Origin: Tabrizicola sp.
GTDB lineage: Bacteria; Pseudomonadota; Alphaproteobacteria; Rhodobacterales; Rhodobacteraceae
Direction: 5' to 3'
NCBI GenBank assembly: GCA_016792685.1
Contig: JAEULQ010000066.1
Span: 26,184-90,183 of the forward strand
DNA: 64,000 nucleotides
The notes below the pieces were generated by a model. The model was not told the origin of the DNA and did no database searches. It saw only the letters and a list, made by a program, of their open reading frames with translations. Position 1 is the first letter of the stretch. The number at the start of each line of letters is the position of its first letter. The translations under genes and the position numbers were made by a program. Below, in pieces: positions 1 to 64,000 of this stretch.

Positions 1-211
1 CGCGGCGCTGGAGGCCGACAAGCTCTACAAGGTGGCGGTCAACGACTACATCCTGGGCGGCGGCGACGGCTATGCGGCGCTGGGCGGCGGGCGGATCATC
101 ACCGACGGGCCGACGGGGCAACTCGTCGCCAATGACGTGATGGCCTATGTCGAAAAGCTTGGCACCGTGAATGTCGGACTAGAGGGCCGGATCAAGAAAC
201 TTGGGCAATAG
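1..211 (+). CDS. 5'-nucleotidase family protein, C-terminal end (partial)
   Basis: Open at the left edge of the window; the last 69 codons before a TAG stop are visible, reading in frame from base 2. The peptide carries NDYILGGGDGY followed by an ITDGPTG segment, which is the typical end of the 5'-nucleotidase C-terminal domain of UshA-like metallophosphoesterases. In that family this domain binds the nucleoside, and enzymes are usually periplasmic, hydrolysing nucleotides or UDP-sugars. The catalytic metallophosphatase domain and any signal peptide lie outside the window, so substrate and location are inferred from family only. Confidence 0.75.
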   Translation, partial: AALEADKLYKVAVNDYILGGGDGYAALGGGRIITDGPTGQLVANDVMAYVEKLGTVNVGLEGRIKKLGQ

Positions 212-301
212 TCTTGCCCTGGGCCGTTCGTCGGTGACTTCGTCTACCCTCGCTGAGTGTGGAACCACCGGCGAGAAGTTGAAGGAGTGCGAAGGGGCTG
301 G

Positions 302-910
302 TCAGGGCCGCGCGATGGCGTGAAGTGCGAGGTCGCGACCCTCATCGTCCTTGAAGAAGGCCATCCATTCCTCGGCCCCGTCGGGGTGCTTGTGGATCAT
401 GTGCGGGGCGCCGGTAAAGACGGCGCCCCGTTCGACAAGCGCTGCATGCTCCGCACCGATATCGGCGCAACGCAGGTAAAGGATGTCTGCCTCGTCCCGG
501 CGGCCGGTTTCCTTCAGCATCAGGCGCGTGCCCGCAAGGTCGAAGAAGGCCAAGCCGGGAAAGGCATAAAGTTCGGGCACTTGCAGGGTCTCGCGCCAGA
601 AGGCCCGGGCGCGGGTCAGGTTCTCGACCCGGCGGGATATCTGGCTGATCTGGCTGGTCACGGTCATTGCCGTCTCCTGTGGCAGGTTGCGGGCCGAGCC
701 CTGGGCGATGCCTGGCCAATGGCGGAGATCGCGCCGGTGGGCGAGGCCCAGCTTGTCGCGCGCGGCGCGGGCATGGGCTTTCACCGCATCGGGGCTTATC
801 GCAAGTAGCCGGGCGATGGCGGCGGTCGACTGGCCATGACGGACGGCCTCGACCACCCGCCATTCCGCGGGCGTCAGCGTGTCGGGGTGGGGCGGGCGGC
901 CACGGCGCAT
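302..910 (-). CDS. LuxR-type HTH / VOC (glyoxalase-fold) fusion protein
   Basis: 202 residues. Residues about 10-60 form a LuxR/FixJ-like helix-turn-helix (TPAEWRVVEAVRHG, then IARLLAISPDAVKAH). Residues about 85-200 are a VOC-fold domain of the glyoxalase/bleomycin-resistance type (ENLTRARAFW, FDLAGTRLML, ending HPDGAEEWMAFFKDDEGR). A sequence-specific DNA-binding protein with a small-molecule sensor domain is a reasonable inference, but no ligand can be named. There is no good Shine-Dalgarno before the first ATG, whereas an internal ATG at 667 has AGGAGA just upstream. The VOC half may therefore also be made alone, 121 residues long. It is divergent from the yedK-like gene. Confidence 0.7.
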   Translation of the reverse strand: MRRGRPPHPDTLTPAEWRVVEAVRHGQSTAAIARLLAISPDAVKAHARAARDKLGLAHRRDLRHWPGIAQGSARNLPQETAMTVTSQISQISRRVENLTRARAFWRETLQVPELYAFPGLAFFDLAGTRLMLKETGRRDEADILYLRCADIGAEHAALVERGAVFTGAPHMIHKHPDGAEEWMAFFKDDEGRDLALHAIARP

Positions 911-992
911 GTGGAAGCCTAGCGCGGGCCTTTGCGAATTTCACTCCCCCAGTCGCTTGGCCTGAGGGGCGGTTATGCCTATCCTGTGGTGC

Positions 993-1649
993 ATGTGCGG
1001 GCGTTTCACCATCACCCATCCGAACGAGGCGCTGGCGGCGTTGTTCGATGCCTTGCCCGGCAATGATCTGCCCATGGTGCCGAACTTCAACGTCTGTCCG
1101 ACGAACCAGGTCGCCGTTGTGACCTCGGACGGCGGGCAGCGGCGGTTGCGGAGCATGCGCTGGGGGTTCATCCCAAGCTGGTACAAGGCGCCGAACGACG
1201 GGCCGCTGATCATCAACGCGCGGTCCGACACGGTGGCCACAAAGCCCGCCTTCCGCGAGGCGATCCGTGCCCGGCGCTGCATCGTTCCCGCGAGCGGGTT
1301 CTACGAATGGAGCGAGGGCGAAAACGGCGCCCGGCTGCCTTGGTATTTCACCCGTCTCGACGGTGCCCCGATGGCGCTGGCCGGCGTCTGGCAGCGCTGG
1401 GGCGAGATCGACACGGTTGCCATCGTTTCCACCGAAGCCGGGCCCGGCATGGCCGAGGTCCATCACCGCGAGCCGGTGGTGCTGGAACAGGCCGACTGGC
1501 CGCTCTGGCTGGGCGAGGCGGGCCACGGCGCGGCCGTCCTGATGCGGGCTTCGGCCGAGAGGGTCATTTCGCGGCCCTATCGTGTCGGGGTGGCGGTGAA
1601 TTCCAACCGGGCTTCAGGGGCGCAGCTGATCGCTCCGCTTGCGGCGTAG
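993..1649 (+). CDS. yedK: SOS response-associated peptidase family protein (YedK/HMCES)
   Basis: 218 residues. The start at 993 was chosen over an upstream in-frame ATG at 975 because this family needs Cys2 exposed after removal of Met1; the protein then begins MCGRF. That cysteine forms a thiazolidine cross-link with abasic sites in single-stranded DNA and protects them. The other conserved residues are at their usual places: Asn75 in NARSDT, Glu105 in GFYEW, and His157/158 in VHHREPVVL. The role in DNA damage tolerance follows from the family. It is a stand-alone gene, divergent from the HTH-VOC gene, followed by pseudogene debris. Confidence 0.92.
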   Translation: MCGRFTITHPNEALAALFDALPGNDLPMVPNFNVCPTNQVAVVTSDGGQRRLRSMRWGFIPSWYKAPNDGPLIINARSDTVATKPAFREAIRARRCIVPASGFYEWSEGENGARLPWYFTRLDGAPMALAGVWQRWGEIDTVAIVSTEAGPGMAEVHHREPVVLEQADWPLWLGEAGHGAAVLMRASAERVISRPYRVGVAVNSNRASGAQLIAPLAA

Positions 1650-1680
1650 GCCGACGGGGTAATGATCCCAGTGCAAACAG

Positions 1681-1957
1681 GGCCAGGTCACCCTGCTGGA
1701 TGACCTTCGCGAGGTGATGACGATCGGTCATCTCATGAACAGAACCTCGATCAATAAAACGGACCCCGGCAGAGCTTCAGGCGGCGGATTACGTCCTCGC
1801 CGACAAGGCAGCCGCGAACGCCTTCACCGACGAAGTGCCGCCGATGCTCGCCTCGGGTGACATCGCGGCCGGGCATTGCTTCGACGGCGGCAACGCTTTC
1901 GTCACCTCGACCCCAAGCATCAAGAACATCATCCCGGCCGAGGGCGAGACGATGTAG
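1681..1957 (+). pseudogene. Remnant of a PotD-like polyamine-type substrate-binding protein
   Basis: Two reading frames together give an internal stretch of a spermidine/putrescine-type binding protein. The first frame reads GQVTLLDDLREV...INKTD (1681-1764). The second reads PAELQAADYVLADKAA, then VPPMLASGDIAAGH and IIPAEGETM (1766-1954). They are joined by a one-base slip near 1765 in a run of C. The stop at 1955 falls where relatives usually continue with an aromatic residue, so it may be a TGG to TAG nonsense change. Both ends of the gene are missing and no transporter genes lie beside it. It is broken and presumably non-functional. Confidence 0.7.
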
Positions 1958-2198
1958 AAAGAATACCTCCTCACGCTCGTCAGCGCGTCGCTGAAACCCC
2001 CCGATTGGCTTGCGGCACGATCCGCCCTGCGCGGCTTCGTGACGTCCGAGTTGGCCGTCTGGCCGCCCGCGACGGAGTCAGACTGGTGTTCGCGCGCGAA
2101 GAAGTTCGTCCCGCGAGCCTTAGACGGAGGGCCGGAAATCCACGTCATTTCCCTTGATGGGGTCAACCGATCCGCAGCTGGTCTGGGAAGGGCAATAG
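1958..2198 (+). other. Unrecognised stretch between two pseudogenes
   Basis: About 240 bases between the PotD-like and the peptidase remnants. The frame continuing after the 1955 stop is open to about 2215 but does not resemble the rest of a PotD protein or any family I recognise. The distal 40 bases, reading in frame with the peptidase remnant, begin with an ATG at 2157 and hit a stop at 2196. I see no promoter or RNA gene here. Confidence 0.4.
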
Positions 2199-2574
2199 GC
2201 GCTGAATGGCAATGACAAGAGGACCGGTACCCACTGGATCAACGATGCCGGGTATTTCCTGGGGCCGATCCTGATCACCAGCACGCACGGGGTGGCGCGG
2301 TGGCACCTCGGGGGGCAACAATTCGGGGGACATCTTCCTGGCCTTCTCCACGGCCAATGAAGGTCCGATGCCACAGTTTTCCCCTGCGGTCGTGATGAAG
2401 CGCGAGTTGAACATCGAGCTTCTGGACAATCTTTACCTGGCAGCGGTGCAGTCGATCGAAGAGGCGGTGGTCAATGCCATGGTCGCCGGAGAGGAAGTGC
2501 CAACGGTAAGACCCGAAGGTCTGGTCTGCCGGGCCCTGAATACAGATCGGCTGCGGGCGATCTTTGCGCGCTAG
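2199..2574 (+). pseudogene. Remnant of a DmpA/P1-family (S58) aminopeptidase
   Basis: An N-terminal piece (ALNGNDKRTGTHWINDAGYF then PILITSTHGV, from 2199) and a C-terminal piece in another frame (GGNNSGDIFLAFSTANEG to the stop at 2574) both match the DmpA/BapA family of self-processing N-terminal nucleophile aminopeptidases. They are joined near 2290-2300 by a frame change and the loss of roughly the central half of the protein. The lost part would include the autocleavage serine that becomes the nucleophile in this family, so no activity is expected. Its TAG stop overlaps the convergent pcaB stop codon. Confidence 0.75.
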
Positions 2575-3932
2575 GGGCCGTCGGGAACGGGTTCCGACGC
2601 CGCCGGTCCTGTCGCCTGGGCCTTTACGGCCCGGGCCGCGGCGGCAAAGGCCCGCGCTTCGGCCCGCGCTTCGCCAAGGGCCAATGGAACGGCCAGACCG
2701 GGCCAGTCGCGGGCCGCAAGCGTCAGAAGGTCGGTGCCGGTTGCCAGGCCTTCGGCACAAAGCCGGGTGACGGCGACAACGGCCTCGGGGCGTGGCATCC
2801 GGTCAGTCAGCGCGAAAGTCAGCGCTTCGGCATGGATCGTGCCCGCATCTGTCCGCAACACTCGTTCCATCGCGGCCGCGTCAGGTTGAATGCGCCCCGC
2901 CACTTCCGCCGCCAGGGCCAACGCGCGCCCGGTCGAGACGCACATCCGCGGCAGTGTCAGCCATTCCGTGAACCAGGCCGCACCGTCCCGGGCCTGGCGG
3001 TGAAGGCCCGCCCCGGTGAGCGTCGCCGACAGCCCGATCACCTGCCGCGTCAACGCCACCAGCACGCTTGGACCGATCGGGTTCTGCTTCTGCGGCATGG
3101 TGGATGATCCGCCCGCACCCGCGATCCTCACTTCGTTCAGGCCGGTTGCGGTCAGAAGGATCAGGTCTTCGCCCATCTTGCCAAGCGTCGCGCAAAGCCC
3201 GGCCATCCAGGCCCCCAAGGCCGCGATACCATCACGCTCGCTGTGCCAGCTTGCGCCGGGATCGGCCAGACCCAGCGCCTCGGCCAGCGCGGCACGGACT
3301 TGCGGTCCCTGCGGGCCCATCGCCGAGAGGGTTCCGGCACCCCCCGAAAGCGAGACTTGCAGCACGTATTCTCGCAAGGCGACCAGCCGGTCGCGATGGC
3401 GGATCAGCGGACGGCCCCAGCTTGCGACCTGCGCGCCGAAGGTCGTGGGCGTCGCCGCCTGACCATAGGTCCGCCCGGCCATGGGCAGCTCGGCATGGGT
3501 TTCCGCCAAGTGCCCGAGCGCGGCGATCAGTTCGGTCAGCCGCGCGTCCCAAAGCTCCAGCACCCGGCGCAGCCGCAGTGCCAGGGCAGTGTCGACAATG
3601 TCCTGGCTCGTCGCCCCCCAATGCAGCCAACGCATCGGTTCGGGGGCTTCGGTCGACTTGCGAAAGGCGGCCAGCAGGCCCGGAACCGGAACTCCGTTGC
3701 GCGCCGTCTCGGCGGCCAGGGCGGCAGGGTCGATCCGCACCTCGCGGCTGGCACGGTCGATGAAGGCCGCGGCATCGGCGGGGATCACGCCCAGGGCGCC
3801 TTGCACCCGTGCCAGTACGCCTTCGACCAGAAGCATCGCCCGGACCTCGGCGCTGTCGGTGAAGAAGGCCGCCGTCTCGGCATCGCCGAAAAGGTCGCGG
3901 TAGACGGCGCTGTCAGCGGGGGAGGCGGGCAT
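2571..3932 (-). CDS. pcaB: 3-carboxy-cis,cis-muconate cycloisomerase
   Basis: 453 residues, the usual size. PcaB lactonises 3-carboxy-cis,cis-muconate, the ring-cleavage product of protocatechuate, to 4-carboxymuconolactone in the cytoplasm. It belongs to the fumarase/adenylosuccinate lyase superfamily: HWGATSQD is at about residue 107, and the signature loop GGSSTMPQKQNP is at about residue 280. The start at 3932 (MPASPADS) overlaps the TGA of the upstream BKACE gene by one base, which indicates translational coupling. It is the last gene of the pca operon; its stop meets the peptidase remnant from the other strand. Confidence 0.93.
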   Translation of the reverse strand: MPASPADSAVYRDLFGDAETAAFFTDSAEVRAMLLVEGVLARVQGALGVIPADAAAFIDRASREVRIDPAALAAETARNGVPVPGLLAAFRKSTEAPEPMRWLHWGATSQDIVDTALALRLRRVLELWDARLTELIAALGHLAETHAELPMAGRTYGQAATPTTFGAQVASWGRPLIRHRDRLVALREYVLQVSLSGGAGTLSAMGPQGPQVRAALAEALGLADPGASWHSERDGIAALGAWMAGLCATLGKMGEDLILLTATGLNEVRIAGAGGSSTMPQKQNPIGPSVLVALTRQVIGLSATLTGAGLHRQARDGAAWFTEWLTLPRMCVSTGRALALAAEVAGRIQPDAAAMERVLRTDAGTIHAEALTFALTDRMPRPEAVVAVTRLCAEGLATGTDLLTLAARDWPGLAVPLALGEARAEARAFAAAARAVKAQATGPAASEPVPDGP

Positions 3933-4762
3933 CAGGCGGGCCGCAGGCCCAGCCGGGCGCGGGCCTGGGCCCAGGTGGCCACGGGCCGCCCTGCACGGTC
4001 GCAAAGGTCCACCACCCGGCGCACCAGCGCGGCATTGGAGGGCGCGATCCGGTCACGGTCAAGGCGCACGTTGTCCTCCAGCCCGGTGCGGGCATGACCT
4101 CCGCTGGTCACGCACCAGTCGTTCACCACGATCTGCGCCGGACCGATCCCCGCGGCGCACCAGGGCGCGTCCTCGCCGAAAAGCCTTTTCACCGTGGCAA
4201 TCATGAAGTCAAAGGCGATGCGGTCGGCTGGCATCGCGTTCTTCACTCCCAGCACGAACTGCACATAGGGCCGGGCCTTCAGCCGGCCCTTCTGCCACAT
4301 GTCATGCGCCTTGAAGATGTGGCTCAGGTCGAAGCATTCGATCTCGGGCAAAACGTCGTTCTTCGCCATTTCCGAAGCGAGCCAGTCCACCAGATCGGGG
4401 GGGTTCTCGTACACCCGCGTCGGAAAGTTGTTCGAGCCCACCGAAAGGCTTGCCATATCCGGCCGCAGCGGCAGCATGCCGCCCCGCGCCTGACCTGCGC
4501 CCGAACGTCCGCCGGTGGACAGTTGCACGATCATCCCCGGGCAATACTGCCGCAGCCCCTCCATCAACCGTGCGAAACGGTCGGGGTCCGAGGTCGGCTT
4601 CCCCTCGTCGTCGCGGACATGGCAGTGGGCGATGCTGGCCCCGGCCTCGAAGGCCTCGTGCGTCGATTCCACCTGCTCGGTGATGGTGATCGGGACGGCG
4701 GGGTTGTTGGCCTTGGTTGGCAGGGAGCCGGTGATGGCCACGCAGATGATGCAGGGTTCCAT
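3932..4762 (-). CDS. BKACE-family beta-keto acid cleavage enzyme (probable 3-oxoadipate:acetyl-CoA type)
   Basis: 276 residues, formerly DUF849 / 3-keto-5-aminohexanoate cleavage protein. The family uses a zinc ion to split a beta-keto acid in the presence of acetyl-CoA, giving acetoacetate and a new acyl-CoA. The metal ligands are visible as His46 and His48 in AHCHVRD, with a C-terminal Glu in TGLEDN. The gene sits between pcaG and pcaB with 0-1 base spacing, and pcaIJ and pcaF are absent from the cluster. Inference: it takes 3-oxoadipate, the product of PcaD, to succinyl-CoA plus acetoacetate. The family assignment is firm; the substrate is inferred from context. Confidence 0.88.
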   Translation of the reverse strand: MEPCIICVAITGSLPTKANNPAVPITITEQVESTHEAFEAGASIAHCHVRDDEGKPTSDPDRFARLMEGLRQYCPGMIVQLSTGGRSGAGQARGGMLPLRPDMASLSVGSNNFPTRVYENPPDLVDWLASEMAKNDVLPEIECFDLSHIFKAHDMWQKGRLKARPYVQFVLGVKNAMPADRIAFDFMIATVKRLFGEDAPWCAAGIGPAQIVVNDWCVTSGGHARTGLEDNVRLDRDRIAPSNAALVRRVVDLCDRAGRPVATWAQARARLGLRPA

Positions 4763-5380
4763 TCAGACGTCCAGAAACACGGTTTCGCCGTCGCCCTGAA
4801 GGCGGATGTCAAAGCGGTACGTGCCGGCGGCTTTCTTGCGGGCAACCAGCGTGGGCACGCGGTGGCGCTGTTCGATCAGCGACAGGACGGGATCGGCCGC
4901 GAGCAGCGCTTCGTCTTCCGGGAAATACATCCGGGTCGACAGGCCGACGTTGATCCCGCGCGCCACGATCCAGAGGTTCAGGTGTGGCGCCTGCACCCGA
5001 CCCATCCGCCCAGGCACCGGACCGGGCTTCACCGTGTCGAACCCCCAGGCGCCGCTGTCGAAATCGGTGATGACCCGGCCCCAGCCGCGAAAGCCCTGGG
5101 CGACCTGTGCATGCCGCGGATCTTCGGGGTGCGGATAGATCCCCGCCGCATCGGCTTGCCAGACCTCCAGCAGCACGTCCTTGACCGGCGCGCCGGTGCC
5201 GTCGAGGACCAGCCCTTCGATGCGAATGCGCTCGCCCGGTGCATCCGGACCGGCGATGTCCCAGCCGAGTTCCCGCTCGAAGATCGAGAACCCAGCAGCG
5301 CCAGGAGCCAGCCCGATATGCACATAGGGCCCGGCGGTCTGTGAGGGTGTTTCCTGCAGATAGTCCAGGGGTTGCGCCAT
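4763..5380 (-). CDS. pcaG: Protocatechuate 3,4-dioxygenase alpha subunit
   Basis: 205 residues, matching the family. PcaG pairs with PcaH to form the non-haem Fe(III) enzyme that opens the protocatechuate ring between the two hydroxyls. The intradiol dioxygenase core is seen in GLVLDGTGAPVKDVLLEVWQ, GWGRVITD and APHLNLWIVARGIN. The alpha subunit lacks the full set of iron ligands, as expected; these are in PcaH. The start MAQPLDYLQETPSQTAGPY was chosen because the conserved TPSQTAGPY lies near the N-terminus in relatives. There are two bases between the pcaH stop and this start, and none between its stop and the BKACE start codon. Confidence 0.95.
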   Translation of the reverse strand: MAQPLDYLQETPSQTAGPYVHIGLAPGAAGFSIFERELGWDIAGPDAPGERIRIEGLVLDGTGAPVKDVLLEVWQADAAGIYPHPEDPRHAQVAQGFRGWGRVITDFDSGAWGFDTVKPGPVPGRMGRVQAPHLNLWIVARGINVGLSTRMYFPEDEALLAADPVLSLIEQRHRVPTLVARKKAAGTYRFDIRLQGDGETVFLDV

Positions 5381-5382
5381 GT

Positions 5383-6469
<1,087 letters not shown>

Positions 6470-6473
<4 letters not shown>

Positions 6474-7249
6474 TTGAGCCCCCGGTGGAAGTCGGCCAGC
6501 AACCTTGCAGTGGCGCCGGGGTTGTCGATGGCCGGGATATGGCCGGAGCCTTTCAGGATATGCACCCGCGCGCCGGGAATGGCCGCAGCCGTGGCGCGCA
6601 CAAGGTCCTCGGGTGTCGAGGCATCTGCGTTGCCGCCGACCAGCAGCACCGGGCAGGTGATGGTCGGTGAGGTCGAGCGCAAGTCCGCCGCCGCCAGGAC
6701 ACGGCAGGTGCCGATGTAGCCAGCGTCGTCGCCCCGCATCAGCATCGTCTCCCAGGCCTTCGCCTCGGGCGTGACGCGGAAAGCGGGGGCGAACCAACGC
6801 TCCATGATCTGCGGCGCAAGCCCGCGCAGGCCCTTTTCCGTGACGCCAGCGATCCGCGCGGCCCAGCTTTCGTCAGTGCCGACCTTCATCGCAGTATTCG
6901 ACAGGAAAAGGCCCGCGACACGGGGCGGGGCCAAGGTTGCCATACGCTGCGCGATCATGCCGCCGATGGAACAGCCCGCGACCAGCGCGCGGGGCAATCC
7001 CAGATGATCCATCAGCGCCAGTGCGTCATTTGCCAGATCGTCCAGTGTCCATTCCCCGGAAGGGGTGGCCGACAGCCCGTGCCCACGCTTGTCCATCCCG
7101 ATCAGGCGCAGGTCGGGCAGGCGGTCGGCCACACCCTCCCACATGCGAAGATCGGTGCCGAGCGAGTTGAGCAGCACGACCGGAAGCCCGGTGTCGGGAC
7201 CGCGCTGGCGATAGTGCAAATGCCCCCAGGGGCGCAGCAGTACGGACAT
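6470..7249 (-). CDS. pcaD: 3-oxoadipate enol-lactonase
   Basis: 259 residues, alpha/beta-hydrolase fold. PcaD hydrolyses 3-oxoadipate enol-lactone to 3-oxoadipate. The catalytic triad can be placed: Ser in the nucleophile elbow GCSIGGM, Asp in GNADASTPED, and His in GSGHIPAIDNP. It is the first gene of the minus-strand pca operon, 77 bases from divergent pcaQ, so the operon promoter should lie in that gap. A minus-strand GGAGGAAG directly before the ATG is a good ribosome binding site. There is a four-base overlap with pcaC. Confidence 0.95.
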
Positions 7250-7326
7250 GGGGCTTCCTCCTGTCCGCAATTTGGCATAATCATTTGTGGCGGAAAAATA
7301 GATAACGGGCGCACAGGCATAACCAA
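7250..7326. promoter_or_regulatory. Divergent pcaD/pcaQ control region
   Basis: This 77-base AT-richer gap separates pcaQ from the pcaDCHGB operon and must hold both promoters. It contains GATAAC (about 7301-7306) and ATAACC at 7319-7324. The latter matches one half of the ATAACC-N4-GGTTAA-type PcaQ site described in Sinorhizobium; the second half-site is poorly conserved here. In pca systems of this layout PcaQ activates the operon in response to a pathway intermediate. The operator position is inferred. Confidence 0.5.
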
Positions 7327-8235
7327 ATGAATATACATCCAGGGGTGAAGCTGCGTCATGTCCGGCTGTTTCTGGCCGTTGCCGACCATGGCAGCCTGAC
7401 CGCCGCCGGCCGGGCCGAGGGCTTGTCGCAACCTGCAGTCTCGAAGTCGCTGGCCGAGATGGAGGCGATGCTGGGCGCGCGGCTGGTACAGCGGCAGGGC
7501 CGTCGCGTGGTGCTGACGGCCGAGGGTGAGGCATTCCGCCGCCACGCCCGCGAAGCGGTGGCCAGCCTTGAAGCCGCCGCCGCGGCGCTGAAGCCAGAGC
7601 AGGGGGTGCGGCGGCTCTCGGTAGGGCTCTTGCCCACCGTTTCGACCCGGTTCTTCCCGAATGTGGTGGGTGAGTTCCTGCGGAGCCCACCTTTGCCGAC
7701 CTTGTCGATCGAGACCGGTGCGCATCCCGTCCTTTTGCGCAAGCTGCGCGACCGGCAGATCGACATGATGATCGGTCGGATGCCACAACCGGCCGAGATG
7801 CCGGGCCTGGAGTTCGAGTTCCTCTATGAAGAGCCGATCATTGCTGCCGTCCGCGCGGGGCACCCTGGTCGCGGACAGTCCATTGCCCAAGTCCTGCGCG
7901 ATTATCCCGCGATCCTGCCGACACGGGATGCGATCATCCGGGGCACGGTCGATGCCTATCTTGCCAGCCTGAACCTTGCGGATCTTGTGCCTGCGGTCGA
8001 GACTTCGACCCTCGCTCTGGGCCGCGGGCTTCTCTATGCGACCGATGCCGTCTGGTTCATCAGCCAGGGTGTGCTTGAAGCCGAGATCGAGGCCGGTCAG
8101 GTCGAGACCCTGCCGCTGGGCGCATCCTACCTTTCCGGCGCCGTCGGGATGACAGTGATTGCGGGGCACGCTCTGCCGCCTGCCCTGGCGCGGCTCATGG
8201 GCCTGTGTCGCAGCGCCGCCGACAAGCGGCGCTAG
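7327..8235 (+). CDS. pcaQ: LysR-type activator of the pca operon
   Basis: 302 residues. The N-terminal LysR winged helix-turn-helix spans about residues 8-67 (LRHVRLFLAVADHGSLTAAG, then LSQPAVSKSLAEMEAMLGARL), followed by a substrate-binding-protein-like effector domain. Assignment to PcaQ rests on the sequence type (KLRHVRLFL, VGLLPTVSTRFFP) and on its divergent position before pcaD. PcaQ activates pca genes with a protocatechuate-pathway intermediate as coinducer. No strong Shine-Dalgarno precedes the ATG; a GTG at 7345 is an alternative start that would still keep the whole HTH. Confidence 0.88.
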   Translation: MNIHPGVKLRHVRLFLAVADHGSLTAAGRAEGLSQPAVSKSLAEMEAMLGARLVQRQGRRVVLTAEGEAFRRHAREAVASLEAAAAALKPEQGVRRLSVGLLPTVSTRFFPNVVGEFLRSPPLPTLSIETGAHPVLLRKLRDRQIDMMIGRMPQPAEMPGLEFEFLYEEPIIAAVRAGHPGRGQSIAQVLRDYPAILPTRDAIIRGTVDAYLASLNLADLVPAVETSTLALGRGLLYATDAVWFISQGVLEAEIEAGQVETLPLGASYLSGAVGMTVIAGHALPPALARLMGLCRSAADKRR

Positions 8236-8271
8236 GTGCGGTGCCGCGCGTCCTTGCCCGGGGTGGTGGCG

Positions 8272-9732
8272 TCAGGAGAGAATCGGGAAGGCGGGGCGGA
8301 AGATGTGCTCGGGCGCGGGGCGGCCCGGCGCCCGGTCGGCATGGATGGCGCGGGCCTTCAGGATCTGCCGGTCGGCGGCGCGCGTAAGCTCGGCCGGGTC
8401 GCTACCGATGACCTGGAAATCTGCCATGACCTCGCGCCCGTCGATGAAACTGGCGCAAAAGTCGCGCCCCGTGCCCGCCAGTGCCATGGCCTTGATCGGG
8501 TCCAGCACCTGGCCAAGGTGGAAGCCCGAAAGGTCGAACACCGCGATATCCGCCCGCGCGCCCGGCGCAAGTCGGCCAAGGTCGGAGCGGCCAAGGGCAT
8601 CGGCACCGCCAAGGGTCGCCGCGCGGTAGAAGTCGGCGGCCGTTGCGGGGCAGTCAGGTGTCATCAGGCGCGACAGCATCCGCCCAAGACGGATGTTTTC
8701 GACCATGTCCGCGGGATGCGTGTCGGTCCCCATGCCGAAACGGACGCCTGCCGCCAGGTAGCTGGCGAATGACGAAAGCGCCTCTCCGTCACGGCCGAAG
8801 ACCACCGGGCAATGGGCGACGGTCGCGCCCGAGGTCACCAGCCGCTTCATGTCCGCATCGCCTTTGGCACTAACCTGAGGATGGCCCGAGATATAGATCC
8901 CGTGTGGCAGGATCGCCCGTTCGGTCAAAAGGCCAAGGCTTTCCAGCCAGCCCAATGGGGTGTGGCCACGCAGGGACAGGACGGTTTCGAACTCATAGAC
9001 CGACTGGCAGCAATGCAGCCGCATCGGCACGCCGCTTTCGCGTTGCAGGGCAGCGGTGCGCTCCAGCACGCGTGGCATCTGGGTCTCGATCCGGTCGGGG
9101 GCGAGAAAGGCGCGGATGCGGCCCTGAGCGCGGCCTTCGAAATCGGCGATGAAACGGGCGGCATCGTCCAGCCCGGCCATCCCTTTCGCTTCGTCCCAGT
9201 GCTGGGCAAGGCTGCCGTCGGCGCGCTGATAGGTCAGGCCGGACATGTAGCAGGGGCCAAGATAGGCGCGGATGCCCATCTCCACGGCAATCGCCGCCAC
9301 CCCCGCCATCTCGTCATAGCTTTCAGCCCAGGCGCGGTAGAGCATCGAGGTGATCGGCATGGCCGTGGTGATGCCATTTCGGATCAGTTGAGTGAAGGCG
9401 TAGCGGTACTTGAAAAGCTCTTCCTCGGGCGAATAGGCCTCTTGCGGGCCGCGCCGTAAAGCGTCTTCGGTCCAGACGCGGCCAAGGTTTCGCCAGGGGC
9501 CGTTGTCGAAGGTCAGGACCTCGGTGTCCAGATCGCCCAAGGCGTCAAGGTCGATGAAACCGGGGCCGATCAGGGCCCGGCCATAGTCGATGCGGCGGTC
9601 AACCTTACCTTGGAAGTTGCGGCCCACGAATTCGATGGTCGGCCCTGAGAAGACGACCTCACCGCCCGGGATCAGTGCATGGTCGCCCTTGTGGAAACCC
9701 ACCACCCAATCGGCGCTCAGCAGCACCCGCAT
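8272..9732 (-). CDS. Amidohydrolase-superfamily deaminase-like protein lacking the first HxH motif
   Basis: 486 residues, of the chlorohydrolase/guanine deaminase (COG0402) type. Later metal/catalytic motifs are present: His in MRLHCCQSVYE, His in ATVAHCP and Asp in GMGTDTHPADM. At the end of the first strand, where relatives have PGFIDxHxH, this protein reads PGFIDLDALGDLD, so the metal-binding histidine pair is missing. It may bind metal differently or belong to a divergent subfamily. The start overlaps the upstream amidohydrolase TGA by one base. As the last gene of a transporter operon, it probably deaminates or hydrolyses an N-heterocycle; the substrate is unknown. Confidence 0.75.
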   Translation of the reverse strand: MRVLLSADWVVGFHKGDHALIPGGEVVFSGPTIEFVGRNFQGKVDRRIDYGRALIGPGFIDLDALGDLDTEVLTFDNGPWRNLGRVWTEDALRRGPQEAYSPEEELFKYRYAFTQLIRNGITTAMPITSMLYRAWAESYDEMAGVAAIAVEMGIRAYLGPCYMSGLTYQRADGSLAQHWDEAKGMAGLDDAARFIADFEGRAQGRIRAFLAPDRIETQMPRVLERTAALQRESGVPMRLHCCQSVYEFETVLSLRGHTPLGWLESLGLLTERAILPHGIYISGHPQVSAKGDADMKRLVTSGATVAHCPVVFGRDGEALSSFASYLAAGVRFGMGTDTHPADMVENIRLGRMLSRLMTPDCPATAADFYRAATLGGADALGRSDLGRLAPGARADIAVFDLSGFHLGQVLDPIKAMALAGTGRDFCASFIDGREVMADFQVIGSDPAELTRAADRQILKARAIHADRAPGRPAPEHIFRPAFPILS

Positions 9733-10898
9733 CAGACCAGCCGCCCGTCCTCGGCCACCAGGCGCCCGGCTCGGACCACGCGGCGGGCGGATGGGCGGCG
9801 GCAGACCGCATCGCCCGGTGTTTCGGCATCGACCATCAGGAAATCGGCACGGCAACCGGGGGCGAGGCCGTAACTGCCAAGACCGATGGCGCGGGCGGCG
9901 TGGTGGGTGGCGCAATCCAGTGCCAGCGCGAACTCGCTGTCGCGGCCCCAGTCGTATTTGTAGGCCACGAAGAAGGCCCGCTCCAGCATGTCGCCATTGC
10001 CGACGGGCGACCAGCTGTCGCGGATGCCGTCCGAGCCGCAGCAGACAGTGACGCCCATTTCGGTCAGGGCCTGCACCGGCGGGATCGGGGTTTCTGCAGG
10101 GGCCGAGGTCATCAGGGATATCCCCAGATCGGCCAGACGGCGGCCGATCCTTTCCAGATGCCAGGCGGGGATCATGCCCAGGCAATAGGCGTGGCTGATC
10201 ATCACGCGACCCCGAAGCCCGGAACCTTGTGTGTAATCGGCAATACGTTCGATCTGCCAGGCGCCAAGCTCTCCCTTGTCGTGCAGGTGGATGTCTAGGC
10301 CCGCGCCGAATTCCTCGGCCATGGCGAAGATCAGGCGCAACTGCCCGTCCGGGTCGCCGTCAATGCCTGCCGGGTCAAGGCCGCCCACGGTTTCAACGCC
10401 CATCCGCATCGCCTCGCGCATCAGGTCGGCCGTGCCCGGACGGCACAAAAGCCCGGTCTGCGGAAAGGCCACGAATTGCATGCCGATCCGGTCGGCCCAG
10501 ACCTTACGCAGCTCCAGCATCGCCTGAACATGTTTCACCCCGATGTCGGGGGCCACGTCGATATGGCTGCGGATGGCCGTCGTGCCATAGGCCAGCATCC
10601 GCTCCAGCAGCCCACCCGCCCGCACCGAAATCGGCGTGGTCTGGGCAGCCAGCACGCGGCGTTCGTTGTCGATGTAATCGCGCAGCGCCGGCCCGGCAGA
10701 GGTTGCCATCCAGGGCTGGCCAAACAGTGTCTTGTCCAGATGGACATGCGGCTCGACAAAGGCGGGCATCAAAAGACGCCCGCCACCGTCCACATCGGGG
10801 GTACCAGCCAGTGCGGGCCCGATCTCGGCGATCTTGCCGCCCTTGCAGCGGACCGAAACGGGCTGGCCCTTGGCGTCGCGCAAATTCGAATAGAGCAT
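9732..10898 (-). CDS. Cytosine deaminase-like amidohydrolase
   Basis: 388 residues. All mononuclear-metal motifs of the CodA-type amidohydrolase family are visible: HxH in EPHVHLDK, His in DIHLHDKGE, His in MISHAYCLG and Asp in CGSDGIRDSWSP. CodA-like enzymes deaminate or hydrolyse C-N bonds in rings such as cytosine, isocytosine or triazine derivatives, but specificity cannot be read from sequence. It is co-transcribed after the PotD-like protein gene and overlaps the next amidohydrolase by one base, so the imported compound is likely its substrate or a precursor. Confidence 0.85.
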   Translation of the reverse strand: MLYSNLRDAKGQPVSVRCKGGKIAEIGPALAGTPDVDGGGRLLMPAFVEPHVHLDKTLFGQPWMATSAGPALRDYIDNERRVLAAQTTPISVRAGGLLERMLAYGTTAIRSHIDVAPDIGVKHVQAMLELRKVWADRIGMQFVAFPQTGLLCRPGTADLMREAMRMGVETVGGLDPAGIDGDPDGQLRLIFAMAEEFGAGLDIHLHDKGELGAWQIERIADYTQGSGLRGRVMISHAYCLGMIPAWHLERIGRRLADLGISLMTSAPAETPIPPVQALTEMGVTVCCGSDGIRDSWSPVGNGDMLERAFFVAYKYDWGRDSEFALALDCATHHAARAIGLGSYGLAPGCRADFLMVDAETPGDAVCRRPSARRVVRAGRLVAEDGRLV

Positions 10899-10918
10899 TT
10901 CGACCCCCCGAAGGAAAC

Positions 10919-10936
10919 GCGGGCCCGAAGGCCCGC
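10919..10936 (-). terminator. GC-rich hairpin between transporter and amidohydrolase genes
   Basis: A perfect 7-bp stem, GCGGGCC/GGCCCGC, lies in the 46-base gap between the PotD-like gene and the cytosine deaminase-like gene. Its four-base loop reads TTCG on the minus strand, a very stable tetraloop. The following GTTTCC is only weakly T-rich. It may attenuate transcription or protect the 3' end of the binding-protein message, which is usually needed in excess. Confidence 0.6.
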
Positions 10937-10944
10937 GCCTGATG

Positions 10945-11988
10945 TTACCCTTTCAGACGGGTCCAGATCTTGTCACGCAGTTCCTGCGCGGCTGGGCTGC
11001 AGACGTCGGTCGGGACCAGTCGGTCGGCGAATTCGGGAGGCATGTTGACCGATTCCGCGTTCTTCCAGCGGTCCTCCAGGTACTCCGAGCTTTCGATCGA
11101 GTTGGCATAGGCGATGCCGTTTGTCACCGCCGCCGCATTTTCCGGCGCCATCATCCAGTTGATGAAGGTCTTGGCATTCTCGGGATGCGGCGCCCCCACC
11201 GGCATGGCGAAGTTGTCGCGGAACATCGGCGTGCCTTCCTTGGGGTAGATGAAGCGCACGGTGTCCTTGATCTCATGCGCCCGCGCGGTAGCCCCCGACC
11301 ACAGGTGATGCATCGCCACCTCGCCCGAGGCCATGCGGTCGACCGTGCTGTCGGCCGAATACATCTTCAGCTTTGGCTTTTGCGCTTCGAGCAGCGCGAA
11401 AATCTTGGCCGCGTCGTCATTGCTTTCGGTGCATTGCGGCAGGCCCAGATAGATCGCTGCGGCCTGAATCATCTCGCTGCCGATGTCGAGGGCGGCAATC
11501 TTGCCCTCAAGTTCCGCCGGGGGTTCAAAGAAGACGCCCCAGCTTTGTTCCAGCTCGCCACCCGTGACCTGGGCGCTGTCATAGGCGATGCCGGTCACGC
11601 CCCAGGTGTAGGGCGCAGTATAGACGCGACCGGGGTCGAATTCGGGGTCCTTGAAGGCCTCTTTCACATATTGGAAGTTCGACATCTCGGTCGCGTTGAT
11701 CGGCTGGAGGAGACCGTCCTTGATCATGCCCGCGACCACATAGTCGGTCGGCACGATCACGTCATAGGCCGCACCGCCCGCCTGCAGTTTGGCGATCAGG
11801 GTTTCGTTGCTGTCATAGCCGTCCTGGATGACCTTGATCCCGGTCTCGGCCTCGAACTTGGCCAGAAGCTCCGGCGGGTAGTAATCGGTCCAGTTGTAGA
11901 AGTAGAGCACCTTCTCTTCTTCCGACCAAGCCGCACCCGCGACGGTGAAGGCTAGGATGGAGGCAGTCAGAAATCCATTCCATTTCAT
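10945..11988 (-). CDS. PotD/PotF-type periplasmic substrate-binding protein
   Basis: 347 residues with a signal peptide (positive MKWNG, hydrophobic core, cleavage near AAWSEEE). The mature start EKVLYFYNWTDYYPPELLAKF is characteristic of spermidine/putrescine-type binding proteins. Further family marks are DVIVPTDYVVAGM and RFIYPKEGTPMF. It delivers substrate to the adjacent PotBC-like permeases. Although the family is named for polyamines, members bind diverse cationic or zwitterionic nitrogen compounds, and downstream genes suggest an N-heterocycle. A good ribosome binding site (GGGGAG) precedes the start. Confidence 0.88.
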   Translation of the reverse strand: MKWNGFLTASILAFTVAGAAWSEEEKVLYFYNWTDYYPPELLAKFEAETGIKVIQDGYDSNETLIAKLQAGGAAYDVIVPTDYVVAGMIKDGLLQPINATEMSNFQYVKEAFKDPEFDPGRVYTAPYTWGVTGIAYDSAQVTGGELEQSWGVFFEPPAELEGKIAALDIGSEMIQAAAIYLGLPQCTESNDDAAKIFALLEAQKPKLKMYSADSTVDRMASGEVAMHHLWSGATARAHEIKDTVRFIYPKEGTPMFRDNFAMPVGAPHPENAKTFINWMMAPENAAAVTNGIAYANSIESSEYLEDRWKNAESVNMPPEFADRLVPTDVCSPAAQELRDKIWTRLKG

Positions 11989-12012
11989 TGGTTTAACTCC
12001 CCTGTTGTTGGC

Positions 12013-12786
12013 TTACCGGCGCATCTTGCCGAGAAGGAATGAGGTGACGACCAGCGCCACCGAGACGATCAGCATGATGGTGGAGATTGCGTTGATTTCC
12101 GGCGTGATCCCGGCCCGGATGGCCGAAAAGATATAGACCGGCAGTGTCGTAGACCCCGGTCCCGACAGGAAGAACGAGGTCAGGAAATCATCAAGGCTGG
12201 TGACAAAGGCGAGCGTGAAACCCGCCATGATCCCGGGCCAGAGCAGCGGCAGCGTCACCCGGCGGAAGGTGACGAAGCGGTTGGCGTAAAGATCCTGCGC
12301 GGCCTCTTCCAGGCTGGGGTTCATGCCCTCCAGCCGGGCTTTGATCGGCAGGTAGGCAAAGGGGATGCAAAAGGCGATATGGGCGGGGATCATCGCGGTC
12401 AGGCCCATGTCGATGCCGATGCCGACAAACAGCATCAGGGTGGCCACCGCCACTACGACCTCGGGCAGGATCAGGGGCGCGTTCAGCACCGCCTCGACCA
12501 GTCCCGCACCACGAAAGCGCGACTTCATGCCTAGTGCTGCGGCCAGTGCCAGCAGGGTCGCGCCAATCCCGGCCGCCGTGGCCAGCACCAGCGAGTTCCA
12601 GGTCGCATCGCGGATCGAGGGGTTCACCAGGATCTTCCGATACCAGTCCAGCGAGGTCTCCGACCAGACCGTCGCCGTGCGGTTGGCGTTGAAGCTGTAG
12701 ACGATCAGCACCACCACCGGCACATAAAGATAGACCAGCACGGCAAGGCTGATTTCGCGGGTCAGGGGTAGACGGCGCAGGTTCAT
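12013..12786 (-). CDS. ABC transporter permease, PotC type
   Basis: 257 residues with about six hydrophobic segments (first in AVLVYLYVPVVVLIVYSF). The binding-protein-dependent transport signature for ATPase contact appears as LEEAAQDLYANRFVTFRRVTLP. The FNANRTATVW after the first helix is typical of PotC. The gene overlaps the PotB-like gene by four bases, and the binding protein follows after 24 bases. It forms the inner-membrane channel with its partner; the substrate is unassigned. Confidence 0.88.
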   Translation of the reverse strand: MNLRRLPLTREISLAVLVYLYVPVVVLIVYSFNANRTATVWSETSLDWYRKILVNPSIRDATWNSLVLATAAGIGATLLALAAALGMKSRFRGAGLVEAVLNAPLILPEVVVAVATLMLFVGIGIDMGLTAMIPAHIAFCIPFAYLPIKARLEGMNPSLEEAAQDLYANRFVTFRRVTLPLLWPGIMAGFTLAFVTSLDDFLTSFFLSGPGSTTLPVYIFSAIRAGITPEINAISTIMLIVSVALVVTSFLLGKMRR

Positions 12787-13670
12787 GTCTTGCGCTCCTG
12801 CCGGTTCTTCCAGATCGCGATGCCCATCAGAACCAGCATCATCAGCGCCAGCAGTACGACCGAGATCGCCGCGCCAAAGGGCCAGTTCCGCGACTGGCCG
12901 AATTGCAGCTGGATCAGGTTGCCCATCATCATCGACTTGCCGCCGCCCAGGATGGCGGCCGTGACAAAGGACCCAAGGCTCGGGATGAAGACCAGCATCG
13001 ACCCGGCGATGATCCCGGGCATGGCGAGCGGCACGATGACCCGCGTCAGCGCGCGGCGGCGGTTGGCGCCAAGGTCATAGGCGGCCTCTAGTAGCCGCCA
13101 GTCGAATTTCTCGAACCCGGCATAGATCGGCAGGATCATGAAGGGCAGGAAGGAATAGACAAGGCCGATCAGGATGGCCGCGTCATTGTACAAAAGCTGC
13201 ACCGGCCCGAAGGGCCAGACCGCATTGGCGGCCTTCGACACTGCCCCGTCTTCCCGCAGGATGATCAGCCAGGCGTAGTTGCGGACCAGAAGGTTGGTCC
13301 AGAACGGGATGGTGATCAGAAGCACGGCAATGTCGCGCGCACCCCGCGACAGGCTCGACATCCAAAGCGCGACCGGCAGGCCAAGGGCCACGCAGATCAC
13401 CGTCGTCGCCGCCGCCTGCCAGACTGACCGCCACAGGATCGACAGGTACGTCGGGTTGAAGAGAAGCGTGCCGTCGAAATCCTCTTCCCAGATCAGCTTG
13501 GTGTAGTTGGCGAAGGAGGGGGCTGACTGCCAATCCACCCCGATCGTCGCCCCCCGCCCCAGAAGCGACACCCAGGCCATGATGCCAAGGGGCACGCCAA
13601 CCAGGATCAGGACCACCAGAAGGGCAGGCCCAACCAGCCCGGCTCGGCGGAAGGGCGAGGTCGCGCTCAT
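12783..13670 (-). CDS. ABC transporter permease, PotB type
   Basis: 295 residues, inner membrane. Six transmembrane helices are likely, starting with [20 protein letters not shown]. The EAA motif for coupling to the ATPase is [27 protein letters not shown]. The periplasmic loop after helix 1 is long, as in PotB/PotH. The start overlaps the end of the ATPase gene by four bases and the end overlaps the PotC-like start by four bases, a tight ABC operon. Confidence 0.88.
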
Positions 13671-14722
13671 GCCGCGAAGACCTGCAACGCGTCGGACGGC
13701 AGGTGCAGCGACACTTGCGCCCCGATCTCGGGCAGGTTGGCGCTGGCTGCACGCAACAGGAAAGGTGCGCCATTGGCCAGACGGAGCTGGAGAATTGTCG
13801 CGGTGCCCAGATAGGCGGCATGGGTGACCTCGGCGGGCAGCGCGCCGCTCTGCGCCAGCGCGGCGCGTTCGGGCCGGATGGCGACGGTGACCCGCGCGCC
13901 CGGGGTCTGATCGGCGGCAACCGCAATCTCGGCCCCGCAGTCCAGCCGCACCCGGCCGGGACCGGAGACCTGACCGTCCAGAAGATTGATCTCGCCAATG
14001 AAGTCGGCCACGAAGCGATGCGCCGGGCGTTCATAGATCGTGCGCGGGGTGTCCAGCTGCAGGATGCGCCCGCCCTGCATCACCGCGATGCGGTCGGACA
14101 GAGTCAGCGCCTCTTCCTGGTCATGGGTCACAAAGACAAAGGTGATGCCTGCCTCGGTCTGCAGCTGCTTCAGCTCGATCTGCATTTCCTTGCGCAGCTT
14201 CAGATCCAGCGCCGACAGGGGTTCGTCCAGCAGCAGCACCTTTGGCCGTGGGGCCAGGGCCCGGGCCAGTGCCACCCGCTGTTGCTGGCCGCCTGAAAGT
14301 TCCGACGGCTTGCGCGCCGCGAAGCTCCCCATCCGGACCATCTCCAGCGCCTCGCCCGCGCGGCGGCGGACTTCGGCGGCCGAGAGGTTCTGCATCTCAA
14401 GCGCAAAAGCCACGTTCTGCGCGACGGTCAGGTGCGGGAACAGCGCGTAGTTCTGGAATACCGTGTTTACCGGGCGCTGGAAGGGCGGCAGGTGATCAAT
14501 CCGTGCGCCTTCGATTGCGATGCTGCCGCTGTCCAGTTCTTCGAAGCCTGCGATCAGCCGAAGAAGCGTGGTCTTGCCGCAGCCGGAGGGACCAAGCAGC
14601 GTGAAAAATTCCCGCGCGCCGATTTCAACCGATACGTCGTGCAACACCCGGATGGCGGCATCGCCGCGGCCGAAGCTTTTCGAGACGGACTGGACCGTGA
14701 TGGCCGACGGTGCGTTGGTCAT
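13667..14722 (-). CDS. ABC transporter ATP-binding protein, PotA type
   Basis: 351 residues. Walker A is GPSGCGKTT (about residue 40), the ABC signature is [15 protein letters not shown], Walker B is [11 protein letters not shown], and the H-loop is [15 protein letters not shown]-terminal TOBE-like region of about 100 residues follows, as in PotA and other CUT-type ATPases. The start MTNAPSAIT at 14722 was preferred over an in-frame ATG at 14740 because it lies closer to the conserved first strand. It is the first gene of the transporter group, directly downstream of GntR and the repeated ATTGCATGC-type motifs. Confidence 0.88.
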
Positions 14723-14780
14723 TCTGCTTCCCCGGGGCAATAGGGGGATCGTCAGGCATTGCGGGCCGGCTTGTCAAGAT

Positions 14781-14815
14781 CGCATGCAATCTTCGCATGC
14801 AATTATTGCGAATGC
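14781..14815. promoter_or_regulatory. Candidate GntR operator before the transporter operon
   Basis: Two direct copies of CGCATGCAAT (14781-14790 and 14794-14803) are followed by an inverted partial copy ATTGCGAATGC (14805-14815). GCAATTATTGC across the junction is itself a palindrome. The array lies between the GntR stop and the PotA-like start, in the probable transporter promoter. A related element, GCATACAAT...ATTGCACGC, precedes the flavin reductase gene at 16988-17016. FCD-type GntR proteins often bind short dyads of this ATTGTATGC-like kind. Binding is inferred. Confidence 0.5.
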
Positions 14816-14823
14816 CTGCGCAC

Positions 14824-15540
14824 TCAGGCTGTGTCGATTTCCCGCGCATAGGCCGAGAGGACCTCGCGGATGTCCTTCTCGACCCGCGAATTCAGAAGCG
14901 CGCGGCTGGCAACCTCGGCCAGGTGCTGGTCCATCAGCGCGGCTGCCTCATCCAGCTTTCCGGAGATCAGCGCCTCGACGATGGCGGAATGTTCGCGTGC
15001 GCCGCAGTCGGCGGAATGTGGGCGGCCATACATCGCCAGGACCAGCGAGCACCGCGAAACGGTTTCGGTCACATAGCGCAGAAGCAAAGCGTTTCCTGTC
15101 AGCTGCGCCAGCGTCAAGTGAAACTCGCCCGCCAGACGGATGGCTTCCGCGTCGTTTCGGGCGGCAAGTGCGGCTTCGCGGCCGACCATGTCGCGCAGGC
15201 GCGATGCGGTGGCGGCGTCTATCTTCCCGGCAAGTTCCAGCACCATGGCCCGCTCAAGGGCGCGACGGACCGTAAAGATGCCGCGGCCGTCCTCCAGCGA
15301 GGGATTGGCAACGAAAGCCCCCCGGTTGGGGATCAGATCGACCAGCCCCTCGACCGCCAGGCGCCCGAGAGCCTCACGCGCAATGGTGCGCGAGGTTCCG
15401 AAGCTGTCGCCGATCGCATCCTCGGGCAGGCGCGAACCTGGGGCCAGCCGTTGCTCGATGATCGCGTTGCGCAGCGCGTGGTGGACCTTTTCAGTGCGGG
15501 TGCGCGGGGTGCCTGAAGATTTCGCTCGTTCCGGGGCCAT
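14824..15540 (-). CDS. GntR-family regulator (FCD/FadR-like)
   Basis: 238 residues. The N-terminal winged HTH is at about residues 15-80 (LRNAIIEQRLAPGSRLPEDAIG, then TSRTIAREALGRLAVEGLVDLIPNRG). An all-helical FCD ligand domain follows, with metal-type histidines in GEFHLTLA and MDQHLAE. The start at 15540 gives a normal family length. It sits between the racemase and the PotA-like gene on the same strand, so it probably controls both flanking groups through the repeated ATTGyATGC elements. The effector is unknown but is likely the transported compound or an intermediate. Confidence 0.85.
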   Translation of the reverse strand: MAPERAKSSGTPRTRTEKVHHALRNAIIEQRLAPGSRLPEDAIGDSFGTSRTIAREALGRLAVEGLVDLIPNRGAFVANPSLEDGRGIFTVRRALERAMVLELAGKIDAATASRLRDMVGREAALAARNDAEAIRLAGEFHLTLAQLTGNALLLRYVTETVSRCSLVLAMYGRPHSADCGAREHSAIVEALISGKLDEAAALMDQHLAEVASRALLNSRVEKDIREVLSAYAREIDTA

Positions 15541-15586
15541 GATGCTTCCTTGACTGGCCTTAGCATGCGCCACGCTGCAGGCAGGC

Positions 15587-16312
15587 TCAAGCCAGCTTGT
15601 CAGCCGACTTGTCGCGTGGATAGGCGAGCGACCCGGCCTTCGAGGTCGCAAAGCCGCCGCCGGCCAGGGCCTCGGCCAACTTGACTGCCGCCACAACGCC
15701 GTCAATCACTGGCAGGCCCAGGGTTTCCGACAGGTTCGCGCACATCTCGGCCATGCCGGCGCAGCCCAGAATGATCGCCTCGGCGCCATCTTCCGCTATG
15801 GCCTTGCGGCCTTCGGCAACCAGCCGCGAAAAAGCCAGGTCATGTGCGGACTCCAGCGCAAGTACCGGAAGATCAACGGATCTTACCCTTCGGCAGGCAT
15901 GGCCCGCGCCATAGGCCTGCACCAGATCCTCGATCACCGGAACCGAACGGGGCAGAGTCGTTATGATGCTGAAGCGGGCCGAAATCAGCATGGCGACCTG
16001 CAGGGCCGATTGCGCGATCCCAAGGACGGGCGCGCGGGCAACCTCACGCGCGGCCAGAAGGCCAGGATCGTCAAAGCAGGCAATGATGATGGCTGAAGGA
16101 GGCGTATCGCTTCGTTCGGCGACCCGGATGGCGGCCAGCATCGGCGGAACGGCAAGGGCCGCGTCCGCGTGCCCCTCGACCGAGGCCGGGGCCGGATCTG
16201 TCCCCGTCACGGCCGTGATGGCCGTCGATTGCAGCGCGGACTTTCGCGCCGCCACCGCGATGGTTTCGGTCATCGAGGCCGTGCTGTTCGGGTTCAGGAT
16301 CAACAGGTTCAT
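15587..16312 (-). CDS. Asp/Glu/hydantoin racemase-family protein
   Basis: 241 residues. The start MNLLILNPNSTASMTE is diagnostic of hydantoin and allantoin racemases. The two catalytic cysteines are visible in IIIACFDDPGL (about residue 85) and ILGCAGMAEM (about residue 185); they act as the two-base pair that inverts a stereocentre next to a ring carbonyl. Together with two ring amidohydrolases in the same block, this suggests catabolism of a hydantoin-, dihydropyrimidine- or allantoin-like compound. The start overlaps the flavin reductase stop by four bases. Confidence 0.85.
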   Translation of the reverse strand: MNLLILNPNSTASMTETIAVAARKSALQSTAITAVTGTDPAPASVEGHADAALAVPPMLAAIRVAERSDTPPSAIIIACFDDPGLLAAREVARAPVLGIAQSALQVAMLISARFSIITTLPRSVPVIEDLVQAYGAGHACRRVRSVDLPVLALESAHDLAFSRLVAEGRKAIAEDGAEAIILGCAGMAEMCANLSETLGLPVIDGVVAAVKLAEALAGGGFATSKAGSLAYPRDKSADKLA

Positions 16313-16953
16313 TTCGCAAGACCCGCAAGGAACTCGGCCTCGGCGGCCGCCATTTCGGTAGACTTCTTCAACTGGAACTGGCGGTCCGGGATGATGTAAT
16401 TGTCGGCATGAAGCCGGGCGAGCGGTTGATAGACCTCGGGCACCACATAACGGCCAGCTGCATCCAGACAATCGTCGCGGACATGCATCTGCACCACGCG
16501 GCCCAGCACGATGGCGCGGCCGGGATAGTCGATGATCTGCTCGACGACACATTCCATCGCGCAGGGGCTTTCGGCAACGCGCGAGGCATTGACCTGCAGC
16601 GCCGGCTTCGCGGTAAGTCCGGCCAGTTTCAGTTCGTCGACCTCGGGCGCAAGGGCGGTGCTGCAGATGATCATCTGCTTGGCCAAGCCCTGATCCACCA
16701 TGTTCACGACGAATTCGCCCGTCCGGCGAAGATTGGCCGTCGTGTCCTTCTCGACGCCGCCAGATCGGCCCTGGATGCCCAAGATCAGGATCGGCGGCTC
16801 TTGCGCGAAGACGTTGAAAAAGCTCATCGGAGCGGCGTTGTCGTGACCGGACGGCGCGCGCGTGGTGACCAGGGCGATCGGTCTGGGCACAACGAAGGCG
16901 GTCAGCAGACGGTAGCGGTCGGCTGCCTGCAGGTTTCTGAAATCAAACTCCAT
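16309..16953 (-). CDS. Flavin reductase-like (FMN-binding split-barrel) protein
   Basis: 214 residues of the flavin reductase-like/DIM6 family. Visible features are PRPIALVTTRAPSGHDNAAPMSFFNVF near the N-terminus (flavin contact), FVVNMVDQGLAKQM, and ESPCAMECVVEQI in the middle. Members bind FMN and either reduce it for a partner monooxygenase or have other flavin roles; no monooxygenase is next to it here. It is the first gene of the block and shares a four-base overlap with the racemase gene. The promoter region upstream contains a likely GntR site. Confidence 0.82.
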   Translation of the reverse strand: MEFDFRNLQAADRYRLLTAFVVPRPIALVTTRAPSGHDNAAPMSFFNVFAQEPPILILGIQGRSGGVEKDTTANLRRTGEFVVNMVDQGLAKQMIICSTALAPEVDELKLAGLTAKPALQVNASRVAESPCAMECVVEQIIDYPGRAIVLGRVVQMHVRDDCLDAAGRYVVPEVYQPLARLHADNYIIPDRQFQLKKSTEMAAAEAEFLAGLAK

Positions 16954-16987
16954 CGCCGAGCCAGCCCCAAGACTTGCGTTCACTATA

Positions 16988-17016
16988 GCATACAATCCAC
17001 TAATTATATTGCACGC
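16988..17016. promoter_or_regulatory. Candidate GntR operator before the flavin reductase operon
   Basis: GCATACAAT (16988-16996) and inverted ATTGCACGC (17008-17016) form an imperfect dyad in a notably AT-rich patch. They lie 35-63 bases upstream of the flavin reductase start. The half-sites match those repeated before the PotA-like gene. The rest of the 172-base gap (16954-17125) shows no gene. Confidence 0.45.
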
Positions 17017-17125
17017 AAAATGTAAAGATCGTTGCTGTGCTGCGATGCCGGTTCCAATCCAGCAGCCTTGATCGTCGGGCGCGGACGAACGCTTCCAGCG
17101 GCCTCTGTCCGACACCTCGCGGTGA

Positions 17126-17881
17126 TCAGGCAATGGGTTGCAGGTGACGCATGGTGATGCGTTCCACCCGGGCCAGGATACGGGTAATGACCCAGACAAG
17201 CAGCATGTAGATCACCGTCGCCGCCAGGAAGCCTTCGTAGGCCAGGTAGTACTGAGCGTTCAGCTTTCGGCCCGCACCCAGCACGTCGATCACCGTCAGC
17301 ATCGAGGCGATGGCAGAGCCGTGCAGAAGGAACAGGGACTCATTCCCGATCATCGGCAGGCAGCGGCGCAGGGCCGACGGCAGGATGATCCGCCGCAGCG
17401 CCAGGGTCCGGGTCATGCCCATGGCGATGGTCGCCTCGATCTCGCCGCGCGGTACGGCATCAAGACCGCCGCGGTAGATTTCCACCTGATAGGCGGCCGA
17501 GTTGATGGCAAAGGCGATGGCGCAGCACCACCAGGGTTCTTTCAGCACCACCCAAAGCACGCTGTCGCGCACCCAGTCGAACTGGGCGAGGCCGTAGTAG
17601 ATGACATAAGCCTGCACCAGCATCGGCGTGCCGCGGAAGACATAGACGAAGGCCCCGACCAGCGGCGCGGCGACGGGCGTGCGCTGCCAGCGGGCAATGG
17701 CCATGGGCAGGGCGATCAGCGCGCCGAAGCTGAGGCCGATCAGCACCAGCGCGACCGTGTTCAGCATGCCCCGGAGAAAGATGTCCCAATGCGACAGGAT
17801 CAGCACAAAGTCGATGGGGGCCGAGGTTTCGGAAAAGACCGTGATGGCGGCCAGCAGGTCGGCAATCGGGTCGGGGCTCAT
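17126..17881 (-). CDS. Polar amino-acid ABC transporter permease, HisM type
   Basis: 251 residues, inner membrane, with about five hydrophobic helices. The His/Glu/Gln/Arg/opine-type permease signature runs from GTPMLVQAYVIYYGL through AYQVEIYRGGLDAVPRGEIEA. The EAA-like coupling loop is AIAMGMTRTLALRRIILPSALR. It is the last gene of the operon from the aminotransferase downwards and overlaps its partner permease by four bases. No cognate ATPase gene follows; the next gene begins a different unit. Confidence 0.88.
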   Translation of the reverse strand: MSPDPIADLLAAITVFSETSAPIDFVLILSHWDIFLRGMLNTVALVLIGLSFGALIALPMAIARWQRTPVAAPLVGAFVYVFRGTPMLVQAYVIYYGLAQFDWVRDSVLWVVLKEPWWCCAIAFAINSAAYQVEIYRGGLDAVPRGEIEATIAMGMTRTLALRRIILPSALRRCLPMIGNESLFLLHGSAIASMLTVIDVLGAGRKLNAQYYLAYEGFLAATVIYMLLVWVITRILARVERITMRHLQPIA

Positions 17882-18570
17882 GTCCGCAGCATCCTTCCCT
17901 TGGTATAGCGTCGCTCCAGCGCCCGCAGGACAAGGTCGGAAAGCGCGGTCAGGATCAGGTAGATCACCATGATCGCGATCAGGAAGGCGAAGGGGTTGCG
18001 CGTCGACCGCCCGGCCGACACACCGAAGAACACAAGGTCATGCAGACCAAGGACCGAGACCAGCGCCGTGGTCTTCAAAAGCACCATCCAGTTCACCCCG
18101 ATCGAGGGCAGGGCATAGCCCATGAGCTGGGGGAAGGTGACATGGCGGAACATCTGGCTCCGGGTCAGGCCAAGGGACTGTGCGGCCTCGAACTGGCCCT
18201 TCGGAATCGAGGTATAGGCGCCGCGGAAGCTTTCAGTCATGTAGGCGCCAAAGATGAAGGCGATGGTGATGACGCCTGCAGCGAAGGCATTCACCTCGAC
18301 ATACTCCCACCAGCCGGTCCAGGCGCCGAGCTTGTTCATCAGCGTCTGGCCGCCGAAGAACAACAGAAGCATCATGCACAGGTCGGGAACCGAACGGACA
18401 AAGGTGGTGTAGCCGCCCGCAATGCGCCTTGCGATGGGTCCACCGCCGATCCTTGCGGCCGAACCTGCAAGCCCGATCAGCAGCGACAGGACAAGACCAG
18501 TGATCCCCAAAAGCAGGGTCATCCCCGTGCCTTGCAGAAGCAGCCAGCGGTATTCCCAAAGGTCAGCCAT
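17878..18570 (-). CDS. Polar amino-acid ABC transporter permease, HisQ type
   Basis: 230 residues, inner membrane. The N-terminal amphipathic segment and helix (LLQGTGMTLLLGITGLVLSLLIG) and the loop RSVPDLCMMLLLFFGG are typical of HisQ-type subunits. The coupling motif is GQFEAAQSLGLTRSQMFRHVTFP. It lies 51 bases after the binding-protein gene and overlaps the second permease by four bases. It should form a heterodimer with that permease. Confidence 0.87.
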   Translation of the reverse strand: MADLWEYRWLLLQGTGMTLLLGITGLVLSLLIGLAGSAARIGGGPIARRIAGGYTTFVRSVPDLCMMLLLFFGGQTLMNKLGAWTGWWEYVEVNAFAAGVITIAFIFGAYMTESFRGAYTSIPKGQFEAAQSLGLTRSQMFRHVTFPQLMGYALPSIGVNWMVLLKTTALVSVLGLHDLVFFGVSAGRSTRNPFAFLIAIMVIYLILTALSDLVLRALERRYTKGRMLRT

Positions 18571-18621
18571 CCGCGCCCCCGTTGAAGGGGAGGGGCCGAT
18601 GAGGCCCCTCCCGCCCTTGGA

Positions 18622-19401
18622 TCAGAAGTCGTAGATGTCGCGTCCGAAATAGCGGTTGGACAGTTCCAGATAGGACCCGTCCTCGCGCGTCTTCAGGATC
18701 GCGGCGTTCAGTTCCGCCTTCAGCTCATCCTCACCTTTGCGCAGGGCAATGCCCTGACCGACGCCAAAGCATTCCATGTCGTATAGATCGGCCGAGATCG
18801 GGGCGAAGGCTTCGGCATTGGCAGGGTCCGACTTCAGCCATTCCTCGCCGGGGATGGTATCGACCAGCACTGCGTCGATCCGGCCGGCCTGCAGGTCAAG
18901 ATAGGCCTCTTCCGAGGTCGCATATTGGCGCATGTCAGCCTTGGCCATGTGCTTGCCGATATAGCATTCATGCGCTGTCGCCCGCTGCACGCCGATGGCC
19001 TTGCCCTCGGTGCCCGCCTCGTCGGCAGTGAAGCCCGCGTCCTTCTTGGCGATCAGCGCGGATGGCCCCTTGTAGTAGGGTTCCGAGAAATCGACCTGCT
19101 TCATCCGTTCTTCGTTGATGCCCATCGAGGCGATAATGACGTCGTATTTGTTCGCCAAGAGGCCTGGGATGATCCCGTCCCATTCGATGTCGGTGAATTC
19201 GCAGGTCTTGTTCATCCGTTCGCAGATCAGGTTGGCGAATTCGACGTCGAAGCCGCCATAGGAGCCATCGGCGTTCAGGACGTCAAAGGGCGGATAGCCG
19301 GTGGAAATCGCCACGCGCAGGACGCCTTCGGCCTGGGCCTGGGCACCAAGGGCCACCATCAGGGCGGCGGCACTGGCGAAGAGGGAACGACGGTTCAGCA
19401 T
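18622..19401 (-). CDS. Family 3 solute-binding protein (polar amino-acid type)
   Basis: 259 residues. It has an N-terminal signal peptide (MLNRRSLFASAAALMVALGAQAQA) and the SBP_bac_3 fold signature GVLRVAISTGYPPFDVLNADG, followed by GGFDVEFANLICE and VDFSEPYYKG. The periplasmic protein feeds the two HisMQ-type permeases. Paired cysteines (GERMNKTCEF and HECYIG region, DMECFG) are somewhat frequent for this family. The ligand cannot be assigned; operon neighbours suggest an N-methylated or branched amino acid. Confidence 0.87.
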   Translation of the reverse strand: MLNRRSLFASAAALMVALGAQAQAEGVLRVAISTGYPPFDVLNADGSYGGFDVEFANLICERMNKTCEFTDIEWDGIIPGLLANKYDVIIASMGINEERMKQVDFSEPYYKGPSALIAKKDAGFTADEAGTEGKAIGVQRATAHECYIGKHMAKADMRQYATSEEAYLDLQAGRIDAVLVDTIPGEEWLKSDPANAEAFAPISADLYDMECFGVGQGIALRKGEDELKAELNAAILKTREDGSYLELSNRYFGRDIYDF

Positions 19402-19463
19402 TTGTGTCTCCGTGTTGAGGGTTGAGGTGACGGTTGGCCCGGTCTTCTGTGGAATGGTGTCGG

Positions 19464-21887
19464 TCAGCCGCGCATGCGCTGGCCTTCGGGGTCGAATGCG
19501 GCCTTGGTGCGGACCGTTACCTCGCGGCGGTCGCCGAGGATGTCGATGTAAAGGCCGTCGGTGGTGTCGGAGTGTTCGCCCTTCATGTAGCCAAGGGCCA
19601 CGCAATGCCCGACGCGGTGGCCATAGGCGGCCGAGGTGAGGTAACCCACCACGCGGCCCTCCCGCATCACCGGCTCGCCGCCCCAGGGTTCGGCGTCGGT
19701 GGTGGCAATGTCGAACTGGCGATAGGTCCAGCGCGGGGCTTCGTCGCGAGCCTTCAGGGCGGCCGCGCGACCGACGAAGTCGCCCTTGTCGAATTTCACT
19801 AGACGGCCCATGCCCGCTTCGAAGGGGGTATAGTCGGGGGCGTATTCCAGGCCCCAGGCGCCATAGCCCTTCTCGATGCGCAGGGAATTCAGGGCGCGGA
19901 TGCCCGCCAGCTTTACGCCAAGGTTAGCACCGGCGCGAAGGAGCGCCTCCAGCAGCGGCAGGTGCGCGTTGTAGGGAACCAGCACCTCATAGCCCAACTC
20001 GCCGGTATAGGCGACGCGCGACAGGATGGCGTCTGCTGCTGGCCCCATCTGTACCCGACCGACACGGCCATATTTCCAGGCCTCGGTGGAAATGTCGGTA
20101 TCGCAAAGCTTTTCCAACAGCTTGCGCGCATTGGGGCCAGAGACGGAGAAGCCGCAGAGCTTGGTCGTCATGCTCTCGACGCTGACGCCCTCGGCGGGCA
20201 GATAGGCCTCCCAGTTCCGGTGGTGATAGCGGTCGGCGGTGCCGGAGCCGACCAGCAGGAATTCCTCCGGCGATAGCTGCGAGACGGAGAACTCCCCCAC
20301 CAACCGCCCCTTGGGCGACAGCATCGGTGTCAGCACCATCTGCCCGTCGCGGCTGGGCATCTTGTTGGCCATCACCCGTTCCAGCCAGGCATGGGCCTTC
20401 GGGCCCTTCACGATGTGCTTGCCGTAGGTCGAGATGTCGATGATGCCCACGCCTTCGCTCAGCGCCGTGCATTCCGCGCCGACATGGGGCCACCAGTTCG
20501 GGCGGCGGAAGGTCAGGCTGTCCTTGGCTTCCACCCCCTTCGGCGCAAACCACAGCGGGTATTCCACGCCGTCCGAGGCCCCGAACACCGCCCCCATCTC
20601 GCGATAGGTGGCATAGGCGGGGGTGGTGAGAACCGGGCGGCCCGCCGGGCGTTCCTCGTAGGGGTAAAGCGTCTTGAACCGGGTGGCATACATGTCGCCG
20701 GTGCGGGCCTTGGCATAGTCCTTGCCAGCCCAGCGCCCATAGCGCGCGACGTCCCACATGAAGACATCCATCGGCGGCTCGCCTTCGCTCATCCAGGCGG
20801 CGGTGATCATGCCGATGGCCGCGGACTGGCTGAAACCGGTCATCACGCCGCAGGCCGTCCAGTAATTCGCCTTGCCCGGATAGGGGCCGATCAGCGGCGC
20901 GAGGTCGGGCGAAAAGATCATCGGCCCGTTGATGACGCGCTTCAGACCGGCGGTGCCAAGGCAGGGCACCGCCTCGCAGGCCTGCGCCAGGTTCCGCTCG
21001 ATCCGCTCCAACGCATTCGGCAAGAGTTCGTGGCCGAAGTTCAGCGGCGTGCCCTTTTCCGCCCAATGGACGCAGTGGTCCTCATAAACGCCCAGCAGCA
21101 GGCCCTTGCCCTCCTGCCGCATGTAATATTCGGCGTCGGCGTCCCCGATCAGCGGCAGTTCGTGACCCATCGCCTCGATCTCGGGGATGGACTCAGTCAC
21201 GAAGTAATGGTGCTCCACCGGCATCAGCGGCAACCGGATCCCCGCCAGCGCCGCCACTTCCCGCGCCCAAAGGCCCGCCGCATTGACCACGCGCTGCGCA
21301 TGGATGGTGCCCGAGGGCGTGACCACATCCCAGGTCAGATCCCGGCGCTGGTTGGTCTCCAGCACAGGGGTCTGGCGATAGATCACCGCCCCATTGTCCC
21401 GAGCGCCCTTGGCAAAGGCATGGGTCACGCCCGAGGGATCGACATGGCCGTAAGACGGTTCAAAGAGCGCCGCTTTGATGGTCGTGGGGTCCATCACCGG
21501 CGCCTTGGCCAGCAGCTCCTCGGTCGTCAGCCAATGCGTTTCCACCCCGTTCCGCTTGGCCAGCGTGTGGTGCAGCTTCATCTGCTCCACCCGCGCCTCG
21601 GTCCGGCCAAGGGTGATCTCGCCCACATGGTGGAAGCCGCAGGACTGGCCGGTTTCCGCCTCCAGCTTCGGGTAGATTTCAAAGGAATACTTGTGCAGGA
21701 AAGTTGCGTTCGCGCTGCCGCCAAAGGCCCCGGTGCCGCCTGCGGCATGCCAGGTCGATCCCGCCGTCAACTCGGTCCGCTCCAAAAGGACCACATCCTT
21801 GAACCCGGCCTTGGCCAGGTGATAGGCGATCGAGCAGCCCGTCACGCCGCCGCCGATGATCACCACATCTGCCGTCGTCTGCATCAT
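19464..21887 (-). CDS. Dimethylglycine/sarcosine dehydrogenase-like FAD and folate protein
   Basis: 807 residues. The N-terminal half is an FAD-dependent DAO-type oxidase: dinucleotide motif IGGGVTGCS (about 11-19), and WHAAG with His47, the position used for covalent FAD in dimethylglycine dehydrogenase. An FAO_M segment follows, then a C-terminal GcvT-like tetrahydrofolate domain (SVSGPNARKLLEKL, YTGELGYEVLVP, IEKGYGAWGLEYAPDYTPFEAG). Family members demethylate or oxidise N-methyl amines and pass the one-carbon unit to folate. It overlaps the FAH-family gene by four bases. Its closest relative in the window is the 36,665-39,100 protein. Confidence 0.85.
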   Translation of the reverse strand: MMQTTADVVIIGGGVTGCSIAYHLAKAGFKDVVLLERTELTAGSTWHAAGGTGAFGGSANATFLHKYSFEIYPKLEAETGQSCGFHHVGEITLGRTEARVEQMKLHHTLAKRNGVETHWLTTEELLAKAPVMDPTTIKAALFEPSYGHVDPSGVTHAFAKGARDNGAVIYRQTPVLETNQRRDLTWDVVTPSGTIHAQRVVNAAGLWAREVAALAGIRLPLMPVEHHYFVTESIPEIEAMGHELPLIGDADAEYYMRQEGKGLLLGVYEDHCVHWAEKGTPLNFGHELLPNALERIERNLAQACEAVPCLGTAGLKRVINGPMIFSPDLAPLIGPYPGKANYWTACGVMTGFSQSAAIGMITAAWMSEGEPPMDVFMWDVARYGRWAGKDYAKARTGDMYATRFKTLYPYEERPAGRPVLTTPAYATYREMGAVFGASDGVEYPLWFAPKGVEAKDSLTFRRPNWWPHVGAECTALSEGVGIIDISTYGKHIVKGPKAHAWLERVMANKMPSRDGQMVLTPMLSPKGRLVGEFSVSQLSPEEFLLVGSGTADRYHHRNWEAYLPAEGVSVESMTTKLCGFSVSGPNARKLLEKLCDTDISTEAWKYGRVGRVQMGPAADAILSRVAYTGELGYEVLVPYNAHLPLLEALLRAGANLGVKLAGIRALNSLRIEKGYGAWGLEYAPDYTPFEAGMGRLVKFDKGDFVGRAAALKARDEAPRWTYRQFDIATTDAEPWGGEPVMREGRVVGYLTSAAYGHRVGHCVALGYMKGEHSDTTDGLYIDILGDRREVTVRTKAAFDPEGQRMRG

Positions 21888-22753
21888 TCCGCCTCCAGGA
21901 CCGTGTTCCTCAGGGTGCCGATCCCCGGGATTTCCACCTCGACCACATCGCCCGCCTTCAGGAACCGCGGGGGGGTATGGGCGCGGGCAACGCCTGCGGG
22001 CGTGCCGGTGGCGATGATGTCACCCGGTTCCAGCGTCATGACGCGGGTCAGGAATTCGATCAGCTCGGCAATGCCGAAGATCATCTGGGCGGTCGTGCCG
22101 TCCTGCACCGTGTCACCGTTGACGCGGGTCCTGACGGGCAGGTCCTGCAGATCGCCCAGATCATCGACCGTGACCAGCGCGGGGCCGCAGGGACCGAAGG
22201 TATCCACCGCCTTGCCGCTGGTCCAAAGCTGGTTCGCCAGCTGGAAATCCCGCGCCGAGACGTCGTTGAACGCCATCGCCCCGGCCACATGAGACAGGGC
22301 ATCGGCGCCGGAGATGTAGCGGCCCGGCTTGCCGATCACGACGGCCAGCTCCGCCTCGTAGTCCACATGGTTTTCATCGCGCGGGGGGATCAGGTCGTCC
22401 TGCGGACCCACCAGCGAATTGGCGAACTTGGCGAAGAAGATGGGGGAGGGCGGTGGAGTTGCGCCGACCTCCTTGGCGTGGTCGTGATAGTTCAAGCCAA
22501 TGCAGATGATCTTCTGCGGGTCGGGGATCGGGGGCCCAAGGCGCAAATTGGCAACGGGTTCGCCCGGCAAAGTCGCCGCGGCTTTCGCCAGTTCGGCCAT
22601 CTTCTCCGGCCCCAATGCCAGAAGGCGGCGGTTGGTAAGGCCAGTTTCGGGCCAGCCAGCGGCGCGGGCGGCGGCGTCCAAAGTCACGGCGCGGCCTTCG
22701 ATGTCAAAGGCGGCGGTCCAGGTTCCGGGGGTGCCAAAGGTGATCAGGCGCAT
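21884..22753 (-). CDS. Fumarylacetoacetate hydrolase-family protein
   Basis: 289 residues. The FAH C-terminal fold is recognised from KIICIGLNYHDHAKEVG, PIFFAKFANSLVG and DYEAELAVVIGK (the acidic residues of the metal site), then AFNDVSARDFQ and EPGDIIATGTPAGV. The family cleaves or decarboxylates beta-diketones, acylpyruvates or related 2-oxo acids in a Mg-dependent way. In this operon it neighbours a 2-keto-pentenoate hydratase paralogue and an aminotransferase, suggesting breakdown of a keto acid. The specific substrate is unknown. Confidence 0.85.
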   Translation of the reverse strand: MRLITFGTPGTWTAAFDIEGRAVTLDAAARAAGWPETGLTNRRLLALGPEKMAELAKAAATLPGEPVANLRLGPPIPDPQKIICIGLNYHDHAKEVGATPPPSPIFFAKFANSLVGPQDDLIPPRDENHVDYEAELAVVIGKPGRYISGADALSHVAGAMAFNDVSARDFQLANQLWTSGKAVDTFGPCGPALVTVDDLGDLQDLPVRTRVNGDTVQDGTTAQMIFGIAELIEFLTRVMTLEPGDIIATGTPAGVARAHTPPRFLKAGDVVEVEIPGIGTLRNTVLEAE

Positions 22754-22757
22754 GGGG

Positions 22758-23546
22758 TCACTCGAAAGTCAGGTCAATGGTGCCAAGGGGGCCGAAATCG
22801 GCATGCAGGCTTGATCCCGCCTTGACCTCGACCGACCGTACCGGCGCGCCGGTGATCACGATGTCGCCCGCCTTCAGATGCCCGCCAAGCCCCTGCAACT
22901 CCGCCAGTTTTCCGGCGAGGAAAGCCAGCGGTGCGGCGGGGTGGCCCATGACATCGGTTGCGGGGGCGGACTGCTTGAAGCCGTCCACCTCCATCGACAA
23001 GGTCAGCGTGGTCACGTCCAGTTCGGCTGGGGGCAAGGGTTTCGACCCCAGCACCACCCAGCCCGCCCCGGCGTTGTCGGCAAGCGAGTCTGTCGCCCCC
23101 GCCTTCATCGCGCCGACGCGGCTGTCGATCACCTCTACCGCCGCCCAGATGCGGGCGGTGGCGGCCAGAACCTCGGCAATCGTCACCTTGCCTTCCAGCG
23201 GACGGGCCAGTTCGAAGGCCAGTTCCGGCTCGGCCCGCGTGTTCGACAGGTGGCTGACGCGGACGGGCTTGCCTTCGGGCGTGAACATGGTGTCCAGCAG
23301 GATGCCGAAGTCCGGCCCCGTCATGCCGTACATCTTCTGCATGGCTTCCGAGGTGAAGCCGATCTTGTGGCCCTTCGGCTTGCCCCCGGCGGCGATCAAA
23401 TGATCGACGAGCTTTCTCCGCACCCGGTAGGCATCGTCGAAATCGTAGTCGAGTGCCTTCGACGGCGGGTCGATCCCTTGCCCCTCCCGCACCGCCTGGA
23501 ACAGACGGTCGGCCAGGGCCTGCTGTTGGGCGTCGGTCAGTTTCAT
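22758..23546 (-). CDS. 2-keto-4-pentenoate hydratase-type protein (MhpD/HpaH family)
   Basis: 262 residues. Motifs are HKIGFTSEAMQKMYGM, then EPELAFELARPLEG with the metal-binding acidic residues, AAVEVIDSRVG, and the C-terminal GDIVITGAP. These place it with 2-oxopent-4-enoate and 2-oxohept-4-ene-1,7-dioate hydratases. Family reaction: hydration of a 2-oxo-enoate to a 4-hydroxy-2-oxo acid. The start overlaps the aminotransferase stop by four bases and the FAH gene follows after four bases. No ring-cleavage enzyme is in this operon, so the entry compound is not obvious. Confidence 0.83.
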   Translation of the reverse strand: MKLTDAQQQALADRLFQAVREGQGIDPPSKALDYDFDDAYRVRRKLVDHLIAAGGKPKGHKIGFTSEAMQKMYGMTGPDFGILLDTMFTPEGKPVRVSHLSNTRAEPELAFELARPLEGKVTIAEVLAATARIWAAVEVIDSRVGAMKAGATDSLADNAGAGWVVLGSKPLPPAELDVTTLTLSMEVDGFKQSAPATDVMGHPAAPLAFLAGKLAELQGLGGHLKAGDIVITGAPVRSVEVKAGSSLHADFGPLGTIDLTFE

Positions 23547-24460
23547 TGCGCCAACTCCACCCAGGCCGAATATTTCGGGTCCTGCCCGCGCGCGGCCTTC
23601 TGGAAGGCGGCCTTGACGGCGGTGCCAATGGGGCCGGGATAGCCGACCGTCCGGTCATCGACCGAGGCGACCATGTTCACCTCGGACGCCGTGCCGCAGA
23701 CAAAGATTTCATCGGCGATGTAAAGGTCGGACCGGGACAATTCAGTCGCCCGGACTTCATAGCCCAGGTCGCGGGCGATGGTGCGCACCGTGTCATGGGT
23801 GATCCCCTCCAGCCCACCCGCCGACAAGGGCGGCGTATGCACGACCCCGTTCCGCACGACAAAGATGTTCTCGGCGGTGCATTCCGCCACGAACCCCTGC
23901 GGGTTCAGCATGATGCAATCGTCGTAGCCGGCCTTGCGCGCCTCTGCCTTGGCGAGCGAGGAGTTGACGTAGTTCCCCACCGTCTTCGCCTCGGGCGGCA
24001 TGATGTTGTGGTCGTGCCGCCGCCAGCTGGACACCTTCAGCTTCAGGCCGCGCGCATCCGTCGCCGCCCCGCGCACCGAAGGCCAGCCCCAGGCCATGAT
24101 GGCGATGTCGACCGTGCAGGGGCCGGTATCCAGACCCATCTCGCCATAGCCGTAATAGGCCAGGGGGCGGCCATAGCAGGCGGGCAGTCCCGTGGACCGC
24201 ACCACCTCTTTTGTCGCCGCGACGATCTCGGGGACCGAATAAGGGACGGGCATCCCCAGGATATGGGCGGACCGGTAGAGCCGTTCGATATGCGGGGTCA
24301 GGCGGAATAGGCCGGGGCCCTTGGGCGTCTCATAGGCGCGGACGCCCTCAAAAATGCCGGTGCCGTAATGCAGCGTATGGGTGCCGATATGCACGGTCGC
24401 GCGGTCCCAATCCACCATCTCTCCGTTCATCCAGATCTTCGGGGTGGGGACGATGGGCAT
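23543..24460 (-). CDS. Class IV (branched-chain-type) aminotransferase
   Basis: 305 residues. The N-terminus IPxIWMNGEMVDWDRATVHIGTHTLHYG is characteristic of the IlvE branch. The PLP lysine lies in PEAKTVGNYVNSSLAKAEA, with a downstream phosphate-cup segment AECTAENIF. The RBS GAGGAA is seven bases before the ATG. It transfers an amino group between a branched or related amino acid and 2-oxoglutarate. As the promoter-proximal gene of a catabolic operon rather than a biosynthetic one, it may instead deaminate a product of the dehydrogenase. Calling it ilvE would overstate the evidence. Confidence 0.83.
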   Translation of the reverse strand: MPIVPTPKIWMNGEMVDWDRATVHIGTHTLHYGTGIFEGVRAYETPKGPGLFRLTPHIERLYRSAHILGMPVPYSVPEIVAATKEVVRSTGLPACYGRPLAYYGYGEMGLDTGPCTVDIAIMAWGWPSVRGAATDARGLKLKVSSWRRHDHNIMPPEAKTVGNYVNSSLAKAEARKAGYDDCIMLNPQGFVAECTAENIFVVRNGVVHTPPLSAGGLEGITHDTVRTIARDLGYEVRATELSRSDLYIADEIFVCGTASEVNMVASVDDRTVGYPGPIGTAVKAAFQKAARGQDPKYSAWVELAQ

Positions 24461-24522
24461 GGCGATTCCTCGGGCTTTGGTCTCCTTCAAGCATGGGCCA
24501 TCGTTTCGGCTTGTCAACGTAA

Positions 24523-24568
24523 TTTCGACATTGATGATATTTTCGACATTGTTGCTTTTGTCGAACAA
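24523..24568. promoter_or_regulatory. Repeated TTTCGACATTG elements, candidate GntR operator
   Basis: In the 179-base gap between the divergent aminotransferase operon and GntR gene, TTTCGACATTG occurs twice (24523-24533 and 24541-24551), spaced 18 bases apart. An inverted relative, TTGTCGAACAA, is at 24558-24568. The local base composition is AT-rich compared with its surroundings. This is a likely binding array for the adjacent GntR protein and would overlap both promoters. Confidence 0.5.
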
Positions 24569-24639
24569 GGCTGCGAATATCGGTGACAAGCCAGGGAGTC
24601 GCGGGCTAACTGGCGGCGGTGAGCCATGGAGAATCTGAC

Positions 24640-25311
24640 GTGGAAGACAGCGGGACCCGGACAGAACAGGTATATCGCCGCCTGAAGGCAGATATCCTTG
24701 GTGGCAAGGTCGAGCCCGGCTCACCCCTGCCCTTCGCCCGGCTCAAGGACGACTATGGTGCTTCGATGGGCGTGCTGCGCGAAGCACTGATGCGGCTGTC
24801 TGCCGAGGGGCTGACGGTCAACCAGCCTCAGTTCGGCTTCAAGGTCATCTCGCTGTCGATCGAGGACCTGATCGACCTGACCGAAACGAGGTGTACCATC
24901 GAAAGCATGGTGCTGAAGGATGCCGTGACAAACGGCGACCTCGACTGGGAGACCCGTGTCCTGACCGCGCACCATCGGATGGAGCGTACGCCGAAGTTCG
25001 AGAACGGAGAGGATTCAGCCGTCACCGCCGCCTGGGCACAGGCGCATCAGGAATTCCATGAGGCGCTTTTGTCTGGCGCGCGCAGCCAGCGGATGCAGGG
25101 GATCGCCGCCAACCTGCGCGCGGCCGCCGAGGTCTATCGCCAGTGGTCGATCCCGTTCGAGGTCGTCAAGCGCGACGTCTCGGCCGAACACCGCGAGATC
25201 GTCGACCTCGCGCTGGCCCGCAAACCCGATGAGGCGGCGGCGGCACTGGTACGCCACCTGTCGGCCACGCGAGACCTGATCCTCAAGGGCACGCAGGCCC
25301 CGCAGCAATAG
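24640..25311 (+). CDS. GntR-family regulator (FCD type)
   Basis: 223 residues from the GTG at 24640, chosen because GGAGA lies seven bases upstream; an upstream in-frame GTG at 24619 lacks a good site. The winged HTH spans about residues 5-70 (EQVYRRLKADILGGKVEPGS, then GASMGVLREALMRLSAEGL). The FCD-like helical effector domain contains HQEFHEALLSG and SAEHREIVDLAL. It is divergent from the aminotransferase-to-permease operon and only eight bases before the agmatine deiminase-like gene, so it could control both sides. Confidence 0.83.
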   Translation: MEDSGTRTEQVYRRLKADILGGKVEPGSPLPFARLKDDYGASMGVLREALMRLSAEGLTVNQPQFGFKVISLSIEDLIDLTETRCTIESMVLKDAVTNGDLDWETRVLTAHHRMERTPKFENGEDSAVTAAWAQAHQEFHEALLSGARSQRMQGIAANLRAAAEVYRQWSIPFEVVKRDVSAEHREIVDLALARKPDEAAAALVRHLSATRDLILKGTQAPQQ

Positions 25312-25319
25312 GTGACGCG

Positions 25320-26333
25320 ATGACCTTCCGGATGCCCGCCGAATGGGAAAGCCATGAACGCACTTTGATGTGTTGGCCCTGCCGGGAATATTCCTGGGGC
25401 CATACGCTGGAACAGGGCCGTCGCGAGTTCGCCGCCGTCGCCAATGCGATCGCGGCATTCGAGCCGGTGACCATGGTCGCCAAGAATGCCGAACAGGCCG
25501 CACAGGCGCGGACCTTGCTGGCTGGCAAGGTGGACGTGATCATTCGCCCCATCGATGGCTCATGGCTCCGCGACAACGGTCCCCTGTTCGTGACCGACGG
25601 CAATACTCGCCGCGCGCGCCACTTCCGCTTCAACGCCTGGGGCGAACGGCACGCGCAGCGCGACCGGGACGCGCGTCTGGGCCGGACCCTGGCCGAGGAC
25701 TTGGGTGACGAGGTCGATTTCGTCGACGTGGTGCTGGAAGGCGGTGCGGTCTCGATCGACGGCGCCGGCACGATGATCGCGCCCGAAGGCTGCGTCATGC
25801 ACGAAAGCCGGAACTGGTATCTGACCCGCGATCAGGTCGAAGCGCAGATCAAGGCCGCGCTGGGCCTGAACCGCATCATCTGGCTTGGCCAGGGCCTGGC
25901 CGAGGATTCAGTCCGCGACCCTTCGCGGATGTACTACGGCACCGACGGCCATGCCGACCTGTTCCTGGCCTTCATTGGTCCGAACCGCGCGCTCATGCTG
26001 AAATCGCCCGAGGATGACCCGAACGCACCCCATCTTGCCAAATCCCGCGCTACGCTGGTGGCGGCCGGCATCGAGATTGTCGATTTCCCCTACATGTCCG
26101 GCTTCATGGACGAGGGGAACTGGATCATCGCGCCCTACATGAACTTCTATTTCTGCAACGGTGGGGTGATCGTCCCCGTCGCAGGCGAAGAACCCGACAA
26201 GGATCAGGAAGCGCTGGCCTTTCTGGCGCAACTCTTCCCAGACCGGCAGGTTGTCGGCGTCAACCTCCGCGCCGGTCCGCGCCAGGGCGGGGCAATCCAC
26301 TGCATGACCATGCAAGTTCCGCTGCGCCCCTGA
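25320..26333 (+). CDS. Agmatine deiminase-family (PPAD-like) protein
   Basis: 337 residues, guanidino-group-modifying fold. The start MTFRMPAEWESHERTLMCWP is the usual AguA N-terminus. Further motifs are SWLRDNGPLFV, VVLEGGAVSIDG, GTDGHADLFLAF (His plus acidic pair) and the catalytic Cys328 in GGAIHCMTMQ. True agmatine deiminases convert agmatine to N-carbamoylputrescine and ammonia. Small differences in the motif around the His suggest that the substrate may be another guanidino compound. No N-carbamoylputrescine amidase gene is adjacent, which argues for caution about the agmatine name. Confidence 0.8.
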   Translation: MTFRMPAEWESHERTLMCWPCREYSWGHTLEQGRREFAAVANAIAAFEPVTMVAKNAEQAAQARTLLAGKVDVIIRPIDGSWLRDNGPLFVTDGNTRRARHFRFNAWGERHAQRDRDARLGRTLAEDLGDEVDFVDVVLEGGAVSIDGAGTMIAPEGCVMHESRNWYLTRDQVEAQIKAALGLNRIIWLGQGLAEDSVRDPSRMYYGTDGHADLFLAFIGPNRALMLKSPEDDPNAPHLAKSRATLVAAGIEIVDFPYMSGFMDEGNWIIAPYMNFYFCNGGVIVPVAGEEPDKDQEALAFLAQLFPDRQVVGVNLRAGPRQGGAIHCMTMQVPLRP

Positions 26334-26428
26334 TCCACCTTGCCGGGGGCGGATGTCCGGGCAGGGGGCACGATGCCGCGCGCTGCCTGCCCGCAGTCCC
26401 TTCCCGCACGCGGCAAAAAAACCGATCG

Positions 26429-26453
26429 TCACGCCCCCGTTTTCCTTTTGCCA
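26429..26453 (+). promoter_or_regulatory. Shared dyad motif, copy 1 (upstream of glutamine amidotransferase)
   Basis: TCACG, then a 15-base spacer starting CCCCCGTTTT, then a degenerate right half TGCCA. It lies 52-76 bases before the start at 26505. The left half and the core match copies at 29515-29539 and, on the minus strand, 40655-40679. The remainder of the 171-base gap contains no gene. The function is inferred from recurrence only. Confidence 0.55.
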
Positions 26454-26504
26454 AACCGGAACAGGATGGCACTAAACTTCCCGAAGCCCTGGAAGGAGAA
26501 CCCC

Positions 26505-27203
26505 ATGCAGCGCAAGATCGTGCTTGTCCGTCACGGCGATGACCCGCCCGATGACCGGGTTGTGACCTATGCGGTGCAGAACGGGTTCGAGCCGGTCTTC
26601 GTTCGCCCCTTCAAGGGCGAAAAGCTGGGTCAGCCGGGGCCGGATGTGGCAGGCTCGGTCGTCTACGGCGGGCCCTTCAATGTCTTCGAAGAGGACAAAC
26701 ATCCCTTCCTGAACGATGAGGCCGACTGGATCCGGTCCTGCATGGCGCAGGGGATTCCGATTCTGGGTCTGTGCCAGGGGGGCCAGCAGATCGCCAGGGT
26801 TCTCGGGGCCGAAGTCGGTCCTTACGATACGCCGGTCCATGAGTTCGGCTATTACCCGATCTCGCCCACCGCCGAAGGCCGCGATTTCCTGCCCGAGACG
26901 CTGCACATGACAGAGGCGCATTTCCACACCTTCGCCATTCCGGACGGCGCGGTGCATCTGGCGACAAGCCCGCTCTATCCCAACCAGGCCTTCCGCTACG
27001 GCGACAAGACCTATGCCTTCCAGTTCCACCCCGAATGCACGATTGAAGGCTTCCGGCGTTGGCAGTCGAACGAATGGGCGCCCTATGGCAAGCCCGGCGT
27101 TCAATCGAAGGCTGAACAGGATGCGCTGATGCCTGTGGCGGACGCCCTTCAGGCCGACTGGTTCTACGGATTCCTGCGAAAGCTCTTCGGCTCAGCTGCA
27201 TGA
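26505..27203 (+). CDS. Class I glutamine amidotransferase-like protein
   Basis: 232 residues. The start at 26505 has a strong GGAAGGAGA site. The triad of class I amidotransferases is present: nucleophile Cys in LGLCQGGQQIARVLG, and His and Glu in YAFQFHPEC. This is a stand-alone GATase-1 domain without an attached synthase. Such proteins hydrolyse glutamine or gamma-glutamyl amides, for example gamma-Glu-polyamine hydrolases. Context with deiminase and creatininase-family enzymes fits catabolic nitrogen release, but the substrate is not known. Four-base overlap with the transporter gene. Confidence 0.82.
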   Translation: MQRKIVLVRHGDDPPDDRVVTYAVQNGFEPVFVRPFKGEKLGQPGPDVAGSVVYGGPFNVFEEDKHPFLNDEADWIRSCMAQGIPILGLCQGGQQIARVLGAEVGPYDTPVHEFGYYPISPTAEGRDFLPETLHMTEAHFHTFAIPDGAVHLATSPLYPNQAFRYGDKTYAFQFHPECTIEGFRRWQSNEWAPYGKPGVQSKAEQDALMPVADALQADWFYGFLRKLFGSAA

Positions 27204-28081
27204 AATCACTGGCAGAGCGCAATCCGCAGGCTTTCGGCGTGCTGGTCACCCTTTGCGGGGTGATGATCTTTGTCCCCGATGCGCTGGTGATGCGGCTCAT
27301 CGGCGGCGACATGCTTGCGCTCGCCTTCTGGCGCGGGCTTCTGGCGGGCAGCATCTTCCTTTTGGGCAATCTGATCTTTGCCCGCCACACGATGCCCGCC
27401 AAGGGTGAATGGTTCGACCGCAAGGGGCTGCTCATCATCGGGCTGAACGCAGGTGGTGTTCTCAGCTGGTGTTCGGCCATGCAGTACACCTCGGCAGCGA
27501 ACGCACTTCTGGTGCTGGCCATCGCCCCGTTTCTGGCTGCGATCCTGTCATTCTTCCTTTTGAAGGAACGCATCGACCGCGCCACCGCCCTTGCTATCGC
27601 GCTGGTCTTTGCCGGAGTGCTGATCCTCGCCTCGGGCAGCCTTGGGCATGGGAGGCTTCTGGGGGACGGCTTTGCGCTGATGAATGCGCTGACCATCGCG
27701 GCCTACTATGTCACGCTGCGTACGACGGGCCGCCGAAACATGCTGCCGCATCTGGCGCTCGGGTCCATCCTCGGCGGGCTTCTGGCCGTGCCCTTTGCCG
27801 ATTTCGAGCCCGTCAGCACAACGCAGGCGCTGCTGATCTTCCTCTCCGGTGCGATCATCCTGCCCGGTGCGGCCGGTCTTCTGATCCTTGGCCCACGCTA
27901 CCTGCCCGCGCCCGAGGTCTCGATGATCACACTGCTGGAAGTGATCCTTGGCCCCCTTCTGGTCTGGGCGGTGATTGGCGAGAACCCCGGCCAGATGACC
28001 CTGATCGGCGGGACGGTCATCGTGATGACGGTCGCGCTCCACACCCTGCGCCGCCTGAGCCAACCCGAAAGCCCCGCCTGA
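27200..28081 (+). CDS. DMT-superfamily (EamA) transporter
   Basis: 293 residues with about ten transmembrane helices in two EamA repeats (first repeat ending near FLLKERIDRATALAIALVFAGV, second ending with LEVILGPLLVWAVIGENPGQMTLIGGTVIV). It belongs to the drug/metabolite exporter family of the inner membrane, members of which export amino acids, purines or other metabolites. Overlapping the genes on both sides by one to four bases, it is part of the amidotransferase operon and may export a by-product. Confidence 0.85.
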   Translation: MKSLAERNPQAFGVLVTLCGVMIFVPDALVMRLIGGDMLALAFWRGLLAGSIFLLGNLIFARHTMPAKGEWFDRKGLLIIGLNAGGVLSWCSAMQYTSAANALLVLAIAPFLAAILSFFLLKERIDRATALAIALVFAGVLILASGSLGHGRLLGDGFALMNALTIAAYYVTLRTTGRRNMLPHLALGSILGGLLAVPFADFEPVSTTQALLIFLSGAIILPGAAGLLILGPRYLPAPEVSMITLLEVILGPLLVWAVIGENPGQMTLIGGTVIVMTVALHTLRRLSQPESPA

Positions 28082-28677
28082 TGCGTCTTCTCTTTGTCCA
28101 CGCCCACCCGGTTCCCGAAAGCTTCAACGCCGCCCTTTGCGCGGCTGCCTTGGAAACCGCCCGCGCTCAAGGTCACGACGTCCGGCTGATTGACCTCCAC
28201 GCCGAGGGGTTCAATCCGGTCATGTCCACGGATGAACGTCGCGGATACACCGAGGACGTCCCGCTTCCTGCCGACCTTGTCCACCAGGTAGAGGCCCTTC
28301 AATGGGCCGAGGGGCTGATCCTCGTCTATCCCACCTGGTGGTATTCGCAGCCCGCGATCCTGAAGGGCTGGATGGACCGGGTCTGGCGGCCCGGCATCGC
28401 CTTTACGCTGCACGAGGAAGGCCAGCGCCTGCGCCCGGCACTGGCAAACATCCGGCTGATCGGGGTGATCACCAGCTTCGGTTCGCCCTGGTGGTTCTGG
28501 ACCTTCCTGATCGGCGCACCGGGGCGCAAGATCGTCCTGCGGGGCCTGCGGTTCTGCACGAACCGGCGGACAAAGACCTTCTGGCTGGGACTGCATGAGA
28601 TCGACGACCAGACCGAGGCCAGTCGCAAACGCTATATCGACAAGGTCCGCGCCCGCATCGCGCAGATCCCGCTATAG
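28081..28677 (+). CDS. NAD(P)H quinone oxidoreductase-like flavodoxin-fold protein
   Basis: 198 residues, of the MdaB/KefF/NQO1-type family. The N-terminus LLFVHAHPVPESFNAAL is the FMN/FAD phosphate loop; VYPTWWYSQPAILKGWMDRVWRPGIAFTL is the flavin-ring contact segment. These enzymes transfer two electrons from NAD(P)H to quinones or other acceptors in the cytoplasm. The ATG shares its A with the preceding TGA, so translation is coupled. The role in this operon is not evident. Confidence 0.85.
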   Translation: MRLLFVHAHPVPESFNAALCAAALETARAQGHDVRLIDLHAEGFNPVMSTDERRGYTEDVPLPADLVHQVEALQWAEGLILVYPTWWYSQPAILKGWMDRVWRPGIAFTLHEEGQRLRPALANIRLIGVITSFGSPWWFWTFLIGAPGRKIVLRGLRFCTNRRTKTFWLGLHEIDDQTEASRKRYIDKVRARIAQIPL

Positions 28678-28686
28678 GGTGCCATC

Positions 28687-29472
28687 ATGGGCCATATCGG
28701 ACACTGGGCAGACCTGACCGCCCCCGAATTCGCCGCCCTTGACCGCGAAAGCGCCGTAGCGATCCTGCCCATCGGCGCCATCGAACAGCACGGGCCCCAT
28801 CTGGCCATGTCGGTTGACCGCGACCTTACCATGGCCGTCCTGACCCGCGCCCTGCCGCAGATCAATCCCGACCTCACCGTCCTCGCCCTGCCCGTGCAGG
28901 CCATCGGCAAAAGCACCGAGCATCAGGCCTTTCCCGGCACGCTGTCCCTTTCGGCCGACACGCTGCTGCGTGTGCTCCAGGACATCGCCGCGTCAGTCCA
29001 TCGTGCGGGCATCCGTCGGCTGATGATCCTCAACGGCCATGGCGGCAACCGCGCGCTGCTGGAACTCGCAGCCCGCGACCTGCGCGCCGGACTGGGCCTG
29101 ATCACCGCCCATGTCGCCTGGGACGATCTGGCCAATGCCGAAAGCGTGGTCGGCGTGGCCGAAGCGCGGAACGGCCTTCACGCAGGCGACGTCGAAACCT
29201 CTGCCATGCTGGCCGCACATCCGGACAAGGTCCGCATCGACCGGGCCGAGGATTTCGGCTCGGCGCATCTCGATTGGCAAAAGTCCCACCCCGATCTCGG
29301 CCTTGGGGCAGCAGCACTGCGTCCCGGCTGGCTGATGGGTGACCTCAACCCCAAGGGCGCCATCGGCAACGCCGCCGCCGCGACGGCGGACAAGGGAGAA
29401 GCGCTGCTTGCCAACGCTGCCCGCAACCTTGCCCGGCTCATCGCCGACTTCGCCCGCTTCGCTCCGGGCTGA
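28687..29472 (+). CDS. Creatininase-family amidohydrolase
   Basis: 261 residues. Metal-site motifs of the creatininase family are complete: LPIGAIEQHGPHL, DRDLTMAVL, GKSTEHQAFPGTLSLS and LNGHGGNRALL, then a Glu in DVETSAML. The family includes creatinine amidohydrolase, MftE peptidase and 3-dehydro-scyllo-inosose and formamide-ring hydrolases, all with two metal ions. It sits nine bases after the quinone reductase-like gene. With a deiminase-family protein and dimethylglycine dehydrogenase-like proteins nearby, a creatinine-like substrate is possible but unproven. Confidence 0.85.
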   Translation: MGHIGHWADLTAPEFAALDRESAVAILPIGAIEQHGPHLAMSVDRDLTMAVLTRALPQINPDLTVLALPVQAIGKSTEHQAFPGTLSLSADTLLRVLQDIAASVHRAGIRRLMILNGHGGNRALLELAARDLRAGLGLITAHVAWDDLANAESVVGVAEARNGLHAGDVETSAMLAAHPDKVRIDRAEDFGSAHLDWQKSHPDLGLGAAALRPGWLMGDLNPKGAIGNAAAATADKGEALLANAARNLARLIADFARFAPG

Positions 29473-29514
29473 TCGCGAACTCACCCCGCCGCAATGACGT
29501 CGAATCCTTTGGGG

Positions 29515-29539
29515 TCACGTCCCCGTTTTGCTTGCGTGA
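29515..29539 (+). promoter_or_regulatory. Shared dyad motif, copy 2 (upstream of FAD-linked oxidase)
   Basis: A complete inverted repeat, TCACG-N15-CGTGA, with core CCCCGTTTTGCTT, 57-81 bases before the start of the FAD-linked oxidase. It is preceded by CTTTGGG, which is also conserved before the copy at 40655-40679. It is the best-formed of the three copies and has the spacing expected of a LysR-type or dimeric regulator site. Confidence 0.6.
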
Positions 29540-29595
29540 ACCCACGACGCCCCGGCCTTACCCTCTTTCGGTAACTCCCAACTCGAAAGCCGCGC

Positions 29596-30999
29596 ATGGC
29601 CAGCATCTCCGGCAAGACCACCACCGACTGGGTCGCCTTCGCGGCCGAATTGGCCCCGGTCGAGGTCATCGACGAGCCGGTTCTGGTCAAGAAACGCAGC
29701 CGCGATTTCTTCTGGTATTCCCCGATCCTCGACCGCCGCCTGAAGACCTGCTTCGGCGATCTGGTCGCAAGGCCCAAATCCCCCGCCGAGATGGCTAAAT
29801 GCCTATCCCTGTCGGCACGCCATCGCGTCCCCGTGACGCTGCGCGGCGGGGGAACCGGCAACTACGGCCAGTCGGTTCCGATGGAAGGCGGCCTCATCAT
29901 CGACACCACCGCCATGGGTGAAGTGCTTGAAATCGGGCCAGATTTCGTCCGAGTGCAGGCGGGATGCAACATCCTGAAACTGAACGAGGCCCTGAAGGCC
30001 AAGGGCCGTGAGCTTCCCGTCTTTCCCTCAACCCAGGACATCGCGACAATTGGCGGCTTCATTTCGGGCGGGTCGGCGGGTATTGGCACGGTCAGCCACG
30101 GCATGCTGCGCGACGCGGGAAATGTCCTGGAAATCCGCGCGCTTTCGGCCGAGGAGACTCCGCGCGAAGAAGTCTTCACCGGCGACCGGATCAACATGAT
30201 CCACCACGCCTGGGGCATCAACGGCGTTATCACCGAACTCACCCTCCGCACCGTTCCGACCGAAGACTGGATCGGCTGCATCGCCACCTTCGCCGACTAC
30301 CCAACCTGCTACGGCGCTGGCATGGCCCTTGCCGCTTCGGACATCCGCCGCAAGCTCTGCTCAACCCTCGACGCGCGGATAGGCACCTATTTCGACCGGC
30401 TGAAAGGCATCGTCCGCGAAGGCCATCCGATGCTGGTCACGCTGATCCCGCGCGGTCAGATGGGGGCCTTCCGCGCCCTCATCGCCGCCCATCACGGCAC
30501 GGTCGATCTCGAGATGGATGAGGCAGAACGTCAGGCCCGCAAGCTGCCGCATGCCTTCGAGTTTTCCTACAACCACACCACGCTGCAGGCGCTGAAGACT
30601 GACCGCAAGGTCACCTATCTGCAGATCCTCTGCCCCGCGCCGCTGAACGTGGCGAAGATCATCGAGCTGCAGGGCGTGCTCGGCGATGACGTCTTCATGC
30701 ACCACGAGTTTTCGTTGATGGGTGGGCAAAGGGTCGCCTTCGACCTTCCGCTGGTCAAATACACCACCGACGAACGGCTGTACGAGATCATGGGAATCTA
30801 CGAGGCGCATGGCTGCCCCGCCTCGGACCCGCATTCCTGCATCATCGAGGAGGGCGGCATGAAGAAGGCCGACTACCGCCACCTCGCCTGGAAAAAGCGG
30901 ATGGATCCGCTCGGCCTCCTGAATTCACCAAAGACCCGGGAATGGCCCCATGTGCGCAGCATGACACCCGAGGCCATCGAAGCCCTTCACCAAACCTGA
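29596..30999 (+). CDS. FAD-linked oxidase (FAD_binding_4 / PCMH-type)
   Basis: 467 residues. An FAD-binding PCMH-type domain covers about residues 50-230: [21 protein letters not shown] binds the pyrophosphate, and [21 protein letters not shown] follows. The C-terminal part is a cap domain without the Cys-rich Fe-S region of some D-lactate dehydrogenases. Such enzymes oxidise 2-hydroxy acids or alcohols, with electrons passed to quinone, cytochrome or O2. It is the first gene of a unit with two binding proteins, an amidohydrolase and a PrpD-like protein. The substrate is unknown. Confidence 0.82.
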
Positions 31000-31046
31000 C
31001 CAAGCAAGAGGCGGTTCGGCCGCCCGAACTCAACAAGGAGAGAGCC

Positions 31047-32693
31047 ATGACATTCAAGGATCAAAGCGGAAACGCCCTTCCTGACCACCTGACCAAAGCC
31101 GCGAAATCGCTGGGTTCCGACCCGCTGAGCCGTCGCGAATTCCTGGCGACGGCCACCGCTTTCGGTGCAACCACCGCGACCGCCTACGCCATGCTCGGAC
31201 TGGCCGCCCCTGCGCGCGCCGAAGGCACTCCGGTGAAGGGCGGGACCCTGCGTGTCGGCATGCAGGTGATGGAACTGAAAGACCCGCGGCTTGCGGACTG
31301 GTCGCAGATCGCCAACCTCGAGCGCCAGTTCCTTGAACCCCTGGTCAAGAACACCGCGGACTTCACCTTCGAAGGCAAGCTTCTGGAAAGCTGGGAAGTG
31401 AATGCCGACGCGACCAAATACATTCTGCGCGTCCGCCCGGGGGTGACCTGGACCAATGGCGATACCTTCAATGCCGACGACGTCGTCTTCAACATCACCC
31501 GCTGGTGCGACAAATCGGCCGAAGGCAACTCGATGGCGTCCCGTTTCGGGCCGCTGATCGACGAAGCGGCAGGTCGGGCGCGGGATGGCGCCATCGTCAA
31601 GGTCGATGACATGACGGTGGAGCTCAACCTGTCGGCCCCCGACATCACGATCATCCCCAGCATGTCGGACTATCCCGCACTTATCGTGCACCGCAGCTTT
31701 GATGAAACCGGCGCCAACCTTGCCGCGAACCCGATCGGAACCGGTCCGTTCGAGCTTGAAAGCCACGCCGTTGCTGGAAAGGCCCGCTTCGTGCGCCGGA
31801 CCAAAGGCAGCTGGTGGGGCGGGGAAGCGCATCTCGACGCGATCGAGTTCATCGACCTTGGCAATGACCCGGCGATCGAAGTCAACGCCTGGGGGTCGGA
31901 CGCGATCGACATGAACCAGCAGACCAGCGAGAACTTCATCGAGCAGCTCGATGCCCTCGGCCTGCAGCGTTACGAGATCGCCACGGCCAACACTGTCGTC
32001 GCACGTATGAACGTGGCGCAAGAGCCGTTCACCGATGTCCGCGTCCGCCAGGCATTGCAGGCCGCGGTCGACAACGCAAAGGTGCTGGAGCTTGGCGTGT
32101 CGGGACGCGGCACGGTCGCTGAAAACCACCATGTCAGCCCGATCCATCCTGAATATGCGGAACTGCCGAAACAGGTCCGTGATCCGGCCAAGGCCATCGC
32201 GCTTCTGACCGAAGCGGGCAAGCTCGATCACGAGTTTGAACTGATCTCGATCGACCAGGAATACCACCAGAACTCCTGCGACGCGATCGCCGCGCAGATC
32301 GCCGACGCTGGCATCAAGATCAAGCGGACGGTCATTCCCGGGGCAACGTTCTGGAACGACTGGACGAAGTATCCGTTCTCGATGACCAACTGGAACATGC
32401 GGCCGCTGGGCGTCCAGGTGCTGGCACTGGCCTATCGGTCGGGTGAACCCTGGAACGAAAGCGCCTACTCCAACCCCGATTTCGACGCCAAGCTCGCCAC
32501 CGCGCTTGCGACCGCCGATGTCGAGGCACGCCGCGCGATCATGGCCGAGCTTGAGGCGATGCTGCAGGGCGACGGCGTGCTGATCCAGCCCTTCTGGCAA
32601 AGCACCTTTGCCCACACCAGCCCCAAGGTGAAGGGCTACCGCGTCCACCAGACCGCCGAGCTGGACCTCGCCGACATCTGGCTCGAAGCCTGA
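31047..32693 (+). CDS. Family 5 solute-binding protein with Tat signal
   Basis: 548 residues. The start at 31047 follows AAGGAGAGAG. A twin-arginine signal ([16 protein letters not shown], about residues 28-43) precedes the mature periplasmic protein, which starts [12 protein letters not shown], the usual peptide/nickel binding-protein entry. RFGP and [17 protein letters not shown] segments support SBP_bac_5. It is expected to feed a Dpp/Opp-type permease, but none is in this cluster. Tat export is less common for this class and suggests folding or cofactor binding before export. Confidence 0.85.
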
Positions 32694-32810
32694 TCGTCCG
32701 CATCCATAAGTCCGGCGCGGCCCGATAGCCGCGCCGGACGACTGCACGACAACCCTGGGCGCTGCCATATCGGCACGGCCGAACCACTCACACTCTCGGA
32801 GAGCTTGAAG

Positions 32811-33863
32811 ATGAAGAAATCCCTAGCGCGCCTCCTTGCCTGTTCCGCCGTTCTCGCCATTCCCTCGCAGCTTCTCGCCGACGATCCCGAACTGATCGTG
32901 ACCGACTGGCCCGGCTTCGACGCCGAAGGAATGTACGCCCCCTACAAGGAGAAACACGGCGACCGGCCGACCTATGCCTTCGTCACCTCGGATGACGAGA
33001 CCTTCCAGAAAGCCGCCTCCGGCTTCGGCGCCGATGTCTCGCACCCCTGTGCCCAGATGGTGCCGAAATACCGCGAGATGGACCTGATCGAGCCCTGGGA
33101 CATCTCGCGCATTCCCGAGTTCAAGAACATCATGCCGGAATTCCTCGCCTCTCCCGTCATCCAGGATGAGGCCGGGGTCTGGATCATCCCCGCCGACTGG
33201 GGTGCCACGGCCATCGCCTACAACACCGAAACCGTCCCGGCCGAGGATGTCTCGACGCTCCAGGTCTTCACCGACCCGAAGTACGCCGGCAAGATCACGA
33301 TGCCCAATGCCTCGGACGACGTCTGGGCGCTGGCCTATCTTGCCACCGGCGTCACCGACTGGACCAAGGTCACCGACGAGCAGTTCAACGCCGCCGCCGA
33401 CTGGCTGCGCAAAGTGCATCCTGGCGTCCGCGCCTATGTGAACTCCTCGACCGAAATGGCCCAACTCATGAAGTCGGGCGAAGTGGCAGTCGCCTGGTCC
33501 TGGCCGGATGGCCTCTCGATCCTGCAGAAAGAGGGCTTCCCCGTCGGCTACCAGCGCACCCCCAAGGAAGGCGTGACCACCTGGTTCTGCGGCCTTGTGA
33601 ACCTCAAGAACGGCAAAGGCAGCGAGGACAAGGCCTATGACTACGTCAACTCCTGGATCCGCCCCGAAGCGGCCGAGGTTCTGGTCACCAACATCGGCTA
33701 CGGCCACGCCAATGCTGCGGGCATGAAGCTGATCGACCCGGCGGTCCTGGATGCCGCGGGCCTCGGGCCGATCAACGGGCCGACCCTGCCGCAGCTGCCG
33801 TTCGACCTCGACCTGCGGGAAAAGCAGCTCGAAACCTTCGAGCAGATCAAGGCCGGGTTCTGA
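32811..33863 (+). CDS. PotD-type solute-binding protein without neighbouring permease
   Basis: 350 residues from the ATG at 32811, chosen over an in-frame TTG at 32805 because GGAGAG ends eight bases upstream. The signal peptide is MKKSLARLLACSAVLAIPSQLLA. The mature part (DPELIVTDWPGFDAEGMYAPY, ADWGATAIAYNTETVP, VNSSTEMAQLMKSGEVAVAWSW) is that of spermidine/putrescine-type binding proteins. No permease or ATPase lies in the unit. It may use the PotABC-like system at 12-14.7 kb or one elsewhere. Confidence 0.83.
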   Translation: MKKSLARLLACSAVLAIPSQLLADDPELIVTDWPGFDAEGMYAPYKEKHGDRPTYAFVTSDDETFQKAASGFGADVSHPCAQMVPKYREMDLIEPWDISRIPEFKNIMPEFLASPVIQDEAGVWIIPADWGATAIAYNTETVPAEDVSTLQVFTDPKYAGKITMPNASDDVWALAYLATGVTDWTKVTDEQFNAAADWLRKVHPGVRAYVNSSTEMAQLMKSGEVAVAWSWPDGLSILQKEGFPVGYQRTPKEGVTTWFCGLVNLKNGKGSEDKAYDYVNSWIRPEAAEVLVTNIGYGHANAAGMKLIDPAVLDAAGLGPINGPTLPQLPFDLDLREKQLETFEQIKAGF

Positions 33864-33899
33864 GCGGACCAGAGGAAAGGCAAGGGGCACGGATACCGA

Positions 33900-35255
33900 A
33901 TGCAAGACCACCGACTGTCCATTCCGGACACCCCTTGCCTTGTCCTGTCAAACGCGCGCGTCCCGGCCGAACTTGTCGTGACGCCACCTCCGGGGGCGCG
34001 GAAGGACGCCGAAGGTGCGCTCCTCCTCGACCTCCTCCTCGACCGGGGCCTCATCGCGGGTCTCTTTCCCGCAGGCACCGCGCCCGATGCAGGCGCCCGT
34101 GTCGACCTGCTAGGCCGCCACCTCTGGCCCGCCTTCATCGACATGCACACCCACCTTGACTGCGGCCATGCCATCCCCCGCGTCCGGCCCGATGGCACGA
34201 TCCACGGCGGCTTCTCCCTGACCGCCGAGGACTGGCCCCGCTGGACCGACGCTGACCTCGACCTGCGCATGGAGTTCGGCATCCGTTGTGCCTATGCCCA
34301 CGGCGTTGCCGCGCTTCGCAGCCATGTCGACAGCGAAACCCTGGCCTATTCAAAGCACCATTGGCGGGCGCTGGACCGAATGCGCGCGAAATGGGCGGGA
34401 AAGGTCGACCTGCAAGGCGTCACCATCTGCGCGATGGAGGCCTGGGTCGGAGAAGACGCCCGTGCCCTCGCCGATCTTGCCGCCGACATGGGTGGCATCC
34501 TCGGCGGCGTCACTGATACGCTCGACCGGGGCGAGAACGGCACCTACGACGCACTTGCCCATGCGCTGGACAGACTCTTCGCGCTGGCCAAGGAACGCGA
34601 CCTGGATGTCGACCTCCACGTCGACCAGACCGAGGACCTCTCGGCCTTCACCATCCCCGAAATCGCCAAGGCTCGGCTGCGGTCGGGTTTTCAGGGCCGG
34701 GTGGTCCTTGGCCACTGCGTAAACCTCTCGCTGATGTCGCCCGAGGTGATCGACGAGACGCTGGCCCTTGCGAAAGAAGCTGACCTCGCCTTTGTCTCGA
34801 TGCCGACCCCGATGATGTACCTGATGGACCGCAAGCCTGGCCGCACACCGCGCTGGCGGGGCGTCACCGCGGCCAATGAAATCCGCGCCGCCGGCCTGCC
34901 CTTGGCCATCGGCGGCGACAACTGTCGTGACGCCTGGTTCGCTTACGGTGACCACGACATGCTGGACACGCTGAAACAGGCGATCCGGGTCTTTCAGGCC
35001 GATGAGCCGCTGACCGGCAGCCTTGCCATGGCCTCCCGCGTGCCGGCCGACCTGATCGGCCGCCCCGACCTTGGCCGCATCGGCGTGGGCCTGCCCGCCC
35101 ATCTGGTGATCTTCCAGTCCCGCAGCCTGAACACCGTCCTCGCCCGCGATCAGGCCGACCGGATCGTGCTGAAACACGGGCGACAGGTGACCGACCCTCT
35201 GCCGCAACATCACGAGCTTGAAGCGGCCCTCGGGCTGGCGGACACTCTTGCTTAA
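33900..35255 (+). CDS. Cytosine deaminase-like amidohydrolase
   Basis: 451 residues. Metal and catalytic motifs of the CodA-type amidohydrolases are complete: HxH in IDMHTHLDCG, His in DVDLHVDQTED, His in VVLGHCVNLS and Asp in GGDNCRDAWFAYG. It is a second, diverged copy of the enzyme type at 9732-10898. It probably removes an amino group from, or opens, a nitrogen heterocycle or cyclic amidine. It lies 36 bases after the binding protein and 18 bases before the PrpD-like gene, so it is likely in the same operon. Confidence 0.83.
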   Translation: MQDHRLSIPDTPCLVLSNARVPAELVVTPPPGARKDAEGALLLDLLLDRGLIAGLFPAGTAPDAGARVDLLGRHLWPAFIDMHTHLDCGHAIPRVRPDGTIHGGFSLTAEDWPRWTDADLDLRMEFGIRCAYAHGVAALRSHVDSETLAYSKHHWRALDRMRAKWAGKVDLQGVTICAMEAWVGEDARALADLAADMGGILGGVTDTLDRGENGTYDALAHALDRLFALAKERDLDVDLHVDQTEDLSAFTIPEIAKARLRSGFQGRVVLGHCVNLSLMSPEVIDETLALAKEADLAFVSMPTPMMYLMDRKPGRTPRWRGVTAANEIRAAGLPLAIGGDNCRDAWFAYGDHDMLDTLKQAIRVFQADEPLTGSLAMASRVPADLIGRPDLGRIGVGLPAHLVIFQSRSLNTVLARDQADRIVLKHGRQVTDPLPQHHELEAALGLADTLA

Positions 35256-35273
35256 GCTTTCAAGGATCGCGCT

Positions 35274-36596
35274 ATGCAGTTGACCGACTTCATCCATGGC
35301 CTCCGGTGGGAGGATGTGCCCACCCCGGTGCAGGACCGCACCCGCGATTTCCTTGTCGACCTTCTGGGCGTCGCAACCGGTGGCATCGGCACCCGCCTTG
35401 CCCGGATCATCTGCGACCATGCCGCCGACCAGTTCGCCCCCGGAAGCGCTCCGGCGCGGATGCTGTTGGATGGCCGCAAGGTCAGCCCCGCCGGGGCAGC
35501 TCTGGCAGGTGGTATGACCATCGACGCCTACGACGCTCACGATGGCCACCGCCTGACCAAGGGCCATGCCGGTTGCGCTGCCCTTCCCGCCGCCATGGCC
35601 ATGGCGGAGGCGACAGGAAGACTGGACGGCGGCGACCTCTTGGTCTCGCTGCTTCTGGGCTACGAAATCGGCACCCGCGCAGGCGTCGCGCTGCACCGCA
35701 CCGCCTGCGACTACCACACCACCGGGGCCTGGACCGCGCTCTCCTGTGCCGCCATCGGTGCGCGCTATCTGGGGCTGACGGCAGATCAGACCCGCCACGC
35801 CCTTGGCATCGCCGAATACCACGGCCCCCGCAGCCAGATGATGCGCTGCATTGACCATCCGACCATGCTGAAGGACGGCTCCGGCTGGGGCGGCATGGCA
35901 GGGGTCTCCGCCGCCTATCTCGCCCGGTCGGGCTTCACCGGCGCGCCCGCCATCACGGCGGAAGGCGATGACGTGGCCGACCTCTGGGGCGACCTTGGGC
36001 AAACCTGGCGGGTGATGGAGCAGTACTATAAACCCTTCCCGGTCTGCCGCTGGGCGCAGCCTCCGGTGCAGGCCGTCCTCTCGTTGATGCAGGGCCACGG
36101 GCTAAGCTCGACCGACGTCGCGCGGATCGAGATCGTGACCTTCCACCAATCCCTGCGCCTTGCCACCCGGACGCCTGCTACGACCGAAGAGGCGCAGTAT
36201 TCCACCGCCTTCCCCGCCGCCGTCGCCGCCGTGCGTGGCACGATCGGCCCCGAGGACATCACCGAAGCCGCTTTCGCCGACCCGGAAATCCGCCGACTGG
36301 CCGAAGGCATGCTGGTCACCGAATCCGACACTTACAACGCGGCCTTTCCGGCCCGCCGCTTCGCCCATGCCGCGCTTGTGCTGCAGGACGGCACCCGTCT
36401 TGAATCCCCGCCCACCGAAGCCCGTGGCGACCCCGAGGCGATGGTCTCCCGCGAGGAGATGCGCCAGAAGTTCCACGCCTGCGCCGATCCGGTTCTGGGC
36501 ACCGTGCGGGCCACGGCCCTTTGCGCTGCGGCCGAGGGCCTGACCCCCGGAAATCCCGCGCAGAACCTTCTGGATTTGGCCTTGGCCAAACCTTGA
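35274..36596 (+). CDS. MmgE/PrpD-family protein
   Basis: 440 residues. Family signatures are FLVDLLGVATGGIGTRLAR, DAYDAHDGHRLTKGHAG (conserved region near the active site), LLLGYEIGTRAG, and FPVCRWAQPPVQAVLSL. Known members are 2-methylcitrate dehydratase and cis-aconitate/itaconate-type enzymes; many others have unassigned dehydratase or isomerase activity. No methylcitrate cycle genes are near, so propionate metabolism is unlikely. It is the last gene of the unit, convergent with the dimethylglycine dehydrogenase-like gene. Confidence 0.83.
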   Translation: MQLTDFIHGLRWEDVPTPVQDRTRDFLVDLLGVATGGIGTRLARIICDHAADQFAPGSAPARMLLDGRKVSPAGAALAGGMTIDAYDAHDGHRLTKGHAGCAALPAAMAMAEATGRLDGGDLLVSLLLGYEIGTRAGVALHRTACDYHTTGAWTALSCAAIGARYLGLTADQTRHALGIAEYHGPRSQMMRCIDHPTMLKDGSGWGGMAGVSAAYLARSGFTGAPAITAEGDDVADLWGDLGQTWRVMEQYYKPFPVCRWAQPPVQAVLSLMQGHGLSSTDVARIEIVTFHQSLRLATRTPATTEEAQYSTAFPAAVAAVRGTIGPEDITEAAFADPEIRRLAEGMLVTESDTYNAAFPARRFAHAALVLQDGTRLESPPTEARGDPEAMVSREEMRQKFHACADPVLGTVRATALCAAAEGLTPGNPAQNLLDLALAKP

Positions 36597-36650
36597 CAAA
36601 TCCCTAACGCCCGCGATCAAGATATTGATATTGAAGGCGTTCCGGATTTT

Positions 36651-36663
36651 GTCCACTGTGGAC
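36651..36663. repeat. Short perfect palindrome between convergent genes
   Basis: GTCCACTGTGGAC, a 6-bp inverted repeat around one base, lies in the 68-base gap between the PrpD-like and the dimethylglycine dehydrogenase-like gene stops. The gap is AT-rich (AAGATATTGATATTGAAG before it). It is too short for a convincing terminator and may be a protein site or chance. Confidence 0.3.
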
Positions 36664-36664
36664 A

Positions 36665-39100
36665 CTAGGCCCGCAGACGCTTCCCCTCCGGGTCGAACGC
36701 CGCCCCCTCCAGTACCCGCGCCCGATGCGGCCGACCCAGGACCATGACCTCCAGCTCGGCCCCCGCCGTGATATCGGGTCGCAGATAGGCCAGCGCCAAC
36801 GACTGCCCAACATGGTAGCCATAGGCCCCGCTGGAAACCTTCCCCGCAGGCTTCCCCGCCAGATCAAAGATCGGCTCGTTCCCCGTCGCATCCGCCGTGG
36901 TGACCTCGATCACCAGCGTCCGCAAGACCTCCCTCGGGGCCAAGTCCGCGATGGCCGCATAGGCCCCCTTGTTCAGGAAGTCCTTCTCCATCTTGATCAG
37001 CCCCGCGAGGCCCGTTTCCTGAGGCCAGTACTCGGGCGAGTAATCCCGCCCCCAGGACCCGTAGCCCTTCTCCACCCGCAAGCTCATCAGCGCCCGGCTG
37101 CCCACCGGCCCGGCTCCGACCGCCTTGCCCGCCTCCAACAGCGCCGCATAAAGCCGGGCCTGGTCGCCTTCCGCGCAGTGAAGCTCCCAACCCAGATCGC
37201 CGGTGAAGCTGACCCGCTGCGCGATGCAGGGGACCCCCGCCACCTCGATCTGCTGGGACCGCATGAAGGGGAAGACCTCGTTCGACAGGTCCGCATTGGT
37301 CAGCCTCTTGAGCAGCTCCCGCGCCATAGGCCCAGCCACATTGAAGCCCGCCATCGCCTCGGTCACGCTCTCCCACTGCGTCCCCGCAGGCAGCGGCACC
37401 GCATCGAAGAACCGCTTGTGATAGCGTTCCGCCATGCCCGAGCCGACCATGAAATAGTCGCCCTCGCCCAGACAGGTGACGGTGAAATCCCCGGCAATCC
37501 CGCCCCGCTTGCCGATCAGCGGGGCAAGACAGGACCGTCCCGGAACGCCGGGAATGCGGTTGGCAAGCAAAGCCTCCAGCCAATCCTTCGCCCCCGGTCC
37601 GGTGATCCGGTAGCGGGCGAAGTTCGAGATGTCGATGATCCCGGCGCGGTCACGCAAGCTGCGGGCTTCGCGGCCCACGGGACCCCACCAGTTCTGGCGG
37701 TCAAAGCCGATGGTTTCTTCCCTGGGCTCGCCCTCGGCCGAAAACCACAGGGGATGCTCCCAGCCGTAGTTCAGACCGAAGACCGCCCCCATCGCCTTCT
37801 GAGTTTCATAGATCGGACGGGTGCGGACGGGGCGACCGGCGCCGCGTTCCTCGTTCGGGAAGTGGATCTTGAACCGGTTCGCGTACTGGTCGCGGACGCG
37901 GGCCTTGGTGAAATCCTTGCCCGCCCAGGCCCCGAACCGGGCGAGGTCCCAGCCGAACATGTCAAGCTTGGGTTCGCCCTGCACGATCCATTCCGCTGAC
38001 AGAAGGCCAAGACCGCCGGATTGTGAAAAGCCGGGGATGATCCCGTTGCAGCAGAAATAATTGCGCAGCTCCGGTACGGGCCCGAAGAGAGCGGATGAAT
38101 CCGGCGACCAGATCATCGGCCCGTTGATCACCCGCTTGATCCCGGCACTGCCGACCACAGGCACCCGGTCAATGGCGCGAAGCATGTTCGGCTCGATCCG
38201 CTCCAGATCATCGGCGAAAAGCTCGTGGCCAAAGCCTTGCGGCGTGCCTTCTTCGGCCCAGAACTTCATGTCGCGCTCATAGGCACCGACGAGCAGGCCC
38301 TTGCCTTCCTGCCGCAGGTAATACTCGCCGTCCCGGTCGGCGACCGAGGGCAGGCGGCGGTCCATCGCGGCGATTTCGGGGATGGTTTCGGTGACGAAAT
38401 ACTGGTGCTCGGTCGGCATCAGGGGCAGGGTGATCCCCGCCAGCGCCGCCACTTCACGCGCCCAAAGGCCCGCAGCATTGACGACCCATTGGGTGTGAAC
38501 CTCGCCCAGCGGCGTTTCGACGATCCATGACCCATCCGCCTGCGGCCGCGTCGCCGTCACCGGGCAATTGCGGTGGATCTGCGCGCCGCGCGCCCGGGCC
38601 CCCGCTGCATAGGCCATGGTCACGCCCGAGGGGTCGACGTTGCCGCCTTGCGGTTCATACATGATGCAGCGGATGCCGTCGAAGTTGACGAGGGGATGCA
38701 GACGCTCTGCCTCGGCCCGGGTCACCTCATAGAAATCCATGTCGTAGTAACGGGCCTTGGCGGCCTGCAGGCGCAACTGATGCTCGCGCGCCTCGGTCTG
38801 GGCCAGATAAAGCGAGCCAGGCTGGAAGATGCCGCAGCCCTGTCCCGTCTCGGCCTCCAGCTCTTTGTAGAGCCCCATCGTATAATGCTGCAACCGGCTG
38901 ATGTTGGTCGAATCATGCAGCCCGTGGATGTTCGCCGCCGCATGCCAGGTGGAGCCTGAGGTCAGTTCCGACCGCTCCAAGAGGATGACATCCGTCCAGC
39001 CCAGCTTGGTCAGGTGGTAAAGGATTGAGCAGCCGACCAGTCCGCCCCCGATCACAACGGCCTGGGCGTGGGATTTCAACTTTGCTTCAGGGCTCGTCAT
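36665..39100 (-). CDS. Dimethylglycine/sarcosine dehydrogenase-like FAD and folate protein (second copy)
   Basis: 811 residues. Same architecture as the 19,464-21,887 protein: FAD motif VIGGGLVGCS (about 16-25), WHAA with His52 where covalent FAD is attached in dimethylglycine dehydrogenase, FAO_M, and a C-terminal GcvT-type folate domain (FTGDLGWELHCAEG, VEKGYGSWGRDYSPEYWPQE). It probably oxidatively demethylates an N-methyl compound. Its start lies inside the end of the MttB-family gene (14-base overlap), so the two are translated together and likely act in one pathway. Confidence 0.86.
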   Translation of the reverse strand: MTSPEAKLKSHAQAVVIGGGLVGCSILYHLTKLGWTDVILLERSELTSGSTWHAAANIHGLHDSTNISRLQHYTMGLYKELEAETGQGCGIFQPGSLYLAQTEAREHQLRLQAAKARYYDMDFYEVTRAEAERLHPLVNFDGIRCIMYEPQGGNVDPSGVTMAYAAGARARGAQIHRNCPVTATRPQADGSWIVETPLGEVHTQWVVNAAGLWAREVAALAGITLPLMPTEHQYFVTETIPEIAAMDRRLPSVADRDGEYYLRQEGKGLLVGAYERDMKFWAEEGTPQGFGHELFADDLERIEPNMLRAIDRVPVVGSAGIKRVINGPMIWSPDSSALFGPVPELRNYFCCNGIIPGFSQSGGLGLLSAEWIVQGEPKLDMFGWDLARFGAWAGKDFTKARVRDQYANRFKIHFPNEERGAGRPVRTRPIYETQKAMGAVFGLNYGWEHPLWFSAEGEPREETIGFDRQNWWGPVGREARSLRDRAGIIDISNFARYRITGPGAKDWLEALLANRIPGVPGRSCLAPLIGKRGGIAGDFTVTCLGEGDYFMVGSGMAERYHKRFFDAVPLPAGTQWESVTEAMAGFNVAGPMARELLKRLTNADLSNEVFPFMRSQQIEVAGVPCIAQRVSFTGDLGWELHCAEGDQARLYAALLEAGKAVGAGPVGSRALMSLRVEKGYGSWGRDYSPEYWPQETGLAGLIKMEKDFLNKGAYAAIADLAPREVLRTLVIEVTTADATGNEPIFDLAGKPAGKVSSGAYGYHVGQSLALAYLRPDITAGAELEVMVLGRPHRARVLEGAAFDPEGKRLRA

Positions 39101-40607
39101 CGCCGATCTCTTCCCGCCGCTTGGCGACATAGGCTTCCAGTTCCTCGCGGATGGCAGGGTCCATCGGCGGTTCTTCATACTCAGCCAGCGCCTGCTGCCA
39201 AAGGTCGGTCGCGCGGTCACCCGCTTCCTTCGCCCCGGCCAGCGCCCAGTTCTCATACCCTCGCCAGTCGGACAGCATCGGCTGATAGAAGGCCTTTTCA
39301 TAGCGTGCCATCGTATGGGCCGCGCCAAAGAAATGGCCGCCCGCAGGCACATCGCGGATGGCGTCGAAGCCCAGTTCCTCGGCATCCCATTTCAGGGGTC
39401 GCAGGAATTCCACCATGTTCTGCAGGATTTCCACGTCGAGTATCAGTTTCTCGTAGCTTGCGGTCAGCCCGCCCTCCAGCCAGCCTGCCGCGTGGTAGAT
39501 CAGGTTCGCGCCGCCCATGACCGCGCCCCAGGTGGCCATCGAGGTCTCATAGGCCGCCTGCAGGTCGACCGCGTTCGAGGCATTGGCGTTCGAGGTCCGG
39601 TAGGGCAACCCGTAGCGCCGCGCCAACTGGCCCGCGATGACATTGGCCTTGGTATTCTCCGGCGTGCCGAAAGCTGGCGCGCCCGAGCGCATGTCGACAT
39701 TCGAGGTGAAGGCCCCGTACATCACGGGCGCCCCTGGTTTGACCAGCTGGGTCAGGACAACGCCGAACAGCGCCTCGGCATTCTGCTGGGCCATGGCGGC
39801 GGGCAGGGAGACCGGGGTCATCGCGCCCATCAGGGTGAAGGGGGTAATTGTCACCGGCTGGCCGTGTTCGGCCATTGCGATCAGGCCATCGCCCATCGCG
39901 TCATCCAGAAGCCGCGGCGAGTTGACCGAAATGATGGTGATGACTCCGGGATCCTTCGCCATCTCCTCAAGGCTGACCCCGCGCGAGATAGCCATCATCC
40001 GGATGCCGTCCATTGCCCGGCCCCTCCCGATCGCTGTGCAGTGGAAGGTCAGGTCCGAGAGCGTCAGATTTGCGAAATAGGTGTCCAGATGCCGGTTGTT
40101 CGCGGGCAGCTCCTGCGGCGCGGTTACCTGATTGCCGATCATGTGGATCGTGTTGAAGTGATGCGCGAGGCGGATGAAGTTCTGGTAGTCGGCCAGGTTC
40201 CCCGACCTACGGCCATTCACCCGGTCATGCACATTGGGCGGCCCGGCGACCAGCCCGAAGACCAGATGGTCGCCGCCCAGATGCACCCGCTTCACCGGGT
40301 TGCGCGGGGTCAGCGTGAACTGGCGCGGGACGGTCGCAAGTGCTGCTTCCACATGGGTCTCGTCGATCCGCACGACCCCGTCACCGTCGATCTTTGCCCC
40401 GGCCGCCGCAAACAGCGCCCGCACATTGGCACCCATCACCTTGACGCCCAGTTCCTTCAGGATGCGGATCGAGGTGTCGTGCAGATCCTGCATCTGGTCC
40501 GGCGACAAAAGCTCCATCGGCGCATAGGGGTTGCGGACAACCTCCCATGGCAGTTGGGCGATGCTGGCCCCGGCCTTTTCGCGCCGCCCCCGTCTTGCTT
40601 CCCGCAT
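39087..40607 (-). CDS. MttB-family (trimethylamine methyltransferase-like) protein, non-pyrrolysine
   Basis: 506 residues, COG5598 family. The barrel is recognised from GLVAGPPNVHDRVNGRRSG, GVITIISVNSPRLLDDAM, PVTITPFTLMGAMTPV, and the C-terminal YHAAGWLEGGLTASYEKLILD. There is no in-frame UAG, so this is a non-pyrrolysine homologue, the group that includes glycine betaine- and other quaternary amine-demethylating enzymes. Those transfer a methyl group to a corrinoid protein, but no corrinoid protein gene is present here. It pairs with the overlapping flavin/folate dehydrogenase. The start MREARRGRREKAG was chosen by family length. Confidence 0.85.
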   Translation of the reverse strand: MREARRGRREKAGASIAQLPWEVVRNPYAPMELLSPDQMQDLHDTSIRILKELGVKVMGANVRALFAAAGAKIDGDGVVRIDETHVEAALATVPRQFTLTPRNPVKRVHLGGDHLVFGLVAGPPNVHDRVNGRRSGNLADYQNFIRLAHHFNTIHMIGNQVTAPQELPANNRHLDTYFANLTLSDLTFHCTAIGRGRAMDGIRMMAISRGVSLEEMAKDPGVITIISVNSPRLLDDAMGDGLIAMAEHGQPVTITPFTLMGAMTPVSLPAAMAQQNAEALFGVVLTQLVKPGAPVMYGAFTSNVDMRSGAPAFGTPENTKANVIAGQLARRYGLPYRTSNANASNAVDLQAAYETSMATWGAVMGGANLIYHAAGWLEGGLTASYEKLILDVEILQNMVEFLRPLKWDAEELGFDAIRDVPAGGHFFGAAHTMARYEKAFYQPMLSDWRGYENWALAGAKEAGDRATDLWQQALAEYEEPPMDPAIREELEAYVAKRREEIGDDEP

Positions 40608-40654
40608 CTTATGCCCTCGCCTTTTGCCGCAGCCTAAAACTCGGGCAGACAAAG

Positions 40655-40679
40655 TCACGAAAGCGAAACGGGGGCCTGA
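40655..40679 (-). promoter_or_regulatory. Shared dyad motif, copy 3 (upstream of MttB-family gene)
   Basis: Read on the minus strand: TCAGG, 15 bases beginning CCCCCGTTTCGCTTT, then CGTGA; it lies 48-72 bases before the methyltransferase start. CTTTGGG precedes it as at copy 2. It lies in the divergent promoter shared with the LysR gene at 40756, the obvious candidate to bind it. Confidence 0.58.
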
Positions 40680-40755
40680 CCCAAAGATATTCTGGGGCAT
40701 AATCTGTGGCTCGATCCCGGCAGATCGACTAGTCTGGCCACAGGAGAATGTGTCG

Positions 40756-41625
40756 ATGAAATACCTGCCGCCCCTGAACTACATTCGATCATTCGAGGCC
40801 TCCGCGCGCCACCTTAGCTTTACTAAGGCCGCAGAGGAGCTGCGGATGACCCAGGCGGCCGTCTCGGGTCATGTGCGGGCACTGGAACAGTTTATCGGCC
40901 GTCCGCTCTTCTACCGCGCCCCGCGCAGTCTGACCCTGACCGAGGTCGCCTCGGCCTATCTTCCGGCCCTGCAACGGGCGCTTGCGCAGATCGACGTGGC
41001 GACCGGCCAGGTCCAGACGGTGCGGCACCGCAAGGAAGTCACGATTGCCTGCCCGGCAAGCCTGGCCACCAACTGGCTGCCGGAACGCCTGAAGGCCTAC
41101 CGGGAGGAGAACCCGGAAGTCGAGGTGACCGTCCACGCGACGATCTGGGCAGAAGCCACCGAGCAGATCGTCGACCTCCGGATCATTCCACGCCATGTCA
41201 GCCAGCCCCTTGTCGGCGAAAGCCTGGGCGAAGAGCTTCTCGTCATGGTCTGTCGGCCCGATTTCCTGACCGGACCCGAGGGCATTCGGACCCCGGCCGA
41301 TGTCCTGCGCAAGGGATTGATCCATATCCTAGGGCGGCAGGAGCTTTGGGAGGCCTTTGCCCGCCACCACGGCATTCCCGATCTTCCTTTGGTGCAGGGC
41401 CTGAAGACCGACAGCTCCAACGTCGCGCTTGAGATGGCGATTGCCGGCCTGGGCTGCGCGGTCACGCTGGCTTCGTTGGCTGCGGTCCATATTCGGCGCG
41501 GCTCGCTGGTCGAGCCCTTCCCCGGCCGGATCCCAAGCGGATGGGGCTATGACTTGCGACCGGGCGAACTTAGCCCCACCCGCGCCAGCGAAAGGCTTAT
41601 GCAGTTCTTGCTGCAACGCGGTTGA
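40756..41625 (+). CDS. LysR-family regulator (GcvA-like)
   Basis: 289 residues. The start at 40756 follows AGGAGAA at suitable distance. The N-terminal winged HTH spans about residues 6-65 (LNYIRSFEASARHLSFTKAA, then MTQAAVSGHVRALEQFIGRPLF), the pattern of the GcvA/AmpR subgroup. The effector domain follows (VTIACPASLATNWLPERL). It is divergent from the MttB-dehydrogenase pair and probably regulates it. The dyad in the shared promoter recurs before two more units, so its regulon may be wider. Confidence 0.87.
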   Translation: MKYLPPLNYIRSFEASARHLSFTKAAEELRMTQAAVSGHVRALEQFIGRPLFYRAPRSLTLTEVASAYLPALQRALAQIDVATGQVQTVRHRKEVTIACPASLATNWLPERLKAYREENPEVEVTVHATIWAEATEQIVDLRIIPRHVSQPLVGESLGEELLVMVCRPDFLTGPEGIRTPADVLRKGLIHILGRQELWEAFARHHGIPDLPLVQGLKTDSSNVALEMAIAGLGCAVTLASLAAVHIRRGSLVEPFPGRIPSGWGYDLRPGELSPTRASERLMQFLLQRG

Positions 41626-41817
41626 GGCTAGAGCGGGGCAAGGTGTGCTCGAGCTTCTTGCCGGGCGTCCAGATCCCAGATGCGATGTGACAGGTGCCTG
41701 CGTCCGTTTTCCGCTCTTTCTCGGCCGTTCGCAGGCTGACCCGACACCAAGCCGCTGGGGCCTGATGCTTTGTCCCGCCTTGACGAATGGTTCCGGCGCG
41801 AATACCTACCCATCAGC
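41626..41817. other. Intergenic region without recognised gene
   Basis: 191 bases between the LysR gene and tRNA-Gly. It must contain the tRNA promoter. A weak GGCAAG/CTTGCC inverted repeat at about 41637-41662 could be part of a terminator for the LysR gene. No coding sequence was recognised. Confidence 0.4.
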
Positions 41818-41891
41818 GCGGGCGTTGTGTAATGGTAAGACCTTAGCCTTCCAAGCTAAAGACGCGGGTTCGATTCCCGCCGCCCGCTCCA
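41818..41891 (+). tRNA. tRNA-Gly (anticodon TCC)
   Basis: 74 bases including an encoded 3' CCA. The acceptor stem GCGGGCG pairs perfectly with CGCCCGC. The D arm contains TAATGGTAAGA. The anticodon stem TTAGC/GCTAA encloses the loop CTTCCAA with anticodon TCC, reading GGA codons. The T arm is GCGGG-TTCGATT-CCCGC. The discriminator base is T. The sequence directly 3' is of different composition. Confidence 0.97.
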
Positions 41892-42205
41892 TCTTCTCTT
41901 TCGCATGTCAAACCGCGCATCTAGCGGTAAGTCGACTGATCGCTTGACCGCAAGTTTGACTGCGCGAGACAGGGTTCCTTCGTCTTGGTTGTCTTGAATG
42001 CCGTCGGGACGCCGCTCTTGCCCTGAATACTTGGATGAGAGGTACCCGCGCCTTCTTCGATGCAGTTTGGGTCCGGTGGATGTGAGACTTAGCTGTCTGG
42101 CAAACGAAGGGAGGGCTACTCGTGTTCTCGAGCCTGAGAAGGCACGAGCTTTCGGCTTTGAGCCACGTGAGATCGCCCAGACCGAAATGTGCGGATCACG
42201 GGCTC
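41892..42205. other. Intergenic region downstream of tRNA-Gly
   Basis: 314 bases. Only one short open frame with no family resemblance is present. I find no integrase, insertion-sequence end or second copy of the tRNA 3' end in this stretch. Composition is less GC-rich than the window average, like the gene that follows. Confidence 0.4.
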
Positions 42206-43999
42206 TTAGCGGGCCATGAGCTTGGCCAGCAGTAGGTCGGCGTAGTACTGCGCGTCGGCACGACCAGCGACACCTCTCAAGATCAAGTGATCCAACGCCT
42301 TAAGGGCGAGCGATGGGCTGTTGAACACAAAATCGGCCAGGATGCACAGATGCTTTAGGGCTTCTGTTTGGTAGGCACCAAGGTCCAGTAGCGACCGTAC
42401 GAAGATCGCATCCCCATCGGTGATTTGGTCACCATATCCTCGTCGTGGAAGAGAGGTATTTAGTGAAGTGCGAAAGGCGACCTGCCGCAGGAAGGCAAAC
42501 TTGTGAAGGCCATAACCAAAGTCGCGCAACAAAGCCATCTGGTCGCAGAGAAGTGGTTGATCAACATAGATCGGAATCGCGGCTGCTTCGGTCACCACTG
42601 CAACTGCCGTCGAAAGTTTGCGTTCTGCATGTTTGAAGACATCAGCTTCTCCGCCCTGAATATCGATCTTCAGCAAGTCGAAGTCGGGGAGATCAGCCAT
42701 ATCGTCCAGCCGAGTGGTTGTCACCTCGACTTCACTCGCTATCTTAATGTCCTTGCGCCAACGGTTTAGTGCTTTCGACGTTGATCCGTTCGGTCGCAGC
42801 GTCGACGTGAAGCCGGGATGCTGTGTAATGTATAGCCGCCTGACGCTGCCGTCACCTACAGTTAGCGGAAGATAGTGCTCGTTCGGCCCGGCTGAGGCGA
42901 CAAGACGATTGAATTGCTCGGGCTGGGGTTCAAACCCCCAGACTTCGCAAGCACCTTGCGACAGCAGGAAAGCGTATGGCGGGATCTCGATTGGGCTGGC
43001 GCCTACGTCTGCCACTATGCTTCGCCGTACGGGACGCAGAAGACCACGCAACAGACTTAGCCGTTTGCATTCATTTGCGGTTGGCTCTTCGGACGCGCTT
43101 GCCGGAACTGTGCTTCCGCGCGATTTGGCTGGAATGAGTTCCGCGAAACGATCTGGCAATCGGACGGGTAAGCTCTTTCGGTACTGAGCTCCGTCCGGCA
43201 TCGCAATCGTTGCGAACCGCGGCGACATAGCAGGGGCCCCTGCGTCATCAAAACAAATTCGGTGACGCACAGCCATTTCCACCGAGTCTAGGTCGTAGAG
43301 ATTTGAAGCTCTAATTGTTTGAAAGTGACGTTCGCGGGCTCCTGCATGTCCGACATAGGAGACCATATCCAGATCCCCTCTTGCGCTGATCCGGTCGTGG
43401 AAGATGTGTCTGTCCATCGAGGCAAGATGGACAAGGAAGAGTGCCTTGCTCAGAATTACTGGGCCATCTGTGAGAGAGTGGCATGATTTCGTCCAAGTGA
43501 TCGGGCGCGAAATCGCGCAGGGTTTGCTGTATTCACCGTGTGCGAAGGCATGTCGTCGTTGGACGAGAACGGGAACTTGAAAGTCCAGCGAGCGCTCGAC
43601 CATGTCGTTATGAACAACATCTAGTCCGAATGCATAGAGGTAGCCGTTTTCTAGAACCTCCTCCAGGACGGTGTCCCAAGTCCCCTTTTCGGGGTCAACG
43701 ACAAGAAATTCATCAACGTCTGTACGAAGCACGACATCGTACCGTGACAGCAGTTCTGCGCATGTTTTGGATAGGTAGTCCGCAGCAAAAACATCGCATT
43801 GTCTGCGATTCCTGGGAAAACTTGTTTGAATCACATTGTCGAACCGCCCATCACTGGGCAGATCCCAATCATCCCCATCCTTCACAAGGAACAGGTTCTC
43901 CGCGCCAAACTGGGCCCCATAGTAGTTGCTCCACATGGCGCAAAAGAAAGGCTCCTTCCTGGCATGAGTTACGACCGCGACTCGCGTAGTTTTCTGCAA
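42206..43999 (-). CDS. Fusion of a glycosyltransferase-like domain and an FkbM methyltransferase domain
   Basis: 597 residues. The N-terminal part (about 1-300) looks like a family 2/92-type glycosyltransferase, beginning with AVVTHARKEPFFCAMWSNYYG and having a DVD motif in VVLRTDVDEFLV (94-96). Residues about 330-500 form an FkbM-type SAM-dependent methyltransferase: VADVGASPIEIPPYAFLLSQG, VWGFEPQPEQFNRL and LLKIDIQGGEADVFKHAE. A final helical segment of about 80 residues is unassigned. It may build and O-methylate a surface glycan. Codon use and GC are visibly lower than neighbours, and it lies beside a tRNA, so recent acquisition is likely. Confidence 0.75.
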   Translation of the reverse strand: MQKTTRVAVVTHARKEPFFCAMWSNYYGAQFGAENLFLVKDGDDWDLPSDGRFDNVIQTSFPRNRRQCDVFAADYLSKTCAELLSRYDVVLRTDVDEFLVVDPEKGTWDTVLEEVLENGYLYAFGLDVVHNDMVERSLDFQVPVLVQRRHAFAHGEYSKPCAISRPITWTKSCHSLTDGPVILSKALFLVHLASMDRHIFHDRISARGDLDMVSYVGHAGARERHFQTIRASNLYDLDSVEMAVRHRICFDDAGAPAMSPRFATIAMPDGAQYRKSLPVRLPDRFAELIPAKSRGSTVPASASEEPTANECKRLSLLRGLLRPVRRSIVADVGASPIEIPPYAFLLSQGACEVWGFEPQPEQFNRLVASAGPNEHYLPLTVGDGSVRRLYITQHPGFTSTLRPNGSTSKALNRWRKDIKIASEVEVTTTRLDDMADLPDFDLLKIDIQGGEADVFKHAERKLSTAVAVVTEAAAIPIYVDQPLLCDQMALLRDFGYGLHKFAFLRQVAFRTSLNTSLPRRGYGDQITDGDAIFVRSLLDLGAYQTEALKHLCILADFVFNSPSLALKALDHLILRGVAGRADAQYYADLLLAKLMAR

Positions 44000-44103
44000 A
44001 AGGCCGGCCTCCAGAGCTTACATTGCTCATGTTTGTGGTGCCGGGCTATTTGGATTGCCCAACACAACTCTAACTGACAGGTCCCCGGCGCAAGCCACGG
44101 GCT

Positions 44104-44892
44104 TCACAGGTTCTCGGCCTGCGGCATTCCAAGGACGTGGTAGCCGCCGTCGACGTGGATGATCTCGCCCGTGGTGCAGGCGCCGTAGTCCGAGCAGAGC
44201 CAGACCGCGGTGCCACCGATCGCTTCCAGCGTGGCATTGGCGCGCAGTGGCGTGTTGTCTTCGGTGTGGCGGAAGGTGGCACGAGCACCGCCGATGGCAG
44301 AGCCGGCCAGGGTCTTCATCGGGCCGGGAGAGATCGCGTTGACGCGAACCTTTTGCGGCCCGAGGTCATTGGCCAGGTAACGGGTTGCCGATTCAAGCGC
44401 CGCCTTGGCCACGCCCATGACGTTGTAGTTCGGAACGACCTTGTTCGAGCCCTGGAACGTCAGCGTGATCAGGCTGCCGCCCTGGGGCATCAGAGCCTCG
44501 GCGCGGCGGGCGATGTCGATGAAGCTGAAGCAGGAGATGTTCAGCGAGTTCAGGAAGTTGCCCTTGGTCGTGTTGATGAAGCGGCCGGTCAGTTCGTTCT
44601 TGTCAGAAAACGCGATGGCGTGGATGACGAAGTCAAGCGAGCCCCAGCGGCGGCCGATTTCAGCAAAGAGGCCGTCGAGGCTTTCCTCGTTGGTCACGTC
44701 GACATCGATCAGGAAGTCGGACCCGACGCTAGCGGCAAGGGGTTCGACCCGCTTGCCGAAGGCCTCGCCCTGGTAGCTGAAGGCAAGCTCTGCGCCCTCG
44801 GCCGCCAGCGCCGAGGCGATGCCCCAGGCGATGGAGCGTTCATTCGCGACACCCATGACAAGCCCGCGCTTGCCCTTCATCAGATCGGCCAT
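44104..44892 (-). CDS. fabI: Enoyl-[acyl-carrier-protein] reductase (NADH)
   Basis: 262 residues, the normal FabI size. It reduces trans-2-enoyl-ACP in each round of fatty acid elongation. The divergent SDR nucleotide motif GVANERSIAWGIA, HAIAFSDKNEL, and the catalytic Tyr-(x6)-Lys in YNVMGVAKAALE are all present, as is ISPGPMKTLAGSAI in the substrate-binding loop. It lies nine bases after fabB on the same strand, forming a fatty acid synthesis cluster with fabA upstream. Confidence 0.96.
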   Translation of the reverse strand: MADLMKGKRGLVMGVANERSIAWGIASALAAEGAELAFSYQGEAFGKRVEPLAASVGSDFLIDVDVTNEESLDGLFAEIGRRWGSLDFVIHAIAFSDKNELTGRFINTTKGNFLNSLNISCFSFIDIARRAEALMPQGGSLITLTFQGSNKVVPNYNVMGVAKAALESATRYLANDLGPQKVRVNAISPGPMKTLAGSAIGGARATFRHTEDNTPLRANATLEAIGGTAVWLCSDYGACTTGEIIHVDGGYHVLGMPQAENL

Positions 44893-44901
44893 GGTTGGTT
44901 C

Positions 44902-46131
44902 CTACCCGAGGTATTTCGACATGACGAGGGTCGCATTGGTGCCGCCGAAGCCGAAAGAGTTCGACAGGACCGAGTCGATGGAGACCTTGTCGCGCATCGT
45001 GGTCACGATCTCGCCCGGGTCGAGGCCGGGGTCGAGGGTCACGACGTTGGCCGACGCGGCGATGAAGTCGCCGTTCATCATGATCAGCGAATAGATCGCC
45101 TCCCAGACGCCCGCGCCGCCCAGACAGTGGCCGGTCAGCGATTTGGTCGAGGCAATGGCGGGCGTGGTGCCGCGCCCGAAGACGCGGCGGATGGCCTCGA
45201 CCTCGGTCACGTCACCGACCACGGTCGAAGTGCCGTGCGAGTTGATGTAGTCGATCTTCCGGTCCTTCGGCAGGGTAGACAGCGCCAGACGCATCGCCCG
45301 TTCACCGCCTTCTCCCGAGGGGGCCACCATGTCATGGCCGTCCGAAGTCGCGCCATAGCCGGTGACTTCGCCGTAAATCTTCGCGCCCCGGGCAAGGGCG
45401 TGGTTGAGCTCTTCCAGCACGACAACCCCGCCGCCACCTGCGATGACAAAACCGTCACGGTTGGCGTCATAGGTGCGCGACGCCGTTTCGGGCGCATCGT
45501 TGTACTTGGACGACATCGCCCCCATCGCGTCGAAAAGGCAGGAGAGGGTCCAGTCCAGTTCCTCGCCGCCGCCAGCGAAGACGATGTCCTGCTTGCCCAT
45601 CTGGATCAGTTCGGTGCCATTGCCGATGCAATGCGCCGAGGTGGAGCAGGCCGAGGTGATCGAGTAGTTCACGCCCTTGATCTTGAAGGGCGTGGCCAGG
45701 CAGGCCGAGACGGTCGAGGACATGCCCTTGGTCACGCCGAAGGGGCCGATGCGCTTGGGGCTTCCGGTCTCGCGGACGATGTTGTGGGCCTTGAAGAACG
45801 ACTTGGTCGAGGGTCCGCCGGACCCCACGATGATGCCCGTGCGGTCGTTGGAGATATCGGCTTCGGACAGGCCGCTGTCCTTCACCGCCTGGTCCATGGC
45901 GATGAAGGTATAGGCCGCACCATCGCCCATGAAACGCAGGTCGCGCTTGTCGATGTGGTCCTCCAGCACGATGTTCGGCTGGCCATGGACCCGGCAGCGG
46001 AAACCGTGCTCGGCATAGTCGGGGGCAAAGACGATGCCGGATTTCCCCGCACGGAGCGAGGCTTCGACCTCGGCTGCGGTGTTGCCGATGGACGAGACGA
46101 TCCCGATCCCGGTGATGACGACGCGGCGCAT
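44902..46131 (-). CDS. fabB: Beta-ketoacyl-[acyl-carrier-protein] synthase I
   Basis: 409 residues. The thiolase-fold condensing enzyme has the catalytic triad: Cys in [14 protein letters not shown], His in [11 protein letters not shown], and His in [11 protein letters not shown]. The FabB branch (rather than FabF) is supported by the start [16 protein letters not shown], the pairing with fabA and length. It extends the cis-3-decenoyl intermediate made by FabA, which is required for unsaturated fatty acids. It is followed by fabI after nine bases. Confidence 0.95.
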
Positions 46132-46197
46132 GGCGGCCCTCCTTCGTGACTTATGGCCTGTTTAGGGCAGAGGGGGGGAGGGGGCAAGGAGGTTGGG

Positions 46198-46629
46198 TCA
46201 GCTGGACGGGTCGGCTGCTGCAATCGCCGCAACCAGCTCTGCTTCCTTCCGGTCGGCCCTGCCGGTGCGGCCAAACATCAACCCCGCCGCGATGAAGTAC
46301 CATCCGAAGAGCCAGGGTGCGACAAGGCCGAGGGCAAGCAGCGCAAAGATCGAGTGGAACAAGTAGACCACGATCCCGAGGATTGCGCCAATCGACCCAC
46401 CCGACGCAAGCAGCGCTTGGGCGAGGAAGAACAGCACGAGACTGGGAATGCCGGCGAGCAGGAAGAACCAAAGACCCACTGTCAGGATGATCGGGAAGAT
46501 GGCCAGCGGTGCCATGCTTCGCGCAGTCCTTAGCGCGCAAAGCTCGCTCCGGTGGCGCTTAAGGGTGATCTTCCGCCACCATTGGAGAAGTTCGAACTTC
46601 ATCCAGAGCCAGGAAAGGGCCGTGCTCAC
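46198..46629 (-). CDS. Small membrane protein in the fabA-fabB interval
   Basis: 143 residues from a GTG at 46629 that overlaps the fabA TGA (GTGA), implying coupled translation; an ATG at 46602 is an alternative. Two or three hydrophobic segments are apparent: [35 protein letters not shown] and a third through [20 protein letters not shown], flanked by basic residues. It ends [13 protein letters not shown] do not recognise a family. Its position between fabA and fabB suggests a link to membrane lipid synthesis or simply operon carriage. Confidence 0.6.
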
Positions 46630-47159
46630 GCCTCGCTCAGCGCGACCTTCATGTCCTTGACGAGGTAGATCGTCTCGCCATCCGCCTCGACCCTTCCGTC
46701 GGCCACGCCCATCGTCAGGCGGCGGGTCTGCAGGGCCTTGGTGAAATCGACGTAGTAGGTGAGCTTCTTGCGGTCGGGGCGGACCATGCCGGTCAGCTTG
46801 ACCTCGCCCACGCCAAGCGCATAGCCGCGACCCTGCCAGCCGCGCCACCCGAGGTTGAAGCCGGTCAGCTGCCAAAGCCCGTCAAGGCCCAGGCATCCGG
46901 GCATGATCGGGTTGCCCGGGAAGTGGCAGTCGAAGAACCAGAGGTCGGGGGTGATGTCGAACTCGGCCACCACATGGCCCTTGCCGTGTTCGCCACGGTC
47001 TTCCGAGATATCGGTGATCCGGTCCATCATCAGCATTGGCGGCGCAGGCAACTGGGCATTGCCGGGGCCGAAAAGTTCGCCCCGCGCGCAGGCAAGGAGC
47101 GCGTCCTTGTCGAAGTAAGTCGGAAACGACGCCATCCCTTGTGGTCCCCCGATTGGCAT
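46626..47159 (-). CDS. fabA: 3-hydroxydecanoyl-[acyl-carrier-protein] dehydratase/isomerase
   Basis: 177 residues. FabA dehydrates 3-hydroxydecanoyl-ACP and isomerises the trans-2 to the cis-3 product, the branch point to unsaturated fatty acids. Active-site His is in [13 protein letters not shown] and the acidic partner in [14 protein letters not shown]. The start at 47159 was chosen for its strong GGGAGGG site seven bases upstream; a second ATG at 47135 ([10 protein letters not shown]) is possible. It is divergent from the MFS gene and is followed by the small membrane protein, fabB and fabI. Confidence 0.94.
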
Positions 47160-47226
47160 TTCACCCTCCCTAGCATTTGGCGGGGAAGAGTGGCAAGCAT
47201 GGCCGCCTTGACGGCAGGAGGCTGGC

Positions 47227-48477
47227 ATGACGGCGTTGCAAAGGTTCATCACTGCGAGCGGCATGACGAACCTGGCAGATGGGATTGCGGTGGTGGCCTG
47301 GGGCTGGATCGCCTCGCTACTGACACGTGATGCGCTGCTTGTGGCGCTGGTGCCCGTGGCGCTGCGCCTGCCCTGGTTCCTGCTGGCCCTGCCCGCCGGG
47401 CTGGTCACCGACCGGGTCGACCGGCGGCAGTTGATCCTGCGGATGGATGCGGTGCGGGGTGTCGCTTTTGCGGGGGCGGCGCTGGCACTCTGGCTTGCGC
47501 TGCCGCTGGCTTCGGCCCCGGCAGAAGGTGTATCGAGCCCTGCGCTTTACTGGGCGCTCTTGGCTGCGGCCTTTGTCGTTGGGGGGGCCGAGGTCTTTCG
47601 CGACAACGCGGCCCAGACCATGCTGCCTTCGCTGGTCCCGGCCGAGCGGCTGGAGCGGGCGAATGGCCAGCTTTGGAGCGCCGAGCTTCTGACCAACGCG
47701 CTGATCGGTCCGGCGCTGGGTGCCTTCCTGATCGCGCTCTATTTGCCTCTCGCCTTCGGTCTGAATGCTTTGGCTTACGGGCTGGCCATGCTGATGGTGG
47801 CGGGGCTTGCCGGGCAGTTCCGACCGGTCCGAGGCGAGAGACGCGGCTGGAAGGCAGAGATCGGCGAGGGGGTGGAATTCTTGCGTCGGGCGCCGCTCTT
47901 GCGGACATTGGCCTGGACCACGGGGTTTTGGAACCTGTTCCACCAGATGATCGTGATCGCGGTCGTGCTGCACGCGCAGGAGAACCTCGGGCTATCGGCG
48001 CAGGCTTACGGCTTGACCCTTGCCGGTGGTGCGGTGGGAGGGATTGCCGGCAGCCTGATGGGTGAGCGGATCGCCCGTGCCCTTGGTCCGGCCCGGACGA
48101 TGCAGGTCATGCTGGCGGGTTCCGGGCCCTGCTTTCTTGGAATGGCCCTGGCGCCGGGGGCTTGGACGCTGGGCTTGTGCTTTGCCGCGATGGAGTTTTC
48201 GGGCTTCGTCTGGAACGTTGTCTCGGTCAGCACGCGGCAGCGGATGATCCCCAATGCGCTCCTCGGTCGGGTGAACAGCATCTACCGGCTTCTGGCCTGG
48301 GGGATGATGCCGGTGGGGCTGGCGCTGTCCGGACTTGTAGTGTCGCTGGGAGAGTGGGTGATGGCCCGCGAGGAAGCTCTGGTCCTTCCGTTCTGGGCGG
48401 CCGGTCTGGGATCGGTCCTGGTGACGCTGGCCGTCTGGCGGGGAATCCGACGCGGTTTTGCCGGGATTTCGGGGTGA
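47227..48477 (+). CDS. MFS transporter (EntS-like MFS_3 group)
   Basis: 416 residues, twelve predicted helices. The helix 2-3 loop is [15 protein letters not shown], the MFS signature [27 protein letters not shown] segment in the middle is characteristic of the MFS_3/enterobactin-exporter-like group. The substrate is unknown; being between fabA and an Irr-like iron regulator, a siderophore or lipid-related export role can be imagined but is unsupported. It is separated from the Irr-like gene by 74 bases. Confidence 0.83.
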
Positions 48478-48551
48478 ATCTGTCGAATCCGCATTGAAAC
48501 AGTCGGGTTTGCGGCCCTATATCTGAAGAACTCGATGTCAGGGGCGGGCAT

Positions 48552-48962
48552 TTGACGGTTACCGAACGCAGTGCGGATTGGCTGAAGGCGGGGGGCCTGC
48601 GCCCCACGCGGCAGCGGCTTGCCCTAGCCGAGCTTCTGGTTGGCGACGGGCTGAATCGGCATGTGACGGCAGAAAGCCTTTTTGCCCTGTCCTCGGACGC
48701 GGGCGAACGGGTAAGCCTTGCCACCGTCTACAACACGCTGCGTGCCTTCTGTGAGGCGGGGTTGATGAACGAGGTCGTGGTCGATGGCTCGAAAAGCTAT
48801 TTCGACACCCGCACCGACGACCACCCGCATTTCTACTGGGAAGACAGCCACAGCCTGACCGATGCCCCAGCGGAAGAGCTGGAGATCGCAAGCTTGCCCA
48901 AAGTGCCCGACGGCATGGCAGTGGCGCGCGTCGATGTTGTGATCCGGCTGCGGAAAGCCTGA
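48552..48962 (+). CDS. irr: Fur-family regulator, Irr-like
   Basis: 136 residues from a TTG start; no in-frame ATG lies upstream. The winged HTH is LRPTRQRLALAELLV, then VSLATVYNTLRAFCEAGLMNEVVVDGSKSYFD, the Fur-superfamily recognition helix. The dimerisation part has the His cluster DDHPHFYWEDSHSLTD. In alphaproteobacteria the Irr branch senses iron status through haem and regulates iron and haem genes. The N-terminal haem regulatory motif of rhizobial Irr is absent, as in other Rhodobacteraceae. Located beside the fab cluster. Confidence 0.85.
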   Translation: MTVTERSADWLKAGGLRPTRQRLALAELLVGDGLNRHVTAESLFALSSDAGERVSLATVYNTLRAFCEAGLMNEVVVDGSKSYFDTRTDDHPHFYWEDSHSLTDAPAEELEIASLPKVPDGMAVARVDVVIRLRKA

Positions 48963-49276
48963 AGCGCCGAACCTTATCCCGAGGCTGGCGATATCGGCTG
49001 CGAGGGCACGCCGGGCTGTTCGTTAAGGGGAAAAGGGACCGCCCGGCGTGTCTTCGCAGTACTGAACCAGGAAAATGGCCGGTCCTGGCAACCACACGCC
49101 CGGACCGGCGACAAGAATGCGATGGCTGAAACCGTGGTTCGAAATGCGTGATGTCTTACGCTAGGTAACTTTTGCCATTTCCCCCCGATCCGCACTAGTT
49201 GCAGCGCACGGCGACGGGTTGCGTTGTCGTGCGGGAAGTTGCATCTGGTTGCATGGAAGGGTTTGGGACATCAGCC
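48963..49276. promoter_or_regulatory. Intergenic region with clustered GTTGC elements before the HTH gene
   Basis: 314 bases between the Irr-like gene and the HTH protein. In the last 80 bases GTTGC occurs five times in the same orientation (about 49198-49251), with a surrounding partial dyad CGCACGGCGAC / GTCGTGCG. This could be an autoregulatory site for the XRE-type protein downstream. Two GC-rich inverted segments near 49000-49110 (ACGCCGGGC/GCCCGGCGT and GCCGGTCC/GGACCGGC) may form a terminator for the Irr-like gene. No other gene seen. Confidence 0.4.
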
Positions 49277-50119
49277 ATGGATATCCCTGAAGATTTCGCG
49301 GGTCGGCTGCGGCTGGCACTGAAGCAGGCGAATGTCTCGCCCGCGGCCCTGGGGGCTGCGGTGGGCGTCGACAAGTCAGTGGTCTCGCGCTGGATCGGGG
49401 GACGGGTCCGTCCGACGCAGCACAATCTCGCCCGGATCGCGGGCGTGCTGGGCCAGGCCCTGCCGGGCTTTTCGGTCCTGGCGTTCGAGGCGCCGGGCCC
49501 CGAGTTCCGCGCGCTGGTGCAACTGGGAGCTCCGGTTGCGGCCGGGGAGACAGACCAGGCCCTGCCCATTCCCTTCGGCCATCTCGATGCCGCGCGGCGT
49601 GAGACGGCGCGGCGCGGGGCGGACTATTTCGGCCACTACATGATGTATTACTGGGCCTTCAGCGTGCCGGGCAAGTTCGCCCGCATGGCACTTATGCTGC
49701 GGCCCAAGGATGGGCTGATCGAGGCGCATTACGGGGCCGAGGGCTTTGCTTTCAAGGGCTGGGCGCTGCTCATGCTGAACCGGATGTATGTGATCTTCGC
49801 CGAAGAGCGCTTCGAGGCGATGGCGTTTCTGGTGATGAACGCCGGACAGCAGCCCAAGGCGCGCTTTATCACCGGGATCCTGTCCGGTCCCGCCGAGGGG
49901 CCGCTGATCCCGACCGCCTCGCCTGTAGTTCTGGTGCGCGTGCGCGACCTTTCCGGGGATCCGGCAGCGGATGAGGCGGCGCATCTGGCCGATTGCAGGC
50001 TTGACCCGTTCATCGCGCCTTCCGAGGCCCCGGCTGCGGCCAGGAGGAGCCTGGAGCAGGCCGTAGCGGCGCCGAAGCCTCTGTTGCAGGTGCCCTTCGC
50101 CAGCGGCGAGGACGGCTGA
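49277..50119 (+). CDS. XRE-type HTH protein with an unassigned C-terminal domain
   Basis: 280 residues from the ATG at 49277, chosen so that the HTH begins near residue 8; in-frame starts at 49253 and 49199 would only add residues without family resemblance. Residues about 5-62 form a Cro/C1-type HTH (LKQANVSPAALGAAVGVDKSVVSRWIGGRVRPTQ). The remaining 200 residues, including HYMMYYWAFSVPGKFARMAL and GFAFKGWALLMLNRMYVIF, do not match a domain I recognise and may bind a ligand. The protein is probably a DNA-binding regulator. It stands alone. Confidence 0.65.
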   Translation: MDIPEDFAGRLRLALKQANVSPAALGAAVGVDKSVVSRWIGGRVRPTQHNLARIAGVLGQALPGFSVLAFEAPGPEFRALVQLGAPVAAGETDQALPIPFGHLDAARRETARRGADYFGHYMMYYWAFSVPGKFARMALMLRPKDGLIEAHYGAEGFAFKGWALLMLNRMYVIFAEERFEAMAFLVMNAGQQPKARFITGILSGPAEGPLIPTASPVVLVRVRDLSGDPAADEAAHLADCRLDPFIAPSEAPAAARRSLEQAVAAPKPLLQVPFASGEDG

Positions 50120-50149
50120 AAAGGGCGGGGTCTCCCCCGCCCGCACTGG

Positions 50150-50689
50150 TCACTTCGGAACAAGCACCGTGTCCACGACATGGATCACGCCGTTCGACTG
50201 GTCGACATCGCCGATGGTCACGGTGCCGATGTTCTTCGATTCCGAATAGATCATCGCGGTGTCGCCCCTGAACTTGACCGAGAGCGCGTCGCCCGAGAGG
50301 GTCATGAGGTTCGCAAGCCCGTCCGAACCAACTTTGGCGCGCAGGTCGGCAAGCTTCAGGTCCCCGGCCACGACATGGGCGGTCAGGATCTTGGCCAGCA
50401 TCTCTTTGTTTTCCGGCTTCAGGAGCGTTTCGACCGTGCCGGCGGGCAGGGCCGCGAAAGCGTCGTTCACCGGAGCGAAGACGGTGAAGGGCCCCTCGCC
50501 CATCAGCGCATCGACCAGACCCGCGGCCTTCACGGCGGCGACAAGCGTGGTGTGGTCGGCCGAGTTCACAGCGTTTTCGACGATGTTCTTCGTCTCGTAC
50601 ATCGGCGCGCCGCCGACATCGGGGTTGGCGAAGGCGGCTTGCGACAGGGTAGCCAGCGCAACGGCGCCGAGGGTGGTTTTCAGGGACAT
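50150..50689 (-). CDS. Secreted fasciclin (FAS1) domain protein
   Basis: 179 residues. Signal peptide MSLKTTLGAVALATLSQAAFA, then a single FAS1 domain with NIVENAVNSADHTTLVAAVKAAGL, GPFTVFAPVNDAFAALPAGTVE, LTAHVVAGDL and the final GVIHVVDTVLVPK. GGAGAA precedes the ATG. Bacterial FAS1 proteins are periplasmic or surface proteins involved in adhesion or unknown matrix contacts. It is convergent with the XRE-type gene; the 60-base gap after its start holds no gene. Confidence 0.92.
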   Translation of the reverse strand: MSLKTTLGAVALATLSQAAFANPDVGGAPMYETKNIVENAVNSADHTTLVAAVKAAGLVDALMGEGPFTVFAPVNDAFAALPAGTVETLLKPENKEMLAKILTAHVVAGDLKLADLRAKVGSDGLANLMTLSGDALSVKFRGDTAMIYSESKNIGTVTIGDVDQSNGVIHVVDTVLVPK

Positions 50690-50797
50690 GATGTTCTCCA
50701 TTCGTCGGGACCAGCCGGCCGATCCGGCTGTCACGTTAGGAAGAACGGGGCGGGCACGCGGGAAGTTTCGCGGCGGGCGATCACGCCTCTGTGAGCC

Positions 50798-51667
50798 TTA
50801 GAACCACTGGCCGGGCTCCATCAGACCAAGATCCATGAGCTGCTGGCTGTGCCAGTCAAAGCGGACAGAGTTCGGCCAGCGGAAGGTCTGGATCGCGTGA
50901 CGCGAGCCGGGGTTGGTCCGCAAAGCCTTTGCGGTGCGAAAGGAACAGACCGCCGCCGTCAGGCTGTGATGCCAGCGGCAGGTGTAGGTGTTCATCTCTT
51001 CGTCCGACAGCGTGAAGTCAGGCTGAAGGCGCAGTCCCCGTTTGGCCCGGAAAAGCGAAATCCTGTCGATCTTGCGGCGAGAGAAGGGGATGTGTTCTTC
51101 GAACCTCCAGCGCAGGCCGCCGAAGAAATCAAGCTGCCGCTCCTTGGGTTGCCAGTCGCGCGCAGGGTCCTTGCGGGCCAGCGCATAGTAGCCAGAGCGG
51201 TCCAGCCAGGCGTCGCTGAGGGACACGGCATTGCTATCCTGCCCCAGATCTCCGGCATAAAGGTCGATGACATAGGTCAGCATCGCCTCGCGCCGTTCTT
51301 CGGAGTGGAAGGTCAGAAGCTCGCGCACCCGGCGCGTCTCGCAGAAGGGAAAGTAGAGGTACTCGGCATTGTGGCAGTAGTGCATCCAGGTGCCGGGAAG
51401 CTTGGCAATCGCCTGGTTTACAGCCGCAACCAGCGCACCTTCGGCATGGACATCATGGGCCACAACATGCACCCGCCCGCCATGCCCGGGGCTGACCTGG
51501 ACCGCCTCGGGGGCAAGCAGGATCACGTCGCGGAATCCGACTTTGACTAGATGCGCGAGTGTCGAGTCGATCTCGACCTCGTCCTCGGCCAGGACAATCG
51601 CCAGCGGCCCTTTGCCAAGGTCGGCGCGCTTGCGGTCAAGAAGGTCAGAGAGGCTGGGGTAGGGCAT
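50798..51667 (-). CDS. Family 2 glycosyltransferase-like protein
   Basis: 289 residues from the ATG at 51667; a TTG start at 51742 would add 25 residues. An N-terminal Rossmann-like part (PLAIVLAEDEVEIDSTLAHLVKVGFRDVILLAPE) and an MHYCHNAEYLYFPFCETRRVRELLTF segment in the middle resemble the glycosyltransferase family 2-like proteins common in Rhodobacteraceae, but no clear DxD is visible. The C-terminal half is rich in Trp, Arg and Phe. Function is unknown; a role in surface polysaccharide assembly is possible. It is divergent from miaB. Confidence 0.5.
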   Translation of the reverse strand: MPYPSLSDLLDRKRADLGKGPLAIVLAEDEVEIDSTLAHLVKVGFRDVILLAPEAVQVSPGHGGRVHVVAHDVHAEGALVAAVNQAIAKLPGTWMHYCHNAEYLYFPFCETRRVRELLTFHSEERREAMLTYVIDLYAGDLGQDSNAVSLSDAWLDRSGYYALARKDPARDWQPKERQLDFFGGLRWRFEEHIPFSRRKIDRISLFRAKRGLRLQPDFTLSDEEMNTYTCRWHHSLTAAVCSFRTAKALRTNPGSRHAIQTFRWPNSVRFDWHSQQLMDLGLMEPGQWF

Positions 51668-51902
51668 GAATGGTCCGGTCGGGTCGACACCAGATTCGGC
51701 GATCCGGCGGGCCGATGCAAGGTGTTGCGCGGACAAGTCCAATGGCCGTGTTTCCGCGGGGTCGATCCTGTCGGCAGAGCGATCCTTGCCAGGCGATCAC
51801 GGGAGGTTGGCAGGGATGTGGAAGCGACGGGCTGATCGCGGCGTTGCCCAGCCGCGCGCGAGGGTGTAAACGCCCGGCTCATCCCGCGAGGACAGGCCCC
51901 CG

Positions 51903-53222
51903 ATGACCGACGCCAAGAAGCTCTTCGTCAAGACCTACGGCTGTCAGATGAATGTCTACGACAGCGAGCGCATGGCCGAAGCCATGGGCGCGAAGGGATA
52001 TGTCACGACGGATGTGGTGGAAGAGGCGGACATGGTGCTGCTGAACACCTGCCATATCCGCGAAAAGGCGTCCGAGAAGCTCTATTCCGATCTGGGCCGG
52101 TTGCGGGGTCTGAAAGCCGCGAAGCCGGGGCTGAAGGTCGGCGTCGCGGGCTGCGTCGCCCAGGCCGAGGGCGAGGAAATCCTGCGCCGGTCGCCGGTCG
52201 TCGATCTGGTCGTCGGCCCGCAGGCCTACCACCGCCTGCCCGCAATGGTCGAGGCCGGGGGACGGCAAATCGATACCGACTTTCCGGTTGAGGACAAGTT
52301 CACGGCTCTGCCTGAACGCAAGACGATGCGCGGTCCGACGGCGTTTCTGACCGTGCAGGAGGGCTGCGACAAGTTCTGCGCCTTCTGCGTGGTGCCCTAC
52401 ACGCGGGGGGCGGAAGTCAGCCGCCCGGTTGCGCGGCTTTTGGACGAAGCACGGGGGCTCGTGGCGCAGGGCGTGCGCGAGATCACGCTTCTGGGCCAGA
52501 ACGTGAATGCCTACCATGGCGAGGGTCCGGGGGGCACCTGGGGCCTGGCCAGGCTGGTGCGGGAACTGGCGAAAGTCGAAGGGCTGGCCCGCATCCGCTA
52601 TACGACGAGCCACCCGAACGACATGGACGACGACCTAATCGCCGCCCATGGCGATCTGCCCGCATTGATGCCCTATCTGCACTTGCCGGTGCAGTCGGGC
52701 AGTGACCGGATCCTGAAGGCGATGAACCGCAAACACACGGCCGAAACCTATCTGCGGCTGGTGGAGCGCATCCGGGCCGCGCGGCCCGATATCCTGCTTT
52801 CCTCGGATTTCATCGTCGGTTTTCCGGGCGAAACCGATGCCGACTTCCGGGCGACGCTGGAGCTGATCCGGGCCGTGGGCTTTGGCGCGGCCTTCAGCTT
52901 CAAGTACTCGGCGCGTCCAGGCACGCCTGCCGCCGAAAAGACCCCGGTTCCCGCCGAATTGGCCGATGCAAGGCTGCAAGAGCTGCAGGCATTGATCACC
53001 GTACAGCAACGCGCCTGCCAGGAAGCCATGGTGGGCCGCGAAGTGAGTGTTCTTTACGAGAAGGCAGGGCGCCTGCCCGGTCAGATGGTTGGCAAATCCG
53101 ACCACCTGCACGCCGTTCATGTGCAGGATTCAAGTGGCAGAATCGGACAACTCGTGCGTGTCAGGGTGTCAGCTTCTTCGACAAATTCCCTGGCCGCCGA
53201 ACCAATTGGTGCCAGAGACTGA
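51903..53222 (+). CDS. miaB: tRNA-2-methylthio-N6-isopentenyladenosine synthase
   Basis: 439 residues. MiaB adds a methylthio group to i6A37 of tRNAs reading UNN codons. The N-terminal UPF0004 domain supplies one [4Fe-4S] cluster with Cys in YGCQMN, NTCHIRE and AGCVAQ. The radical-SAM cluster is in [15 protein letters not shown] (CxxxCxxC). A C-terminal TRAM domain follows from about residue 375. It precedes ompA-like, phoH, ybeY, corC and lnt genes, a conserved arrangement in alphaproteobacteria. Confidence 0.95.
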
Positions 53223-53391
53223 CCAAGCGGGACTGTTGCAGATTGGTCAAAAGACAGGACTTGGGATCAACTTTCGCAGGTTTTCTGTTCTTTTGCCGGA
53301 TGAATTCCTTCTCTCTGCCCCATTCGATCTGCTTTATTGTGGCCAACGACGAAATGACCCGGCCGGGTTGGGTGAAGGAGTGGGGACGGTG

Positions 53392-53955
53392 ATGCAATTG
53401 GGGAGCATGCTGCGGCATGGGCTGTTTACGGCCGCCGCAAGCGCGTGCCTTGTCATCGGTCCGATGGCGATGGCGGATGAACCCGCAGTCTCGGGCAAGA
53501 TCGAATGGGGTGTCTGGATCGACCAGGATGGGTGTCAGCACTGGTGGGCTGATGGTGGTACCGAAGGCTATATGGTGCCGCGTCGCGATCCGAAGACCGG
53601 CAAGCCGGTCTGCTTGAAAGTGACGAGCTGCCTGACGGAAAGCACCGACACCTATTTCGCGACGGCCAGTGCCACACTGACAGCGACCGGCCGCTCGAAG
53701 CTTGAAGAATATTTCCGCCAGGCTGGTGCGTTCTCATACGAGATCGCCGGTCATACCGACAGCCGCGGGTCGGACGCCTATAACCAGGGCCTGTCCGAAG
53801 CCCGGGCGCAGGCCGTGGCCGAGGTGGCCCGCTCGGTCGGCGCGGCAGTCGACAGCGTTTCGGGCTATGGCGAGACGCAACCGGTCGCATCGAACGGAAC
53901 GACAAAAGGCATGGCGAAGAACCGCCGCGTCGAAGTTCTCTGCAAGAAGGGCTGA
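53392..53955 (+). CDS. OmpA-family protein with an N-terminal DGC-type motif
   Basis: 187 residues. A signal peptide is followed by a short region with DQDGCQHWWADGGTEGY then PRRDPKTGKPVC (about 45-74). From about residue 85 comes an OmpA-like peptidoglycan-binding domain with FATASATLTATGRSKLEE, AGHTDSRGSDAYNQGLSEARA and a C-terminal KNRRVEVLC. It should anchor in the outer membrane or periplasm by binding peptidoglycan. The first segment recurs in the next gene, a lipoprotein four bases downstream, so the pair is probably a functional couple. The 168 bases before it show no other gene. Confidence 0.85.
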   Translation: MQLGSMLRHGLFTAAASACLVIGPMAMADEPAVSGKIEWGVWIDQDGCQHWWADGGTEGYMVPRRDPKTGKPVCLKVTSCLTESTDTYFATASATLTATGRSKLEEYFRQAGAFSYEIAGHTDSRGSDAYNQGLSEARAQAVAEVARSVGAAVDSVSGYGETQPVASNGTTKGMAKNRRVEVLCKKG

Positions 53956-53959
53956 TCAG

Positions 53960-54349
53960 ATGACGCTTGCAGTGAAACACAACATGAAAAGCGGCCTGGC
54001 GAAGCGGCTTGTGCTTCTTCCCGTGCTTGCGACCACATTGTCGGCTTGCGCCAGCGGCGAATTCTTCGAAGACGTCAGGCGCTATAGCGGGCCGGATACG
54101 GTGATTGCCAAGGCTTCGGATTCGGGCACGGACCGCGATGCTTCGCTGATCGAAGGCGAAGCGGCGATTGCCTACGATCCGGATGGCTGCCAGGTCTGGA
54201 TCATCGATGACGGCGTGGAAGGCTATTCGTCGCCGCGTTTCGATCCGAAGACCGGCCTGCCGGTCTGTGACGGCAAATATCCTCCGGGAACGGTGCTTGG
54301 TCCTTATGAGACCGCAACTGCACCGGGCCCGGACTACGTGCCCAAGTAA
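53960..54349 (+). CDS. Small lipoprotein sharing the DGC-type motif with its neighbour
   Basis: 129 residues. The N-terminus is a lipoprotein signal with lipobox LSAC at Cys30, giving a lipid-anchored protein. The mature part contains YDPDGCQVWIIDDGVEGY and PRFDPKTGLPVC (about 72-103), matching the N-terminal segment of the preceding OmpA-like protein in spacing and both cysteines. No larger family is recognised. It starts four bases after the upstream stop and is followed by a good terminator, so the two genes form one unit. Confidence 0.75.
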   Translation: MTLAVKHNMKSGLAKRLVLLPVLATTLSACASGEFFEDVRRYSGPDTVIAKASDSGTDRDASLIEGEAAIAYDPDGCQVWIIDDGVEGYSSPRFDPKTGLPVCDGKYPPGTVLGPYETATAPGPDYVPK

Positions 54350-54389
54350 GGCGCGGACGCTACAAGCGTCGCCCTGCTGACGTCCCTGC

Positions 54390-54420
54390 AAGGCTCCGGG
54401 TCATTCCCGGGGCCTTCTTA
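54390..54420 (+). terminator. Rho-independent-type terminator after the lipoprotein gene
   Basis: Stem AAGGC..CGGG with CCCG.GGCCTT around loop TCATT, followed by a T-rich TTCTTATT. It ends the ompA-like/lipoprotein unit, 41 bases after the stop codon. The remaining bases to phoH contain no gene. Confidence 0.75.
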
Positions 54421-54556
54421 TTGGGCGACCTTTTGCGCTTCGTCACGAAAACGGCATGTTTCTGTACAAGACTTAGTGTCGGCAGCGGGTTTCGCTTGCC
54501 AGATGACGTGTCCGGTTGCAGACTTTGACCATAGCCCCTAGCAGAAGGAGCGCCCG

Positions 54557-55561
54557 TTGGGCATCAGCGCGCTGACCCCCCCGTCCGCCGAGGATATCGT
54601 GGAAACCGTCCTCGAATTCCCTGACAATCGATTGCTGATCGACCTCTGCGGCGAATTCGACCGCAACCTCGCTCAGGTCGAACACCAGATGGGGGTGCAT
54701 ATCCTGCGACGCGGCAATCGCCTGGCGGTGATCGGCGACAAGGTGGCGCGGGAACAGGCAGCAGCGGTACTGCGCTCGCTTTATGCCCGGCTCGAATCGG
54801 GTCGCGGTGTCGCAGCGGGGGATATCGACGGTGCGATGCGGATGGGCCGCCCGGTCGGTGAGGCCGAGGGTGGCGAGCAGATCGAGCTTTTCTCCTCCAG
54901 CGTCGAGCTTCGGACCCGGAAAAAACCGATCGAGCCGCGGACCGAGGCGCAAAAGGCCTATGTGACCAATCTCTTCCAGAACGAGCTTGGCTTCGGCATC
55001 GGTCCGGCCGGGACTGGCAAGACCTATCTGGCGGTGGCGGTAGGTGTGACGATGTTCATCTCGGGCGCGGTCGAGAAGATCATCCTGTCGCGCCCCGCGG
55101 TCGAAGCGGGCGAGCGGCTTGGCTTTCTGCCCGGCGACATGAAGGAGAAAGTCGATCCCTACATGCAGCCGCTTTATGACGCGCTGAACGACTTCCTGCC
55201 GGCAAAGCAGGTGGAAAAGCTGATGCAGGAAAAGCGGATCGAGATAGCGCCCCTGGCTTTCATGCGTGGCCGGACGCTGTCCAACGCCTTTGTCGTGCTG
55301 GACGAGGCGCAAAACGCCACGACCATGCAGATGAAGATGTTCCTGACCCGCTTGGGCGAAGGCAGCCGGATGGTGATTACGGGCGACAGGACCCAGGTCG
55401 ACCTGCCGCGCGGCACGGCGTCGGGCCTCGCGGAAGCCGAGCGCATCCTGAAGGGGGTCAAGGGCGTCAGCTTCAACTATTTCACCTCGAAGGATGTGGT
55501 GCGTCATCCGCTGGTTGGCCGGATCATCGAGGCTTATGAGGCAGACGAAGCCAGGGCCTGA
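54557..55561 (+). CDS. PhoH-family ATPase (PhoH-like protein)
   Basis: 334 residues from a TTG start that follows AGAAGGAG. The N-terminal region is KH-like; Walker A is GIGPAGTGKTYLA (about residue 150). Walker B and following are FVVLDEAQNATTMQMKMFLTRLGEG, MVITGDRTQVDLP. This family is an ATPase linked to ribosome/RNA functions; it is nearly always next to ybeY, as here (123 bases before it). Despite the name, phosphate regulation is not implied. Confidence 0.9.
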   Translation: MGISALTPPSAEDIVETVLEFPDNRLLIDLCGEFDRNLAQVEHQMGVHILRRGNRLAVIGDKVAREQAAAVLRSLYARLESGRGVAAGDIDGAMRMGRPVGEAEGGEQIELFSSSVELRTRKKPIEPRTEAQKAYVTNLFQNELGFGIGPAGTGKTYLAVAVGVTMFISGAVEKIILSRPAVEAGERLGFLPGDMKEKVDPYMQPLYDALNDFLPAKQVEKLMQEKRIEIAPLAFMRGRTLSNAFVVLDEAQNATTMQMKMFLTRLGEGSRMVITGDRTQVDLPRGTASGLAEAERILKGVKGVSFNYFTSKDVVRHPLVGRIIEAYEADEARA

Positions 55562-55684
55562 GTGGCGGTCTACCGGCGGAGCGTTGCCTCGCCGAGGAGG
55601 AGGGCGCAGTCCCGACGACGAGACAAATGACTTGCGCGAAGCGCTCGATTTGACTGGCGCCCGGCTTCAGGCTAGGGCCGAGGC

Positions 55685-56185
55685 ATGGATCTGGTCGAGA
55701 CGGTCATCGAAGACGCGCGGTGGGAGGCTTTCGGGCTGGCCCCACTGGCCGAGCGCGCGGCGCAGGCAGCGCTTGAGGGGGCCGGGCTTCCGGTCGAGGG
55801 GTTCCTGATCGGGCTGATGGGCTGCGATGATGCCCGGATCGCCGTGCTCAACGCGGATTTCCGGGGAAAGCCCAAGCCGACCAATGTGCTCAGCTGGCCC
55901 TCGGAGGAACGCGGCGCCGAATATGCGGGCGAAGTTCCGGACGCCCCCGAGCCTGGTGAGCCGGATGACCCCGAATCCCTTGGCGACATTGCCATCGCCT
56001 GGGAAACTTGTGTCGATGAAGCCGAAGCGCAGGGCAAGCCGCTGGCGGATCATGTGACCCATCTGGTCGTGCACGGAACCCTGCATCTTCTGGGATACGA
56101 CCATGTCGAGGACGAGGATGCGGCACTGATGGAGGGGCTGGAAGTGCGGATACTTGCCAGCCTTGGGGTTTCTGACCCATACTAG
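55685..56185 (+). CDS. ybeY: Endoribonuclease YbeY
   Basis: 166 residues. The zinc-binding signature HxxxHxxxxxH is seen in THLVVHGTLHLLGYDH; the upstream NADFRGKPKPTNVLSWP is also characteristic. YbeY is a single-strand endonuclease in 16S rRNA 3' maturation and ribosome quality control. It lies between phoH and the CorC-like gene as is typical. An internal proline/acid-rich insert (PDAPEPGEPDDPES) is somewhat long. Confidence 0.94.
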   Translation: MDLVETVIEDARWEAFGLAPLAERAAQAALEGAGLPVEGFLIGLMGCDDARIAVLNADFRGKPKPTNVLSWPSEERGAEYAGEVPDAPEPGEPDDPESLGDIAIAWETCVDEAEAQGKPLADHVTHLVVHGTLHLLGYDHVEDEDAALMEGLEVRILASLGVSDPY

Positions 56186-56226
56186 TACGGCACCCGCCAG
56201 ACGGGTGTTTTCTGGACAAAGGACCG

Positions 56227-57105
56227 ATGGGCAGTAGCACCGACGGGTCTCCCGCCGCGCAAGGAGCGTCGCTGGAGACGGACGAACCAGCCTCAGACCA
56301 AGGCCAGCGCGGCTTTTTTGGCAGGCTCCTTTCCGCTTTCACCCCCGCTTCCGATACCGTCGCGCCTGCGGATACGCCGCATGCGCCGGCCTCATCGCAA
56401 GGGCTGCATGCCCTGCGCCGGATGCGGGTTGATGATGTGGCGATCCCCAAGGCCGAAATCGTCGCGGTTCCGCTGGATATCGGCAAGGACGAGTTGGTCG
56501 AGGTCTTCCGCGAGCATGGCTTCAGCCGGGTACCGGTTTACAAGGGCACCCTTGACCATCCGCAGGGCTTGGTCCTGCTGAAGGACCTGGCACTTCAGCA
56601 TGGGTTCGGGGCCACGGGTCGGTTCAGCCTGAAGCGCCTTCTGCGCCCGATCCTCTATGCGCCGCCCTCGATGCCGACCGGCGTTCTTTTGCAGAAGATG
56701 CAGAAGGAACGGGTCCACATGGCCCTTGTCATCGACGAATACGGCGGGGTCGACGGGCTGGCCACCATCGAGGACCTGATCGAGACGGTGATCGGCGAGA
56801 TCGAGGACGAGCACGACGAGGACGAAGGCGCGCTCTGGAAAGAAGAGAAGCCCGGCGTGATTCTGGCCCAGTCCACTGCGCCGCTGGAGGAGATCGAGGC
56901 GGCCCTGGGTCTGGCGCTCCGCACGGGCGAGGAAGACGAAGAGATCGATACGCTGGGCGGGCTTGTCTTCCTGCGGACGGGCCGCGTGCCGTCGCGCGGG
57001 GAAGTCGTCGAACATGAAAGCGGCGTCCAGTTCGAGATCGTCGATGCCGATCCGCGCCGGATCAAGCGCTTGCGGATCCGCCTGCCTGTCCAGGGTGCCG
57101 CGTGA
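56227..57105 (+). CDS. CBS-domain protein of the CorC/hemolysin C type
   Basis: 292 residues. Two CBS domains occupy about 65-190 (VDDVAIPKAEIVAVPLD, FSRVPVYKGTLDHPQGLV, ALVIDEYGGVDGLATIEDLIETVIGEI). A CorC_HlyC transporter-associated domain is at the C-terminus. The N-terminal 55 residues are low-complexity and lack transmembrane helices, so it is the cytoplasmic form. CorC-like proteins are linked to Mg/Co efflux; in this cluster they may relate to envelope or ribosome functions. It is three bases before lnt. Confidence 0.88.
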   Translation: MGSSTDGSPAAQGASLETDEPASDQGQRGFFGRLLSAFTPASDTVAPADTPHAPASSQGLHALRRMRVDDVAIPKAEIVAVPLDIGKDELVEVFREHGFSRVPVYKGTLDHPQGLVLLKDLALQHGFGATGRFSLKRLLRPILYAPPSMPTGVLLQKMQKERVHMALVIDEYGGVDGLATIEDLIETVIGEIEDEHDEDEGALWKEEKPGVILAQSTAPLEEIEAALGLALRTGEEDEEIDTLGGLVFLRTGRVPSRGEVVEHESGVQFEIVDADPRRIKRLRIRLPVQGAA

Positions 57106-57108
57106 CCG

Positions 57109-58584
57109 ATGCCTGAGGCCTGGCTGTCCGGAAGGCGCGGCGCCGCCCTGGCCTTCGGTCTTGGCGCCATAGCGGCGCTGGGGCAGGCCCCGCTGGGGTT
57201 CTGGTGGGCGACACTTGCGGCGCTGTCCGGACTGATCTGGTGCCTTGAGCGGGTTCCAGGCCCGCGCGCAGCCTTCATGACCGGGCTATGGGCCGGTGCG
57301 GGCTTTTTCGCGATCGGCCTGTCCTGGATCGTCGAGCCCTTTCTGATCGACGTCGCCCGGCACGGCTGGATGGCGCCCTTCGCCGTCTTGTTGCTGAGCT
57401 TCGGGCTTGGCCTATTCTGGGCCGTCGCGGCGCTTTTGGCGCGGTGGATGCCGGTCCCTGCGCTTGGTTTTGTCGCGGCCTTTGCGGGCTTTGAATGGCT
57501 GCGCGGCGTGATCTTCACCGGCTTTCCCTGGGCAATGCTGGGCCATGTCTGGATCGGCACGCCCATCGATCAGCTTGCAGCGGTCGGCGGGCCGTCGGCC
57601 CTGAGCTTGCTGACGCTTATGGTCGCGGCGCTTCCTGTCCTGTGGCGCTGGCAGGGACTCATGGCCTCGGCCCTTGTCCTGGGTTTGGCCCTGGGATTTG
57701 GTCTTTGGCGTCTCGCGCAGCCCCTGCCCGCCGATGGCGCGCTGACCATCCGGCTGGTTCAGCCCAATGCCGAGCAACACGCGAAATGGGACGCTGACCG
57801 CGCGCGGGAGTTCCTTGGCAGGCTTTTGAACCTGACCGCCGAAGGCAAGCCCGCCGACCTGACGATCTGGCCAGAGACCGCGGTGCCCTACATGCTGGAA
57901 TATGCGCCAGAGGTGGCCGACATGGTGGTCGAGGCCTCGCGGGGCAAGCCGGTCGCCCTGGGCATCCAGCGCGAGGAAGGCGACCGCTTCTTCAATAGCC
58001 TTCGTGTCCTTTCGGGCGAAGGGGCCGAAACCGCGCGCTATGACAAGGCCCATCTTGTCCCGTTCGGCGAATACATCCCGTTCGGCGACCTGGCCTATGA
58101 CTGGTTCGGGATGCGCGCCTTCGCGGCGCAGGCAGGCAACACCTATTCGGCAGGCCCCGGGCCGATGGTGCTGGACCTTGGTCCCTTCGGCCGCGTCCTG
58201 CCGCTGATCTGCTATGAGGCGATCTTCCCGCGAGAGGTGAATGCCTCGCCGGAACGCGCTGACTGGATGCTGCAGATCACCAATGATGCATGGTTCGGGG
58301 TCTGGACCGGCCCGTTCCAGCATTTCGCCCAGGCGCGACTGCGGGCGGTCGAACAGGGACTGCCGTTGATCCGGGTCGCGAATACCGGGGTAACGGCTGT
58401 CGTGGACGCCCGTGGCCGGGTGATCGACCAACTGCCCTTCGGCACGATGGCCGCGCTGGACTCCCGCATACCGGGTGCGCTTGCGCCGACAATCTACAGC
58501 CGCTGGGGCGACGGGCCGGTGTTTTTGTTGCTGGCGAGCCTCGGGCTTCTGGCCATGGTGCGGCGCGGCAAAGCTTCCCATTGA
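57109..58584 (+). CDS. lnt: Apolipoprotein N-acyltransferase
   Basis: 491 residues. The N-terminal half has six or more transmembrane helices (for example GLGAIAALGQAPLGFWWATLAALSG). The C-terminal nitrilase-like periplasmic domain shows the triad: Glu in IWPETAVPY, Lys in RYDKAHLVPFGEYIPF and Cys in ICYEAIFPREV. Lnt adds the third acyl chain to lipoproteins in the inner membrane. It follows the CorC-like gene after three bases; the metK riboswitch begins 38 bases after its stop. Confidence 0.94.
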   Translation: MPEAWLSGRRGAALAFGLGAIAALGQAPLGFWWATLAALSGLIWCLERVPGPRAAFMTGLWAGAGFFAIGLSWIVEPFLIDVARHGWMAPFAVLLLSFGLGLFWAVAALLARWMPVPALGFVAAFAGFEWLRGVIFTGFPWAMLGHVWIGTPIDQLAAVGGPSALSLLTLMVAALPVLWRWQGLMASALVLGLALGFGLWRLAQPLPADGALTIRLVQPNAEQHAKWDADRAREFLGRLLNLTAEGKPADLTIWPETAVPYMLEYAPEVADMVVEASRGKPVALGIQREEGDRFFNSLRVLSGEGAETARYDKAHLVPFGEYIPFGDLAYDWFGMRAFAAQAGNTYSAGPGPMVLDLGPFGRVLPLICYEAIFPREVNASPERADWMLQITNDAWFGVWTGPFQHFAQARLRAVEQGLPLIRVANTGVTAVVDARGRVIDQLPFGTMAALDSRIPGALAPTIYSRWGDGPVFLLLASLGLLAMVRRGKASH

Positions 58585-58622
58585 CGGGCTGAGGTTCGAC
58601 GTCTAGGGGAAGTCATCTTGAA

Positions 58623-58669
58623 CCGCTACAACGGCTTCCTGGCGTGGCGGGGATTCATCCAACGGAGCA
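58623..58669 (+). ncRNA. SAM/SAH riboswitch controlling metK
   Basis: In the 91-base leader of metK, a 7-bp stem CCGCTAC/GTGGCGG (one U-G pair) encloses AACGGCTTCCTGGC. Downstream, GGAGCA at 58664-58669 can pair with the GCTTCC loop to form an H-type pseudoknot. These core bases (ACAACGGCTTCCTGGCGTG and GGAGCA) match the small SAM/SAH riboswitch reported upstream of metK in Rhodobacterales. GGAG is also the metK Shine-Dalgarno, seven bases from the ATG. Ligand binding is therefore expected to hide the ribosome site and lower SAM synthetase production. The start codon is just beyond the motif, consistent with translational control. Confidence 0.9.
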
Positions 58670-58675
58670 CTTCCC

Positions 58676-59842
58676 ATGAGCCGCAAAGATTACGTCTTCA
58701 CTTCGGAGTCCGTCTCCGAGGGCCACCCCGACAAGGTCTGTGACCGCATCTCGGATGCCGTCCTCGACGCCTTCCTGAAGGAAGAACCGAACGCCCGCGT
58801 CGCCTGCGAAACTTTCGCCACCACGAATCGGGTGGTCGTCGGCGGCGAAGTGGGCCTTTCGTCGAAAGCTGCGACTGCGGCCATGATGCAGCGCATCGAC
58901 GGCATCGTCCGCGATTGCGTCAAGGACATCGGCTACGAGCAGAAGAAGTTCCACTGGGACAAGATCAAGGTCCACAACTACATCCACGAACAGTCCGCGC
59001 ATATTGCACAGGGCGTGGACAAGGATGGGGCCGGCGACCAGGGCATCATGTTCGGCTACGCGACGCTTGAGACGCCGGAGTACATGCCCGCGCCGATCCA
59101 GTATGCCCATGCGATCCTTCGCCGCCTGGCCGAGGCCCGGAAATCGGGTGCCGAACCGACCCTGGGCCCGGACGCGAAAAGCCAGCTGACGCTGCGCTAT
59201 GCCAACGGCAAGCCCGTCGAGGTGATGTCGATCGTGCTCTCGACCCAGCACACCTCGAAGCGGCAGACCTCGAAAGTGATCCGCAAGATCGTGGAGCCCT
59301 ATATCCGCGAAATGCTGCCCGATGGCTGGATCACCCGGAAGACCGAATGGCATGTGAACCCGACCGGGACCTTTGTCATCGGCGGGCCGGATGGGGATGC
59401 GGGGCTTACGGGCCGCAAGATCATCGTCGACACCTATGGCGGGGCTGCCCCGCATGGCGGCGGCGCGTTCAGCGGCAAGGACCCGACCAAGGTCGACCGT
59501 TCCGCCGCCTATGCAGCGCGGTATCTGGCCAAGAACGTCGTGGCGGCCGGCCTTGCCGAACGCTGCACGCTGCAGGTGAGCTATGCCATCGGCGTCGCAA
59601 AGCCCCTGTCGATCTATATCGATACGCACGGCACCGGCCAGGTCGAGGCCTCGCGGATCGAGAAGGCTGTGGCCGAGGTCATGGACCTGACCCCGCGCGG
59701 CATCCGGACGCATCTGGACCTGAACAAGCCGATCTATGCCCGGACTTCTGCCTACGGCCATTTCGGCCGCGCGCCGGAGGCCGATGGTGGGTTCTCGTGG
59801 GAGCGCACCGATCTGGTAGAGGCGCTGAAGAAGGCGGTCTGA
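58676..59842 (+). CDS. metK: S-adenosylmethionine synthetase
   Basis: 388 residues. MetK makes SAM from methionine and ATP. N-terminal ATP/Mg motif is [21 protein letters not shown], then [16 protein letters not shown] in the centre and [19 protein letters not shown] near the C-terminus. A translational SAM/SAH riboswitch overlaps its ribosome binding site, giving feedback control. It is followed by a strong bidirectional hairpin. Confidence 0.97.
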
Positions 59843-59867
59843 GGAAGACACCTCGATGACGTCGTCA

Positions 59868-59897
59868 TTCGTCGCAGGGCGCGAGCCCTCCGACGAA
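59868..59897. terminator. Bidirectional hairpin terminator between metK and an MFS gene
   Basis: A long stem, TTCGTCG-C-AGGGC / GCCCT-C-CGACGAA, with a GCGA loop and a single C-C mismatch. It sits in the 82-base gap between two convergent stops, so it can terminate both transcripts. T-tracts are weak on both sides. Confidence 0.7.
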
Positions 59898-59924
59898 GAA
59901 CCGACGGCGCATGGGAAGGGCCGG

Positions 59925-61097
59925 TCAGGCCCGCGGCAGGGACCATAGCCTGCCGCGGACCAAAAGCACCGCGAGACAGCCGAAGATCGCCGCCGAATTG
60001 GCCAGGATTGCTGGCCCCAGTCCGATGTGATCGACCAGCGCGCCAAGCGCCATGGTGCCAAGCGTGGCCAACCCCCAGAATGCCGTCTGGTCGATCCCGA
60101 TCAGGAAGCCCCGGTCAACCTCTGGCGCATCGCGCAGATAGTGGCCGTAGATCATGGCCTTGCCGACAGCATTGCCACCGATAAGGCACAGAAGGATCAG
60201 AAAGGCCGGGAAGCTGCCGACCATGGGCAAGAGTAGGAACAGCCCTGCCACTGCGGCCCAGACCGCAAGTGCCACCCGACCGGGATGCCGGATACGCGAC
60301 GACAGGCGCAGCGCCAGGGCCGAGGCCGCGATGGCCCCGATCCATCCGACAAGGCCGGTCAACCCGATCAGCCCGCCCTCCTCTGGAAAGGAACTGCGCA
60401 GGACCAGCGGGTGAAAGATGTACATCGCCGGGATGGTGAACATGCCCAGCATGACACTGCCCAGGAAGATGTCGAAACTCGCCGGATTGGCACGGAAATG
60501 CGCCGGGACGCGCCGGAAGGCATGGGCCTGCCGGTTCGGACGGCCGGGCCTCGGCGCGGCTGGATGGCGGGCCAGGAAAAACACGCTTGTGGCCATGAGA
60601 AGCCCGTTCACGACAAAGCCACCCAAGGCCGACAGAACCGGCAGAAGCAGGGTTGCGGCATTTCCCGACAGCTTGGCGATGTTGTGGACCGTGGCGGCGA
60701 GAAGCGCGTTTTCACCGGCCGGGCGCGGAGTCGCCTCGGGAATGAACGTGTCGATCGCGGGGTTGGATACTGCGCTCAGGACACCTGACAGCAGGCAATA
60801 GCCCGCGAAGAGCCAGGGATGGAACCCGAGCAAAGGGTCGGTGAGGCCGTAAAAGCCCAGCGTGATCGCAAAGAGTCCGGTCGAGGCCGCAAAGCTGATC
60901 CGGGCGCCGATCCGGTCAGTGAGACTGCCGCCCATCGCCGTGAAGATCAGGAAGGGCAAAAGCTGCAGGGACTGGTAGAAGCCGATCTCGCTGGCCGAAA
61001 GCTTCGCGTGAAAGGTCATGTACCACATCATCAGGATGGTCTGGAAACCTTCGCCACAGTGCCAGAACCAGTAGGACCGGAAGAAGTTGCTGCGCAT
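59925..61097 (-). CDS. MFS transporter
   Basis: 390 residues, about twelve transmembrane helices. The first is WFWHCGEGFQTILMMWYMTFHAKLSASEIG; GGSLTDRIGARIS is the signature between helices 2 and 3. A second-half feature is PAMYIFHPLVLRSSFPEEGG. It belongs to a group like sugar or lactose-permease-type exporters, but no close functional family is evident. It is convergent with metK and followed upstream by the SDR gene with a 65-base gap, so it may not share its transcript. Confidence 0.8.
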   Translation of the reverse strand: MRSNFFRSYWFWHCGEGFQTILMMWYMTFHAKLSASEIGFYQSLQLLPFLIFTAMGGSLTDRIGARISFAASTGLFAITLGFYGLTDPLLGFHPWLFAGYCLLSGVLSAVSNPAIDTFIPEATPRPAGENALLAATVHNIAKLSGNAATLLLPVLSALGGFVVNGLLMATSVFFLARHPAAPRPGRPNRQAHAFRRVPAHFRANPASFDIFLGSVMLGMFTIPAMYIFHPLVLRSSFPEEGGLIGLTGLVGWIGAIAASALALRLSSRIRHPGRVALAVWAAVAGLFLLLPMVGSFPAFLILLCLIGGNAVGKAMIYGHYLRDAPEVDRGFLIGIDQTAFWGLATLGTMALGALVDHIGLGPAILANSAAIFGCLAVLLVRGRLWSLPRA

Positions 61098-61162
61098 GGA
61101 CCCTCACACCGGTCAGAGCCTATCGCAGCGGTTGCGAATGTCCATTCCGGCCGCGTTTCGGC

Positions 61163-61858
61163 TCAAAGTCGGTAGCCGCCGGACACGGTGAGCACTTCGC
61201 CTGTGATCGCAGCCGCGTCTGGCCCGGCCAGGAAACGGACGGCCCGCGCGATGTCATGGCCAGAGGCCATCCGGCCGAGCGCGGTGTCCTCCAGGATGCG
61301 CGCCACCATTTCGGGCGGGCGCGGCGCGTCGTCCAGCAGGACGGCCCCTGGCGCGACGGCGTTGATGCGGATGCCTTTTGGCCCAAGCTCCTGCGCCACG
61401 CCCCGTGTCCAGACCTCGAGGGCGGCCTTGGATGCCCCATAGTGCACCGCCCCCGACGGCGGCAGGGCGGCATTGACCGACGAGATGTTCACGATCGCCG
61501 CGCCGGGTTCCAGATGCGGCAGGGCCGCGACCAGAAGCGCCTGGGCCGCAAGGACGTTGATCCCGTACATCGTCTGCAAGGCATTGGCGTCGAAGTGGTC
61601 AAGCGGAGAGGCCACCACGGTGCCGGCATTGTTCACGATCACGTCCAGCCGACCAAACCGGCCGATGACCTCGGCAATAACCCGCGCGGGAGCGCCTGCC
61701 TCGGTCAGATCGGCCTGGATCAGTTGGGCCGCAAGGGGTGGATCGGCGGGTGCCCGGGACCGCCAGGTCAGGGCAATCTCATGGTCTGAAGCAAGGTCTT
61801 GGGCGATGGCCCGCCCGAGCGCCCTTGCCGCCCCGGTGATCAGCGCCACTTTCCGCAT
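61163..61858 (-). CDS. Short-chain dehydrogenase/reductase
   Basis: 231 residues, classical SDR. The Rossmann motif TGAARALGRAIA (about 9-20), NNAG in VIVNNAGTVVAS, catalytic Ser in NISSVNAA and Tyr-x3-Lys in YGASKAA are all present, plus the PG loop NAVAPGAV and end TGEVLTVSGG. It should use NAD(P)H and reduce a carbonyl or oxidise an alcohol; the motif set does not give the substrate. It is divergent from trmB. Confidence 0.88.
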   Translation of the reverse strand: MRKVALITGAARALGRAIAQDLASDHEIALTWRSRAPADPPLAAQLIQADLTEAGAPARVIAEVIGRFGRLDVIVNNAGTVVASPLDHFDANALQTMYGINVLAAQALLVAALPHLEPGAAIVNISSVNAALPPSGAVHYGASKAALEVWTRGVAQELGPKGIRINAVAPGAVLLDDAPRPPEMVARILEDTALGRMASGHDIARAVRFLAGPDAAAITGEVLTVSGGYRL

Positions 61859-61993
61859 CCCGGCTCCTCCGTCACTGTGGTCAGCCTCGGTCGTCGGGCC
61901 GGGAAATGCAATCCCCGGCGCCTGACGGACCTGCGCAAGCTTGACCCCCGTGGCCTGCGGGGCTAGACGCCCCCGGTCCTGACCGAGGCCCCG

Positions 61994-62689
61994 ATGTCCG
62001 AAACTCCCGCTCCGATCCGCCGCAATTTCTATGGCCGCGTCCATGGCAAGACCCTGCGCGCAAGCCAGAAGGACTATCTGGCCGAGGATCTTGGCCCCCT
62101 TACGCTGCGCGGAGTGACGCGAGCAGAGAACCCCGAACGTTCGGCCCTGGACCTAGGCTTTGCTGCGGGCAAACCGCTGTGGCTGGAAGTGGGCTTTGGC
62201 GGCGGCGAGCATCTGGTGCATATGGCGGCCCGCAACCCGCAGGTGACGATCATCGGGGCCGAGCCCTTCGTGAACGGGATCGCAATGCTTCTGGGCAAGA
62301 TCCGGGGGGCGGGGGTGGCAAACCTCTGGCTTCACCCGGGTGATGCGCGCGACCTTTTTGATGTGCTGCCGGATGGCTGCTTGTCCAAGGTCTTTCTCAA
62401 TTACCCGGACCCCTGGCCCAAGGCCCGCCACCACCGCCGCCGCTTCGTGACGCCCGAGTACCTTCAGCCCCTGGCTCGCATCACTGCCGCCGGGGCCGAG
62501 TTCCGCGTGGCGACCGACATCCCCGACTATGTCCGCCAGACGCTGGAAGAGGTTCCGCCCGCCGGGTTCGACCTCGTCCATCAGGCCGGGCAGGGCGGGG
62601 CATGGGAAGACTGGCTCTCTACCCGTTACGAACAGAAGGCGCTGCGCGAGGGGCGGCAACCGCATTATCTGACGTTCCGGCGGGTGTGA
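61994..62689 (+). CDS. trmB: tRNA (guanine-N7-)-methyltransferase
   Basis: 231 residues. TrmB methylates G46 in the variable loop of tRNAs. The SAM site is LEVGFGGGEHLVHMA (about residue 58), and the family signature is FLNYPDPWPKARHHRRRFV. The N-terminus MSETPAPIRRNFYGRVHGKTL is typical of alphaproteobacterial TrmB. Two perfect hairpins follow directly after its stop. Confidence 0.95.
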   Translation: MSETPAPIRRNFYGRVHGKTLRASQKDYLAEDLGPLTLRGVTRAENPERSALDLGFAAGKPLWLEVGFGGGEHLVHMAARNPQVTIIGAEPFVNGIAMLLGKIRGAGVANLWLHPGDARDLFDVLPDGCLSKVFLNYPDPWPKARHHRRRFVTPEYLQPLARITAAGAEFRVATDIPDYVRQTLEEVPPAGFDLVHQAGQGGAWEDWLSTRYEQKALREGRQPHYLTFRRV

Positions 62690-62714
62690 CCGGAATTCTG
62701 AAACAGAATTCCGG
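62690..62714. repeat. First of two tandem perfect hairpins after trmB
   Basis: An 11-bp perfect inverted repeat, CCGGAATTCTG/CAGAATTCCGG, with an AAA loop, begins at the base after the trmB TGA. The stem contains an EcoRI site. There is no T-tract, so it is not a standard terminator. It may protect the trmB 3' end or act with the second hairpin. Confidence 0.65.
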
Positions 62715-62715
62715 A

Positions 62716-62737
62716 CCGATTTCTTTACAGAAATCGG
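62716..62737. repeat. Second of two tandem perfect hairpins after trmB
   Basis: A 9-bp perfect inverted repeat, CCGATTTCT/AGAAATCGG, with a TTAC loop, one base after the first hairpin. Its stem is AT-rich in the centre. It ends 59 bases before the aroA start, so the pair may also be in the aroA leader. Confidence 0.6.
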
Positions 62738-62796
62738 GGTCGCGCGGCGGATGCGGTTGCGCTATCAGGCAAACCGGAATGTGAGGGGAGACCGAA

Positions 62797-64000
62797 ATGT
62801 CCGGCCATGGCGACGCACAACCGATGAAATCCCGCAAGTCCGGGCCGCTCAAGGGAGTGGCCGCGGTGCCGGGAGACAAGTCGATCTCGCATCGCTCGCT
62901 GATCTTCGGCGCGATGGCGGTGGGAGAGACGAAGATCTCCGGCCTCCTTGAAGGCCAGGACGTGCTGGACACGGCAAAGGCGATGCGGGCCTTCGGGGCC
63001 ACCGTGACGCGGCATGGCGAGGGGTCCTGGACGGTGAACGGCGTGGGTGTCGGCGGGTTCCAGGAACCGGCCGATGTGCTGGACGTCGGAAATTCGGGAA
63101 CTGGCGCTCGGCTGATCATGGGGACAATGGCGACGACGCCTATCACCGCCACGTTTACCGGGGACGCGTCCTTGCGGAAGCGGCCGATGGGGCGGGTGAC
63201 TGACCCGCTTTCGCTTTTCGGCGCGCGCGCCTATGGGCGTCAGGGTGGGCGTTTGCCGATGACGATCGTGGGCGCTGCGAACCCGGTTCCGGTCCGCTAC
63301 GCCCTGCCTGTCGCTTCGGCCCAGGTGAAGTCGGCGGTGCTTCTCGCGGGGCTGAATGCTCCTGGTGAGACGGTCGTGATCGAGAAGGAGCCGACGCGCG
63401 ACCATTCCGAACGGATGCTGGTGGGTTTCGGGGCGAAACTGTCGGTCGAGAAGACCGGAGAGGGCCATGTCATCACGCTGACCGGCCAGCCGGAGCTGCG
63501 GCCGCAGACCGTGGCGGTACCGCGCGACCCGTCTTCGGCGGCCTTCCCGGTCTGTGCGGCGCTGATCGTCGAAGGGTCGGATATCCTGGTGCCGGGGGTA
63601 AGCCAGAACCTGACCCGGAACGGGCTTTACCTGACGCTCGTGGAGATGGGGGCCGAGATCGACTTCCAGAACCCCCGCGAAGAGGGTGGCGAGCCGGTGG
63701 CGGACTTGCGGGTCCGGTTCTCGGGCAACATGAAGGGGATCGAGGTGCCACCGGAGCGGGCTCCCAGCATGATCGATGAATATCCGATCCTGTCGGTGGT
63801 GGCGTCCTTCGCGTCGGGCAAGACGGTGATGCGGGGGGTCAAGGAGCTGCGGGTCAAGGAGAGCGACCGGATCGATGCGATGGCCGGGGGGCTGGTGGCT
63901 TGGGGGGTCAGGGTCGTGGCGGATGTGTATACCCTCATCGTCCTGGGGTTGGGCCGGGGCGGGGTGCCGGGCGGGGCCACCTGTGCGACCCACATCGACC
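62797..64000 (+). CDS. aroA: 3-phosphoshikimate 1-carboxyvinyltransferase (partial)
   Basis: The open frame runs off the right edge, with 401 codons visible of about 450. AroA joins shikimate-3-phosphate and phosphoenolpyruvate to form EPSP in aromatic amino acid synthesis. Motifs are [41 protein letters not shown], and [12 protein letters not shown] near the end. The glycine in NSGTG sits where Gly96 sits in E. coli, the ancestral, inhibitor-sensitive residue. The ATG at 62797 follows GGGGAG at correct spacing. Confidence 0.95.

Follow-up and report, generated by a model that had tools for sequence, protein, structure and literature searches.

A conserved motif before three operons of a Tabrizicola gene cluster and its predicted recognition by a GcvA-like LysR-type regulator

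Introduction

The best solved relative of the LysR-type regulator considered here is GcvA, the LysR-family activator of glycine cleavage in E. coli (PDB 8y6u, 2.4e-41). The gene for GcvA is divergently transcribed. According to PMC5002191, GcvA has two repeats with a 22-bp offset, one at −65 and one at −43 next to the −35 element, and an ATTA-N7-TAAT operator with CTAAT. We analyzed a window of 64,000 nucleotides from Tabrizicola sp. (contig JAEULQ010000066.1), in which the LysR gene likewise has a divergent neighbor. In contrast to the GcvA operator, the core of the motif described below reads CCCCGTTTTnCTT..GTGA; neither CTAAT nor ATTA-N7-TAAT was found by eye in 26 aligned 25-base cores, and the proposed targets are MttB, dimethylglycine dehydrogenase (DMGDH), and oxidase operons. 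Against the NCBIfam GcvA model the regulator scores 213.5 bits, below the cut-off of 288, and it is thus not classed as a GcvA ortholog. Its second NCBIfam match (143.4 bits, cut-off 324.8) is the choline sulfate utilization transcriptional regulator (TIGR03418), also a LysR-type regulator of quaternary-amine catabolic function, whose known target genes are absent from this cluster.

A methylated-amine catabolic regulon is also known from marine bacteria of the Roseobacter group, in which TmaR controls trimethylamine catabolism; it comprises other genes, and the term LysR is absent from the main text of the report on it (PMC13390433). The MttB-family protein of the window gives a full-length match to its family (679.5 bits) and has as PDB relatives 4yyc and the glycine betaine methyltransferase 9yce. 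It differs from the trimethylamine/pyrrolysine type, reaching 278.1 bits with that model (cut-off 525), and is paired with DMGDH; no corrinoid-protein gene was found among the cluster genes scanned.

Results and Discussion

Three copies of one motif

Three copies of a 25-bp motif lie where an initial annotation had placed them, on the same strands and each reading toward its gene; as it had also stated, CTTTGGG precedes copies 2 and 3, and the coordinates put copy 3 within the LysR divergent promoter region (Table 1). The annotation had called the motif a dyad. The repetition is real, but this term is too strong, because TCACG pairs with CGTGA at all 5 positions only in copy 2; copy 3 pairs at 4 of the 5 and copy 1 at 2. 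Its claim of an equal distance before each transcription unit holds insofar as the ATGs at 26505, 29596, and 40607 follow the respective motif starts by 76, 81, and 72 bases, but the tightest constant spacing is to a −10-like element rather than to the start codon.

A pattern derived from the three copies themselves, with two mismatches allowed, matched the window exactly three times and was found in none of 100 dinucleotide shuffles, and TCASGNCCCCGTTT without mismatches occurs in the 3.58-Mb genome only at these copies. A profile of 26 sites from the window and its relatives, which was trained on the same near-clade sites on which it is counted, gave the three copies 25.6, 25.1, and 24.5 bits in a genome scan that scored 150 candidates out of 1705 from a first look. 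The next score was 14.0 bits among the nine matches listed, and the many stray copies that the initial annotation had named as an argument against a common regulator did not appear there. Chance or a dispersed repeat element would account for the motif with minimal probability: no support for either was found, and the empty shuffles, the three strong genomic copies, their differing flanks in the alignment of sites, and retention at most related promoters (see below) all argue against them.

Table 1. Coordinates of the motif copies, predicted regulatory elements, and genes in the window
Feature	Position	Strand	Basis
Motif copy 1, TCACGCCCCCGTTTTCCTTTTGCCA	26429-26453	+	Read from sequence
Motif copy 2, TCACGTCCCCGTTTTGCTTGCGTGA	29515-29539	+	Read from sequence
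Motif copy 3, TCAGGCCCCCGTTTCGCTTTCGTGA	40655-40679	-	Read from sequence
Predicted operator 1, GATase operon, block GGCAAAAAAA...TCACGCCCCCGTTTTCCTTTTGCCA	26412-26453, core 26429-26453	+	Core in 10/11 matching promoters
Predicted operator 2, FAD-oxidase operon, block ATGACGTCGAATCCTTTGGGGTCACGTCCCCGTTTTGCTTGCGTGAAC	29494-29541, core 29515-29539	+	Core in 10/11
Predicted operator 3, MttB-DMGDH operon, in LysR divergent promoter region	40655-40700, core 40655-40679	-	Core in 7/8
Predicted −10 TAAACT, 19 bp past operator 1	26473-26478	+	TAnnnT at that offset in 10/10 site-bearing promoters
Predicted −10 TACCCT, 19 bp past operator 2	29559-29564	+	10/10
Predicted −10 TAGGCT, 18 bp past operator 3	40631-40636	-	7/7 at 18 or 19 bp
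LysR-type regulator, GcvA-like, proposed binder of the three operators	40756-41625	+	HTH_1 and LysR substrate domain
Promoter-like match for LysR, CTGACC-16-CATAAT	40676-40703	+	1 in region, shuffle mean 1.7
Operon 1 (extent predicted from gene spacing)	26505-29472	+	Pfam; conserved order
Class-I glutamine amidotransferase (GATase), operon 1	26505-27203	+	Pfam
EamA transporter, operon 1	27200-28081	+	Pfam
Flavodoxin-like/FMN reductase, operon 1	28078-28677	+	Pfam
Creatininase-family, operon 1	28687-29472	+	Pfam
Operon 2 (extent predicted from gene spacing)	29596-36596	+	Pfam; conserved order
FAD-binding oxidase, operon 2	29596-30999	+	Pfam
SBP_bac_5, operon 2	30942-32693	+	Pfam
SBP_bac_8, operon 2	32805-33863	+	Pfam
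Amidohydrolase, operon 2	33900-35255	+	Pfam
MmgE/PrpD, operon 2	35274-36596	+	Pfam
Operon 3	36665-40607	-	Pfam; translation; PDB relatives
MttB-family methyltransferase without in-frame TAG, operon 3	39087-40607	-	Pfam; translation
DMGDH-like, operon 3	36665-39121	-	Pfam

Fixed spacing to a −10-like element

The conserved block covers about 42–48 bp and reaches upstream to about −78, the 25-bp motif being its promoter-proximal part. All 27 conserved sites are followed by a −10-like TAnnnT, which begins 19 bp past the motif at 24 of them and 18 bp past it at the other 3, and at other offsets TAnnnT occurs only four times in the roughly 50 bases downstream of these sites. Relative to the predicted start points, the motif centre would thus lie near −43/−44, the place of the second GcvA site as given in PMC5002191. 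T-N11-A boxes are present in promoter-proximal position at 25 of the 27 sites; the upstream box is found in 13 of 17 cases at sites 2 and 3 together and in 0 of 10 at site 1. Further sequence elements within the predicted operators are CCCCGTTT and a GTGA/GCCA end.

Both the constant spacing and the overlap with the −35 region would also be expected if the motif were no operator but simply part of the extended core promoter recognized by a sigma factor. We regard this as very unlikely, since strong copies are confined to three in the whole genome, conservation extends to about −78, and a long pattern matched only 4 of 295 family genomes, two of these (G243 and G271, judged by eye) apparently in coding sequence only. 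Sigma-54 promoters have the spacing GG-N10-GC; a promoter of this class was rejected, by eye only, as the sites do not show it. The core at copy 2, in which GTTTT follows GGGG-TCACGT-CCCC, could also be read as an intrinsic terminator that closes operon 1 ahead of operon 2: terminator-like matches at 29510–29525 lie 37 bases past the creatininase stop, and GGGG/CCCC pairs at 3–4 of 4 positions in most site-2 sequences and at 3 of 4 at window site 3. We reject this reading as having almost no probability, because copy 2 is the only site among the terminator-like matches of the region, the number of these matches shows no excess over shuffles (6 versus a mean of 9.4), and the −10 spacing is constant; moreover, site-1 sequences pair at only 0–2 of 4 positions, and site 3 is located between two divergent genes.

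Conservation in related clusters

The initial annotation had proposed footprinting in relatives and had named loss of the motif beside retained genes as evidence against its reading. Among 30 matching promoters, from the window and ten related clusters of nine genomes, 27 keep the motif. It is absent from sites 1 and 2 of L021, which retains LysR and the genes of those promoters, and from site 3 of L014, which retains LysR and MttB; at the latter, the left part resembles site 2 and the right part is lost. A profile search of G274, the genome of the related cluster L022, gave 22.9, 20.2, and 19.3 bits versus 12.7 for the next match, and LysR adjoins MttB in all seven near clusters whose contig extends that far.

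Outside the near clade, 6 of 70 FAD-oxidase loci have a profile match of at least 10.5 bits (L026, L055, L060, L070, L071, and L078). Only the L070 match exceeds 14.4; at 24.2 bits it was nevertheless taken as chance, as it lies inside open frames longer than 200 codons and lacks TAnnnT at 18–19 bp. Matches in G113, G266, and G204 (18.2, 17.6, and 17.5 bits) were likewise taken as chance, no cluster gene being found within the 8–9 kb examined. The only similarity in the surroundings of these three matches, at 33%, was to a gene of the window that does not belong to the cluster.

Predicted link between the motif and LysR

The initial annotation had named the LysR protein as the likely common regulator. 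Sequence comparison supports this assignment, because LysR is the sole regulator gene among the cluster genes of the window and because its relatives elsewhere carry the motif-promoter layout in their own intergenic regions. A score combining motif and −10 element exceeded shuffles (p ≤ 0.03) in 11 of 15 intergenic regions of outside LysR relatives (40–57% identity) versus 1 of 13 controls (hypergeometric 6e-4); a repeat with new shuffles gave ten relatives and one control, and with 20 column-permuted motifs and the same −10 element, 0–3 of the 15 relatives passed. We introduced the combined score only after seeing the spacing by eye, and after a test of the motif alone, which had separated the two sets poorly (both strands, at most 6 of 200 shuffles: 6 of 15 versus 2 of 13, hypergeometric 0.15; forward strand: 5 of 15 versus 1 of 13). 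Relatives (L126–L140) and controls (L141–L153) were split by match order and neighbors, five LysR matches without a locus being left out of both sets, and four controls (L147–L149 and L151) have 22–25% matches to a DMGDH or MttB gene.

The combined test was failed by L127, L130, L138, and L139. Among the relatives that passed, the L135 match is not promoter-like and misses the threshold on repeat, L129 has no TAnnnT at the offset, and the motif part of L140 is weak. In a tree made later, the relatives group with the near LysRs in a single clade (20 rows, 92/90) that contains no control row. The recognition-helix stretch ends in S-x-H in all clade members read, and in SKQ or SQQ in 11 of 13 controls; the one control that passed, L144 (p = 0.030 and 0.025, without TAnnnT), has SKH. 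In G030, where the cluster is rearranged, the profile search gave a site before the GATase gene (14.5 bits), and the GATase and DMGDH promoters each scored p = 0.003, the floor of 300 shuffles, with TAG at 19 bp.

The motif could instead serve as operator for a regulator whose gene lies elsewhere, candidates being the GntR/FCD protein at 24619, an AraC-type protein, and a nucleoid protein; LysR would then act on MttB-DMGDH only or on another target. The assignment to LysR was made from sequence, site 1 is the most divergent in its right half (TTTTGCCA), operon 1 has the GntR gene 1.2 kb upstream, and the motif alone poorly splits LysR relatives from controls. We nonetheless consider this alternative improbable. 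The window holds no other regulator between the GATase and LysR genes, the GntR protein had no tblastn match in the ten near-clade loci (three of which, L015, L016, and L065, span less than 2.3 kb upstream of the GATase gene), and the layout recurs both beside the LysR relatives and at the two LysR-linked promoters of G030.

Proposed regulon

It is thus the LysR protein that we consider, with good confidence, the predicted regulator, the motif forming part of its operator and the protein activating all three operons. We infer that a dimer of dimers would cover about 42–48 bp, roughly from −78 to −31, a stretch in which a poor −35 element is overlapped by the 25-bp core. In the presence of an inducer, LysR may contact RNA polymerase and so activate expression of GATase, EamA transporter, FMN reductase, and creatininase from the first operon, of FAD oxidase, SBPs, amidohydrolase, and PrpD from the second, and of MttB and DMGDH from the third. 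The site and the predicted regulon are new; the arrangement itself is of a known, conventional kind.

Co-conservation in the relatives fits a single pathway spanning the three operons, which would probably be a new one for the demethylating breakdown of an N-methylated compound. More tentatively, and with somewhat less than even confidence, we suggest a catabolic regulon absent from the literature searched: an MttB-family methyltransferase lacking pyrrolysine would act with DMGDH and with creatininase-, amidohydrolase-, GATase-, and PrpD-family enzymes in degrading such a compound, and LysR relatives with the same operator logic would mark branches of this pathway across the family. If this regulon exists as proposed, knowing the inducer would tell which substrate an orphan MttB group acts on. 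The assignment to LysR combines three operons into a single predicted unit whose operator, promoter, and regulator are defined, and three promoters with one LysR offer a simple route to the substrate of the MttB-DMGDH pair.

The start codons used for the divergent LysR and MttB genes are separated by 148 bp. The first hexamer of the promoter-like match for LysR overlaps predicted operator 3, which weakly suggests autoregulation; the same LysR complex, lying over this promoter, would probably act as an autorepressor.

Results

Motif copies and promoter geometry

The positions that the initial annotation gave for three copies of a 25-bp motif agree exactly with those we find. A pattern fitted to the copies, allowing up to two mismatches, matched nothing else in the window and gave zero matches in 100 shuffles; a 14-base core pattern without mismatches occurs three times in the genome, each time at one of these copies.

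Features of the window and their positions
Feature	Position	Strand	Genes and remarks	Basis
Copy 1	26429-26453	+	Ahead of class-I glutamine amidotransferase (GATase), EamA, flavodoxin-like/FMN reductase, creatininase-family run (operon 1)	Pfam
Copy 2	29515-29539	+	Ahead of FAD-binding oxidase, two solute-binding proteins, amidohydrolase, MmgE/PrpD protein (operon 2)	Pfam
Copy 3	40655-40679	-	Ahead of MttB-family methyltransferase and DMGDH-like protein (operon 3), divergent from LysR gene	Pfam
LysR gene	40756-41625	+	GcvA-like LysR-type regulator	
Promoter-like match for LysR	40676-40703		Overlaps operator 3	
DMGDH-like gene pair	19464-21887; 36665-39121	-; -	Separated by 17 kb; the two longest DNA matches are 71-72% alike	
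GntR/FCD regulator and agmatine-deiminase-like gene	24619-26333		Directly upstream of operon 1; unmatched in near-clade clusters	

The motif had been read as a TCACG-N15-CGTGA dyad. This symmetry holds for five of five pairs in copy 2 and four of five in copy 3, but for only two of five in copy 1, and across ten site-1 sequences only 1-3 of the 5 positions pair. The common feature of the sites is an asymmetric core, CCCCGTTTTnCTT, at a fixed promoter distance; the overall interpretation is upheld, for an operator longer and less symmetric than had been stated.

In all 27 conserved sites, the motif is followed by a -10-like TAnnnT hexamer at a spacing of 19 bp (24 sites) or 18 bp (3 sites), and only four such hexamers occur at other offsets in the roughly 50 bases downstream. 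T-N11-A pairs span motif positions 13-25 in 25 of the 27 sites, and a second pair lies 22 bp further upstream at 13 of 17 sites 2 and 3 and at 0 of 10 sites 1. The matches listed for a consensus sigma-70 promoter include none at the three window promoters, which fits a poor -35 dependent on an activator. With the start point assumed about 7 bp after the hexamer, the motif is centred at -43/-44 in these promoters. This arrangement resembles that of GcvA, for which a published comparison locates one inverted repeat at -65 relative to the start point of the target, serving self-repression, and another at -43, adjoining the -35 box (PMC5002191).

Conservation and specificity

Searching for FAD-oxidase relatives yielded 80 loci, and the cluster is present in ten of the 25 that were gene-mapped (L014-L022 and L065). 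These ten near-clade clusters represent nine genomes, since L015 and L018 come from the same record set as separate contigs; L022 and genome G274 share the same site and were counted as one genome. LysR adjoins MttB in all seven clusters with a long enough contig (L014, L016, L017, L019-L022); the contigs of L015, L018 and L065 stop within DMGDH. The middle genes differ between relatives: the solute-binding protein SBP8 and PrpD were unmatched in the gene maps of L019, L020 and L021, as was SBP5 beside the FAD oxidase of L021.

Relatives that keep the genes mostly keep the motif too, whose loss there would have refuted the initial annotation: counting the window, the motif is present at site 1 in 10/11 promoters, at site 2 in 10/11 and at site 3 in 7/8. 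It is missing at sites 1 and 2 of L021 and at site 3 of L014, and is weaker at L018 site 2 (23.7), L020 site 1 (19.6) and L021 site 3 (20.6). The conserved block measures about 42, 48 and 46 bp at sites 1, 2 and 3, respectively, within variable surroundings, and the motif endings are promoter-specific (mostly TTTTGCCA at site 1, GCGTGAAC at site 2 and TTCGTGA at site 3). Neither by eye nor by score was a site found within 150 bases upstream of the FAD oxidase in the 70 other loci; the motif is therefore a trait of the near clade and not general to FAD-oxidase clusters. In the MttB-LysR intergenic region of L014, the right-hand core of site 3 is lost, and an ATGACC..GGAATCCCTT stretch resembling the left part of site 2 is retained.

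A scoring profile was built from 26 of the 27 sites, omitting L017 site 3, which is identical to L016 site 3. The genome-wide scan sets the window's copies well apart (25.6, 25.1 and 24.5 bits; next 14.0, with 150 of 1705 first-look candidates scored), and does not reveal the many unrelated copies that would have refuted the initial annotation. G274 gave 22.9, 20.2 and 19.3, then 12.7; the GATase promoter of the relative G030 scored 14.5, and the best scores in ten other genomes scanned alongside ranged from 12.7 to 18.2. The three top scores among those ten (G113, G266, G204) do not lie near cluster genes and were taken as chance matches. A long pattern with 2 mismatches was found in 4 of 295 family genomes (the window's, G274, G243 and G271), apparently within coding sequence in G243 and G271.

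LysR as the candidate regulator

Of the cluster genes in the window, LysR alone encodes a regulator, and a search of 285 family genomes with it found matches in 31. G030 has a closely related LysR, split into two pieces (57 and 81% identity) and divergent from DMGDH; on the opposite strand, 2.6-6.6 kb from LysR, lie PrpD, a 31% amidohydrolase match, FMN reductase and GATase. Operator-like sites, each followed by TAG exactly 19 bp on, precede DMGDH (score 21.2 versus a shuffle maximum of 4.5) and, about 6.5 kb away, GATase (19.7 versus 11.0). The two LysR pieces of G030 lie in different frames (L180, 6010-6866), which points to either a disrupted gene or a faulty assembly; the operator-like sites are kept nonetheless.

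For comparison, the 15 closest outside relatives of LysR for which loci are available (L126-L140, 40-57% identity) were set against 13 further GcvA-like controls (L141-L153, 34-40% identity). The former face PrpD in 11 loci, DMGDH in 2 and MttB in 1; that 11 of 15 face MmgE/PrpD instead of MttB suggests that PrpD belongs to the older regulon. A combined motif plus -10 score, devised after the spacing had been noticed by eye, passed the threshold (p<=0.03, 300 shuffles) in 11/15 test loci versus 1/13 controls, and in 10/15 versus 1/13 with fresh shuffles. TAnnnT stands at 18 or 19 bp in nine of the 11 passing loci (L126, L128, L131-L134, L136, L137, L140); in L129 the motif is strong and the hexamer at this spacing absent, and the L135 match is not promoter-like. 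L127, L130, L138 and L139 failed, and the only passing control, L144, lacks TAnnnT. When the motif columns were permuted and the -10 part kept, none of 20 such motifs exceeded 3/15 test loci. Speaking against the link, besides the late choice of the combined score, the motif alone gave 6/15 versus 2/13 on both strands and 5/15 versus 1/13 on the forward strand.

A 33-row tree groups L127-L140 with the LysR of the window in one 20-row clade (92/90), the nearest control being the long-branched L148. Clade members have S-x-H in the recognition-helix stretch, where 11/13 controls have SKQ or SQQ and the others SKH (L144) and SQR (L148). The layout is thus tied to the LysR clade and not to particular target genes, which agrees with the earlier proposal of LysR as common regulator.

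In L126, some 50-94 bases away from the start of LysR, two motif-like halves (13.8 and 12.4) on opposite strands point apart, with an overlap of a few bases; with L021 site 3, similar by eye, they may reflect an older two-sided operator.

Proposed mechanism and cluster role

Most likely, LysR would occupy 42-48 bp of each promoter as a dimer of dimers and, in the presence of an inducer, activate from a position overlapping the poor -35. It would repress itself, as GcvA does, through operator 3, which overlaps its own weak promoter-like match (one found versus a shuffle mean of 1.7). On sequence evidence, this is very probably a real, conserved regulon of a well-known kind, with an operator that has no counterpart in the literature searched; judged by titles and abstract openings, with subscription journals mostly not covered, the regulon is not described there. 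The weak result of the motif alone lowers the confidence slightly; the permuted-motif control offsets most of this.

The cluster's MttB-family protein has no in-frame TAG, its DMGDH carries a folate-binding domain, and creatininase- and cytosine-deaminase-like amidohydrolase families occur with solute-binding proteins. Together, these features suggest that an N-methylated nitrogen compound is taken up and broken down by demethylation. The genome (G000, about 89% complete) has six MttB-family genes, on contigs C5, C106, C27 (two), C46 and C4, and a single B12-binding_2 match (C22:41598-41810) within a 242-aa ORF resembling a corrinoid protein.
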